This document shows positions 1 through 64,000 of a stretch of 64,000 nt of DNA, one piece after another (position 1 is the first letter of the stretch; every line of letters starts with the position of its first letter). Made by a program: the position numbers and the translations under genes. Where the stretch lies: the NCBI GenBank assembly GCA_947179485.1, contig OX359245.1, positions 40,597,067-40,661,066 on the forward strand. The letters are read 5' to 3'. Origin of the DNA: Allacma fusca. Its lineage: Eukaryota > Arthropoda > Collembola > Symphypleona > Sminthuridae. Under the pieces are notes generated by a model. It saw only the letters and a program-made list of their open reading frames with translations, was not told where the DNA came from and made no database searches.

Positions 1-626
1 AGAAAGTAACCATCATATCTTGTTTAAATAATTACGTGTGATATAATGAAACATCTATTTTGTACATAGTTTATGTTAACTGTAAGCCGACACTTGACAT
101 CCCAGAGAATGATATCATTGCATTACATTTGAGAATAAGGTTAATTGCATTGAGTGCAAAAAAGCGATTTATGGGGTGTGTGTTAGTTTTGAACAAGTAT
201 TGTTATTTATTGGTCCAATAATTATTTGACAGCTTTAGTAATTTTTGTATAAACACAGTCCGACGTCATTCACCCTACAATTATAGGGCTTACAAGCTTA
301 CATGATTGCAGATGCATGTATTGGCATATTCGGAAATTGCAAATAGTGTGAATTACCAGAAGAATTAGTACAACTAATTAAATTAGTATTGTCCTGCTAA
401 ATGTAAGCAATTCTCACGAATTATTTATTTGCTACCTATTTAATCCCATGGTTGTTTTACTTAATTTATTAAAATGTGAGTTTAATAGAAATTCCATCTG
501 CAGATGCTGCTTTGTTCAAAAACGCCCACCCACAAATGTGGTATAAATACACCTTGGATTCATTTAATTTTCATCCCATAATTCATTCTGAACTTATCCG
601 TCCTGAAACTCACGAAGGAAATCAAA
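1..626 (+). promoter_or_regulatory. Upstream region of class A gene 1 (half of a divergent intergenic region)
   Basis: Non-coding and AT-rich. It is identical to 4983-5608, which lies between a minus-strand class B gene and a plus-strand class A gene, so a class B partner is expected just left of the window. A TATA box (TATAAATA, 542-549) lies about 80 bp before the class A start codon. A 78-codon open frame beginning at 476 runs over the TATA box in another frame and is not a gene. Confidence 0.7.
542..549 (+). promoter_or_regulatory. TATA box of class A gene 1
   Basis: TATAAATA inside GTATAAATACACC, about 78 bp before the ATG. The same box precedes class A gene 2 (5524-5531) and gene 3 (10449-10456). 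A looser one (TATAAAAT, 27102-27109) precedes gene 4. Confidence 0.7.
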
Positions 627-1359
627 ATGGACGTCTCTTTTTTTATCTTGTTCGTGGCGGTAACTACAATCATTTCCGAGGCTACTTGCACAATTCCCAT
701 TCAACCCGGTGAAACTGACGGTGGGTAATTAAATTTAAAGGTACTTTTTGAGATTTTTGTTTTTAAGACAAAGTAATTAAATTAAGGTTGATTCTTTTCA
801 GTATTGGAAAGACTATCGTGTGCTCAAGTTCGATGTTCTGGGAGCCAAGTTTGCGAAATGGTGCCTGCGCCAAATGCTAGGTGCAATAAAACCTATCCTA
901 CTGTTTGCTACCCTAAGATACCAATCTGTAAGCCTCGTCCAGAAGGTATTTGTAAATGAATTCTAACGGAAATTTTTTACAAAGATTTAATAATATTTTA
1001 GACTTGTGTAACATATGAAACACTGTTTTCAGTGCTACCCATCTTCTGCGGATCAATTATTTGTCCACGGGGAACAGTTTGCAGAATGAGATCGTGTTTA
1101 AGCGTTAGATGCGTACCTCAGCCCATATGCGTTCGCAAGGGTCCACGTCCACGGGTAAGTTCCATTTGATTTGGTTTTATAATTTTGAGGACTTTTAAAC
1201 AAATATTTAGTAGATTAGATACATTCACTGGGTTTTATATGAAATATTTTCCTTCTGCAACAGCCGGTTCGGAAGGGTGGTATTTTGTCTACTACCAAGC
1301 CGACAGAAAGCGTAAAAACGATCCAGGCAACTACATCTGCGCCAATCGCCACAGCCTAA
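627..1359 (+). CDS. Secreted 12-cysteine two-domain peptide, class A gene 1
   Basis: Exons 627-720, 802-945, 1033-1154 and 1264-1359 give 151 residues with GT-AG introns in phases 1, 1 and 0. Exon 1 is a signal peptide (hydrophobic core FFILFVAVTTII, likely cleaved after SEATC or nearby). Exon 2 is a six-Cys domain, C-x4-C-x5-C-x9-C-x7-C-x6-C, starting SCAQVRC. Exon 3 is a second six-Cys domain, C-x4-C-x5-C-x4-C-x4-C-x5-C. Exon 4 is a Cys-free tail rich in Thr, Ala and Pro (TTKPTES, ATTSAPIATA) that could carry O-glycans. The spacing resembles small Cys-rich secreted proteins common in insects, but no named family can be assigned. The start codon is the first ATG after the TATA box that opens into a signal peptide. 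Function is unknown; a defence or extracellular role is only a guess. Confidence 0.85.
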
Positions 1360-2310
1360 TCAAGCGGATTATCGTGAAAGTATTTCTATAGAAAATGAAA
1401 TTAGCTTCTAATTACTTAAATGTGCTTGAAAATGATTAAAAAATTAGAATTACATGAAAAACACTGTATCTGGAATGAAACATCAAATTAAATACAATGA
1501 ATAAGATAGTAGTTGTACAAATTTCGATTGTTTTTTTATGTACAATCTCGATGCTTGAAAAGCAATCCATATTGCTTATTCAGTTTTCTAGAACACATTT
1601 AATTTTTTGGAACTATGGCAATATTCAACATAATTATTTCAACCTTTTCAAATTAATTGTTAACCCTACGTCTTTCGGATTATAAATAATTCCAGGGTTA
1701 AGATAAATATTTTACAATCTGAATGGGCTCACAACAGAGTTAATTACACTTCAGCTCAACGTTTAAACTTCAAACTTGGAGCATACGCATATAAAGTCCG
1801 TCATCATGAATATTGGATGCTAAATTGTACATGAAATTACTCAGTTAAAAAAAAAATTATTTGCTCTCAAAATCTGTTCAAACACTCTTTTGGAATTGAC
1901 ACTTGATAAAAGACATTAAATTGCAGCTTATCAGGAATCCGCTGGAAATTACCAATAAGCGGTTTCTATTATCTTGTTTGGGTAAAGTTGTGTACAATAA
2001 TGAATTTACATGTGTTTTGTCATTGGAAACCGTCCTTGTGGCTTACACATGCAAAGAATAATATCACTGTAATAATTCCGTGTAACTGATTGTATCGAGT
2101 AAATTATTTGAGGATCCATTCCCGCTTATTATTTGCTGTCAATATTAAATACAAATTAATTTAAGGCTACGGGTAATGGGCGAAGGCCGAAAAAACGTAC
2201 ATACATAAGTGCAAATATAAATTTTAATTAAAGCAGCTTCAAGAAATTCAACTTTAAATCAATCTATTCAGAACATGAAGGTACAGAATGATGCGAGTTT
2301 TTCACCAAAT
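1360..2310. other. Intergenic, no gene seen
   Basis: AT-rich sequence downstream of class A gene 1, repeated exactly at 6342-7292. A diverged version follows class A gene 3 (about 12,250-12,810). A 62-codon frame at 1497 is not kept in the diverged copy. Confidence 0.6.
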
Positions 2311-2319
2311 CCCACACAT

Positions 2320-3139
2320 TTGGGCTGCCCGCCCAAAATGCCCTTTAATTTTTAGCATTTTTATATGAGGGCAAGTGCAGCACAATTTAGCTTAATGGCA
2401 TAGGCATTTTTGACATTTTCATTCTACGACAATTGGGCATTTTGGGCAGAAGTGTGGAATAAAATAGCACAACTTGGCAGTCGACTTGAAAATGTCTTTG
2501 CAATTTCGAAAATGCCTTGCCTGGTATTTACATTGTTGTGGTTTTGGCTTATGTAACGACGCAAAATGAAATGCTAATAATTAAAATGATGATGGGCGAT
2601 CAGAGATATGTTTTCTGTTCACATTACAAACACATACAGTAATTTTTTGGCTACACAGGTGAACTAAAAAACATTACAGTATTTGAGTTAACTGCGTGAA
2701 GGTTGTTCATAGGTTTTTACTTAAGCCATTTATCCAGTAATTAGGGTCGATGATATTTTTATTCTGTATATCAATCACGCTATGATTGGAATTGATTTTC
2801 ATATGGGAGACCAATTATACCACCTCATGTCATTCAAATTAAATGGATTTGTCAATGTTTCTGCAATTAATATTAACTATTAAGCGAATAATCAGAAATT
2901 CACATATGTGACTTTACCTTCGCTGCGCTCCAGTACATTTGGAAATCATTTCTGAATCTAGAATACTGATCCGACTTCGGTGTCATAAAAGTGCCCAACT
3001 TGCCCTGAACAAAATTCCCAAAATCAGGGCAATTTCAAACGCTGCTCGCGTGTCCAAAATTCGGCACATGGGCAGGCATTTTGGGCATTTTCAGCTGGGT
3101 GGGCAAATACTGCAAGGCATTTTAAATCGGCATACCCTA
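2320..3139. mobile_element. Non-autonomous DNA transposon (820 bp)
   Basis: It is flanked by a direct repeat CCCACACAT (2311-2319 and 3140-3148). The diverged third copy of the host unit has CCCACACATATG near 12,813 with no such insertion, which supports a target-site duplication of 8 or 9 bp. The ends are imperfect inverted repeats around GGGC.TGCC.G and AAAATGCC. Internal GGGCATTTTGGGCA-like motifs recur near both ends. There is no transposase. The duplication length fits hAT (8 bp) or Mutator-like (9 bp) elements. Confidence 0.75.
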
Positions 3140-3148
3140 CCCACACAT

Positions 3149-3959
3149 GTGCTCACAAGCGGATAATTTTTATGATTGCACATATCTCTCTCAAAATAAT
3201 TATAATATTGTCATAATTAAGCCCTGAAGATGAACACTGTTTGAGTTCGAAAGCTTGGCAAATAAATTGATTCTAAGCAATATCCACGTATTCCAATTAT
3301 TTCAACATGGTTGATATTATATAATATTGTTGATTTTATGTGACTAATTGGTTATAAACAGGTAGGTGTCATCCAAGTAGCAAAGACCTTGTACAGATAA
3401 GTATGAGACAACCTTCAACATATTTTCGACGCACAATCCTTCCGGCCTTATGTAATTTAAGCTTTTTTGTTGAACAAAATCTAAGCTCTACGATTCATCA
3501 AAAGATACAGAATCTGATTGATTTTCGTACATCATTGACAGATTCACTTTTGGGCGCTTCTGTCCTGGAATACACAGGTAGTTCTGAAATCAGTCTGGTC
3601 ATTTCGTACGGGGTTACAGTAAAAATGTGATAAAAATATTACGGTAATTTTTTCCAGCAATTCAATTAATTCGAGAGAAATTTTATTTATTATTGTTATT
3701 ATTATTGATTATTGTTATTAGCAATTTGGAACAACAGTTAGATAAAATAACAAAAATGTGTACAAAAGATTTTTACAGTGCAATAAAAATATCCTAGTTC
3801 ATGTCTACATTATAGTAAATGATTGTTAATGGTGTAAATGGCATGTTAATATTCTATATTTTTAGGCTTCCGTTGGATGTGCAAAATGCTTTTTCAAAAA
3901 TGCCAAATCGTTATTTGGAGAGTGATCCAATGTAATATATGAAGGCAGAGTGGAGACAT
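3149..3959. other. Intergenic, conserved non-coding between unit copies
   Basis: Identical to 8131-8941. Parts (3150-3650) resemble 14,706-15,290 and the stretch before the class B 3' end resembles 17,324-17,580 in reverse. A 75-codon frame at 3403 is broken in the diverged copy, so it is not called a gene. Class B 3' UTR sequence probably occupies the last 250 bp. Confidence 0.55.
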
Positions 3960-4688
3960 CTAAACACGCCTGGTACCATTTACTGGCTGCAAAATGAACA
4001 TTCATTCATTTAACAGTAATTTAGAATACATGATAGAATATTTCTCAGTGAAATTGTTGTTGTATCTTACCTTTGTCAAAGCTGAAGCAAGTTTGCACGT
4101 GGAAGTTCGCACGACGAAGTGATGTTTCCTGATAATTCTTCGTCGAGGCAAAATGCAGGTGTACCCATCCAAACACAAAACTCTGGAACAAGGACCTGTG
4201 ACATTCTGTGGCAATCCTACGGAACAAAATACGGGTAACAATTATCACAAATGTCGACGCATTCACTATATAATAGTACAATCAACACCAGGGAACGGTA
4301 CTAAACGTTCTTTTTAACACATCCCAATGTCGCGAAATTAATTACCTGAGGACTTGATGCAAGTTGGTCGAAACTGGATTCGTGATGTGGAATTAGTACC
4401 TATTTGTTGTCGTACACATACCTCATCGCTGGAGTTACAACGTTTCCCGCCACACAAACGGGGACCGATCCATGGCCCTTAAAATTTAATGGTAAAATTA
4501 AAATTAGCTGAAATCTAACCGGAAGGTGAAGATCATTTTAAGATAATCTTTAAACTTTCTAAAGAATATACATGAAAATTGAAAATCACAATTGAAAACT
4601 TACTTTTTGCGAGTGTATCAGATGGGGTGATCGCAATCACAAAAATTGCTACAAAGATGGCGCAAACAATAAAATTGGAAAATTGCAT
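3960..4688 (-). CDS. Secreted 8-cysteine two-domain peptide, class B gene 1
   Basis: Minus-strand exons 4604-4688, 4346-4477, 4071-4216 and 3960-3986 give 129 residues, intron phases 1, 1, 0. Exon 1 is a signal peptide (MQFSNFIVCAIFVAIF..., ending TLAK). Exon 2 is a four-Cys domain, C-x4-C-x6-C-x18-C (LCGGKRC...EVCVRQQ). Exon 3 is a second four-Cys domain, C-x4-C-x5-C-x19-C (PCSRVLC, YTCILPRRR). The tail is PVNGTRRV. N-glycosylation sequons are NST in domain 1, NVT in domain 2 and NGT in the tail. Domain 2 has a very basic stretch (PRRR). The exon layout matches class A, so the classes are paralogous. Function is unknown. Confidence 0.87.
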
Positions 4689-5608
4689 TTTAGCTCAAAT
4701 CACAAAACTTTGACAAAGTTAAATCTTTTTATGTCCAAATTGATTTGTTGTGAATCCTTTTTTGACTCCAATGACCAAAAAAATGAGTTGAGCCCCTTTT
4801 ATACTCATTTTCGCTTATGATACAATTAAATCATTTTACTTATCTGTGTGCTATTTGTTGATGATTTATTACAGTATTTCGCATTTAGAACGTTTCCGCA
4901 TGTATGCATTAGCTTGTTGTCTGATCTTAAATTAAATGCTCAATTTGAAGAATTGAGAAATGCCTTATCAGCAATAGATTCCAGAAAGTAACCATCATAT
5001 CTTGTTTAAATAATTACGTGTGATATAATGAAACATCTATTTTGTACATAGTTTATGTTAACTGTAAGCCGACACTTGACATCCCAGAGAATGATATCAT
5101 TGCATTACATTTGAGAATAAGGTTAATTGCATTGAGTGCAAAAAAGCGATTTATGGGGTGTGTGTTAGTTTTGAACAAGTATTGTTATTTATTGGTCCAA
5201 TAATTATTTGACAGCTTTAGTAATTTTTGTATAAACACAGTCCGACGTCATTCACCCTACAATTATAGGGCTTACAAGCTTACATGATTGCAGATGCATG
5301 TATTGGCATATTCGGAAATTGCAAATAGTGTGAATTACCAGAAGAATTAGTACAACTAATTAAATTAGTATTGTCCTGCTAAATGTAAGCAATTCTCACG
5401 AATTATTTATTTGCTACCTATTTAATCCCATGGTTGTTTTACTTAATTTATTAAAATGTGAGTTTAATAGAAATTCCATCTGCAGATGCTGCTTTGTTCA
5501 AAAACGCCCACCCACAAATGTGGTATAAATACACCTTGGATTCATTTAATTTTCATCCCATAATTCATTCTGAACTTATCCGTCCTGAAACTCACGAAGG
5601 AAATCAAA
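4689..5608. promoter_or_regulatory. Divergent promoter region between class B gene 1 and class A gene 2
   Basis: About 0.92 kb between two start codons facing away from each other. A TATA box for class B (GTATAAAAG on the minus strand, 4796-4804) and one for class A (5524-5531) lie near the two ends. A related region of 0.87 kb separates class B gene 2 and class A gene 3, which suggests the pair is kept as a unit and perhaps co-regulated. Confidence 0.65.
4796..4804 (-). promoter_or_regulatory. TATA box of class B gene 1
   Basis: GTATAAAAG on the minus strand, followed by GGGCTCAACTC, about 108 bp before the ATG. The same arrangement precedes class B gene 2 (9774-9782), gene 3 (16469-16477) and gene 4 (20958-20966). 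Confidence 0.7.
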
Positions 5609-6341
5609 ATGGACGTCTCTTTTTTTATCTTGTTCGTGGCGGTAACTACAATCATTTCCGAGGCTACTTGCACAATTCCCATTCAACCCGGTGAAACTGA
5701 CGGTGGGTAATTAAATTTAAAGGTACTTTTTGAGATTTTTGTTTTTAAGACAAAGTAATTAAATTAAGGTTGATTCTTTTCAGTATTGGAAAGACTATCG
5801 TGTGCTCAAGTTCGATGTTCTGGGAGCCAAGTTTGCGAAATGGTGCCTGCGCCAAATGCTAGGTGCAATAAAACCTATCCTACTGTTTGCTACCCTAAGA
5901 TACCAATCTGTAAGCCTCGTCCAGAAGGTATTTGTAAATGAATTCTAACGGAAATTTTTTACAAAGATTTAATAATATTTTAGACTTGTGTAACATATGA
6001 AACACTGTTTTCAGTGCTACCCATCTTCTGCGGATCAATTATTTGTCCACGGGGAACAGTTTGCAGAATGAGATCGTGTTTAAGCGTTAGATGCGTACCT
6101 CAGCCCATATGCGTTCGCAAGGGTCCACGTCCACGGGTAAGTTCCATTTGATTTGGTTTTATAATTTTGAGGACTTTTAAACAAATATTTAGTAGATTAG
6201 ATACATTCACTGGGTTTTATATGAAATATTTTCCTTCTGCAACAGCCGGTTCGGAAGGGTGGTATTTTGTCTACTACCAAGCCGACAGAAAGCGTAAAAA
6301 CGATCCAGGCAACTACATCTGCGCCAATCGCCACAGCCTAA
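5609..6341 (+). CDS. Secreted 12-cysteine peptide, class A gene 2
   Basis: Identical to class A gene 1 in exons and introns. Exons are 5609-5702, 5784-5927, 6015-6136 and 6246-6341, encoding 151 residues: signal peptide, two six-Cys domains, Thr-rich tail. It is divergently paired with class B gene 1. Confidence 0.85.
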
Positions 6342-7301
6342 TCAAGCGGATTATCGTGAAAGTATTTCTATAGAAAATGAAATTAGCTTCTAATTACTTA
6401 AATGTGCTTGAAAATGATTAAAAAATTAGAATTACATGAAAAACACTGTATCTGGAATGAAACATCAAATTAAATACAATGAATAAGATAGTAGTTGTAC
6501 AAATTTCGATTGTTTTTTTATGTACAATCTCGATGCTTGAAAAGCAATCCATATTGCTTATTCAGTTTTCTAGAACACATTTAATTTTTTGGAACTATGG
6601 CAATATTCAACATAATTATTTCAACCTTTTCAAATTAATTGTTAACCCTACGTCTTTCGGATTATAAATAATTCCAGGGTTAAGATAAATATTTTACAAT
6701 CTGAATGGGCTCACAACAGAGTTAATTACACTTCAGCTCAACGTTTAAACTTCAAACTTGGAGCATACGCATATAAAGTCCGTCATCATGAATATTGGAT
6801 GCTAAATTGTACATGAAATTACTCAGTTAAAAAAAAAATTATTTGCTCTCAAAATCTGTTCAAACACTCTTTTGGAATTGACACTTGATAAAAGACATTA
6901 AATTGCAGCTTATCAGGAATCCGCTGGAAATTACCAATAAGCGGTTTCTATTATCTTGTTTGGGTAAAGTTGTGTACAATAATGAATTTACATGTGTTTT
7001 GTCATTGGAAACCGTCCTTGTGGCTTACACATGCAAAGAATAATATCACTGTAATAATTCCGTGTAACTGATTGTATCGAGTAAATTATTTGAGGATCCA
7101 TTCCCGCTTATTATTTGCTGTCAATATTAAATACAAATTAATTTAAGGCTACGGGTAATGGGCGAAGGCCGAAAAAACGTACATACATAAGTGCAAATAT
7201 AAATTTTAATTAAAGCAGCTTCAAGAAATTCAACTTTAAATCAATCTATTCAGAACATGAAGGTACAGAATGATGCGAGTTTTTCACCAAATCCCACACA
7301 T

Positions 7302-8121
7302 TTGGGCTGCCCGCCCAAAATGCCCTTTAATTTTTAGCATTTTTATATGAGGGCAAGTGCAGCACAATTTAGCTTAATGGCATAGGCATTTTTGACATTT
7401 TCATTCTACGACAATTGGGCATTTTGGGCAGAAGTGTGGAATAAAATAGCACAACTTGGCAGTCGACTTGAAAATGTCTTTGCAATTTCGAAAATGCCTT
7501 GCCTGGTATTTACATTGTTGTGGTTTTGGCTTATGTAACGACGCAAAATGAAATGCTAATAATTAAAATGATGATGGGCGATCAGAGATATGTTTTCTGT
7601 TCACATTACAAACACATACAGTAATTTTTTGGCTACACAGGTGAACTAAAAAACATTACAGTATTTGAGTTAACTGCGTGAAGGTTGTTCATAGGTTTTT
7701 ACTTAAGCCATTTATCCAGTAATTAGGGTCGATGATATTTTTATTCTGTATATCAATCACGCTATGATTGGAATTGATTTTCATATGGGAGACCAATTAT
7801 ACCACCTCATGTCATTCAAATTAAATGGATTTGTCAATGTTTCTGCAATTAATATTAACTATTAAGCGAATAATCAGAAATTCACATATGTGACTTTACC
7901 TTCGCTGCGCTCCAGTACATTTGGAAATCATTTCTGAATCTAGAATACTGATCCGACTTCGGTGTCATAAAAGTGCCCAACTTGCCCTGAACAAAATTCC
8001 CAAAATCAGGGCAATTTCAAACGCTGCTCGCGTGTCCAAAATTCGGCACATGGGCAGGCATTTTGGGCATTTTCAGCTGGGTGGGCAAATACTGCAAGGC
8101 ATTTTAAATCGGCATACCCTA
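7302..8121. mobile_element. Second copy of the 820-bp DNA transposon
   Basis: Exact duplicate of 2320-3139, with flanking CCCACACAT at 7293-7301 and 8122-8130. It was duplicated with the host unit rather than inserted independently. Confidence 0.75.
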
Positions 8122-8941
8122 CCCACACATGTGCTCACAAGCGGATAATTTTTATGATTGCACATATCTCTCTCAAAATAATTATAATATTGTCATAATT
8201 AAGCCCTGAAGATGAACACTGTTTGAGTTCGAAAGCTTGGCAAATAAATTGATTCTAAGCAATATCCACGTATTCCAATTATTTCAACATGGTTGATATT
8301 ATATAATATTGTTGATTTTATGTGACTAATTGGTTATAAACAGGTAGGTGTCATCCAAGTAGCAAAGACCTTGTACAGATAAGTATGAGACAACCTTCAA
8401 CATATTTTCGACGCACAATCCTTCCGGCCTTATGTAATTTAAGCTTTTTTGTTGAACAAAATCTAAGCTCTACGATTCATCAAAAGATACAGAATCTGAT
8501 TGATTTTCGTACATCATTGACAGATTCACTTTTGGGCGCTTCTGTCCTGGAATACACAGGTAGTTCTGAAATCAGTCTGGTCATTTCGTACGGGGTTACA
8601 GTAAAAATGTGATAAAAATATTACGGTAATTTTTTCCAGCAATTCAATTAATTCGAGAGAAATTTTATTTATTATTGTTATTATTATTGATTATTGTTAT
8701 TAGCAATTTGGAACAACAGTTAGATAAAATAACAAAAATGTGTACAAAAGATTTTTACAGTGCAATAAAAATATCCTAGTTCATGTCTACATTATAGTAA
8801 ATGATTGTTAATGGTGTAAATGGCATGTTAATATTCTATATTTTTAGGCTTCCGTTGGATGTGCAAAATGCTTTTTCAAAAATGCCAAATCGTTATTTGG
8901 AGAGTGATCCAATGTAATATATGAAGGCAGAGTGGAGACAT

Positions 8942-9668
8942 CTAAACACGCCTGGTACCATTTACTGGCTGCAAAATGAACATTCATTCATTTAACAGTA
9001 ATTTAGAATACATGATAGAATATTTGTGAGTGGAATTGTTGTTGTATCTGACCTTTGTCAAAGCTGAAGCAAGTTTGCACGTGGCGAAGCGACGAATCCT
9101 GAAAAATCTTCGTCGAGGCAAAATGCAGGTGTGTCCATCCAAACACAAAACTCTGGAACAAGGACCCGTTACATTCTGTGGCAATCCTAAGGAACAACAT
9201 AAGAGTAACAAGTAACAATGATCACAAATGTCGACGCATTCACTATATAATAATACAATCAACACCAGGGAACGGTACTAAACGTTGCATTTTAACACAT
9301 CCCAATGTTGCGAAATTAATTACCTGAGGACTTGATGCAAGTTGGTCGAAACTGGATTCGTGATGTGGAATTAGTACCTATTTGTTGTCGTACACATACC
9401 TCATCGCTGGAGTTACAACGTTTCCCGCCACACAAACGGGGACCGATCCATGGCCCTTAAAATTTAATGGTAAAATTAAAATTAGCTGAAATTTAACCGG
9501 AAGGTGAAGATAATTTGAAGATAATCTTTAAGCTTCCTAAAGAATATACATAGAAATTACAAACAAGAGACTAGAAAACTTACTTTTTGCGAGTGTATCA
9601 GATGGGGTGATCGCAATCACAAAAATTGCTACAAAGATGGCGCAAACAATAAAATTGGAAAATTGCAT
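8942..9668 (-). CDS. Secreted 8-cysteine peptide, class B gene 2
   Basis: Minus-strand exons 9584-9668, 9324-9455, 9053-9186 and 8942-8968. Exon 4 and part of intron 3 are identical to gene 1, whereas exon 3 is 12 nt shorter and differs in sequence (RRRFFRIRRFATC), so the second domain reads C-x4-C-x5-C-x15-C. Signal peptide and domain 1 are essentially those of gene 1. The length is 125 residues. The donor of intron 3 is GTCAGA. The switch from identical to diverged sequence inside this gene marks a crossover or conversion edge. Confidence 0.85.
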
Positions 9669-10533
9669 TTTGACTCAAATCTCAAAGCTTTGGCAAAGTT
9701 AAATCTTTTTATGTCCAAATTGATTTGTTGTGAATACTTTTCTGACTCTGATGAAGGGATAGAGCTGAGCCACTTTTTATACCTATTTTTGGTTATGTCA
9801 CAATTAAACCATTTTGCTTCTGTGTGCGACTTTTTGTTGGTTTTTGATTTATCGTGTGTAATGTTTCCGCCTATTGTACGCATTAGCTTGTAATTTGATT
9901 TTGAGTTAAATGGTGAATTCGAAGAATTAAGAAATAACTTATCAGCAGCATATCTTGTTTAAATAATTACGTTTGATATAATGCTGTGTCTATTTACATA
10001 GTTCGTGTTAATTGTAAGCCGTCACTTAACGTTCATGGAATGATTGCGCTGCATTACAGTTCAGGATTAACTTGTATGTGTGTTGTTACAGATTTAATGG
10101 TCCATTGTTAATTTGTCCCAATAGCGTTATTTATTCGTCCAACAGCTTTTATAATATTTGTATAAACAATCCGACGTAATTTAGGCTACAATTACAGAGT
10201 TTCCGTTTACATGATTGTTGATGCATGTATTAGGGAATTCAATAAATTGTAAGCAGTGCTAATTCCCTAAATAATTAGTTGGACAAATTAAAGCAATGTC
10301 CTGCTAAATATTATTTCTCTCGAATCATTTAATTGCTACCTATTTAATCCCATGGTTATTCTGCGTAAAATACTGAAATTTATGCTTAATATGAATTCCA
10401 TGTACAGGTGTTGCATTGTTGAAAAACGCCCCCCCCCCACAACTGTGGTATAAATACACCCTGGATTCATTTAATTGCTATCGCATAATTCATTCTGAAC
10501 TTATCCGTCCTGAAACTCACGAAGGAAATCAAA
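9669..10533. promoter_or_regulatory. Divergent promoter region between class B gene 2 and class A gene 3
   Basis: Homologous to 4689-5608 but clearly diverged. TATA boxes lie at 9774-9782 (minus) and 10449-10456 (plus). A C-rich run occurs at about 10,428-10,439. Confidence 0.65.
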
Positions 10534-11307
10534 ATGCACGTCTCTTTTTTTATCTTGTTCGTGGCGGTAACTACAATCATTTCCGAGGCTACTTGCACAA
10601 TTTCCATTCAACCCGGTAAAGCTGACGGTGGGTAAAAATATAGATTTTCGATTGTATTGTCCATGAATTAAATTTAAATATATTTTTTGAGACTGCTGCT
10701 TTAAGATAATAATTAAATTACGGTTGATTCATTTTAGAATTGGGAAAACGAACATGTGCTCAAGTTCGATGTTCTGGGGGCCAAGTTTGCCGGATGGAGC
10801 CTGCGCCAAATGCTGTATGTACAGATTACAGTTCTTATAAAAATTTTTGCTACCCTCTGAGACCAGTTTGTAAGCCTCGTCGACAAGGTATTTGCAAATG
10901 AATTTTAACCGAAATGTTTTGCGGAGATTTAATAATATTTTAGACTTGAGCAACATATGTAATACTGATTTCAGTGCTGCGCATCTTATGCGGATCCGTT
11001 AGGTGTCCACAGGGGACAGTTTGCAGAATGAGATCGTGTTTAAGCGTCAGATGCGTACCTCAGCCCATATGCGTTCGCAAGGGTCCACGACCACGGGTAA
11101 GTTCCATTTGATTTAGTTTTAGAATTTTGAGGACTTTTAAGCAAATATTTAGTACATTAGATGCATTTACTGGGTTTTATATGAAATATTTTCCTTCTGC
11201 AACAGCCGGTTCGGAAGGGTGGTATTTTGTCTACTACCAAGCCGACAGAGAGCGTGAAAACGATCCAGGCAACTACATCTGCGCCAATCGCCACAGCCCC
11301 GGCCTAA
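10534..11307 (+). CDS. Secreted 12-cysteine peptide, class A gene 3
   Basis: Exons 10534-10627, 10738-10887, 10975-11096 and 11206-11307 give 155 residues, phases 1, 1, 0. The signal peptide differs from gene 1 by one residue near the start (MHVSFF). Domain 1 is more diverged and two residues longer (TCAQVRC...VCRMEPAPNAVC). Domain 2 is nearly identical, and the tail is two residues longer (IATAPA). Domain 2 and the tail are much better conserved than domain 1, which may reflect selection or partial conversion. Confidence 0.85.
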
Positions 11308-12825
11308 TCAAGCGGATTATCTTGAAAGTGTTTCTTTAGAAAATTTAAATAGCTCCTAATTACTTAAATGTTCTTGAAAATTATCAAACAATCAGAATTA
11401 CATGCAAAATACTTTATCTGGGGTTAAACAACAAAATAAAATACAATCAATAAGATATTAGTTGTACAAATTTCGATTGTTTTTTAAGTACAATCACGAT
11501 GCATGAAAAGATGCTTATACAGTTTTCTAGAACACATTTAATTTTTTGGGACTATGCAATATTCAATATGGAATATTCAACAGATTTATTTTCAAATTAA
11601 TCACTAAAAGTGTGAAAGAGTAACAGTGTAAAAAATCATCTTTAATTTATACCACCTTTGAGTTATAACCGAAAGTCTGTATTCTAAGAAATGATAATTT
11701 CGTCACGTCAGAGTCTAAAATATTGCATTATATTTACTATAGTGACTGCCCTGAATTAAAGAATCGAAGCATGTTTTTTAGAATGTCAAAATAAATGCTT
11801 TTAAGTAATTTGAGTGCTTGATTTAGTCCTTGTTTCATTTTCCCGTCCGCAGCTGATGCCTGGAGGATAGAATGGGTTGGACGTTTATCTTTTATTATAT
11901 ATGATCTTCTATAACAAAAATAAAGCATCACTGTTGTGTGGCTTGCTATGTCTTCATAAATCTTTTAAATCCTTTTTACAACTGCTATAAATAAAGCTGA
12001 AAATTTTCAGTAATATTACTATTGAGACTTTTTCATGGTATTCCAGATTTACGATAAACATTATTTGGAATAAAAAAAATCATCCGAAATTTTAGAGACG
12101 GACTTCCAGTTAGATAAAAGGATTCTTCGTAATGTTCACATTTGAATGATCGTTTTGTCTTAAAATTAGTATAAAAAATTAATAAATTATTATTTCTTTC
12201 GGTGGTTGACTTTACAATTTGTATTGATAATTACCATTCAACTATTTACGCCCAAATAATAGTTTCCGCATGTAGAGTCCGTCAGCATGACAGTCGGATT
12301 CTAAATGACACACGAAATTACTCAGAATTATTAAAAATCTATTTACTCTCAAATTCTATTCATGCACTGTGTGAATTTGTAACTTGATAAAAGGCGTTAA
12401 ATTTTAGCTTATCAGGAATACGCTGCAAATGACCAGTAAGTGATTTCCATTATATGTATATCTGATTCGGGTAAAGTTATGTATGTACAGTATGAATTTA
12501 CATGTGTTGCGTCATTGAAAACCGTCACTGTGGCTTACACACTCAAAGAATGATATCACTGTAATAATTCCATGTAACTGATTGTATCGAGTAAACTATT
12601 TAAGGATCTATTTCCGCTTATTATTTGCTGTCAATATTAAATACAAATTAATTTAAAGCTATGGGTCATGGGTGAAAACCTAAAGACGTAAATGAATAAG
12701 TGCAAATACAAATAATAATAATAATTAAAGTAGCTTCAACAAATTCAACTTTAAATAAAGTTTTTCAGAACATGAAGTTACACAGAATGATACGTGGAGT
12801 TTGTCATCAACTCCCACACATATGT
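11308..12825. other. Intergenic, diverged copy of the unit's non-coding part
   Basis: It resembles 1360-2310 in patches (for example 12,240-12,800). Between these, 11,640-12,060 has no match in copies 1 and 2. The stretch 11,755-11,830 resembles parts of 17,780-18,010 and 29,070-29,260, a dispersed repeat. No gene seen. Confidence 0.5.
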
Positions 12826-12834
12826 AATAAACAT

Positions 12835-14696
12835 GGTATCCTAGCTAAACGCATAAAGAGCTAAACGTATAACAGCTAAACGCATAGAGTTATACGCATA
12901 AGCAGCTAAACGTATAAGGTATCTAAACGCATAATCATCTATACGTATAAGGTATCTAAACATATAATCGTCTAAACGTATAGGCTTTAAAAACGTATAA
13001 TCGGCCAAACGTATAAGGTATTTAAAAGCATTTACATGTACATTTAATACATGTCCTTGCAAGACCATCGTCGCTAAAGAGACCAAATTGTCTCATGCAT
13101 AATCATCCAACGTCTATATGTAATTTCAATACAAGGAAAATAGTCTACGTACAGGCAATGCGTACGTACAGGTAAAACCCACGCAAATAGTTTGAATCCC
13201 ACTGTTTGTCAGGAGCCATTGATGACCCCGTAAAAATCAGTATTTACGCCAGTTACTGATATTTGCCTGACTATATTTCCGGGAGTGGCTTATAATATAT
13301 TTGATATTCTTGGACCGATTTTGTCAAGTTTTTCCAAAATTTACGTCATTAAACTGCGTCAACGTTTGGGTAATTTGAGCCACAAAAAGGGTACACGTAT
13401 GGATTGTTCCAGAGGTGGATTAATAAAATAATTTTTACCCTGGCCCTAACCCCCAAAATGGATTTGTGGGTGTGAAGCAGGATAATAAATAAATAAGATC
13501 ATCATTATTAACTTAATTCTTGTATCTTACAATCAAAATAGGTGTTTTGCAGAGCTTTACATTTGCAAAAGCAGGTGTCAAAAGCGTGTTGCAAAGGGAA
13601 TTCTAAATTATATTTGTTACTATCCTAAAACTGTTTGAAAAAATTAATTTTGGCGCTTGGTTCTAGAAAATTTCAATGACAGTTTGCACATATATTAGAC
13701 AATCCCTGTAATAGTTGTAATAGTATTGTATTTTGAGACGCCAGCAAAAATATGAAACAAAAAAGACAAAAAACTCTATCCGGAGCCAAATTAAAAGAAA
13801 TGCGGTAAGGGAAAAAGTTTGTCCAAAATTTAGGTTGTAGGATCTGAAATGTTTGACAACTTGATAAACTATTTGAATTGCCGGCATTTTCGGAAAATCT
13901 GGAAATTTTTTATTATTCAACCAGTATTTTTTCCATTATTTAGAATTTTAGCCAATATGTGCTAAAACATGTTCTTTCCATAATTATTTATCAAATTACT
14001 AGTACACTGAATGTAAAAAAATTATTGCAAATGGTGAGTTCGAGAATTAATAAAATTGTCGACATTGAGTCCATGAAGACGTGTATGCTCAACACGTGGT
14101 ACTCTTCTGGACTTAAATGCATACGAAATACATAATGGACTGGACTGAGATTTTTGCTAGGACTGAGACTGATAGGGACTAACGCATGGACACTACACGA
14201 TTGAGTGGACTGACAGAATGTTAGAATGCTACCTACTTGGGACTATTAGAGTTAGAGGACTTTCCTGTACACATTGCCTGTACTTAGACTATTATTATAA
14301 AATATTGGTATATATTCCTTTTATTTAAATTACATGCAGACGTGGGTTTAATATACAATCGACAATTTGATCCCTTTAACGACGATGCTGCTGCAAGGGA
14401 ATGTGTATAACGCTAAATATTGTTTTGATCCCTGAATTAAAATACTAGCCTTATTCAAACGAATGTCAATATACACATTATTATACATTTTGCTACCTTA
14501 TGCGTTTAGATACCCTATACGTATAGGTGATTATGCGTTTAGATACCCTATACGTTTAGACGATTATGCGTTTAGATACCTTATACGTATAGATGATTAT
14601 ACGTTTAGATACCTTATACGTTTAGCTGATTATGCGTATTGAGCTTATACGTTTAGCGGTTATACGTTTAGCTTTTATGCGTTTAGAGGTGTAACC
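12835..14696. mobile_element. Mutator-like non-autonomous transposon with mirrored motif arrays (1862 bp)
   Basis: It has a 9-bp direct repeat, AATAAACAT, at 12826-12834 and 14697-14705. The termini are inverted repeats of roughly 190-200 bp made of many copies of TAAACGTATAA or TAAACGCATAA joined by GGTATC or TCATC spacers, in opposite orientation at the two ends. Both ends begin GGT. The interior (13,040-14,480) has no convincing transposase; an 85-codon minus-strand frame at 13,663 is unrecognised. Long terminal inverted repeats with a 9-bp target duplication are typical of the Mutator superfamily, so that is the preferred class. The element lies close to the site where the 820-bp transposon sits in the sister units. 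Confidence 0.8.
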
Positions 14697-14705
14697 AATA
14701 AACAT

Positions 14706-16468
14706 ACGCGATGCAATCGAGCGGATAATTTTTCTGATTGCAAATATAAAATGTGTATTTGCAGCATGTAGAATTTGATTGATTTTTCCGAACATGATTA
14801 GAAGATAGCGTTTCTGTCCTGGAATAGATGGGTATTACTGAAATCAGTGGTACATATGTACGTTACACTGAGATTAAAATTTGGTTGAAATTCATCAAAA
14901 TATTTCTGTTAGAATTCATTTCCAAGTACCTTGTGGACGATATTATTCTAACAAATTGATCCAGGAATAACACGCAGCATTTGGGGCTGGTTCCAATTTG
15001 CAGAAGTGGTTCCCAGATCATCAAACTTCATCACCTGGTATGTTTTCGAATACTAAAAATAGCCAACCGTATTTATACTGCTAACTCAAAGCAACAGCCG
15101 CAGAAAATACCTTTAAATGTAATACATGCATACGACATCCAAAAATCTATATTTCCACATACAATCAGTTGCACCAGGTTGAATAGAAACTGTGGAAGGA
15201 ACCTCCGAAATAACTGCAGTAGCCCTAGTAGCAATTTCTTACGAAGTAACGGTGAAAATGTGGTAAAAATATTACGGTAAATTTTTAACGTTTCAAATAG
15301 GTACAGCTTTCGTGCAATGCAAAACGGTATTCAAAATGCTAAATAGTAGCGTAATATTTTTGTACCTCAAATTTATAAAGCCCATGCGGCTATATAATAT
15401 ATATATGTCATCGGACGTGTTGCATAATGTGTTCTACATTGTGCCTGGATTGCTTCATATCGGAGGTGATACACTGTTTGGACCTTTGAATGAATTTTCA
15501 ATCGAATCTAACGTGCAGTAAATTTTAAAAAAACTGCTAAGATCTAGTTCAAAACTTGTTTGAAATTGTAAAAGAATTCCCACTGTACAGTTAACCTTAC
15601 AATATCTTCTAATAAAATTAATGGGATTGCTCGCCATCATAGATAGTTTCACAAAAGTGGTCCTACATTAACCATGGTACACAAACACATGGGTTGGAGT
15701 GCAGGAAGCGTAGCCTTGGCAGTAATGTAGTCAAAAATGACAATAGAAATAGCCTGGCACTGTTTAAAGGTAAACAACTAGCTAATATCAAGTTAATCAT
15801 TTGTAAATAATGAGGGGATACGGAATATGCATTAAGCATAGATATGTATTACTGAATTATTGAACATTTTAATGATTTAACCAGATCAACTATATGTAAT
15901 TATGAGATTAAATTGCAGCACTTCAATTAATTCGAGAGAAATGTTTGTATTTAGCAGAACAATGCTTAACTTGTGATACTCAGAGCTGGTGTACTAGTAG
16001 TATTTAATTTTTATGGTTACGCTAATACAGGCATCAACAGCCAAGTAAAGCCGAACCCCTCTGAACTAACAATAGATGACGCTTAGTTTGTGTTTATACA
16101 AAAATTATTAAACCTGTCAAATAAGTATTGGAATAATAAATAGCAATATTGGTTCAAATTAATAAATAGTCAATAAATTTTTTCCCGGACGCAATACACG
16201 CTTGCTCTCAAATGTAATGCAGTGATATCATTCTCTGACGCGTATAGTCAGTTTTAACAAACATTAAGTAAATACACATTGTATTATTGTAAGTGATTAT
16301 GATTAAACAAGATACGATAGTTACTTTTTGCAGTTTAATGCTGATAAGGTCTATCACATTTAGCGTTTATTTTAAGATCAAACTACACGTTAATGCATAC
16401 TAGGCGGAAATATTCTAAATAATAAATAAATAAATCACCAACAAACAGCACACGGAAGCATAAACGAG
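14706..16468. other. Intergenic: old unit remnants and truncated divergent region
   Basis: 14,706-15,290 resembles 3150-3650. 15,490-15,740 resembles 45,910-46,120. 15,990-16,440 is the reverse complement of the class A/B intergenic region, so a class A gene would be expected on the minus strand to the left of it. Its exons are absent. Frames of 65-99 codons here show no recognisable domain. Confidence 0.5.
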
Positions 16469-16477
16469 TATAAAAAG
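16469..16477 (+). promoter_or_regulatory. TATA box of class B gene 3
   Basis: TATAAAAAG followed by GGGCTCAACTC, 119 bp before the ATG at 16588. Confidence 0.7.
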
Positions 16478-16587
16478 GGGCTCAACTCTATTCGTTCATC
16501 AGAGTCAGAAAAGTATTCACAACTTGGATATATCAATTTGGATATAAAAATATTTAACTTTGCCAAAGTTTTGAGATTTGAGCCAAA

Positions 16588-17323
16588 ATGCAATTTTCCA
16601 ATTTTATTGTTTGTGCCATCTTTGTAGCAATTTTTGTGATTGCGATCACCCCATCTGATACACTCGCAAAAAGTAAGTTTTCAATTGTGATTTTCAATTT
16701 TCATGTATATTCTTTAGAAAGTTTAAAGATTATCTTAAAATGATCTTCACCTTCCGGTTAAATTTCAGCTAATTTTAATTTTACCATTAAATTTTAAGGG
16801 CCATGGATCCGTCCCCGTTCGTGTGGCGGGAAACGTTGTAGCTCCAGCGATGAGGTATGTGTACGACAACAAATAGGTACTAATTCCACATCACGAATCC
16901 AGTTTCGACCAACTTGCATCAAGTCCTCAGGTAATTAATTTCGCGACATTGGGATGTGTTAAAAAAGAACGTTTAGTACCGTTCCCTGGTGTTGATTGTA
17001 CTATTATATAGTGAATGCGTAGACATTTGTGATCATTGTTACCCGTATTTTGTTCCGTAGGATTGCCACAGAATGTCACAGGTCCTTGTTCCAGAGTTTT
17101 GTGTTTGGATGGTTACACCTGCATTTTGCCTCGACGAAGAATTATCAGAAAACATCACTTCGTCGTGCGAACTTCCACGTGCAAACTTGCTTCAGCTTTG
17201 ACAAAGGTAAGATACATTAACAAATTCACTGATTGTGAGATATATTCTATCATGTATTCTAAATTACTGTTAAAAAAATGAATTTTCATTTTGCAGCCAG
17301 TAAATGGTACCAGGCGTGTTTAG
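16588..17323 (+). CDS. Secreted 8-cysteine peptide, class B gene 3
   Basis: Exons 16588-16672, 16799-16930, 17061-17206 and 17297-17323 encode 129 residues, phases 1, 1, 0. It is the only class B gene on the plus strand. Signal peptide, two four-Cys domains (SCGGKRC...; PCSRVLC...) and the tail PVNGTRRV are all intact, and the protein is nearly identical to class B gene 1. A polyadenylation signal AATAAA lies at about 17,568-17,573. Its expected divergent class A partner is missing. Confidence 0.87.
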
Positions 17324-19190
17324 ATTTCTCCACTCTGCCTTCATATATGACATGGGATCATTCTCCAAATAACGATTTGGCATTTTTGAAAAAGCATTTT
17401 GCACATCCAACGGAAGCCAAAAAATATAGTTTATTAACATGCCATTTACACCATTAAAAATCATTTACTAGAATGTAGACATGACTAGGATATTTTTATT
17501 ATGCTGTAAAAATCTGTGTACACATTTTTGTTATTTTATCTGTATATAACTGTTGTTCCAAATTGCTAATAAATGATTAACTTTTTTCGTTGAAAATTTT
17601 TGGAGAATTTATTTTAAATTATTTTCCTATTACACGTTTAAGGGAAATTGAATGTCGTTATAAATACATTAAAAGCTCTTTAATTACATCACAGAGGACA
17701 GCCAATAAACATTGACTGTAGAGATCGTTGACTATTTACAGAATATAGTCAGTTATAGTTAGCTATAGACTTTTTGGAAGTCTAAACTTTGTTTGATAAG
17801 AATTTTACTTTGACATTCGGAATCCCGTAGATTTGAAGCAATACAAAATCAGTACGAACACATGTACATACTTCTTTAGAATAATTGTTCCTTGGCGAGT
17901 CCCTACTTTACCCTCACAAATGTTAGTACGTCATCCGGCAGAGTTGCACCGCCTTCGAAGGCTAACCTTACAAGAAAGCTTCATTGAAGTTGGCAAGCTT
18001 TTTTTCTTAGCTTTTAGAAGGTACGGAAGGTTGGCTTTATATTTTTTGTTTAAGCAAAATCCACCAAATTACAACAAGCAAGAGTGCTTTCTAAAGTGCA
18101 TATTGCTTTCTCCAGATATTCAAATAATACTAGTAAAAGTCCTTTGCTTCACAGGAACAATTATTTGGAGAGGTGATACTTGCGAGATTGAAGCTAGAGT
18201 TGTGAAGATAACCGGCTTACGAATCAAGCCCGTCGTGGATATTTTTTCGTGTCTTGTTTGTTAAAACCACACCGATTTGTATGATGTTTCTTATGAGATC
18301 CCGATTTGGCTACAAATAATAACGATGACAATTGGATCAATGCATCGAGGTCTCATAACAGCGGAACATTGTTACAACTATCTACTTGTAAACTTACAAT
18401 GTTGGTTAAAGCCCATTGTAAGCTATTTTTAATACTTTAGTATCAGGCTTTACGTCATGATCCCTTAACTCATGTATGGTTGATGCAGTGCACTCCCCTC
18501 TTAGAGATTCCTTTAAAAGAAGATTTCTTTCATAATCTGACAATGAGAGAAAAGTCACATACACACGTCATCATGGTCCAAAATACGAAGAGAAATATTT
18601 TTCTTAGGAAATCGCTACTGCGGAGTGTAATGTATATGTAAATTCATGAACGTGTCACTACAACTTTAATTAATTAAAGCAACTTAACTACTTTAACGTG
18701 CCGAGTTCGCGAATTTACCTGATACAGTGCCATCTCCGTATTACAAATTCCCTTAAAAGAGTTTTTACTTTCCGTGGAAGCATTAGTTTGTTCAAGTACA
18801 TAGTGCTATTCAAATGGAGTCTCTAATAGACATGACTGCAACGTATAAATTCATGAGTATGTAATCTAAATTGTTCAGGCAGTTTGTGGTGTAATTTAAG
18901 CTTTATTGTATAGAGCAAAACTTTCATAACACAGCCCAAACCCCCAAACATAACATAAACCATCATCATTCCAACTGACCTGTAAGGTTTAGGTACTACA
19001 TAATTCGTAACACAGTAAACTGACTTAAGTTTACTTTACTACCAGGCTTCACATAACGCTCCCTTAATTCCTGTGTCGCCAAGCAAGCTTTAAATTAATA
19101 CATAACAGCAGAAAGTGGTCAGTAATATAGAGAAGTGCCACCTATTGGTATTCCTTCATGGTGATGCCATGGAACCACAAACGCGCGAAG
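17324..19190. other. Intergenic with dispersed repeats
   Basis: 17,324-17,740 is class B 3' flank, also seen at 22,390-22,740. 17,780-18,010 matches 29,070-29,260 in reverse, so the 143-codon frame at 17,833 runs over a repeat. 18,430-19,080 contains loosely repeated stretches with CTTAA/TTTAC motifs. No gene is supported. Confidence 0.5.
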
Positions 19191-19219
19191 GTTTAAATCA
19201 ACGGACAGGAAGTGGTCAA

Positions 19220-19800
19220 TAATAATAAGGATTGGTATTTTCCCCAAGTATATTTGATTAAATCGGAATTGGAATTTTTATTTTCTAAACAAATACATTT
19301 AATATCGGATTGGGATTCGGCATCGTATCCTTGATTTAGATATATCCTTGCCTTGTTATATAATGATCTACCAGCTTTACAGCCATGCGTCGTCGTGATA
19401 GTTCTCTGCAAAGAAACCTGCTGGAACAACCACATGTACGTGTTGAATTTCATGATTACGAAATCGACAGCTGGTTTGATAAATCGATGACTCGGTGACT
19501 TGAAATGACTGGTGGATACTCTCAATGGTAAGGGAACCTAACGATAACATTTAAACAATACATCATTCATAATTTTGTTATTTTATTTTATAATTAATAA
19601 AATTGGCATAGTAGTTTATATGCTTTCAACTGTAGATTTGTACAAGGCATGTCTAGTTATTGCAGAAATGGTACAACGCATGCGTCGTGTTAGTAAAATG
19701 ATCCTGTGCATGTGCGGCTGGGTAGGGGAGAGTAGAATCGTACTACGCATGTGTAAGAACAGTAGAATGATACATGAAAACATTATATGTACATCATAAA
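19220..19800. repeat. Segment inversely duplicated at 28,140-28,740
   Basis: The reverse complement matches the region downstream of class A gene 4, including the stretch around GACTGGTGGATACT and a GCATGCG-rich part (19,670-19,760 against 28,180-28,310). The 110-codon and 74-codon frames here are not preserved in the other copy. Confidence 0.6.
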
Positions 19801-20149
19801 AAGATATTCAATTGAAAATACCGTGGGATTAAAAACTCGAATTAGAAATATATTTTAAAATAAATTCTAGAAATTTTTTTAACGAAAAACTTCACTCATT
19901 TTTAGCAATTTGGAACAACAATTACATATACAGAAAAACAAAAACTGTGTACACAGATTTTTACATACACTAAAAATACCCTACATTATAGTACATGATT
20001 GTTAATGGTGTAAATGACATGTTAATAAATTACATTTTTCGGCTTCCGATGGATGTGCAAAATGCACTTTAAAAATTTCAAATCAATTCTTGGAGTATGA
20101 TCCAGAGTAATGAGTGATCCAGAGTTTATGAACGCAGAAATGGACACAT

Positions 20150-20853
20150 CTAGATACGCCTAGTTCCATTTACTGGCTACAAAATCAGAGTTCATTAATT
20201 AATTTGTCATTTAGAATCCATGACAGATTATTTCTCAATGAAATTGTTGTTATATTTTACCTTTCTCAAAACTGGAACAACTTTGCACATTGCGAAGCGA
20301 AGATTACTGTAAAATTTTCGCCGAGGTAAAATGCAGGTGAACCCATCCAAGCACAAAACTCTGGAACAAGGACCTGTGACATTCTGTGGCAAATCTATGG
20401 AGCAACAGAAGTGTGACAATTGTAAGTATGATCACTTTATAAGCCAAGAGCAGGGAACGGTACTAAACGCTCTATTTTAACACTCCCCAATGTCGCGAAA
20501 GTAATTACCTGAGGACTTGATGCAAGTTCGTCGAAACTGGATTCGTGATGTGGAATTAGTACCTATTTGTTGTCGTACACATACCTCATCGCTGGAGTTA
20601 CAGCGTTTCCCGCCACACAAACGGGGACGGATCCATGGCCCTTAAAATTTAATGGTAAAATTCAAATTAGCTGTAATTTGACCGGAAGATGAAGATCATT
20701 TTAAGATAATCTTTAAGCTTCCTAAAGAATATACATAGAAATTACAAACAAGAGACTAGAAAACTTACTTTTTGCGAGTGTATCAGATGGGGTGATCGCA
20801 ATCACAAAAATTGCTACAAAGATGGCACAAACAATAAAATTGGAAAATTGCAT
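20150..20853 (-). CDS. Secreted 8-cysteine peptide, class B gene 4
   Basis: Minus-strand exons 20769-20853, 20509-20640, 20261-20394 and 20150-20176 give 125 residues, phases 1, 1, 0. Signal peptide and domain 1 are close to the other members. Domain 2 is the short form (C-x15-C at its end) with a distinct sequence (RRKFYSNLRFAMC). The tail is PVNGTRRI. The TATA box is at 20958-20966. The divergent class A partner expected to the right is absent. Confidence 0.85.
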
Positions 20854-22209
20854 TTCGGCTCAAATCTCAAAACTTTGACAAAGTTAAATCTTTTTATGTC
20901 CAAATTGATTTGTTTTGAATCCTTTTCTGACTCTGATGAACGAATAGAGTTGAGCCCCTTTTTATACTCATTTTTGCTTGCATTACAATTAAATCATTTT
21001 ACTTCTCTGTGTGCTTTTTGTTGATGATTTATTTATTTACCATTTATATTGTTTCCGCCTATTATGCGTAAGCTAGTAATAATTACGAATTTGATTTTAA
21101 ATTAAATGCTGCATTTCCAGGGATTATGGAATATCTTCTCACAAATAGACTGTAACAAGTAACTATCATATCTTGGTTTAGTTAATTACGTGTGATAATG
21201 CAATATCTATTTACTGTTTGAGTCAATTGTCGGACGTCAGGTCGTCCTCCTTTCATACCGAGAGTGATAGCATGACCTTTTGTGCCTATTGTGGCTATTT
21301 GTATATTTGATTCAGTGTTGTTAATTCTTGGTATAATTTTTGTTTGACTCTTTTTATAATTTACGTATAAACACAAACTTATTATTAGTTAAGAGGGATT
21401 CAGCTTACATGGCTGTTGATTTACATAGATATTAGGGTAATCAGAAATATTAAATAGTACTAATTCCCCCAAGCCTTTATTACAACAAGTTAATGCATTG
21501 TTCCACTAATTACAAGCATTCCCTCGAATTAATAAAATTGCTGAAATTTAATCTCATCCATAGTTGATAATCATTCAAATGATTAATAATAATTCATGAA
21601 TAAATATGTTGAATAGATATTCAATGAAAATACATCCATAGTACATAATAGAAAATGGGTTGCACAATGTTGACACAATACAGATCAATAGTGGCCCAAC
21701 GAGGAATTTTAAATATTAAACTTACATTCATTGAAGGAAGGGAAACGCGTTTTCCAGTGATTTCTTTCATTGTAAGCACGAATTATGTACCATTCCAGAT
21801 ATAAATGCCAATATATTCAAATCAGCTGACGTCATTGATTGTTTGTAGAACAATTTCGGTTGTATCATTTCTACAGCAATGAGCTCTGGGTTCATTCTGC
21901 TTCTTGCAGTCCAACAAATGTGTCTATACTAATGTTGGACCGCATGTACGAAACAATGACGAAGTGATTGTATTTTTTAATTTGATTACAAGGTGTTGTA
22001 AAATCAACTTTCGAAATTCTTATTTGCTTTCGTAATTGGCTGCATGTTAGATTCGAACGGAAATGCTGAAAATTAATCCAAAGGTGCAAGTAGTATAGCA
22101 TCAGCCCGGATATAGACGTGAGAATGTTTGCACAAAGCGTTCATGAAGATCATGCGCCTTGACATTCATGCTAACATATAAAGTAGGATTCAATCATGTG
22201 TTTATTGCG
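20854..22209. other. Intergenic: class A/B divergent region without its class A gene
   Basis: 20,854-21,580 follows the class A/B intergenic region in the usual order, then similarity stops before any class A exon. 21,600-22,200 holds no recognisable gene. Confidence 0.5.
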
Positions 22210-22740
22210 GAGTCAAATTGTAAAAAAGTGTAAAATGTAACTCAATTCTATACATTCATCGGAGTCATAAAAGATTTCACGACAAATCAATTTAGACATA
22301 AAACATAAAAATATTTAACTTCCCCAGAGTTTTGAGATTCGAGCCAAAATGTAATTTTGGTAAGTCATTCCAAGTATTGATTTTACACTTTAAAAAACGC
22401 ATTTGGTACACCCATCGGAAGCCGAAAAATTTAGTTTATTGACATGTCATTTACAAGATTAACAATTATTCACAATAATTTAGTTATGTACTAGAATATT
22501 TTTATTATATATCAAATTTCGTGTACACTGACGTGTCCCAAATTATTAATAAATCGTTAAAGGTTTTCGTTAGTTAAAATTGTCCGAGAAGTTATTTTAA
22601 TTTGCTATTTTCCGGCCTACCCTAACGATTTTAATCCCACTGGATTTTTAATGGAAATTGAATGTCTTTTGAAATACAGTAAAGCCAATTTTTAGTCACA
22701 CCGCAGAGGACAGCCAATAAACGTGAATAAATAAATTAAA
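22210..22740 (+). pseudogene. Class B remnant: leader and 3' flank only
   Basis: 22,230-22,350 matches the class B leader down to the start-codon region, and 22,390-22,740 matches the class B downstream flank (compare 17,380-17,720). The exons for the Cys domains are not present. It is a broken family member on the plus strand. Confidence 0.65.
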
Positions 22741-22744
22741 TCTG

Positions 22745-25165
22745 TTGTATACAATTTTTTATTCACTGGTATGGAATACATCTAGATATATGTATCTATG
22801 TTTGGTCTTGACGTCTCCATTCTGTCCTGTAGTGTAGTGGTTGTCCAAAATTGCAAAAAAAAATCAATACGGTATTTTTCAAAATTTCACAAAATTTATT
22901 CCAAAACATTTTCCTAAACCAATATTTATTCCCAATTGTTTTTTTCTCTGGAAATTATATTTGCTCCAACGTGTCTTATATGTTGCAGAAAAAGTTCTGA
23001 ATAACAAATTTCAAGACGTAACAAGGCTTTTGTGTAAATAATGATTATTAATGTCATAATTGCGTTCCTTTTTTATTGTATTGCTTTGCCCCATAAATAT
23101 TTGTGGCCCATCTCATTAAGTTTGTGGCACCTCGGAGGAGATTGCAGCAGGATTTCCTTTTTTTATTGATTCCAGATTATTTACAAAACATAAAAGTTAG
23201 TTTATATTCATGCAACGTGCATTTACAATAACTATGTAAAATTATTGCTTATAGTTATTGAGGTGATTGGCTTAAATAAATACTTCAGAGTTGGAGAGGA
23301 ACAGAGAGGAACAAAACAGAGAGGCATCAGTGCAGTTCCAATTCCTTGAATTGATGACAAAATTTGGGTCGGAATAGTTAAGCAGTGATTTACTTTGGAT
23401 TTGATAACACCACTTTTTAACTTAAGGCGTATCTAGTATTAAATTTGTCCGTAATTAATAATTTTGCTAAATAATTATGTATTATTCAGGGAATTTCCAA
23501 TATAGTGGTTCCCAAGGGATATCAAAATGCCTGTCAATAAATGGAGATACCACTATACTATAAAATGTATGTGTATGTCATGGGAAACTTCAACATGCCA
23601 ATATAAGCGATGCCGTCAAAAAGGAAACCCCTACTCAGAAAATTCACTGTACTAAAATTATGCATTATACACACATATACATATGTATGACTCTGTACTT
23701 GACATTATTGCTTACATACAATATCACTTACATATTTTTATGATATCAAAGACCTTGTACAGGATAATATAATGCTCCTATAGATTTTGTTTAACTGTCA
23801 TCTCGATTTAAAGATAAATTTCGTTCCTTCTCGATTTCCTCGTAGTTATGTTAGTTTTACTTCAATGTAATTATTTTAATTTTAGTTCCCTGTTTTTTTA
23901 GTTAACTACACGCACCTTCTTTCCTTTACAGGGTGTATCCCTACGTAATTTCAGATTAGATATTTACAGGTAGTGTTCAGGGGAAATTATTCCAGCAATT
24001 ATGTAGCAAATATTGTGAAAGTCGAGATGAGTTGAGGAGAGGGAATAAAATGGTGAGGTCCGGAGATGAGTAGGGGAGTAATGTAATTAGTAACTTTTAT
24101 TAAAATAAAGGTAGGGCGTAGTTAGGTATAAACACAAGTATAATTATTAGGTATAATCTCCAACAATAATAATTCGTAAGCAGTAAATATAAATAAGAGA
24201 TAATATTCTCAGGGTCGCGAAGAAAACCAAAGTATGGAAAATTATGGAAAACTGAAGAGGGATGAGACACAATGTCGCTGTCTTGGTCGGTGGAGAGTGT
24301 GATTCCAAATATTATAAATAATCTATAGTAAGATTTCATAGCATCTTAACCAACACATTAATGTAGCCAATAAAAATAGATATTTTACAATAGAAATAGT
24401 AGCATCGATAATAAGTACAGGAATAAATAACAAATAAGTACAATGAGTATTTCCATAGCGACCTAATTGTAAGTTTTCTGTATGCTTAAGCATGCAGAGC
24501 AAGGAAACTCTGGATGTCGGAAACTTACGTTAACCTTATTTCCTATATTTAACATTAGCAAGGATGTCTGTAAGTGAAGACGAGCCCCTCTGCTGCCTGC
24601 AGAAGCACGCTAACTTGCGCTAGCCTTACACGAGGTATGTACCTAGCGGAGCGCCATTTGTTTACATGGCGTTCCAAGCGTAGGTACATTGGCCGATAAG
24701 TTCCGTGCGTTGCGTGCATCCCCAGCCGATTTATAATATGTGATAATGTAAAATTTAAAAAAATGTAATTATGCTGATGAGTTAAAAATATGTTTCAAAA
24801 TATATGCACCGATGTAATACACTTTCAAAACATTTAGGCCATTTCAATTAAAATAAGAAATTCGGGAGTAATTTAGAATGATAAAAATCCTACATTGATT
24901 GCAATTATATTTCAATAATGTTTTTATTATGCGAAACGTTTTCTACGCTTTATCAATTTGTAGTAAGTATTATTTGGAGTAAAAAATGTAAGCTAAACTT
25001 TTAGAGACGGAAGGTAGAGTGTATGATTTTTTGTGGTAGTTCATAAAATTATTTAGAAAAAGTTATAATGTATCTACATATGTACATATATGATGATAGC
25101 AAACAATGTTGTTGGTTCCATTCGCCATGATTTGAAAGAATTTGTGTAGACAGATACAGAATTGT
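22745..25165. other. Intergenic, no gene seen
   Basis: 23,470-23,650 resembles 62,460-62,650. 23,880-23,980 and 24,900-25,110 resemble 48,020-48,080 and 48,420-48,600, part of a duplicated segment with class B gene 5. 24,630-24,690 has a small GC-rich hairpin. The 79-codon minus-strand frame at 24,100 is unrecognised. Confidence 0.5.
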
Positions 25166-25915
25166 CTAATTACGTCTGGTACCATTCTGTGACTGGAAAA
25201 TAATCAGTTGTTAGTACTTGCATTCAATGGTTTAATTTAAACAGTTATAGCAAATTTACTTTTCCCCGGACTGGAACAATTTTGCAAGTTGCTTGCATAA
25301 CGTGTCTGAAAAATCTTTGCCGGGGCAAAACACAGGTGTAGCCTTCCAAGCACAAAACATTTGCACAAAGGCCCGTAACGTTCCTTGACAACCCTATCAA
25401 ATTACTCACAGTTTAACATTGTTGAAAAATAAGTCGGGCATTTTTATTTAATAGCGAATCTTGGTTTGAATATACTGGACATCTTAATATTTAGAAAAAA
25501 CCTGTCGAATTGACACATGTTGATTCAAATCCAATAATTTGATATGTTGAATTTATCTTCACTTGCTGACGTACACACACCTCATGGCTGGCATTACAAC
25601 GTTTAAAACCACAATACCGAATATCTTTTCCTGTAAAAAAATCATTTCCGAGGGATAAATTTTAAAATTCTACAAATACCATAAGTTACAATTTTAAACA
25701 GTTAACTAAAGATCAAAAGACAATAAGATTATCAACTACCTTATCATGTTAGGTAAGTTAATTAAATTTAAATTTTTGAAAAGGCGACATACGACTATTT
25801 GTTATACGAACTGCATAAAAAAGAACTTACTTGATGCAACCGTGTCAGAAGGGATGATTGCAATTACAGAAATTGCAACAAAAATTGCGCAAACAATGAA
25901 GTTGGTAAAGTTCAT
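25166..25915 (-). CDS. Secreted 8-cysteine peptide, class B gene 5 (diverged)
   Basis: Minus-strand exons 25831-25915, 25502-25630, 25260-25393 and 25166-25192 give 124 residues, phases 1, 1, 0. This is the most diverged class B member, yet all eight Cys, the signal peptide (MNFTNFIVCAIFV...) and the tail form (SQNGTRRN) are kept. Domain 1 reads YCGFKRC...EVCVRQQ; domain 2 reads LCANVLC...YTCVLPRQR. It pairs divergently with class A gene 4. Retention of every Cys despite heavy sequence change argues for function. Confidence 0.85.
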
Positions 25916-27193
25916 TTTGACGGAGGATCTCGAAATTTTATGAAATATGATCAGTCAAAGTTGTATCCTACTTGATTCTGTGTGAAAGCTTCTTTTATGT
26001 ATGCTCATCCTACAAATTTGAATCCCATTTTATAATCATGCTGTGTTAGTATTGAAAAAACAATAATTCATATTGACATTATGGGATTGACTGTGCAATT
26101 TTGATTAGTTTCGTTATAGCATTTTCGCCCTAACATAGGTACGCATATACACTATCCTCCTACACGAATAACTGATCCTAAATTAAATACGGAATTACTA
26201 CAAATTAGTGTTGGGATGTAATACGATTTCCGGGTTGGTTTGACGTTCTAGACAATTCTATATGTCCTGTTTCACAATCTCGGACCAAGGAACATGCTCC
26301 GGCGGATCTTGTAAGCCAAAAGTATATCTTCTGGTACAATCGACGTGTCATGCAGACCGGACCAGAACTGGCCAATTGCATCAAACATTATTGGCGAATT
26401 ATTTAAAGCAAACTCTTCAGAGCTCGGATAATTACGCGTTGTACTGATTGTGAGGGGATTTGTCGCTTGAAAAAAAGCAATAGATAACAGCTTATCAGAA
26501 ACCCGTTGAAAATGACGAAAAAATTATTTATAATATGCTCTTTGGCTAAAGTTAAGTACAACACACGAATTTACATGTTGAATCATTGCATACAGCCCAT
26601 CTGGCTTAAACAAGGGAAGAATAATAACAATGCAAATATGTAACTGATTACATGCTGCACAATAAATAATTTGATGATCTATTCTGACTTATTGTTTGTT
26701 GTATTTAATTATTTATATAAAATTAATTAAGCATGCCGACACAAAATCCTTTTCAAATATAGTTAATTACAACCTAAAACGTAAAGTACAGGATGCTGTG
26801 GTGAGTCTGTAAGCAGTTTAGAAGCTCCAAATATTTGTTTGTCCGACTAGAAAAATGTTTTGGGGAACTCCCGTCGAGTTTTATTATTCTGTATTATAAA
26901 TGTGCATAAACACACTTATATAAGCGTAGGTTTCACTACAGTGGTTCAGTGTACTCAAATATTTAAACACGTGCATACGTTAATATTTTCCGCAAACACA
27001 ATTCTATACAAAATATTTTGATCTGATTGTACACAAATCAACACGGATGTGTACTAGAAGCTTGCGGCAGTGACTGAAGCAATTATGTGCTTCTATTTTA
27101 CTATAAAATGGCATTTAATTCTTACACTTGGCAAAATAAATTCTACTGGGTTACAATTATTCTAGGTTCTAGAGATTTTTCAACAAATTCAGA
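25916..27193. promoter_or_regulatory. Divergent region between class B gene 5 and class A gene 4
   Basis: 1.28 kb between start codons facing apart. A TATA-like TATAAAAT at 27102-27109 serves the class A side. The frame at 26,262-26,447 is Cys-containing but not clearly homologous to either class. Confidence 0.55.
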
Positions 27194-27946
27194 ATGTGGG
27201 CATCAATTTTAGTTCTGATCGCAGCTCTAGCTACAATTTCGGAGGTGACTTGCGCCGTTCTCATTGGGCCAAACAAAAATTTAGGTAAAAGGAAAAACGG
27301 AATTTAACCATATTACATCGTAAATATGGAGAAATGTTGAATTTTGACTGGTTGATTTTAGTATTGCAAGATGCTAATTGTGATCAAGTAAGGTGCTTTA
27401 GCAGCAACTACGTTTGCCAAATGGAGCCCTCTCCAAACGCTGTCTGCACTTTGAGCTTCCCTCGTGTTTGTGAGCCCATGAGACCTGTCTGTAAACCTCG
27501 TCCTCAAGGTAATACTTGTAAATTATATTTTTTGTGAGTAAGGATTTGATTCAAAATTTAATTCTAATTTATTAATTTATATTATAATTATTTGTTTTAA
27601 ATGTTAATGCAAATTTCAGTACTACCTATCTACTGTGGGTCAATTTTGTGTCCAACTGGAACAATTTGCAGAAAGAGGACGTGTTCAACTGCTAAATGCA
27701 TTTCTCGGTTCACGTGTGTGCGGGATGGGGCTTGGGTTCGTTAAATTCGGTTTATTTGTTAATATTTTTCACTTTATGGTCTATATTAGTCTTCATCTTT
27801 TCGGAGAGATTTCATCCAAATTATATTTGTAGACTAATGGAAGCTGGAATTTTAAGGCACGAAAAGCAACACCAGTGACAACGATACAACCAACTACCTC
27901 TACTGAGAACGTCGTTTTGCATCAAATCCCCACCCCGGCCAAGTAA
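27194..27946 (+). CDS. Secreted 12-cysteine peptide, class A gene 4 (diverged)
   Basis: Exons 27194-27284, 27362-27508, 27620-27735 and 27833-27946 give 155 residues, phases 1, 1, 0. The signal peptide is MWASILVLIAALATIS. All twelve Cys are kept: domain 1 NCDQVRC...VCQMEPSPNAVC, domain 2 YCGSILC...ICRKRTC. The tail is Thr/Pro-rich (ATPVTTIQPTTST) but otherwise different. The third donor is GTTCGT, weaker than the GTAAGT of the other members. That exon boundary is inferred from phase and alignment. Confidence 0.8.
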
Positions 27947-29884
27947 TGGACATATAACGTCACATAAGAATACCTTTTCCACCCCTCCGAGGGTGACTAA
28001 TAAATTCTTATAAATATATGCCTTATTCAGATGAACATTTACATTTTTGCAAATGAGAATTTATATCCAAATATTTTTCATCCTGCACAAAACCATGCTC
28101 TTTAAAGCGGTTATCATGTTAGTAATATTCTCACCGATTTTTTCATCGTAACGGCTCACATGCCTAGTATCATTCTAAGATTCTTACACATGCGTGGTAC
28201 CCCTCAACTCTTTCATGCACATGCGCTTCACCATGTTAATAAGCCCGCACATACACAGTACCATTCTACCAACCCGACGCATGCGTAGTACTATTTCAGT
28301 AATTAGACATACATACTCCTTTCAAACCTACAGTCGCTTGCATACAAACTGCTAGGATAATTTTATTAATTTAAATTTATAAAACTGAAGAACAAAATTA
28401 TGAATTTGATGTTGGTCAAATGTCAATAGTTTTGTTCCCTTACCATTGATAGTGTCTACCAGTCATTTTGCTACCTAAGCCATCCATTTATCAATACCAG
28501 TTGTCGATTTCTTAATCCTATAACTAAACACGTATACGGAGTTGTTTTACCATATTTCTTTGCAGGGAACTATCACTACAACGCATAGCTGTAGAGGTGG
28601 TAGTGGTAGGTCATTGTATAACAAGTCTTTAGGGTATATCTAAACCTAGTATATACCAGTAGCCGAATACCAATTCGATTCAGAATGTATTTGTTTTTCA
28701 AAAGAAAAACTCCAATTCCGATTTATGAACGTGTCGTTTCAAAACGATTATTGAACATATGATGAACGTTCGTTCACATTCATAATAACTTCTGCTGAGT
28801 TCAATTAAAATTCATTCAATCAAACTTTTGCATTTAGCTAGTTCGTTCAAGTTCATTCAAAAACAATGAAAATAAGGGCTAGTTCTGTTCAGTTCAGTAC
28901 CTTATGAACTCAACGGCTGCAAATATGTTTTCAGGTTTTGGCTCGACGTAAATGTTCCCGTAGATTGGACTCGTAGATTACTTCAAATGAAGACTTATCT
29001 AGAAAACAAATATGGTCAGCCATCCATACCCTCTAAAAACAACTGAAATAAGCTTTCTGAATCAATGACGCTTTCATGAAAGCCTAGCCTTAGAAGGCTG
29101 CGCAACCCTGCGAAGGCATACCAACATTTGCGAGGGCAACGCAAAGAATCGCCAAAGAACTGATACATTCAAAGCAGGAATATTCTTACTGATTTGATAT
29201 TCTTTCAGATCTGCGTGTTTGAGAATGTCAAAATAAAATGCTTTTAAAACAAATTTTAGCTTCCGAAAAGACAAATCTTGTAGAAAAGAGATTTTTGGGG
29301 GTTAAATCACGTAATCGTTTTCACCCCTTAACGGAGTTTTCCTACTTTTGTTGATGCTTGTATCGTGATAATTGAATTTAGACAACTAATTAGTTACGAA
29401 TGAAGACATAATCAATGATTTTAATTTGTTCTCTGGTGATGGGTTTCCTACTTTAATCTGTACACTAGTTTCCTGCAGGAGATTTATTTTCAGCGTTTTA
29501 TTTAATGCTGCTTTTAAAGCTGTAGATTTATTCTAAATTCATGCAACTTAATTTTATGAAACTTACATTCCTTTGTCGGATACATAATTTGAGTTTCTGA
29601 GAGTTTACTACAATAATGCATACACTGTGCATATATTCTAGTGATGTAACTACATGTAATACCTTGACTAAACCAAACATACTCTTAGAAAGCCGTTGTC
29701 AGTATTTAGTGTTCATTCTGTTGCTTAAGTACACATGTATATTTTTATATTAGAAATTATTGGCACCCGTAAAACAACTTATACATCAACTTCCACAGCG
29801 GGGTTTGACAATTCATTCTATTAAGAGTAGATATAATGACAAGACAAACCGCTCGATGGCATAACTATTGAAAAAATTACCTTA
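27947..29884. other. Intergenic with repeats
   Basis: 28,140-28,740 is the inverted partner of 19,220-19,800. 28,720-28,960 is rich in GTTCATTCA-like words. 29,070-29,260 is a dispersed repeat shared with 17,780-18,010. No gene seen. Confidence 0.5.
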
Positions 29885-31412
29885 TTAAAGTATCAACTTT
29901 GCATCCAATATTTTAGAGACAATTCCTAAATTTACAGTTGAGAACATTTCCCTAATAGCTGGCGTTGTAATTGCGCAAATGTCTTCATCAGTGCTTTCTT
30001 TCAGAAAAGCAATGCATTTCTTAAAATGTTCTCTTATTCCAAGCTCCGAAAACACATCCTTGACAACTCGTACATTCGAATAATTTTTTTGGCCGTAATT
30101 TTCCTGAAATGCAGAAGTAGCTTTGTATTTAAATACATAATTATTTGACCTGTTTGTCAGAGCATATTCTAAACTGTTACCAGCAATGCCATTCGTTGAG
30201 TAGAATTTGATAATTCCAGGGCTGCAACTACCGGCCAGGCGCATTTGCCATTGGTAATATCCGTAGATACTTTGCCCGTTTTCAATGGATCACCATATAT
30301 GTCAATAAAATCATCGTGTATTTGAAACATGATTCCTATTTTCAGAGCAATTCTTTCAATTTGATCAAATAGTGGTCCGTGGGATGTTCCGCTCTGAAAT
30401 CACGTGTATATGTACGATCAGGTCTTAAATGATCGAATAACACGTAAAATATCGAACTAAGAAGATTTTTACATAGTACGTTTACTGTAATTAAACAAAT
30501 GGCTCTTACACAATTAACTATAAGTTGCTTACCAAGATTAATGCGCTTGTAAGTGGAAGGCAAAATCCAAAGTGAGCTGTTTTCTGATTTACTATTTCTT
30601 CGTATAATGTCATGTTAAATCTGTTGTAAAATTAATTTAAGGGATTAAAGCGTATAAGAGACGTTCAAAACAACATTCAAATTACCGTTCCGGATGGATG
30701 GAATTTTCTGCTAGTAAGTCTAGACCTTGACCAATACACAATCTAAGTGTAGAATCATGAAAGGCTTCCACTAGGTTCAAATATTGGGGATGAGTTGAGA
30801 AGTATTTTTTAAGAAGGAAGAAGCAAATGTTTTCAAGCAGCACCATATCATTTACTGCAATTAACTTTACATGGTCATTCAAATGCCAACACTTTTGACC
30901 GCGTCGCATGGTGGAGTTATCGGTTATGTCATCTCCTATTATTGATGCAGTTTGAAGCTGCAAAATATGATTTAAAATTCACCTTGTAAACCCCGGGTTG
31001 CATTTTTATTTAGTAAGCACGAAAAGAAGCAATTAGCCTGAAACACGCTATATATTTTGACTTACAATTTCAAATATCCAAGCTAGACCTAGAAAACTTT
31101 CTTTGCTTTCCCCCGACACTTCTTCGAAAATGTAATGAGTGGCCAGTAGAAATAATTGCGCCCTAAAATATTATTTCGAAAATTAGGAAAACTAATGTGA
31201 TATTTATTAAACAAATATTATTACCTCATGTGTTTTCCTCGAAAAACAGTTTCGCACATTAGTTCATTGTAGTAGGCAATCGCGAAATGTGGTAGTTTCC
31301 TGGAAGTCCAGTGTGTTAGAATTTCTGCTTTTAATTTCGGGAAAAAAGAAATGAAATCGTCATATAATTCTTTTGATATTAAAATTGTACTTCCTTTATC
31401 CTGAACTGACAT
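29885..31412 (-). CDS. FPPS-family isoprenyl diphosphate synthase or IDS-type terpene synthase, gene 1
   Basis: Minus-strand exons 31225-31412, 31066-31162, 30686-30957, 30533-30620, 30181-30393 and 29885-30103 join in frame to 358 residues with GT-AG introns. Family landmarks appear in order: GK..R for IPP binding (K60, R63), first Asp-rich motif DDITD (104-108) then RRG, K199-T200, second motif DDFID (242-246), TGK (254-256), TDI and NGKCAW, then ENYGQK near the C-terminus. The enzyme should condense or ionise prenyl diphosphates with Mg2+ bound by the two Asp motifs; no targeting peptide is seen. Unlike FPPS, the two aromatic residues 5 and 4 before the first Asp are A99-S100, and the C-terminus (KILDAKLIL) lacks the usual basic tail. 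Product is unknown: a longer prenyl diphosphate or a terpene are both possible. Confidence 0.9.
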
Positions 31413-31694
31413 GATTGTGTTTGAATATGTTTAGACTAGTAGATAATAAAATCAAGCTTGCTGAGATTGGCGACACCAAGGTTAAGAAAAAACAAGTACT
31501 GTGATTTCAAATCTATGTTACTTGCTTTTTATATGATGTCTTTTATGGAAATAAATTTACATCCTGGCAATAAATCGTAATAATTTGATTCGTATAATTA
31601 CTTCGCCTTCGATTAATTTTTAAAAGTTCTCATGTCCTCTCTTCTCTTGTACTGTTTCGCAACACAATTTCCGGAATCCCCAGCCTTCAAATAA
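31413..31694 (-). promoter_or_regulatory. Proximal upstream flank of synthase gene 1
   Basis: Resembles 55,213-55,480 upstream of synthase gene 2 (shared AGATAATAA and GGTTAAGAAAAAACAAGTA). No clear TATA box was found. The triplicated unit begins 283 bp before the ATG. Confidence 0.5.
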
Positions 31695-32663
31695 CTATAC
31701 GTAAAGTAATACGTTTACAAACCCCAGTATGTAACAAATCTAGTTCAAGCGTGGTGATAAATGTCTCGTCAAAACAAGATAATTAAGTAGTAAATTAATT
31801 AATGTTTCGCATTCAAGAAACTGGGAATTTTCCAGGTAATTAAAATTTAACAACATTTCTTTTAAAACTAAACCAGTTTTGATACAGGTTTGTAAACATG
31901 TTTTGGTTTGGCCAAAGTGTTTTCTAGAACCGTGTCTCTTGACTGACGATTAAGATTAAAAATTTACATTTTCTGGTTTAACTTGGTAAATTTTCCTACC
32001 ATTGTATATTTTAATTCGGAAACATACTGTCATTAATCACATCATTTGCCTACCCACACAGAATTAGCTTAAGACTAGTATGCATTTCGTATTTTCAAGT
32101 GGCCTATTTGCCTACCATTGTTCAGGGTCAGTTTTCAGCCTATGAACGTCCTTGCCCATTTGTAAGGCCTACTTATAGGTTAGGAGCTCAGCATCTAATC
32201 TTACTAAAAATGACAATAACAACTAATATTGTTCTTTCAGTTTTGTTTTATTAATCAACCTACTCGAATCAACATTATATTAAAAATAATCCCAACTGCG
32301 TAAAACCTGTCTTTATTTTAATTCCAGTAATTGTATTACAATAAACCTCAAAGACTCAGTAAAAGTTCATATCACGAACAAAAACTAAATTACGAGCTTT
32401 TTCTTCCACAGGAAAGAGTTTTATTATGGGTAATTAAAACTTTAATGTAATTCACGAGATACCTGAGAAAAATTATTTACTTTTATACTTTCCAGACCTT
32501 ATTACCTTACAGGTGTAATGCGCGTTAAACTTGAGATATAAAAACTTGCTGTTTACGTAACTTTACGAAAATACTTAAAGGAGGAAAAATTAAATACAAG
32601 GAATTTTCTGGATAGTGGTTTCCACTGGTTGGCGAAATTTCTAGTAATCGCAGCTGAACTTAC

Positions 32664-33030
32664 ATATCGTCGCTGAGGAGGCAAAATGGACTAAGTACAA
32701 TTTTGACTAGAAGCAAAATGGTCTACATGCCTTTTTCCTTAAAGGCAAAACGGAATAGTTGCAAGCTTTCCTGAAAGCAAAATGAACTACATGCAGTTTT
32801 CACTAAAAGCAAAATGGTCTACATGCGTGTATACTTTCATAATGGCAATTCTGCTTTAAAACAAAATTGTATGTAGACTATTATTCTTTTAGAAGAAATT
32901 ATACGTAGACCATATTGCTTTTAAAACTTGATGCATCTGTTCCATTTTGCATTTAGTAAAACTGCATGTAGACCATTTTGATTTTAATCGAAAATGCATG
33001 TATTCCATTTTGCCTCTTCAGCGACGATAT
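32664..33030. mobile_element. MITE, nearly palindromic (367 bp), copy 1
   Basis: Inverted ends ATATCGTCGCTGAGGAGGC / ATATCGTCGCTGAAGAGGC. The left half repeats GCAAAATGGTCTACATGC-like words and the right half carries their reverse complements. It has no coding capacity. No clear target duplication longer than a few bases was found, so the superfamily is open. Confidence 0.8.
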
Positions 33031-33040
33031 ATTCTGCCTG

Positions 33041-33256
33041 AAACCTGTCCTTATATTGTTAACAGCAGACATGTGTAACCTCGTGTAGGATTCCCATAAG
33101 CGACGTCCCGGAATGACCCTGTGACGTCACAAAAGTGTCCCCTCAGGCCATATTTCAGAAATACTTGTTTATTACAAGTAAGTATTATAACAAGTTTGTT
33201 TAAGGCAAAACCGACGACGCAGATGTGTTCCATATAATACCAGGAGCTTAAATTAA
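33041..33256. repeat. Dispersed repeat with CRE palindrome
   Basis: Matches 58,208-58,375 in reverse. It contains TGACGTCA at 33122-33129 (also 37087 and 41052 in the other units). A 72-codon minus-strand frame across it is not conserved in the 58-kb copy. Confidence 0.65.
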
Positions 33257-35659
33257 TTTTTTTCATCATTATTTTGTCATTTATTAAGGTTTAACATTTT
33301 CGTACAAATTCAACTTTTGAATCCAATTATTAGCATTTGTTGTTGTACAGAAATTATATATATATCAAGGCTTTCATTTCATTCTGTCTCTAGAAATTGT
33401 TGCTTTTGATTTCACAAGGATAGAGTTGACATTTAACATTTTCCTAAATTATAATTAGAACCATTTGCTTGTAAGTTTACTCATCCACACACGTATGCCT
33501 CCGGCTAATGGACTACAGTGGTGGCCAATTTCTCCCGGCTTTACGAGTGGTCTGGTTATCACTTGTCTTGGTTTTGCGCTGTTATAATTCATTTAGGTAT
33601 TGTAATATATTGTTGTGAACAAATTGCATAAGCTTGATATTTGTTTCAAATTTTACAAAGATCATTTACAGACGTATATCAATGTTTGAGTGAGATATTT
33701 TAAATAGAGATTCTGCATCAAACCAATACACATTAAATTTCATAGAGCCTAACTTAGCACCGTTAATGAGCACATACTTTTGGAAGTCCCCGTAGAGTAA
33801 ATCAAAAATTATTGTTTATACTTAACCAAAGGTTTCATCGTAATATTATAATTTTTTACATACATATAAAGCAATTGATATATTGTATAATGTGCAGCGT
33901 ATATAAAAAAATTCCGAAACCGTGTATTCTATTTTTCATTTTCATTGGGAATTTTTTCTCAATTGTGGTTTTGATCCAGTTCCAAATCTCATCAAAATGG
34001 TTGCAGTGCAAATAATGAGTCGTTTGAGGTTTTGTTTGACAAAACGGACAATCAGGTGATTTAATAATTCCCATATGGAAGGCTGATTTGGGAGTCCGTG
34101 CTGCTCCATGCCATATTATCCAACTTACTATTTTCTCATGGAGTGTTAAACATGAGTTGAGGTGGGACCAGTTGTAGTTCTGAATTTTAGAAATGGTTTG
34201 CTGATTTGGCGGATATTTGCTGAGAAGAACACATGTTTTAAAGGCTTTGTCCTCCAAGCTGAAATATTGATTATTCACTCTGTTAATTACTGACAATCAG
34301 TTTTTGTCTTTGCATTCCACCGATATACAAGACATTTCAGCTCTAATTTTGTTGTATTGTCGTAGTTTCACACTTGTTATAATTTTTTCGGATAGCTCGT
34401 TGAAGATGTTTTTAATTCCGATGCTCTGTAAAAATCTACTGACCGATGTGCTGATGTAGTTTGTATTCGTTGTTCTTATTATATTTAGTAAATCAGTCCT
34501 TGCATGTATGAGGCGCACTTTCGTTTCATTTATAATGTGTAAATGTTTACGTAGAAATCACTGAGGGAGTTTTTGTTGTTAGCTGTTAAGATATTCCTTA
34601 CTGGTTTGGTTGCATGTCCAAGAAAATAGTTATCTTCTGAAACATTGGCTATTGTATTTACAAATCGAAGTCGAAATATTGAAATCTGAGTCTGTAAATC
34701 CTTCACACCAAGACCGCCACTATTCTGTGGTAGCCAAACAAAGATTCTTTTGACCAGTTTTCTTCTGCTTCCCCACAGGTAGCTGTTAATTACAAGATAC
34801 ATTTCTTCAAGAAAATCGTTAGGTGGATCAAGAGTTTTCAATGTGAACCACACGAGAGGCAACACGAAATTAGTTAGTATTTTGGATTTCATGAATAAAT
34901 TAGCTTCTGGATATTTAATTTCGTAGTAGCGTATTTTTTATCTAGTTTTTGTAATTAGAGTTTCCCAATTTTGCGTTACGTAGTTGGGCTTTCCAAAGTA
35001 AATTCCCAAAATCTTGGCTCCTTTATGAACTCGCGGGAATTGAATTAAGGTAGGGGAACTTTCCCATTTACCAAAAAGAAACGCAGAACATTTTAGTCTA
35101 TTTAATTTGCCCCTGAATTAGCTAAATAGATGGCAGTCTCCTTTTTCACGATATTATTTTTTTCCGTAGAACTGACGAAGATATGTGTATCATCAGCGAA
35201 AGCACTTAGAAACGTTTTGGGATAATTCGTGACTGGACGTTTGCCTGAGTTAATAAGTTTTTGGTTTATCCTACTTACATAAGGTTTGGCGCACAGTACA
35301 TACATTATTGAAGCTATGGGGTCTCCTTGTTTGATTCCCCTGTGCACATTTAAGTGTAATGTTAGAAATTTCCCTACTTTTACCACTACATTGTTTGAAT
35401 AATACAATAATTGAATAGAATACAAAATTCTTCCAGGGAAACCAAATGTTTGTAGAACTGCTGACATGTATGCCCTGTTAACATTATCAAAAGCTGCCAC
35501 CTGGTCTAAGGAGATTATGGCTCCGTCTGTTGTGTTCTCAAAAGCATCTCTGATGAAAGAGAGATTATCAAAAATAGTTCTTCCCAAAATGTTACAAGTT
35601 TGGTATTGCCCAATTATATTCGGACGAACTGGAGCTATACGATTTTTTATCTCAATTGA
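33257..35659 (-). mobile_element. LINE (Tx1/L1-like), 3' part in unit 1
   Basis: Minus strand. It carries part of the reverse transcriptase (frame 35,102-35,587 with FADDTHIF), a connecting part (34,297-34,892) and a C-terminal Zn-binding domain with CPFCQ...HYLHC (33,856-34,296), then a 3' UTR ending in a short A tail at 33,257-33,263. The open frame is interrupted. Cut at the unit boundary. Confidence 0.85.
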
Positions 35660-36628
35660 CTATACGTAAAGTAATACGTTTACAAACCCCAGTATGTAAC
35701 AAATCTAGTTCAAGCGTGGTGATAAATGTCTCGTCAAAACAAGATAATTAAGTAGTAAATTAATTAATGTTTCGCATTCAAGAAACTGGGAATTTTCCAG
35801 GTAATTAAAATTTAACAACATTTCTTTTAAAACTAAACCAGTTTTGATACAGGTTTGTAAACATGTTTTGGTTTGGCCAAAGTGTTTTCTAGAACCGTGT
35901 CTCTTGACTGACGATTAAGATTAAAAATTTACATTTTCTGGTTTAACTTGGTAAATTTTCCTACCATTGTATATTTTAATTCGGAAACATACTGTCATTA
36001 ATCACATCATTTGCCTACCCACACAGAATTAGCTTAAGACTAGTATGCATTTCGTATTTTCAAGTGGCCTATTTGCCTACCATTGTTCAGGGTCAGTTTT
36101 CAGCCTATGAACGTCCTTGCCCATTTGTAAGGCCTACTTATAGGTTAGGAGCTCAGCATCTAATCTTACTAAAAATGACAATAACAACTAATATTGTTCT
36201 TTCAGTTTTGTTTTATTAATCAACCTACTCGAATCAACATTATATTAAAAATAATCCCAACTGCGTAAAACCTGTCTTTATTTTAATTCCAGTAATTGTA
36301 TTACAATAAACCTCAAAGACTCAGTAAAAGTTCATATCACGAACAAAAACTAAATTACGAGCTTTTTCTTCCACAGGAAAGAGTTTTATTATGGGTAATT
36401 AAAACTTTAATGTAATTCACGAGATACCTGAGAAAAATTATTTACTTTTATACTTTCCAGACCTTATTACCTTACAGGTGTAATGCGCGTTAAACTTGAG
36501 ATATAAAAACTTGCTGTTTACGTAACTTTACGAAAATACTTAAAGGAGGAAAAATTAAATACAAGGAATTTTCTGGATAGTGGTTTCCACTGGTTGGCGA
36601 AATTTCTAGTAATCGCAGCTGAACTTAC

Positions 36629-36995
36629 ATATCGTCGCTGAGGAGGCAAAATGGACTAAGTACAATTTTGACTAGAAGCAAAATGGTCTACATGCCTTTT
36701 TCCTTAAAGGCAAAACGGAATAGTTGCAAGCTTTCCTGAAAGCAAAATGAACTACATGCAGTTTTCACTAAAAGCAAAATGGTCTACATGCGTGTATACT
36801 TTCATAATGGCAATTCTGCTTTAAAACAAAATTGTATGTAGACTATTATTCTTTTAGAAGAAATTATACGTAGACCATATTGCTTTTAAAACTTGATGCA
36901 TCTGTTCCATTTTGCATTTAGTAAAACTGCATGTAGACCATTTTGATTTTAATCGAAAATGCATGTATTCCATTTTGCCTCTTCAGCGACGATAT
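36629..36995. mobile_element. MITE, copy 2
   Basis: Duplicate of 32664-33030 carried by unit 2. Confidence 0.8.
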
Positions 36996-37221
36996 ATTCT
37001 GCCTGAAACCTGTCCTTATATTGTTAACAGCAGACATGTGTAACCTCGTGTAGGATTCCCATAAGCGACGTCCCGGAATGACCCTGTGACGTCACAAAAG
37101 TGTCCCCTCAGGCCATATTTCAGAAATACTTGTTTATTACAAGTAAGTATTATAACAAGTTTGTTTAAGGCAAAACCGACGACGCAGATGTGTTCCATAT
37201 AATACCAGGAGCTTAAATTAA

Positions 37222-39624
37222 TTTTTTTCATCATTATTTTGTCATTTATTAAGGTTTAACATTTTCGTACAAATTCAACTTTTGAATCCAATTATTAGCA
37301 TTTGTTGTTGTACAGAAATTATATATATATCAAGGCTTTCATTTCATTCTGTCTCTAGAAATTGTTGCTTTTGATTTCACAAGGATAGAGTTGACATTTA
37401 ACATTTTCCTAAATTATAATTAGAACCATTTGCTTGTAAGTTTACTCATCCACACACGTATGCCTCCGGCTAATGGACTACAGTGGTGGCCAATTTCTCC
37501 CGGCTTTACGAGTGGTCTGGTTATCACTTGTCTTGGTTTTGCGCTGTTATAATTCATTTAGGTATTGTAATATATTGTTGTGAACAAATTGCATAAGCTT
37601 GATATTTGTTTCAAATTTTACAAAGATCATTTACAGACGTATATCAATGTTTGAGTGAGATATTTTAAATAGAGATTCTGCATCAAACCAATACACATTA
37701 AATTTCATAGAGCCTAACTTAGCACCGTTAATGAGCACATACTTTTGGAAGTCCCCGTAGAGTAAATCAAAAATTATTGTTTATACTTAACCAAAGGTTT
37801 CATCGTAATATTATAATTTTTTACATACATATAAAGCAATTGATATATTATATAATGTGCAGCGTATATAAAAAAATTCCGAAACCGTGTATTCTATTTT
37901 TCATTTTCATTGGGAATTTTTTCTCAATTGTGGTTTTGATCCAGTTCCAAATCTCATCAAAATGGTTGCAGTGCAAATAATGAGTCGTTTGAGGTTTTGT
38001 TTGACAAAACGGACAATCAGGTGATTTAATAATTCCCATATGGAAGGCTGATTTGGGAGTCCGTGCTGCTCCATGCCATATTATCCAACTTACTATTTTC
38101 TCATGGAGTGTTAAACATGAGTTGAGGTGGGACCAGTTGTAGTTCTGAATTTTGGAAATGGTTTGCTGATTTGGCGGATATTTGCTGAGAAGAACACATG
38201 TTTTAAAGGCTTTGTCCTCCAAGCTGAAATATTGATTATTCACTCTGTTAATTACTGACAATCAGTTTTTGTCTTTGCATTCCACCGATATACAAGACAT
38301 TTCAGCTCTAATTTTGTTGTATTGTCGTAGTTTCACACTTGTTATAATTTTTTCGGATAGCTCGTTGAAGATGTTTTTAATTCCGATGCTCTGTAAAAAT
38401 CTACTGACCGATGTGCTGATGTAGTTTGTATTCGTTGTTCTTATTATATTTAGTAAATCAGTCCTTGCATGTATGAGGCGCACTTTCGTTTCATTTATAA
38501 TGTGTAAATGTTTACGTAGAAATCACTGAGGGAGTTTTTGTTGTTAGCTGTTAAGATATTCCTTACTGGTTTGGTTGCATGTCCAAGAAAATAGTTATCT
38601 TCTGAAACATTGGCTATTGTATTTACAAATCGAAGTCGAAATATTGAAATCTGAGTCTGTAAATCCTTCACACCAAGACCGCCACTATTCTGTGGTAGCC
38701 AAACAAAGATTCTTTTGACCAGTTTTCTTCTGCTTCCCCACAGGTAGCTGTTAATTACAAGATACATTTCTTCAAGAAAATCGTTAGGTGGATCAAGAGT
38801 TTTCAATGTGAACCACACGAGAGGCAACACGAAATTAGTTAGTATTTTGGATTTCATGAATAAATTAGCTTCTGGATATTTAATTTCGTAGTAGCGTATT
38901 TTTTATCTAGTTTTTGTAATTAGAGTTTCCCAATTTTGCGTTACGTAGTTGGGCTTTCCAAAGTAAATTCCCAAAATCTTGGCTCCTTTATGAACTCGCG
39001 GGAATTGAATTAAGGTAGGGGAACTTTCCCATTTACCAAAAAGAAACGCAGAACATTTTAGTCTATTTAATTTGCCCCTGAATTAGCTAAATAGATGGCA
39101 GTCTCCTTTTTCACGATATTATTTTTTTCCGTAGAACTGACGAAGATATGTGTATCATCAGCGAAAGCACTTAGAAACGTTTTGGGATAATTCGTGACTG
39201 GACGTTTGCCTGAGTTAATAAGTTTTTGGTTTATCCTACTTACATAAGGTTTGGCGCACAGTACATACATTATTGAAGCTATGGGGTCTCCTTGTTTGAT
39301 TCCCCTGTGCACATTTAAGTGTAATGTTAGACATTTCCCTACTTTTACCACTACATTGTTTGAATAATACAATAATTGAATAGAATACAAAATTCTTCCA
39401 GGGAAACCAAATGTTTGTAGAACTGCTGACATGTATGCCCTGTTAACATTATCAAAAGCTGCCACCTGGTCTAAGGAGATTATGGCTCCGTCTGTTGTGT
39501 TCTCAAAAGCATCTCTGATGAAAGAGAGATTATCAAAAATAGTTCTTCCCAAAATGTTACAAGTTTGGTATTGCCCAATTATATTAGGACGAACTGGAGC
39601 TATACGATTTTTTATCTCAATTGA
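37222..39624 (-). mobile_element. LINE 3' part in unit 2
   Basis: Duplicate of 33257-35659, with one private substitution near 39,586 and another near 37,848. Confidence 0.85.
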
Positions 39625-42600
39625 CTATACGTAAAGTAATACGTTTACAAACCCCAGTATGTAACAAATCTAGTTCAAGCGTGGTGATAAATGTCTCGTC
39701 AAAACAAGATAATTAAGTAGTAAATTAATTAATGTTTCGCATTCAAGAAACTGGGAATTTTCCAGGTAATTAAAATTTAACAACATTTCTTTTAAAACTA
39801 AACCAGTTTTGATACAGGTTTGTAAACATGTTTTGGTTTGGCCAAAGTGTTTTCTAGAACCGTGTCTCTTGACTGACGATTAAGATTAAAAATTTACATT
39901 TTCTGGTTTAACTTGGTAAATTTTCCTACCATTGTATATTTTAATTCGGAAACATACTGTCATTAATCACATCATTTGCCTACCCACACAGAATTAGCTT
40001 AAGACTAGTATGCATTTCGTATTTTCAAGTGGCCTATTTGCCTACCATTGTTCAGGGTCAGTTTTCAGCCTATGAACGTCCTTGCCCATTTGTAAGGCCT
40101 ACTTATAGGTTAGGAGCTCAGCATCTAATCTTACTAAAAATGACAATAACAACTAATATTGTTCTTTCAGTTTTGTTTTATTAATCAACCTACTCGAATC
40201 AACATTATATTAAAAATAATCCCAACTGCGTAAAACCTGTCTTTATTTTAATTCCAGTAATTGTATTACAATAAACCTCAAAGACTCAGTAAAAGTTCAT
40301 ATCACGAACAAAAACTAAATTACGAGCTTTTTCTTCCACAGGAAAGAGTTTTATTATGGGTAATTAAAACTTTAATGTAATTCACGAGATACCTGAGAAA
40401 AATTATTTACTTTTATACTTTCCAGACCTTATTACCTTACAGGTGTAATGCGCGTTAAACTTGAGATATAAAAACTTGCTGTTTACGTAACTTTACGAAA
40501 ATACTTAAAGGAGGAAAAATTAAATACAAGGAATTTTCTGGATAGTGGTTTCCACTGGTTGGCGAAATTTCTAGTAATCGCAGCTGAACTTACATATCGT
40601 CGCTGAGGAGGCAAAATGGACTAAGTACAATTTTGACTAGAAGCAAAATGGTCTACATGCCTTTTTCCTTAAAGGCAAAACGGAATAGTTGCAAGCTTTC
40701 CTGAAAGCAAAATGAACTACATGCAGTTTTCACTAAAAGCAAAATGGTCTACATGCGTGTATACTTTCATAATGGCAATTCTGCTTTAAAACAAAATTGT
40801 ATGTAGACTATTATTCTTTTAGAAGAAATTATACGTAGACCATATTGCTTTTAAAACTTGATGCATCTGTTCCATTTTGCATTTAGTAAAACTGCATGTA
40901 GACCATTTTGATTTTAATCGAAAATGCATGTATTCCATTTTGCCTCTTCAGCGACGATATATTCTGCCTGAAACCTGTCCTTATATTGTTAACAGCAGAC
41001 ATGTGTAACCTCGTGTAGGATTCCCATAAGCGACGTCCCGGAATGACCCTGTGACGTCACAAAAGTGTCCCCTCAGGCCATATTTCAGAAATACTTGTTT
41101 ATTACAAGTAAGTATTATAACAAGTTTGTTTAAGGCAAAACCGACGACGCAGATGTGTTCCATATAATACCAGGAGCTTAAATTAATTTTTTTCATCATT
41201 ATTTTGTCATTTATTAAGGTTTAACATTTTCGTACAAATTCAACTTTTGAATCCAATTATTAGCATTTGTTGTTGTACAGAAATTATATATATATCAAGG
41301 CTTTCATTTCATTCTGTCTCTAGAAATTGTTGCTTTTGATTTCACAAGGATAGAGTTGACATTTAACATTTTCCTAAATTATAATTAGAACCATTTGCTT
41401 GTAAGTTTACTCATCCACACACGTATGCCTCCGGCTAATGGACTACAGTGGTGGCCAATTTCTCCCGGCTTTACGAGTGGTCTGGTTATCACTTGTCTTG
41501 GTTTTGCGCTGTTATAATTCATTTAGGTATTGTAATATATTGTTGTGAACAAATTGCATAAGCTTGATATTTGTTTCAAATTTTACAAAGATCATTTACA
41601 GACGTATATCAATGTTTGAGTGAGATATTTTAAATAGAGATTCTGCATCAAACCAATACACATTAAATTTCATAGAGCCTAACTTAGCACCGTTAATGAG
41701 CACATACTTTTGGAAGTCCCCGTAGAGTAAATCAAAAATTATTGTTTATACTTAACCAAAGGTTTCATCGTAATATTATAATTTTTTACATACATATAAA
41801 GCAATTGATATATTGTATAATGTGCAGCGTATATAAAAAAATTCCGAAACCGTGTATTCTATTTTTCATTTTCATTGGGAATTTTTTCTCAATTGTGGTT
41901 TTGATCCAGTTCCAAATCTCATCAAAATGGTTGCAGTGCAAATAATGAGTCGTTTGAGGTTTTGTTTGACAAAACGGACAATCAGGTGATTTAATAATTC
42001 CCATATGGAAGGCTGATTTGGGAGTCCGTGCTGCTCCATGCCATATTATCCAACTTACTATTTTCTCATGGAGTGTTAAACATGAGTTGAGGTGGGACCA
42101 GTTGTAGTTCTGAATTTTGGAAATGGTTTGCTGATTTGGCGGATATTTGCTGAGAAGAACACATGTTTTAAAGGCTTTGTCCTCCAAGCTGAAATATTGA
42201 TTATTCACTCTGTTAATTACTGACAATCAGTTTTTGTCTTTGCATTCCACCGATATACAAGACATTTCAGCTCTAATTTTGTTGTATTGTCGTAGTTTCA
42301 CACTTGTTATAATTTTTTCGGATAGCTCGTTGAAGATGTTTTTAATTCCGATGCTCTGTAAAAATCTACTGACCGATGTGCTGATGTAGTTTGTATTCGT
42401 TGTTCTTATTATATTTAGTAAATCAGTCCTTGCATGTATGAGGCGCACTTTCGTTTCATTTATAATGTGTAAATGTTTACGTAGAAATCACTGAGGGAGT
42501 TTTTGTTGTTAGCTGTTAAGATATTCCTTACTGGTTTGGTTGCATGTCCAAGAAAATAGTTATCTTCTGAAACATTGGCTATTGTATTTACAAATCGAAG

Positions 42601-43589
42601 TCGAAATATTGAAATCTGAGTCTGTAAATCCTTCACACCAAGACCGCCACTATTCTGTGGTAGCCAAACAAAGATTCTTTTGACCAGTTTTCTTCTGCTT
42701 CCCCACAGGTAGCTGTTAATTACAAGATACATTTCTTCAAGAAAATCGTTAGGTGGATCAAGAGTTTTCAATGTGAACCACACGAGAGGCAACACGAAAT
42801 TAGTTAGTATTTTGGATTTCATGAATAAATTAGCTTCTGGATATTTAATTTCGTAGTAGCGTATTTTTTATCTAGTTTTTGTAATTAGAGTTTCCCAATT
42901 TTGCGTTACGTAGTTGGGCTTTCCAAAGTAAATTCCCAAAATCTTGGCTCCTTTATGAACTCGCGGGAATTGAATTAAGGTAGGGGAACTTTCCCATTTA
43001 CCAAAAAGAAACGCAGAACATTTTAGTCTATTTAATTTGCCCCTGAATTAGCTAAATAGATGGCAGTCTCCTTTTTCACGATATTATTTTTTTCCGTAGA
43101 ACTGACGAAGATATGTGTATCATCAGCGAAAGCACTTAGAAACGTTTTGGGATAATTCGTGACTGGACGTTTGCCTGAGTTAATAAGTTTTTGGTTTATC
43201 CTACTTACATAAGGTTTGGCGCACAGTACATACATTATTGAAGCTATGGGGTCTCCTTGTTTGATTCCCCTGTGCACATTTAAGTGTAATGTTAGACATT
43301 TCCCTACTTTTACCACTACATTGTTTGAATAATACAATAATTGAATAGAATACAAAATTCTTCCAGGGAAACCAAATGTTTGTAGAACTGCTGACATGTA
43401 TGCCCTGTTAACATTATCAAAAGCTGCCACCTGGTCTAAGGAGATTATGGCTCCGTCTGTTGTGTTCTCAAAAGCATCTCTGATGAAAGAGAGATTATCA
43501 AAAATAGTTCTTCCCAAAATGTTACAAGTTTGGTATTGCCCAATTATATTCGGACGAACTGGAGCTATACGATTTTTTATCACAATTGA
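39625..43589. repeat. 3965-bp tandem unit, copy 3
   Basis: Third unit. At its right end the LINE continues without a break into 43,590 and beyond, so this copy retains the original LINE context and units 1 and 2 are the duplicated ones. Confidence 0.95.
40594..40960. mobile_element. MITE, copy 3
   Basis: Duplicate of 32664-33030 carried by unit 3. Confidence 0.8.
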
Positions 43590-45030
43590 TATAACGTTGT
43601 AGTAAGTGTTGCATAGCGTGATGGGCCTCCAGTTTTTAAAATCTTGAGGGTTTCCTTTTTTGTAAATAAGGGATATGCATCCAAGACAAGTAGATTTTGG
43701 TAAAATGCCATTCCTTGCACTTTCACCATACAACCAGTACATGATTTTACTGTATCTTTCAGAGAAAGCTTTGAAAAATTCAGAAGTAAGTCCGTCTTTT
43801 CCCGGGCTTTTACCATTCTGTAGGTATGAAATTGCCTTACAGAACTCTGCTTCGCTAAACCAGATGCTAAGGCATCTGGTTTTTCTGGCCTAATTTTGGG
43901 AGATCATCAAGGTAATCGTCCAGACCTAAGGGTATAGCCTCTGAGGATTTAAACTTATTTCTAAAGTAAATTTCGACTTGTTTTAAAGTATCAGTGACAG
44001 CAAATTTAGATAATGCATCTTCAATGGACACTTCCATTTTTTTCGCGGGTATTTTATAAATAGCGTGACTTAGTTTCTCTTGTACAAGAAAGTCGGAAGA
44101 GAAAGTTTCGTACATGCTATTATCTGTGTTGTTTCCTTGAATCACAGTTGCTTGAAATTTTTGGCATAATTTATTGATACGTAATTGCAATTGCATATTT
44201 AAATAATTTCTGAATGAAATGGCACTTTCTTTTATGCCACTTTCAAGCATCTCGTAAACTGTTAGGGTTTGCATTCTTTCTCCAAGAAGTTATCTAACTT
44301 TTTATTCACTAAGGATATGTATTCTTCATTCTTAATTAAATTATTGTCTAACTTCCACATTGCGAACTTGATGTTTTTATCATTGACATGAAATAGTACG
44401 TGATAAGTAGCATGATCACTTATGAAAGTCATAATCTTTACACTGGATATTTTACTTTGAATTTCAGCACTAACATAAATCCTATCTAATCTTGCTTTCT
44501 GTTGGTGTTTGTGATTTCCCAAATGAGTCATGTCTTGTCCAGATGGATATAATACCCTGTATGTGTCAATTAACTTTAATTTTGAGGTGATTTGTTTCAT
44601 TTTTACCATGAGTTTCTTGCGCCTTTCTACAGAATTCTTTCGATCCAGAGAGGGATTGTCCACGTAGTTCCAATCCCCGCATAAAATAATTTTCTCATCT
44701 TTTGTATGTGTTTTGATATTGTCATTTATCCTGTCTAAAAGTAGTGCGGCTTCTATATCATTATGTGGCATGTAAATGTTGTAAATATGCATAATTATTC
44801 CATTGCTGTTAAGACATTCAGTTTAGAGCCTTTCTGGTGTTATTACTTCGTGTGATATAATGTTAACTTCTCTTCTAGAGAAAATACAAGTTCCACTGAA
44901 GGCCTGTATTTTTGTATTCAAATAAGTAGAGTAGTACCTGATACTATCGAAAGTGTGCAGCTATGTATCATAGTTTGTTTCGTGCATACATAGTATATCT
45001 GGTTGTTAAAATGTGTCAGTCTTACATTTG
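41187..45030 (-). mobile_element. Tx1/L1-like LINE, longest copy
   Basis: Minus strand, about 3.8 kb. In 5' to 3' order: an AP-type endonuclease (about 45,030-44,262; ILCGDWN, LDRIYVS, SDHATYH), a linker (44,274-43,867), reverse transcriptase (43,742-43,032; KNWRPITL, LDQVAAFD, KQGDP, FADD), a connection part (42,822-42,227), a CCHC-type Zn-binding end (42,226-41,786) and a 600-bp 3' UTR with a 7-A tail. ORF1 is not seen and ORF2 is split by stops and frame changes, so the copy is dead. Endonuclease and Zn-binding features suggest the Tx1 branch of L1; exact clade is uncertain. Confidence 0.85.
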
Positions 45031-46600
45031 TTGACTTGGAATATGCATCGACGTTACTTGTGAACCCGTTGAAAAATATTTGCAACTCGCAACCAACCTA
45101 TGACCCCTCCTCCAATATCTAATCATGCAACACAACAGTAGAGAGTGTTTCTGTGTACATAATTTTGTTTGCAGATTGTCCAATATTTTTTCGAATTAAT
45201 CGGTGATTTTGTTACAGATATTAGGGGCAAATATTAATTTTAAATCATAAAAACAAGTAGTAATGATATCAGATCCATTTCTGCTTCCACACTGAGTTTT
45301 CTGGGTAACCCAAAGTAACTTTATTGGTCCGTGAAAATATGATATGGTTTGTTTGTGGTTGCTTTATATGATTTTTGAAACATATTCTTCTTCTATAATA
45401 ACTAAATTTAATTCTTTTTGAATGAGTAATTTCGTAACCAGTTTAAATTTCTCCAACACCCAATACTTGCTAGAATTGTGTGAGAGAAACACATGTGTTT
45501 CATTCACTGATTCATGTCTCGATACCGTGCTCGTAAATTAATTGGAACTTTAGTAGCTTATTTTCGTCTAAAAGTCGACAGATAATAAAGCCATCCTGGA
45601 ATATATGGGAGAAATTACTCACGCACGTGTACATTTTATATTAATTACAATTTCATTGTAATGAAACTTGTACCTGAGATATATTCCTTCGATATGCTTA
45701 GTTATTACAAGTAACTTTAAATAAATCAACTTCTGGGTTAATAAAATTTTCACATAAGCTCACTGCAAGGTCATTAGCAATAGTGATTATATTTTTGAAA
45801 TCCTCCGAACGTGTGAAAAAATTCTAAACAAATACAATTTGACGACTCAGTTTAATTATACAATGATTAAGAAAAATTAAACGTTGATCCTATGATGAAC
45901 CATTGGACGAAATTTCAATATTTCTAATCGAATCTAACATACAGTAAATTACAGAACTCTATACAAATTTCTGAATGTGATGTTGATACATCTTGTTATC
46001 AAGTTAATAAAATTACTCCGGCATTGTTTCAAACAAGTGGTCCCACATTAATGCAAACACATTGGTTGGAACGCAAGAAGCATGTAATTGACAGTTGTGT
46101 AATCAAAATTGACAATAGAAAAAGCGTACGTGTTCGTGATTATAGACGAACGATTAGCTATTATTTAAAACATGTTTAAATGGTGTTCTCTCCTCTTCTA
46201 AAAATGCTCTGTCACAGTATGGGAATGTTAGGTTACATATGAATTAGAACTGTATATATACTATGGGTTATTCAATAAATCTCCAGTCGTTCTTAGACTG
46301 TTACGAAAATCACTCCAGTTTTCACTGAGGTTGCGTTTATTATGGTATAATCACGAGAGCTTGTACAGTTGTCACAAAATTTTGATCTTGAAAGACAAGT
46401 TCAGAATTTAATGAATGAAAAACTGGGCACCCTTTATAACTTTTGGTAGTTGAAAGACAATTTCTAACCTTGGCAAAGTGGGAAAATCTAAAGTAGAGAT
46501 CGTGAAAGACACGTTCCCTACGCTCAAAGAATTAAGATTTTACTCATTTAAGAACTAGTAAATTTGTTTTCGGTTTCAAATAGTTTACAAATTTTTGAAC
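45031..46600. other. Repeat-derived intergenic region
   Basis: 45,035-45,480 resembles 58,518-58,990. 45,610-45,870 resembles 63,029-63,290. 45,910-46,120 resembles 15,490-15,740. It may be LINE 5' sequence or an independent repeat. No gene seen. Confidence 0.5.
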
Positions 46601-46619
46601 GTGATTGTTCATGCCGTCC

Positions 46620-47190
46620 GGTGGAGGATGTGGTCAAGCTGGAGGAGCTGGAGCCGCAAACTCATGAGCTACGGTCGTTCCCAAACGACGAGCATTTACA
46701 ATGGACTTAAATAAAGTCCCCATACTTACTAGTTCTCACGACTACACTTGGGCTACGAAATTGTCAGTAAAATTGACTAGTCCGGCAATACTAAATATAG
46801 CCATGTGGATAAATCCATGTCCAGATCCAAATACGGATGCACCTGCATATGCCGATTGGGTTATCTGTGATGGAGCGGCAAAGAGCACGATACTGGACAC
46901 GCTCGCAGTTGACGTACAATCTCATATTTACGGTTGCGATACGGCCATTGAAATTTGGACTACCCTAAGCGATATATATGGAGCATCACAGAAATGGGCT
47001 GTGAACCATGTGATGAGCAAATTTTATCAGCTAAGCAAAGGACAAGAGTCACCGATGGTATTGTTGGTGAAACTCAAAACTTTGGAACATCAGTTGAAAT
47101 GCATGAAAAGGCCAGTTTCGGATGATATGGTATTGGACAAAGCATTGTCTCAATTATTACTCTTTATAACGACATCAATAAATCTCCCAA
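46620..47190 (+). mobile_element. Fossil Ty1/Copia-type gag fragment
   Basis: A frame starting at 46,701 resembles the gag region of Copia-superfamily LTR retrotransposons (YTWATKL, TAIEIWTTL, SKFYQLSKGQ, LEHQLKCM). No LTRs and no pol part are visible. It is a broken remnant; age cannot be judged from one copy. Confidence 0.7.
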
Positions 47191-47880
47191 AAGGTGACGT
47201 TATAAGGGAACGAAGTTATAGAAGAACGAAACAAACAACTTTTTAATTGCAAATGGTTTTGTTTTTAGCTTAACTGGAGTCATGTTTCGTTTCATTTCAG
47301 TAGCACCAACTGTATGCAGAATGAGAATAAAGTAGTTAGTATGAATTAATAAATAATAATTTTTTTCAAAGTTTCCCACGACAAAATAACCGCCTACAAC
47401 AAAGGCCAGGAGTGAATTTTTGAAATATTTTCTGAACCTCAATAATTCACTTCTCGGAATGTGTAATTTTTGCCTTACGTTTCAAAACATGAAACTGAAT
47501 GAACGTGAAGCATCTTACATTCTGCCGATAACTTGCAAGTATAATGGCCTTACTGCATTCCTTCAAGTCTTTTATAAAGTCGTTGAATAATAAGCCAATG
47601 TAATTATTGTGAAGCTGAAAAGTGAAAATAAATTTAAAATTACAGCACCTGTATGTAAGTTATTTATCATGGGTTGCATCTGGTAACGTCAATATGACTC
47701 TATAAGGGTACTCGTTTCACCCTACGGCTACAAAAAAGTGACTTTATAAAGGAAATGACGATATAACGAGTGACGCTATAAACGTAGAAATTACCATATA
47801 ATGCAGTTTGGGAGGAACCCAGGATGACTTTATAGGGATTTATAGGGAGGGACTCTATAAGGCGAGTCGACTGTAAAATT
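47191..47880. other. Possible Tc1/mariner (pogo-like) remnant
   Basis: The right end TACAGTCGACTCGCC (minus-strand reading of about 47,860-47,875) and repeated GACTTTATA/GACGTTATAA words resemble pogo/Tigger-type termini. A matching left end was not established and no transposase is seen. Confidence 0.3.
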
Positions 47881-48019
47881 GAAAATCCTTAGAAAAAATA
47901 CGGGTTGTGAAACGCTGTCTCTCAAAACTCAAATGTAAAAACATGTCACGATTCCCCACTTCCCCTTCTCTTAGTACTGTGATTTGTTGATAGTTCTGTT
48001 AAAAAACTTAATTAATTAG

Positions 48020-48605
48020 CTACACACCTCCTATCGTTTGAACGTTGTATCCCTACGTAATTACGGATTAGCTATTTCGCAGCAGTGCAGAACATTACTA
48101 ACAAGGACATTACTAATTGAACTACTTGCCTCATAAGCATATCAGTTATGAAGTCCTCCTTACCGCACCGGTGTTTTCAGACTTGTATCGCCTTGTCATA
48201 ATTATCTTCTGTGCAGTGATATACATTCAACAATGCCAATATCAAACCAAACCATCACAGTTAAGAAAACCTTTTCTAATCTACATCTTATAAGTGTACG
48301 ATCTCGAGCTACAGAATAATAATAATAACATATATACATTCTCCAAAATCATAACTGTCCATGCCACTTAGAATGATCCCGCGAAAAGTCTACGTCGATT
48401 TCAATTATTTCAATAATGGTTTTATTTGACGACACGCTTTTTGATTTTGTTATTTAGGGATAAGTAGATATTATTTGGAGTAAAAATACGTGAGCTCAAA
48501 ATGTAGGGACGAAAGGTAGAGCAAGTGAATCTTCGTAGTAGTACATACAATTATTTAGAACAAGGTACAGGTCATCTACATATATGATGATAGCAAATAC
48601 AAATA
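48020..48605. repeat. Duplicated segment related to 23.9-25.1 kb
   Basis: 48,020-48,080 matches 23,890-23,970 and 48,420-48,600 matches 24,920-25,105, in the same order and strand. It leads into the class B remnant. Confidence 0.55.
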
Positions 48606-48609
48606 CCGG

Positions 48610-48900
48610 AGGTTACAATTTTAAATAATTAATTAAAATGTAAAGATAATACGATTGTTAACTACCTTATCATGTTAGGTACGCTAATTAAATTTTTTGA
48701 AAAGGTGACATACGACTATTTGTTATACGAACCGCACAAAACGTAACCTACTTGATGCAACTGTGTCAGAAGAAACGATTGCAATAATTACAGAAATTGC
48801 AACAAAAATTGTGCACAATAAAGGTGGTAAAGGTAATTTTGACGGAGGATCTCGAAATTTGATGAAATCTGATCAGTCAAAGTTGTATTCTAATTGATTC
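48610..48900 (-). pseudogene. Class B remnant related to gene 5
   Basis: Matches 25,670-25,990, that is the first intron, the signal-peptide exon and the leader of class B gene 5. The Cys-domain exons are absent. Broken. Confidence 0.65.
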
Positions 48901-48904
48901 TCTG

Positions 48905-49110
48905 TGTGAAATCCGTAGATGCACATTTTAATTTCGCTCACCCTCAACTCACGTTCATTGGCTAGGAACCACATCTCACGCGCAATCATGCCACCACACA
49001 ATTGTGTACACATTTTATAAACGCCTTCAAGCTCATGAGCGCACCAAGAAATAATTATGCGCCCATCCGCGAACGCATGAGGGCGCTTATTCAATCTACA
49101 CGTACATCGG
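48905..49110. mobile_element. Fragment of the GAGGGTGAG-type element
   Basis: Reverse-complement relative of 51,540-51,730. It shares TAGATGCACATTTTA, TTTCGCTCACCCTCA and the GAGCGCACCAA stretch with the right arm of 50492-51742. One terminus only. Confidence 0.6.
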
Positions 49111-49222
49111 GTTAAAAGCAAACAGGTCATCATTATTGACTCTCTTTTACTATTTTTCTCTGGCTTAAAAGGTCCTTCGTATCGATAATATTTTTGAATA
49201 TCGACTGGGCGTTGGAAGAAGG

Positions 49223-49723
49223 TAGTGGTCGGATCGATTCAATTTGATTCGAATTTTTCAATTTGATTCAATTTGAAGCTTGAATTGAATCGAAAAACCG
49301 ATTTTCGATTCAATTTGCCCCAAAGCAATTCAATTCGATTCAATTCACCCAGTGAATCGAATTGAATCGTAAATCGAACGATTCAAGTGGGAAAATACAA
49401 AATTTGCGTTATGTGACTGGAGTGTCGTATACATATTATAAAGGGTATAGTAAAAGCTACGTTAAAATAACAAACGTTGTGGTATACGTAGTATTTGGAC
49501 TTTGAATATGCGGGAAAAAAAGTACCCGTGCGCAGCCGAAGCGGTTTTGATGAATTGTTTGAATTGCAATTCACAAAATATGATTCGATTCAGTTCAATA
49601 CCCAAATCGAATCATTCGATTTGGCTTTCCTTCAAATCGAATCGAAATACTACTGAATCGAATTGAATCGAATCGAATCGAATCGAAAATTTCCAATTCT
49701 GAATTGAATTGGTCCGACCACTA
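49223..49723. mobile_element. hAT-like MITE (501 bp) built of GATTCAATT repeats
   Basis: Target-site duplication GAAGAAGG at 49215-49222 and 49724-49731. Inverted ends TAGTGGTCGGATC / TAGTGGTCGGACC. Both arms are arrays of GATTCAATT/GAATTGAATCG words in mirrored orientation; the middle is unique. The 8-bp duplication and TAGTGG.CGG ends are hAT-like. No transposase. Confidence 0.85.
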
Positions 49724-49731
49724 GAAGAAGG

Positions 49732-50491
49732 GGAGTTTTTGGGTGCTTCAATTTTTATAATAACTTCCGGTTGTTTAATGAAGATTTGTTCATCTTCCGG
49801 ACGTATTTCTATGGACGTGCAAGATGGTTATTGAATCTTTCCATAATTGGTTTTGTTTGAAAGCTGTTTTTAACCATTTACAGAATAGCAAGGATACAGT
49901 AACAGCTTTTACCAATAACCTTTTCTTTAACTAACGTAAACTATAACGTTAACTTAAATAATTCTGACCGAAACGTTAAGGTATTAACCAAAACCATAAT
50001 TTCGGTTTTCCATCGCTGCTCATAATTTTGCAAAATGGTGGTGATACTAGGTCCTCTAACCGTCCATCTCTTGGAACAAAGGGGCTGAACCCTAACTTCT
50101 GAAAATTCTTCAGTCTTCAAATGAAACTTTCGTGTGATTCATTTCATAGACATTATTCCACGTATGTACTGTGTACTACCTAAACCTTAAGGTTCTCTAA
50201 CTTAGAACTTGAATGAAGTACCAAAGACGACTGATGCGACACGATGCACCGAACTGATAGGAGCGAAATGTTTTCACTGTTTTTCTGTCATGGTTGAGCA
50301 TATGTACACTCATGTAATTACATTTTAGGCTACTAACTGACCTCACGAATGTCTCATTTTGGTAAACACTGTACCATCTGTACCATAGGATTGTTTAGTC
50401 CCTGCTTATTTATTGCTTGGTGCATTTGGAAATCGTTTCCCACAGCAGTGACAAACATGCTATCCAAAATCCAAGAGCTAAATCTAAATAC
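49732..50491. other. Intergenic, no gene seen
   Basis: 49,890-50,020 contains AACGTTAAC and CGAAATTATGG words like a simple-repeat transposon arm, but no pair of termini could be fixed. Confidence 0.4.
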
Positions 50492-51742
50492 GGCCCAATT
50501 ATATCATAGATGCACACCCTCATGAGGGATGAGGGCAACGCTCACATTCCCCTCACGAGGACTACGATGTAATCACTGTATGAGGGTGAGCGGTTGTAAA
50601 TTTTTGATGCTCTCATTGAAATGAGCGTGAGGGAAGTAGGTGCTCATATTGTAATCACGAAGTGAGGGTGAGGGGGATTTATCACACTCTCGATACGGTA
50701 GAACACGTAAATAAATATATAGAATAATGCCATCTTGCGTTGTGGTTATAATTATCTATGCAGCTCTTTGCTTCGATATAAGTGAAATGATTCAGTTCTA
50801 CGAGTGGCATGTAGAAGAAGTATGTTCTAAACATGATTTCGTCTTTGAAAATGAGTGATTCAAAGCAAAACGATAACGCAACATTTTCGCTAAAAACATT
50901 AAAACAAATCTACAGTAAAAACCAAACTCCGTTTCACTTAAAACGGTTTAAACCCAGTTTTTAAGAGTTAAACAAGTTAAATCCAAACGTATTATGGAAA
51001 GCTTCAATCTCCAGCTTGCACGTCTTTACAAAAATCAGCTCGCATTACATCCAGAATATGTAGGAATGAGTAATAATGGGCAATTTATTTGTAAATTCCG
51101 AACGTAATACTGAAAGCTACACAGAAAGTTCATTAAATAACTGGGAGTTAAGTTTAAAAAATGAAACACCCAAGAAGCGTCCATTCTTCCAAATCCCAGC
51201 CGAAATTCAAACCAATTATCAATATGAAGGATAATTTATGCTATAGTAAAAGAGTAGTAATAGAGAACCAATAATGATGCATATATAATATCGTATTTCT
51301 CAATTTTTCAATTAAAGTGCACTAAAATTCCCTTTTTCTGTAATAAAAATATTCTACTACAGCAACAATAATATTCAATGTATGCATTTTTGCGTCGGAT
51401 TTTGTATATATATATATTTATATAATATCTTTATGCTGACTGACGAAAGCCTAGTATTAAAAGTTGAAATTCATAAATGTAAACGGTTAATTTCAAAACA
51501 ATAATATACAACTGAACTACATAGCCAAACTCAATGTAAACGTAAACTAATTGAGCGCACTCGTGAGCACGAGGTTGAGCGCAGAAATTATTTTTGGTGC
51601 GCTCAAGAGCGTGAGGGTGATTACAATATGTATACAAAATTGTGAGGCAGCGTGAGGGCGAGCGAGCGGTGCTTCACGGACAATGAGCGTGAGGTGAGGG
51701 TGAGCGAAAATAAAATGTGCATCTATGAATTATATTGGGCCC
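50492..51742. mobile_element. DNA transposon with GTGAGGGTGAGC arms (1251 bp)
   Basis: Inverted ends GGCCCAATTATATCATAGATG and its near match on the other side extend through GCACA. Subterminal arms are rich in GAGGGTGAG on one strand on the left and the reverse on the right. No transposase frame is recognised. No convincing target duplication was found. Confidence 0.7.
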
Positions 51743-51794
51743 TAACTGTACTGTCGAATGCTTGGTTCCATGTGGCTTCTCCCAGTTTAAAAAT

Positions 51795-52160
51795 CCTTAG
51801 CGGCATTTGTTTCCGAAAGTGGGCATGTTCTCCGAAATTAGGCATGTTTATTGGTAGGCAATTTTTTCCGAAAGTGGGCATGTACTTGAGATTGGGCATT
51901 CATATGGGTAGGCAATTTGTTTCGAAATTGGGCATATGCTTTTAAAATTCGGCATGTACTCACAGATTGGGCACGTATATGAGTAGGCCATTTTTTCATA
52001 AGTGGGCATGTATATATGTACTCAGATATTGGGCACGTATATGGGTAGGCTTCTTGTTTCGAAATTGGGCATGTACTTTCAAAAGTGGGCCTCTATTCAG
52101 AGATTGGACACGTATAAGGGTAGTACATTTCTTTCGAAATTGGGCATGTACTGTAAAGAT
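51795..52160 (+). repeat. Degenerate minisatellite, GGGCATGTA / GTAGGCA type
   Basis: About five imperfect copies of a 55-75 bp unit with ATTGGGCACGTATATGGGTAGGC followed by TTTCGAAATTGGGCATGTAC. The 90- and 97-codon frames across it are by-products of the repeat. Confidence 0.75.
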
Positions 52161-52295
52161 TTATTTTCCTGCGTCAATACACAATAAATTGGACGAAGTC
52201 CTTTATTCAACAATATTATTTCAAAATAACAATCATTAAATTTCCGGCTGGGCACCCCTAGCCATAACTCTCACTTCCAGCCCAAGAGCTTCGGA

Positions 52296-52718
52296 CAGGG
52301 GTCGGATTTTTGTAAATCTCCCTGGAAGATTTTTTTCATTTTCCCTGCTGGTCATGATGTCCCTGTTCGAAGCAAGTTTAAAACTTCCTGTTGACAAACT
52401 AATTTTCGTAATACACCCCAACAAATTCAAAAATCCCTGCTGAAAAAAAGGTCAAATTTGAAAATCCCTGCTGACAAAAACTCAATTTCGTAAATCCCCT
52501 CAACAATTTCGAAAATCCCTGTTGACAAAAGTCATTTTCAATAAAACACCTCAACAATTTCAAAAATGCCTGCTGACAAAAATTATTTTCCATAAAAAAA
52601 ACCTCAACAATTTCGAAAATCCCTGCCAATCCTGCAATCCCGTCTGAAAATTTCCCTGCTGAAAAATTGTTTTCCTTGGGAAGATTCTTCCCGTCTGCCT
52701 ACATAAATCCGACCCATG
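52296..52718. mobile_element. hAT-like MITE (423 bp) with CCCTGCTGACAAAA array
   Basis: Inverted ends CAGGGGTCGGATTT / CATGGGTCGGATTT. Flanking 8-bp repeats GCTTCGGA (52288-52295) and GCCTCGGA (52719-52726) match at 7 of 8. The interior is four to five copies of an AATCCCTGCTGACAAAA..CAACAATTTC unit. Confidence 0.75.
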
Positions 52719-52739
52719 GCCTCGGACTGGTAAGCAAGT

Positions 52740-53230
52740 CTGCTCTCACATCTCAAAGATCGGCCTTTATATTATTAAGTTACTTCCCTTATATATGCTG
52801 TCTTGTAAAGAAACTAATTTACTTGCAGGCAATATATAATTAAATCGCAATAATTTTATTGTATAATTAATTCAGCAAGGTGGGATAATTAATTGGGGAA
52901 CCTTCTCAATCTACCCTCTCATGTAATTAGTGGCTCAAAACAATTGTCGGATTCCTTAGTACATTCGCAGACCCTCGAAACTACTAATAGAATAATTACA
53001 TAAAATAAGAAAAACGCGTTGTGATCGTTTCTATAAAAAATGATATAATTGCGCGTGGAAATTTTTCAGAAGCATGAAACTGGGAATTTTCCAGGTAAAA
53101 ATTACTTAACAAAGCTACTTTTAATATTGAACCTGTTGTGATACAGGTTTGTAGACATATTTTGGTTTGACAGTAATTATTTTCTGAAACCCATTTCTCA
53201 TGACTGACCAAACGTGGGCACAAGAAATAC
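52740..53230 (-). other. Orphan copy of the synthase upstream flank
   Basis: Matches the upstream flank of synthase gene 2 (about 55,300-55,680) and parts of 31,500-31,950, in the same orientation. Shared parts include CTTGTAAAG, ATAATTAATTCAGCAAG, ATGAAACTGGGAATTTT and TGATACAGGTTTGTA. The gene body expected to its left is absent, replaced by transposon and minisatellite DNA. Confidence 0.65.
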
Positions 53231-53683
53231 CTGTCTTACAACCTTTCCTACAAATAAGTGTGTTCTATGATCTACCTACTAGGGCTCCTCACAACTCAAT
53301 TTCCTGCGTAAGTTGAAATTGTAATTGAAATTTCAAGTGAGTTATCATTACTATTACTAAATAATATAATTTATAACATGTTACCCCGACAATTTTTTAT
53401 AATTGTCCCAATCATTTTTCTTATTATACAGTTTAAAATATTCCTTGCACTGAGTGGTCCTCGTTGGTCAGTCAATGGTATTATTCCATTATATTGTCAT
53501 TGTCCGTATTGAGATGATGTTTATTTTGTTGCTAACACGTACTATTTCTGCTAGAAAAGAATAAAATCCGTAAAAAAATGTGTACTCCAACTTCACAATG
53601 CGGTTAGACATTTTATTATTTTAAGACTACAATAATGATATGAAAAACTACTCGCTGGCACAATAGCCGAACATCTTACTTTA
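53231..53683. other. Downstream of synthase gene 2, no gene seen
   Basis: AT-rich. Some similarity to 29,700-29,880 after synthase gene 1. Confidence 0.4.
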
Positions 53684-55212
53684 TTAAAGTATCAACTTTG
53701 CATCCAATATTTTAGAGACTATTCCTATATTTACAGTTGAGAATATTTCACTAATAGCTGGTGTCTTAATTTCAGAAATGTCTGAATCAATGCTTTCTTT
53801 CAGAAATGCAATGTATTTCTTAAAATGTTCTTTTATTTTAAGCTCTGAAAACACATCCCTGACAATTTGCTGATTCGAATCATTCTTTTGGCCGTAATTT
53901 TCCTGAAATACAGAAGCAGTTTCGTTTTAAACAACAAATTATTGGGACGGTTTCTCAAAACAAATTTTAAAATGCTACCAGTAATGCCATTCGTTGAGTA
54001 GAGTTTGATAATTCCAGGGCTGCAACAACTGGCCAAGCGCATTTACCATTGGTAATATCCGTAGATACTTTGCCAGTTTTCACTGGATCACCATATATAT
54101 CAATAAAATCATCGTGTATTTGGAACATGATTCCTATATTCAGAGCAATTTTTTCGATTTGTTCAAACAGTTTTCCGCGGGACTTTCCGCTCTAGAATAA
54201 AGTGTGTATGTTTAATCAGGTATTAAATGTTCAACTGGGAAGATTTTCTACAAAGTCCGGACACTGTAAATAAATTGCCCATAGAGAGTTGGCAATATTT
54301 GCTTACCAAGATTAGTGCACTTGCAATTGGAAGGCAAAATCCAAAGTGTGCTGTTTTCTGATTTACTATTTCTTCGTATAATGTCATGCTAAATCTGTTA
54401 TAAAATGAATTTAAGGGATTAAAGTGTATAAGAGACGTTCAAAACAACATTAAAATTACCGTTCCGGATGGATGGAATTTTCTGCTAGTAAGTCCAGACC
54501 TTGACCAATACACAATCTAAGTGTAGAATCATGAAACGCCTCCACTAGGTTCAAGTATTGGGGATGAGTTGAGAAGTATTTTTTAAGAAGGAAAAAGCAA
54601 ATGTTTTCAAGCAGCACCATATCGTTTACTGCAATTAACTTCACATGGTCATTCAAATGCCAACACTTTTGACCACGTCTCATGGTGGAGTTATCAGTTA
54701 TGTCGTCTCCTATTATGGATGCAGTTTGCAGCTACAAAATATGATGTAACTTGTAGGTCCCGCGATTTGATTTAATTTAATAATCACATAAATTGGCAAT
54801 TAGGGTGAAAACACACAATATATTTTTACTTACAATTTCAAATATCCAAGCTAGGCCTAGGAAACTTTCCTTACTTTCCCTTGGCGCTTCCTCGAAAATG
54901 TAATGACTGGCCAGTAGAAATAATTGCGCTCTAAAATATTATTTCATAAAATTGGGAAAATTAATGTGATATTTAATTACAAATCTATAACACTTCCCAT
55001 ACATTTATTGATAAATAATATTACCTCATGTGTTTTCCTCGAAGAACATTTTCGCATATTAGTTGATTGTAATAGTCAATCGGGAATTCAGGTAAGTTCC
55101 TTGAAGTCCAGTGTGTTAGAATGTCGTCTTTTAGTTTTGGAAAAAAAGAAATAAAATCGTCGTACAATTCTTCTGATATTAAAATTTTATTTCCTTTATC
55201 CTGAACTGACAT
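53684..55212 (-). CDS. FPPS-family isoprenyl diphosphate synthase or IDS-type terpene synthase, gene 2
   Basis: Minus-strand exons 55025-55212, 54834-54930, 54460-54731, 54307-54394, 53979-54191 and 53684-53902 join in frame to 358 residues. Exon lengths and phases are exactly those of gene 1. The proteins differ at about 43 positions (roughly 88% identical by hand count): 13 in exon 1, 4 in exon 2, none in exon 3, 3 in exon 4, 7 in exon 5, 16 in exon 6. DDITD, RRG, DDFID, GK..R and TGK are all kept, and the A-S pair before the first Asp motif and the non-basic C-terminus are shared. The two genes are direct repeats about 24 kb apart, separated by the repeat field. Specific product unknown. 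Confidence 0.9.
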
Positions 55213-56142
55213 GATTTGGTTGGAATTTTGGTACTAATAGATAATAAAGACAAGCTCGCGGAGGTTTAGAAACACCGAGGTTAAGAAAAAACAAGTAATT
55301 CGATTTCAAATCTAAGTTACTTCCCTCTTATATGCTGCCTTGTAAAGACAAAAATTTACTTGCTGGAAATCAGAATAACTTTATCGCATAATTAGTTCAG
55401 CAAGATAATTGGCAAGCTTCTCCTGTAGTTAGGTGCTCAAAGTAATAAATTGCTTCCGAATGCACGATAATTACGCTGTAATAACACTTGTTTCGCAGGC
55501 ATGAAACTGGGAATTTTATAGGAAATAATATATATATTTAGTAGCATTCCTTCTAACATTGAACCATTTGTGATGCAGGTTCATAGATATGTTTTAATTT
55601 GACCAAAGTATTTTCTCGAACCCGTTTCTCTAGACTGACGAAATGTGGGCAGAAGAAATATCTATCCTATAACAATTCCTGTAAATTAGCGTGATCCATG
55701 ACTTACTCACATGTCTGCAAAGGGATGGATTTTCCTTAATTGCTTACCCTAGAAACTGGCACGTGCTTTTCTTACCTACTTGCCTAAATAGGACCAATTT
55801 TCTCTTACGTTTATAAAACTCCTATGCACTACAAATAGGCAAAGTTTTCCTACTTAATCCTACGTGAGAATTTGTAACCTTGTGTTCATTCTAAAAATTG
55901 ACCATTTCTGGTTTAACTGAATATAACATAAACATGCTTTTGATTGCATCCTAGTAAATGGTTGGTAGTAGTTTGTACCTTTATCTATTTTAATATAAAA
56001 TATATAATTAAATTTATTATATTTTTATATTTGTATGCTACTACACTAGCACTATAAAATTGACGATTTATTTAGTAAGATAATGACAAAGTTGTCAACT
56101 AATTCAAGTAATGTTAAATGTTATGAAAATTATTTTATGTAA
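55213..56142. other. Upstream flank of synthase gene 2
   Basis: 55,213-55,680 is the flank shared with 31.4-31.95 kb and 52.74-53.23 kb. 55,700-55,890 contains TTGCCTA/TAGGCAAA words like those at 32,050-32,180. No gene on either strand. Confidence 0.5.
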
Positions 56143-57404
56143 TGGCCAGATCAGAAGTTATCCATCATCAATCAATACATCTGGCCAACACTTATTTATC
56201 CCTTACAATGTGCTCCCATGAACAAAATTCCAAAGCGTTTTCTATTGGACTTGAATAACGTATTAACTAAGTCTATAAAAGAAATTGTTGGTCTTCCCGA
56301 TGATGTTCCGACTTCAATGCTTTACACCTCAAGAAGTTTACGAGGATTGCATATGTTTAATGCTCAATGGGAAGTGTTTTTACAACATTATAATATTTGT
56401 GTGGCATTAGTGAATTCCAAGGTTAGTGCTATTCCCTATGTTCGCAACTGCTTTGCTGAAATGGAGGAATGTAGGAATGCATTAGGAATAAGCACTGAAG
56501 ATATGATTTCTTGGAGGATTTTAATTTCAAAGTCAAAAACTAAAATAAAAATTACTAAAATGATGCGAGATAAATTAAGAAAAAAACAATACGACGAATG
56601 GTGCAGTAAACTACATCGTGGTGCTGGAGTTGTGACGTACCAAGAATGTACTTTTGGAAATAAGCTTATTTTACATAAGCAAGGCCTTACTGGTTCTGAA
56701 TGGATTTCAGTATTGAAAATGTCAACTAATGTTTTCCCTGTAAGAGATCTTCCCGGTAGGAGTCAGGACGGTTCCCCATGCAGACATAATGGATGCTTTC
56801 GGAGAGAAACCATTGCGCACGTCCTTGGTTCCTGTGATAAGGGTAGTCTTTTACGCAACAACAGGCATAATGATATTAGGTCAATAATTGCAAAATATCT
56901 GAGAGACAGCAAGCAATGGATGGTGGTCGAAGAAGTACATTGTATTGGAGAGAATGATTCTACTAGACGAATTGACATTTTATGTTTTAATGAAGTAACC
57001 AAAGTAGGTTACATAATAGACCCAACTGTTAGATGGGAAAAAGATAGAAATCAACCAATGGAAGTGGATCATGAAAAGAAGCAGATTTATCAACCTTGTG
57101 TTCCTTTCTTTAAGCAGAAATACAATTTGAAAACTATTGAAGTTATTGGACTATTAATTGGAGCTCGTGGAACTATTTTTGAACATTTTGAACAATTTAG
57201 ACAACGATTTAATTTATCTAAACAGCTTATAAACGATGTAATTATTACCACAATTCGTGGATCTTACAGGATAGCATTTCATCACTTGTACCATTAGTAT
57301 GTTTATAACCAAGTTTATAACAAATATTTTTTGTGTTAAAAATTTTTGAAATTATTATGTACTGTGTCGTAAGGCAAATACTATTGTGGTATCAGTGAAA
57401 TAAA
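56143..57404 (+). mobile_element. R2-like LINE, 5'-truncated, with restriction-like endonuclease
   Basis: Coding begins at or before 56,143 without its own start; the frame runs through IWPTLIYPLQCAP (end of the reverse-transcriptase region) to a stop at 57,297. Counted from the Met at 56,218 (359 residues): a C-x4-C-x7-H-x4-C Zn knuckle (C188, C193, H201, C206), RHN (216-218), then a PD-(D/E)xK-type endonuclease with RRIDI (D253), IIDPT (D268) and EKK (286-288), and EVIGLLIGARGTI. R2-clade elements use this endonuclease for target-primed insertion, usually into 28S rDNA. No rDNA is present here, so this is an ectopic truncated insertion. The surviving frame is uninterrupted. Confidence 0.88.
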
Positions 57405-57528
57405 TTATTTCTTTCTCTCTAGATCGATTCTTGGATTTGCTCCATACCAAGTCTTACAGTCATTTTTTTGTGCTAACCATCCACCCATTCTACAATTTTT
57501 CCATTGAAATCCAAACACGCGAGGCTCA
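57405..57528 (-). CDS. Possible terminal exon of an unidentified gene
   Basis: Minus-strand open stretch after a good acceptor (TTTTAATTACAG at 57,529-57,540) ending in TAA at 57405-57407. It reads EPRVFGFQWKNCRMGG... and ...KTWYGANPRIDLERKK, rich in W, C and G and unlike random AT-rich translation. No upstream exon was found within 300 bp. It may be a real exon, a processed scrap or chance. Confidence 0.3.
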
Positions 57529-57801
57529 CTGTAATTAAAAATACATATTCATAGCTTTGCCATAAAAACTTGCAATATTGTGTGATTTTTCTCACAATCG
57601 ACACCTATTATATTCCACAAAACTTGATGGCTCAAGAACAGATCATATCACAAACAAACAAACAAAAATTCTTCTCATGGGTACATATGTAAGGATATGT
57701 GAATACACACTTTAATTCCAGTTACAAGATGGTGGAGAAACTTTGTTTACTCATATACTTGCCACACATAAGTCACTGTAATGAATATTATTATTAATGA
57801 A

Positions 57802-58097
57802 TTATAGTATGTTGCTTTACTGTTAACCCAAATATCCGGCGGGTTCTGCAATGCCCGATATTCATAAATATTATAGTAAAAATATAGGTTTTTAACTGTG
57901 CTGGGCATTATAATAACTGAGTGTAATGCCCGGATATCATTAGTACGAAAATAGTATGACGCCCAACAAGCATTAAAACATATTGCAGCAGTGAAAATCA
58001 CGAATTGTTTCATATTTACGAATATCGAACATTGTATTACCCGGTTCCAGTACACGCCGGATATTTGTGTATACAGTATAGCAACTTATTACTATAA
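57802..58097. mobile_element. MITE with ~40-bp inverted ends (296 bp)
   Basis: Ends TTATAGTAT-GTTGCTTTACTG and TTATAGTAATAAGTTGCTATACTG, continuing through AAATATCCGGCG on both sides. Internal copies of GCCCGGATAT/CCCGATATTC. Non-coding. Confidence 0.75.
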
Positions 58098-58207
58098 GTC
58101 ATAAGTGGATTTGCATTTTGTTTGGTCCTAATTGGCCAACACAAACGACAGTAATCGTCATTTAACCATGCTAACCTAGGCCTGATATCCTGTTACCCGA
58201 ATGGGCC

Positions 58208-58380
58208 TTAAAAATTAATTTAAGCTCCTGGTATTACATGAAACACATTTGCGTCGTCGGTTTTGCCTTAAACAAGTAATAAACAAGTATTTCTGAAATA
58301 TGGCCTGAGGGGACACTTTTGTGACGTCACAGGGTCATTAAGGGGAATCCTACAGGAGGTTACACGTGTCTGACTGTAAG
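58208..58380. repeat. CRE-containing dispersed repeat, inverted copy
   Basis: Reverse complement of 33,056-33,256, about 85-90% alike by eye, with TGACGTCA at 58322-58329. Confidence 0.65.
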
Positions 58381-59021
58381 CTATTCTGGAATAATCCAAT
58401 GAAAAGGTTCACATTACTTACTTTATGTTCGACAAATTCACCTTCAGGGAAAAAGTATTGTTATATCAAAAAAAAAATCATTTGTGTTCCCACGGGAAAA
58501 ATGACTCAAATCTTGCAATTGTTGACTTGGAACAGACACACCCAGTAGTCACTTTTGGAACTGTTGAAAAAAATTTTTAACTCGCAACCTACCTTTATCC
58601 CTGCCCTCATCTAATCATGCAACATAACTGAAGAAACTATTTCTGTGAGCCGCACTGATTTTGAGTTTTAAAGCTGAGCCTGAGTAGCTCGATTGGTCCA
58701 TGAGGATGCTTTGTAAACTTCTTTCGTTTACGCAAGGAGGAAATACCAACATCTGTGCTTTGGAATTAGCAATGTCACTTATGTGCAATTTATTATTTCA
58801 TTCCTGATTTATTCCGATTCCCGACAAATTCGTTGACCCTGACGTAGATTCCATGACCACGACCCCACAGGAACAGCGGTAGAAATTTTTACTAGCAATC
58901 AAAATTGAACTCCATGAAAGGATTACAAACTTTAGACGTTTCATATCCAGAATAAATTTCTGCAAAAGCTAATACTTCCTAGAATTGGGCAGCAAGAGTA
59001 GATTTTGGAGAATGTTGGAGC
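58381..59021. repeat. Segment related to 45.0-45.5 kb
   Basis: 58,518-58,990 follows 45,035-45,480 (TTGACTTGGAA, AACTCGCAACC.ACCT, TAATCATGCAACA). It is interrupted at 59,030 by a hAT-like element. No gene. Confidence 0.55.
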
Positions 59022-59029
59022 ATAGATGC

Positions 59030-59905
59030 CAGGGATGAAATATCGGAAAAATAAAAATTCCCATTCCAATTACAATACCTGCTTAAATTTAATTTCGATT
59101 TAGATTCCGATTCCGATGTATCCAAATAATTAATTTTGAATTCCGATACCAATTAATTCAAATAATTACTTTTTAATAGTTCCGATTCCAATTCCGATTC
59201 TATGCATGTAAAAAATAATTCATTGTTATTTTTGTCATTTTTAAGTCATTCGACCACGTCATTTAAACTGCCTGTTTACTCGAACATACAACATGTTTTG
59301 CAGGGATTCCTCCGGAAGTCGACCTAGGTTATAGTTTTAAATTAAACGTAATGCAAAGAAAAGCCTTCCCACAGTAACCTAAGTCTCTGGAATGCTCAAG
59401 ATTACAGAGAATTTTCAAGATTACTTACTGAAGAATTTTAAAAAATTCTGAATCATTCCACCACTTAAACTAATTAAATCATTTGTCCTTTGTGCGGTCC
59501 ATAGTTGTTCCACAGAATACGTCGGAGCATGTCTTTCATTTTTTTTTGCATCTATTTCTAAATTTCGATTGTAGTCGTAGGTATTCCGCCTTTTTTTCAT
59601 TTTCATTACTACGATAAAGAACTGTTTGCGCAAAAAACTATGTAGAAGTGTAAAGTGTACAAGGTAAAGGTACTATAAAAGGTAGTAAATTGCTCTTTAT
59701 GGCTGTATAATGCAATATCAAAAATGGAATCGGAATTCATTGGAATATAATTAAATTCTAATACCAATACCAATACTTACTTTCCAATTCTGATTAGAAT
59801 TCCGATACCTAATTTTACAGTATTTTTAATTCCGATTCCGATTCTAATACTTGAAATTTTCGGATTCTTTTTCGATTCCAATTCCGATTCCAATTTTCAA
59901 CCCTG
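59030..59905. mobile_element. hAT-like element (876 bp) with ATTCCGATTCC arms
   Basis: Perfect target duplication ATAGATGC at 59022-59029 and 59906-59913. Inverted ends CAGGGATGAAA / CAGGGTTGAAA. Both arms are arrays of ATTCCGATTCC, partly mirrored (GGAATCGGAATT also occurs). The interior 59,220-59,720 includes a 70-codon minus-strand frame with no recognised transposase domain. CAGGG ends and an 8-bp duplication are hAT hallmarks. Confidence 0.9.
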
Positions 59906-59913
59906 ATAGATGC

Positions 59914-60276
59914 ATACCATAAAAATCGCCTTTTATTCACATTTTCCCCAAATTATAATTAATTTACGATACCGTACCTTTAAAATATTACCGGAGTTTT
60001 TTCACTTTACGGTAACGGTAATTATGGTATTTTAAACAAGAACGGTATGGACATGTCTACCCAAAACGTAAAAACGCTAAGAAAGCTACACTTTTCTTCC
60101 TCCAACTTTCAATAGAACAATCCTGCATTCAAATGTTTAGTACAGATTTGTAGAGATTTCCGGGTAATTCTTTGAAGATGAATGGTAAAATGACAAGATG
60201 TAGATATACTTTGAGACTGTCGACACGCTCATTTAGCCTTAGCATATCCCCAGCGTAAGACCAATTGGTATTCAGG
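59914..60276. other. Upstream of the small peptide gene
   Basis: 59,960-60,050 holds a short GGTAACGGTAATTATGGT-like inverted stretch. No clear TATA box is seen. Confidence 0.4.
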
Positions 60277-60587
60277 ATGAAGACTACCATTATTTATTTC
60301 CTGGCTCTGGCAACCATTTTCCAGGTGCACAATTATTTAGTTGTAAAAGGAATTAAGCCGTATTGATGTAGCAAGAGCCACTCGTGAAAATACATTAGTA
60401 ATGGTACATTTTAAAAGAATTTTGTGAATTTTAGAATATACTGGAGGCAGAAGCCGCCGGCTTTGTTGGAACCATTGTAAGCACTGCTTTGAATGCCTGC
60501 ATAGGTGTAACGCAAGCTGCGGTCGGAACAGCTTTGAGCATTATCCAATCCGTCTCAACCGCTTTTGAATACTCGCCGTTGAAATAA
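60277..60587 (+). CDS. Small secreted peptide (66 residues, two exons)
   Basis: Exons 60277-60324 and 60435-60587, phase-0 intron with a CAG/GTGCAC donor and TTTTAG acceptor. The signal peptide (MKTTIIYFLALATIF) probably ends at AEA, residues 21-23. The mature peptide of about 43 residues is AGFVGTIVSTALNACIGV followed by an Ala/Gly/Ser/Thr-rich part and EYSPLK. It has one Cys and few charges, giving a mostly hydrophobic helix-prone chain. AATAAA follows at about 60,616. The splice junction falls inside the signal-peptide region, a layout common for small secreted peptides. No family recognised. Confidence 0.6.
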
Positions 60588-63500
60588 TTAATTTAAACAC
60601 ATTTTGATTAATTTAAATAAACTCAACTGCTATAGTGACAGTCATAATTATACAGTTTGTAGTAAATGAGAGACTTAAAAAATATACATTACAATTTTAT
60701 TGGCATACGGTTTATAACTTTGCTAGTTTGTTGTAAGCGTGGTAAAAATATAAAAACAGGTAGACATCAACGCTTCAATTTAATTTCTATAATGAATTCG
60801 TTTTTCTGGAAATTGTTGGTGCAGTCATTTTTTTTAATTTCCAGGAGCTCTGCATATAGGATGAACTTTTTCCTATGATTAGCGTAGTGTTCGCAAAGCT
60901 GTCCAGAATACATTCGTAGAAAATACAAACTACAAAATATTTGTTAACTCCTTGAAATTTAAAATACAAATTCTAAAATACAAAATGCATTTTAAATACT
61001 TATTTTAATTACAATATATTTTAAAAGTGCTTGCAGTGAAGAGGCAAACCCTGTCGTGTCTTTACAATTTATTATTAGGAAATACGTACATTTCAAAGCA
61101 TGGGTTACAATTCGTAAGCCTGTCTAGAGAGGAAAGTTCATCAATTCAAGTAACCAAGAAAAGGATGATAAAAAATGCAAAAGAAACTATAATTGCATAT
61201 ATGTGTGAACTCCAAGCTTGAGAATTACAAAAGTGTAATTACTGGAAAACCCAGGAATAAACAACAGCCCTTTTGAATGGGCCATTGTCCCCCTTACATT
61301 TGAATTATTTAAGAACCGCTAATAGCAGTAAATTTGGTTCTTTTAAAGGTAAGCTCTTATAGGGATAAAAATTCACATTAGTTTAGACAAACCCTAGTTC
61401 AGGCTTGCCAAGGACCAGCATGGAAGCCATAGATTCAAAAAATTAAAACTTCTTAAAAAAATTCATTGATCAAAAAAATTATAATTTCAAAAAATTGTAT
61501 TTTTCTGAATTGTACAAATTTATCTATCACTTGCTTGTTAATTCCTGAGAATGACAGTCAGTTAATCCGTTAGATGTCAAAAGCTTGCATATAATTTAGC
61601 TTGTTTAATAAAGTTAACCACGTAAGCCAAAGATAAGGAATATATTATTATTGCAAAAAACGTTTTCCGCTCCCTGCCTAAAAAACAGGCATGAGTGAAA
61701 ATCATGCGATTTTTCAATTTTACTCAAGTTTCAGGTATGTATAAATCCTTCAAATAAATAATTGAAAAGGGAATTTTAGTTGTAATTGTAAGAGAGCATT
61801 ATTATAATTGTAAATAATGATAATATAAATATTAAAGAATTGCCTACTTTCAAATAGTTATGATCTTGTGTAATTGGACCTCACAAACCATGAAAATAAC
61901 ATTAGTAATAGCTCTCTCAAAACCCAATGTAACTGAATACAAAAGTTTCAAACTTTTTCTAAAAGCATTCCGATCTTTAGCAAAAACTATAAAACTGTAA
62001 AATTATAACTTCCAAAAAACAACTGGCTTTGATCCAAATCCTTGGACGCTGTATCCATAATTTTTGACTACAAAGATGGGACATATTTTTAAAAATCTGA
62101 AAAGAAGTTTTTGACTTGAAAAGATGTTATATTGTATCATAATAATTATTATTATTCATTCATTTTTGTGTTGTCAGTTATGCATAATTATACATTATAG
62201 ACCTGGATTCAGTAAAGATTCTCGACCTCAAGGTAACATATAATTATGCATTGTCCGTGCAAAGACAAATGGAGTTTTCACGAAAAGAAAAACCATCTAC
62301 ACGTAATTTTGCCAACTATGTACATGCGGTTGGAACAATTCACTAGAAAATGGATAATTAATTATTTTCTCGAAACAGAAATGAATAAATAATTATTTTG
62401 AATGATATTTTTCAATGATATTATTGATATTCAATGCATATTCGTAACTCAACTAAGCAGTGGGTTTCCTATAGATATATGCAGGAGTTCCCAAGGGATG
62501 ATAAAGTACCTGCGAATACATGGGAATGTCACTATATTTTATTAATACTATAGCTATAAGCAAATGTAACCCTAGGAAAAATTTAAACATGTCAATACAA
62601 AGGGAATATTGTGTAAGAAGATTCCGGATATAGGAAATTCACTGTATTTAATTATTAAAGTAAAACGAATATATTTTAGAGGCAAGCTACTGGAAATCAT
62701 TCCACAGTCAATTAAATATTATAGAATACACGTGTTTTATTACTAACGCTTATCTTCGCAACGTACCATTGGGTAATCATGAAACAATGAAGCTTTCAAG
62801 GGAACTGACGTGTAGCTACTACATTTTCAAAAAGGAAGGAGCAAATCAAGCTGGAAAGGACAAACTAAACCGGTCACACTGATGTTTCAGAAGGGCATTC
62901 ATATCAATGCCACTAACTGATTAAAGTCCTTGCTCGTACAATAATTTGAATTTTAATAGCTTATTTTCATTGGGAAAATGATTATTTGGACAGATTATTA
63001 TGTAGTCCTGGAATGTTCGAGAGAAATTACTCAGACTCATGCACATTCAATATTAATTACAAAGACGTTGTAGCGAACATCGTACCTGAGATTGAGATAC
63101 ATACACTCGAAGTGTTTAATTGTAAGTACCTTCAATAAATCCGCTTCTTGGACTAAAAACTTTCAATTAACATTCAACTACAAGGTCATGAGCAAGCATG
63201 GTTGTATTTTCTGATCTATCCGAATGTGTGAAAAGATTCTAAACAAATCCGATTCGAAGACTCTTTTTAATTATATAATGAACATATTTGTTTCCAACCC
63301 GAACTTGACACGTGTATTGTATTTCTCATTGTACATAAAAAGCAGAAACTATAACCAGCAACCACAATGTTTACTAAATGTATTTCAAGATCTATGATAA
63401 GTATCTCCCAAAACAAGTCAATTAGAAGCTGATATTTTTCGCAAGCATGCCAATGGGAATTTTTAATTGTAATGTTCAGAATAAACATTATATTAGTAGA

Positions 63501-64000
63501 ATTCATTTGAGTAATTATTTTATTTTGTAATGTATAATTACACACATGACCAAAAACGTTTAATGATATGATGAAGGGTTATTGCAGTCACTCTGCTAGT
63601 TTGTTTGAAAAACAAGTATCATAAGGAGGTATTATGTAAACGATATAAATTGTCAACCCTATTTCTATAAACTTTAGTTGTTACCTCTTTATTTAGAACG
63701 CTTTGATTTGTTATAAATAATAAATGCGGTGTGGTAGATATAAGAATGGTTATTACGCGTAAGCGTAAAGCCATCAGCATAATTATATGTAATTAAGTAA
63801 CATAAGGTTAAAATATCTTATTCAATTGATTGTTTATCGTAAAATTCATTCAATTCTAGTGTTGGGCTGGTTGTGGAATTAAAGCTGAACAACAAATTTA
63901 AACTTGAGGTGTTTATTCAATTAAATGTGTGTAATACATTTTATTCAAATGTATTTAAAATTGTAAAATTCTAAAAAGTACCATTATCATTTACGGACCA
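60588..64000. other. Intergenic, no gene seen
   Basis: 62,460-62,650 resembles 23,470-23,650. 63,029-63,290 resembles 45,610-45,870. 63,400-63,470 resembles the ACTGGGAATTTT motif region near the synthase genes. Frames of 60-92 codons show no domain and no codon character. Confidence 0.5.

What the first reader, a model, noticed from the sequence alone, without database searches (positions are those of the whole stretch)
3960..6341. Divergent pairs of paralogous Cys-rich secreted peptides
Class B (-) and class A (+) genes sit head to head around a shared 0.87-1.28 kb region in three pairs (genes at 3960/5609, 8942/10534, 25166/27194). The two proteins are related but carry 8 versus 12 Cys. 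Such a conserved bidirectional pair suggests co-expressed, possibly interacting partners, a system I do not recognise.
Basis: partly seen in the sequence, partly recalled or inferred. Interest (0 to 1): 0.8.

Follow-up and report, generated by a model that had tools for sequence, protein, structure and literature searches.

The report
Tandem cluster of paired Cys-rich peptides
An animal genome carries a cluster of small, probably secreted, cysteine-rich protein genes of two related kinds, often lying back to back; the arrangement looks like the result of repeated local duplication, inversion and copy-correction of one old pair rather than proof of a new partner system.

Summary
Three head-to-head B(-)/A(+) pairs lie at the stated places, with gaps of 920, 865 and 1278 bp; the mature parts carry 8 (B) and 12 (A) Cys. 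A and B look like paralogues: four exons, intron phases 1-1-0, one exon per Cys module, the same C-x4-C-x5/6-C core and similar predicted hairpins.

The window holds 4 intact A and 5 intact B models plus relics. Pairs 1 and 2 are copies of one 5-kb unit, of which 4043 bp repeat without mismatch. Intact B3 and B4 have no working A neighbour. The gap is less conserved between pairs 1 and 2 than sequence downstream of A, and pair 3's gap has no blastn match to pair 1's. Each gene has a TATA-like box of its own; within pairs, promoters share no more 7-mers than random windows do.

Most likely an ancient inverted duplication, kept in a tandem array by unequal exchange and gene conversion, encoding glandular or matrix proteins. 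Silkmoth chorion A/B pairs and Drosophila Sgs3/7/8 are the closest parallels. Function and co-expression are untested; no relative was found in the viral and prokaryote collections searched.

The parts
3960..4688 (-). B1, class B gene; exons 4688-4604, 4477-4346, 4216-4071, 3986-3960; 129 aa, 8 Cys in the mature part
   Evidence: (splice model)
5609..6341 (+). A2, class A gene; exons 5609-5702, 5784-5927, 6015-6136, 6246-6341; 151 aa, 12 Cys in the mature part, S/T-rich tail
4689..5608 (.). 920-bp gap of pair 1, with a TATA-like box about 110 bp from the B1 ATG and another about 85 bp from the A2 ATG
627..1359 (+). A1, class A gene identical to A2; any B partner would lie outside the window
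8942..9668 (-). B2, class B gene, 125 aa; its exon 4 and 3' flank are identical to those of B1
9669..10533 (.). 865-bp gap of pair 2
10534..11307 (+). A3, class A gene, 155 aa
14826..15220 (-). A4 relic facing B3: part of exon 1, intron 1, exon 2 (with in-frame stops) and the edge of exon 3 still align
16588..17323 (+). B3, intact class B gene in inverted orientation, 3 amino acids different from B1
20150..20853 (-). B4, intact class B gene; no A-like sequence found beside it
22256..22722 (+). relic of a B gene: promoter end next to 3' flank, coding part lost
25166..25915 (-). B5, most divergent class B gene, 124 aa
25916..27193 (.). 1278-bp gap of pair 3; 26456-26702 resembles sequence otherwise found downstream of A genes
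27194..27946 (+). A5, most divergent class A gene, 155 aa (exon 4 depends on a weak donor)
48368..48911 (-). B5-like relic: 48598-48911 matches the region around B5 exon 1 (25671-25987, 85%), 48368-48597 matches the B5 3' flank (24873-25103, 72%); what lies between them in B5 (exons 2-4) is missing
1..4043 (+). first copy of an exact tandem repeat (= 4983-9025, no mismatch), breakpoint in intron 3 of B1/B2

Best explanation
This is a local multigene array of two paralogous classes of small, probably secreted, disulfide-stabilised proteins. An ancestral gene (signal-peptide exon, then two exons each coding one hairpin module with a C-x4-C-x5/6-C...C core, then a short tail) was duplicated in inverted orientation. 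One class (A) has an extra Cys pair per module and an S/T/P-rich tail; the other (B) has four Cys per module and several N-glycosylation sequons. The pair was then multiplied by tandem and inverted duplication, with losses, unequal exchange and gene conversion over gene bodies. Each gene probably uses its own TATA promoter; head-to-head order is mainly inherited. Shown here: gene anatomy, relatedness of the classes, purifying selection between old copies, relics, conversion-like tracts. Inferred: secretion, disulfides, promoter use, and the direction of change (gain or loss of the Cys pair). Function is inferred as a co-secreted glandular or extracellular-matrix product (glue, eggshell, cuticle or similar) that folds and perhaps cross-links by disulfides.
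For: Identical four-exon plan with phases 1,1,0 in 9 of 9 models. An HMM of A modules ranks the 10 B modules 2-28 among 1504 other scored ORFs, and an HMM of B modules ranks the 8 A modules 1-92 of 1876; among ORFs with 3 or more Cys p = 5.6e-8 and 1.6e-6, optimistic because the modules are partly copies. Predicted two-strand hairpin for A2 module 1 (pLDDT 89.4) and B1 module 1 (76.5). Profile match of the modules to solved chicken CREMP, E 1.2e-6 (both classes) and 1.4e-7 (A only). Hydrophobic N-termini and basic mature parts. B1/B3 exons 1-3 with introns 1-2: 98.5% identical (609/618) against 83.2% in flanks (877/1054, gap columns left out), introns too (252/255; Fisher p 2e-27 and 1.5e-14), although B3 is inverted about 12 kb away (counts; scan). 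Exact 4043-bp repeat. Relics of A4 and of two B genes. Own TATA-like boxes, no excess of shared 7-mers within pairs, weakly conserved gaps. dN/dS 0.26-0.35 for A5 against A2/A3 and 0.27-0.30 for B5 against B1-B4, from the dN and dS. Parallels: chorion locus (PMC4639761, passages) and Sgs3/7/8 (PMC6352337 and PMC10835880, passages).
Against: No expression, proteomic or tissue data. The species is unknown and no relative was found, so a structural or glandular role rests on analogy. A-B similarity by sequence alone is marginal (hhalign P 0.006, probability 6%; hmmsearch E 0.006-1.9 in databases of 3 or 5 proteins). The B-only profile does not find CREMP, single CREMP modules score only E 0.85-7.8, and Foldseek finds no PDB match at E 0.001 or below for either model. 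A2 alone matches snake phospholipases A2 about as well as it matches CREMP (E 0.021 against 0.013). Synonymous sites between old copies are near saturation, and in A exon 4 beyond it. Head-to-head order has survived in the oldest pair, which a purely passive account does not explain.
Confidence: 0.5

Rival explanations
1. One reading: A and B are co-expressed partners driven by a shared bidirectional control region and act together, for example as a heterodimer or copolymer.
For: Head-to-head order kept in an old pair (synonymous divergence about 1 or more in both A and B) and in the young copies; both classes under purifying selection; silkmoth chorion A/B pairs do work this way (PMC4639761 passages); A5 shares 8 of the 40 7-mers common to B1-B4, against 3.8 on average for random windows (13% reach 8), and A2-B5 share 66 (2.4% of random windows reach that).
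Against: Own TATA-like box per gene, and no excess of shared 7-mers within the three pairs; gap 79% identical between pairs 1 and 2, below two stretches downstream of A; no blastn match between the gaps of pairs 1 and 3; intact B3 and B4 without an intact A neighbour; pairs 1 and 2 are not independent.
Confidence: 0.25
2. The proteins are venom, salivary or antimicrobial effectors of a fast-evolving secreted peptide family; the extra Cys pair changes target or stability.
For: Small, cationic (pI 9.2-11.4), Cys-rich, tandemly amplified, with variable module 1 in A (A2/A3 exon 2 dN 0.295, dS 0.213) and a variable loop in B module 2; weak matches of A2 to snake phospholipases A2 (best E 0.021), of B1 to the centipede toxin RhTx (E 0.52) and of 1 of 14 modules to Pfam Toxin_11 (E 0.3).
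Against: None of these matches reaches E 0.001 or a Pfam cut-off; the excess of nonsynonymous change in A2/A3 exon 2 rests on few sites and was not significance-tested; whole-protein dN is below dS for every pair compared; two-module proteins with sequons or an S/T-rich tail are unlike most small toxins (general knowledge).
Confidence: 0.2
3. Part of the pattern (the exact repeat, hence A1 = A2 and the shared 3' end of B1 and B2) is an assembly duplication, so that there are fewer genes than counted.
For: 4043 bp with zero mismatches; the window also holds a triple tandem of a LINE-containing 3965-bp unit at about 99.9%.
Against: The repeat breaks inside intron 3 of B1/B2, and the sequence beyond differs by several per cent with indels; B3, B4, B5 and A5 do not depend on it.
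Confidence: 0.2

Closest known systems
Silkmoth (Bombyx mori) chorion A/B gene pairs, especially the late high-cysteine HcA/HcB pairs
   Same: Two classes of secreted eggshell proteins in tight, divergently transcribed pairs, repeated in a cluster, with pseudogenes and gene conversion (PMC4639761, passages).
   Different: There the Hc gap is 330 nt and most pairs have a common promoter region (same passages); here the gaps are 865-1278 bp with separate TATA-like boxes. Chorion Gly-rich repeats (recalled) are not seen here, and two B genes stand alone. No chorion sequence was compared.
Drosophila salivary glue genes Sgs3/Sgs7/Sgs8
   Same: Small Cys-rich secreted paralogues in a tight cluster with a shared phase 1 first intron, and repeated duplication, loss, local inversion and gene conversion (PMC6352337 and PMC10835880, passages).
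   Different: In Sgs genes the intron interrupts the signal peptide; here it lies after codon 28-31. Here there are three introns and two Cys modules; Sgs3 has internal repeats. No Sgs sequence was compared.
[quoted passage not shown]
   Same: C-x4-C-x5-C core in the printed alignment; profile match E 1.2e-6 summed over four modules.
   Different: Single CREMP modules score only E 0.85-7.8 and the B-only profile does not match. Convergence on a short Cys spacing is possible.
FOLN (follistatin/osteonectin-like EGF) hairpin, Pfam PF09289
   Same: Similar Cys opening and hairpin (recalled).
   Different: 1 of 14 modules matches, at E 0.16; not significant.
Centipede toxin RhTx (PDB 2mva)
   Same: Same opening Cys spacing in the printed alignment; E 0.52 to B1 module 2.
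   Different: Not significant; a 27-residue single-module toxin with two disulfides (PMC4589873, passages).

Membership tests
Silkmoth-type chorion A/B pairs | Divergent pairs of two paralogous classes, repeated in a cluster | tested here: met
Silkmoth-type chorion A/B pairs | Short common promoter region between the two genes | tested here: not met
   Gaps 865-1278 bp, separate TATA-like boxes, no excess of shared 7-mers within pairs, weak conservation
Silkmoth-type chorion A/B pairs | Chorion sequence signature | tested here: inconclusive
   No Pfam family reached its cut-off for five proteins; no chorion sequence was compared directly
Silkmoth-type chorion A/B pairs | Expression in follicle cells | not testable with these tools
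   No RNA data
Sgs-like glue genes | Phase 1 intron interrupting the signal peptide (as described in PMC6352337) | tested here: inconclusive
   Intron 1 is phase 1 in 9 of 9 models but lies after codon 28-31, at or past the hydrophobic stretch; no signal-peptide predictor was run
Sgs-like glue genes | Clustered Cys-rich paralogues with duplication, inversion, loss and conversion | tested here: met
Sgs-like glue genes | Sequence homology to Sgs proteins; salivary expression | not tested
   No Sgs sequence was compared; no expression data
CREMP modules | C-x4-C-x5-C...C repeat recognisable by profile | tested here: inconclusive
   E 1.2e-6 for both classes and 1.4e-7 for A only, but no match for B only
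FOLN domain | Pfam PF09289 score above cut-off | tested here: not met
   best E 0.16, 1 of 14 modules
Bidirectional-promoter gene pair | Correlated expression of both genes | not testable with these tools
   No RNA data
Bidirectional-promoter gene pair | Conserved shared control region | tested here: not met

The most novel reading that the evidence does not exclude
A and B are the two obligate parts of one extracellular material or signal: class A brings six-Cys modules and an O-glycosylatable tail, class B brings four-Cys, N-glycosylated, cationic modules, and the two assemble at a set ratio, with solitary B3 and B4 tuning that ratio. Such a two-component disulfide system, in a family that no Pfam or NCBIfam model recognised here, would be a chorion-like design reached independently.
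Probability: 0.15. Interest if true: 0.6.

Novelty: new member of a known kind. Interest (0 to 1): 0.35.

Why it matters
It adds a compact example of a Cys-rich, probably secreted family growing by pair duplication, inversion and gene conversion, with one exon per Cys module and a clear difference of one Cys pair per module between paralogues. If the two classes do work together, it would be an independent counterpart of the silkmoth chorion pairs and a test bed for how paired genes stay paired.

Tried and rejected
A shared bidirectional promoter was looked for by gap alignment, TATA scan, shared 7-mers and sliding identity; not supported, with two weak exceptions told above. Known family membership was tried with Pfam, NCBIfam (one A and one B protein), PDB by sequence and profile and Foldseek. 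Only the CREMP profile match is below E 0.001. Weaker ones, all below Pfam cut-offs or above E 0.001: DUF5432 (B5, E 0.015), CC domain (B1, 0.099), TILa, RPAP2_Rtr1, Toxin_11, CBM_1, FOLN; snake phospholipases A2 (A2, best 0.021); hyaluronidases (0.097 and 1.0). Module alignments held 14 of the 18 modules, 6 of 8 A and 9 of 10 B; the rows left out are identical in protein to rows kept.

Relatives elsewhere were sought with one A and one B protein in viral contigs and with the A protein only in prokaryote genomes: none confirmed, as expected for animal genes; no eukaryote collection was available. The organism was not identified; PDB hits of the neighbouring farnesyl-diphosphate-synthase-like gene are not diagnostic. 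Rfam found nothing at its gathering scores. A first regular expression used the wrong spacing (C-x3-C) and missed the modules; the corrected one is. A first A5 model was out of frame and was corrected.

Literature: seven of ten searches used. Searches used generic terms; the 10, 8 and 8 rows listed (of 28, 129 and 37 papers) showed nothing on this family. No claim is made that it is unpublished. Of five papers I saw passages only; none was read whole.

Full report
What is there. The window looks eukaryotic: spliced genes, TATA-like promoters, a LINE and a copia-type gag; no whole genome is held for it. I rebuilt the genes with consensus splice sites. Class A: A1 627-1359, A2 5609-6341, A3 10534-11307, A5 27194-27946, all on +. 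Class B: B1 4688-3960 (-), B2 9668-8942 (-), B3 16588-17323 (+), B4 20853-20150 (-), B5 25915-25166 (-). All nine models have four exons and intron phases 1, 1, 0: a hydrophobic signal-like exon, one exon per Cys module, and a tail. Mature parts, with cleavage sites set by me, hold 12 Cys in 4 of 4 A and 8 Cys in 5 of 5 B. Gaps in the three reported pairs are 920, 865 and 1278 bp.

Are A and B related? By plain sequence the link is marginal (hhalign P 0.006 but probability 6%; hmmsearch E 0.006-1.9 between classes, in databases of three or five proteins). Other tests agree that they are. A profile of A modules ranks the B modules 2, 3, 4, 5, 7, 13, 17, 18, 22 and 28 among 1504 other scored ORFs of the window; the best of those others in the E-value list is the A4 relic. 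A profile of B modules ranks the A modules 1, 2, 4, 5, 6, 42, 49 and 92 of 1876. Among ORFs with at least 3 Cys the rank tests give p 5.6e-8 and 1.6e-6; the modules are partly copies of each other, so these p-values are optimistic. The exon plan and phases are the same. AlphaFold2 gives a short N-terminal segment and then one two-strand hairpin for both (A2 module 1, pLDDT 89.4, six rows; B1 module 1, 76.5, nine rows). The alignment of 14 modules shows four invariant Cys; class A has two more Cys in each module.

How the array arose. Bases 1-4043 and 4983-9025 are identical without a mismatch, and the repeat ends in intron 3 of B1/B2. So pairs 1 and 2 are copies of one 5-kb unit, and A1 equals A2. 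B3, inverted about 12 kb away, is 98.5% identical to B1 over exons 1-3 and introns 1-2 (609 of 618) but 83.2% in the flanks (877 of 1054, gap columns left out; Fisher p 2e-27; introns alone 252 of 255, p 1.5e-14, counts). A sliding scan shows the high-identity tract running from near the ATG to a few hundred bases past the stop. Selection on protein does not explain near-identical introns; gene conversion or a recent exchange does. A2 and A3 behave alike: exons 3-4 and intron 3 are 91-98% identical while exon 2 is 80.6%. Relics show losses: an A gene with in-frame stops facing B3 (15220-14826), a B promoter end next to a B 3' flank (22256-22722), and a B5-like relic lacking exons 2-4 (48368-48911).

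Is the pair itself functional? For: both members of the oldest pair are kept under constraint (A2-A5 dN 0.459, dS 1.305; B1-B5 dN 0.285, dS 0.977; synonymous sites near saturation, and beyond it in A exon 4). Against: B3 and B4 are intact without an intact A neighbour. Within the pair 1/pair 2 gap, identity is 79.0% (677 of 857), lower than downstream of A (251 of 287 and 441 of 536), and it is highest at the two promoter ends and in patches between, lowest (53%) in the middle. The pair 3 gap has no blastn match to the pair 1 gap. It contains 26456-26702, which matches sequence that otherwise lies 3' of A genes, so something has been lost or inserted there, or the stretch is a dispersed repeat. 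Each gene has its own TATA-like box. Of the 40 7-mers common to the B1-B4 promoters, A2 and A3 hold only the TATA box and its complement, fewer than random windows on average (mean 3.8); A5 holds 8 (13% of 2000 random windows hold as many). Within pairs the promoters share 46, 44 and 34 7-mers, no more than random windows; the cross-pair A2-B5 value of 66 is high (2.4%, five such comparisons, no correction). So the gaps look like two ordinary promoters back to back, not one control region. Distant enhancers acting on both remain possible.

What the proteins may do. All models begin with a hydrophobic stretch; mature parts are basic (pI 9.2-11.4). B has 3 to 5 N-glycosylation sequons beyond the first 27 residues, A at most one; A instead has an S/T/P-rich tail. 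Pfam and NCBIfam give nothing above cut-off. The only outside match below E 0.001 is to the solved four-module chicken eggshell-membrane protein CREMP (E 1.2e-6; 1.4e-7 with A modules only). B modules alone do not find it, single proteins do not either (A2, E 0.013, close to snake phospholipases A2 at 0.021), and Foldseek finds no convincing fold match. CREMP is described as a potential structural eggshell-membrane component (PMC4608100, passages). With a short Cys spacing, convergence cannot be excluded. I favour a structural or glandular product, on three grounds: the CREMP hint, glycosylation potential, and the close match in genomic behaviour to silkmoth chorion pairs and Drosophila Sgs genes. 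This step is inference. A venom, salivary or antimicrobial role is not excluded.

Verdict. The system works like known divergent Cys-rich arrays; it is not shown to be a member of any named family. Interest is moderate because the family is unnamed in the libraries searched and a two-component role is untested.

Noticed in passing
29885-31412 (-) and 53684-55212 (-): Two paralogous multi-exon farnesyl-diphosphate-synthase-like genes, 81.7% identical in DNA; the first matches Pfam PF00348 at E 9e-60, the second was not scanned. Duplicated copies are recruited as terpene synthases in some insects (recalled).
   Followed up: partly
31687-43593: Three tandem copies of a 3965-bp unit at about 99.9% identity, with a LINE-type reverse transcriptase (PF00078 in 43032-43742); either a tandem LINE array or an assembly duplication.
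   Followed up: partly
1-4043 and 4983-9025: Exact tandem repeat without any mismatch; real recent duplication or assembly duplication.
   Followed up: partly
26456-26702: Stretch about 71% identical to sequence 3' of A1 and A2, which recurs 3' of A3, but here lying between B5 and A5; hints at a lost A gene between them or at a dispersed repeat.
   Followed up: partly
12845-13031 and 14498-14686: Short tandem repeats in opposite orientation about 1.5 kb apart, near the A4 relic.
   Followed up: no
46701-47246 (+): copia-type gag fragment (PF14223, E 4.7e-12).
   Followed up: no
56218-57297 (+): 359-aa open frame without a Pfam match at E 0.01; looks like a retroelement remnant (impression only).
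   Followed up: no
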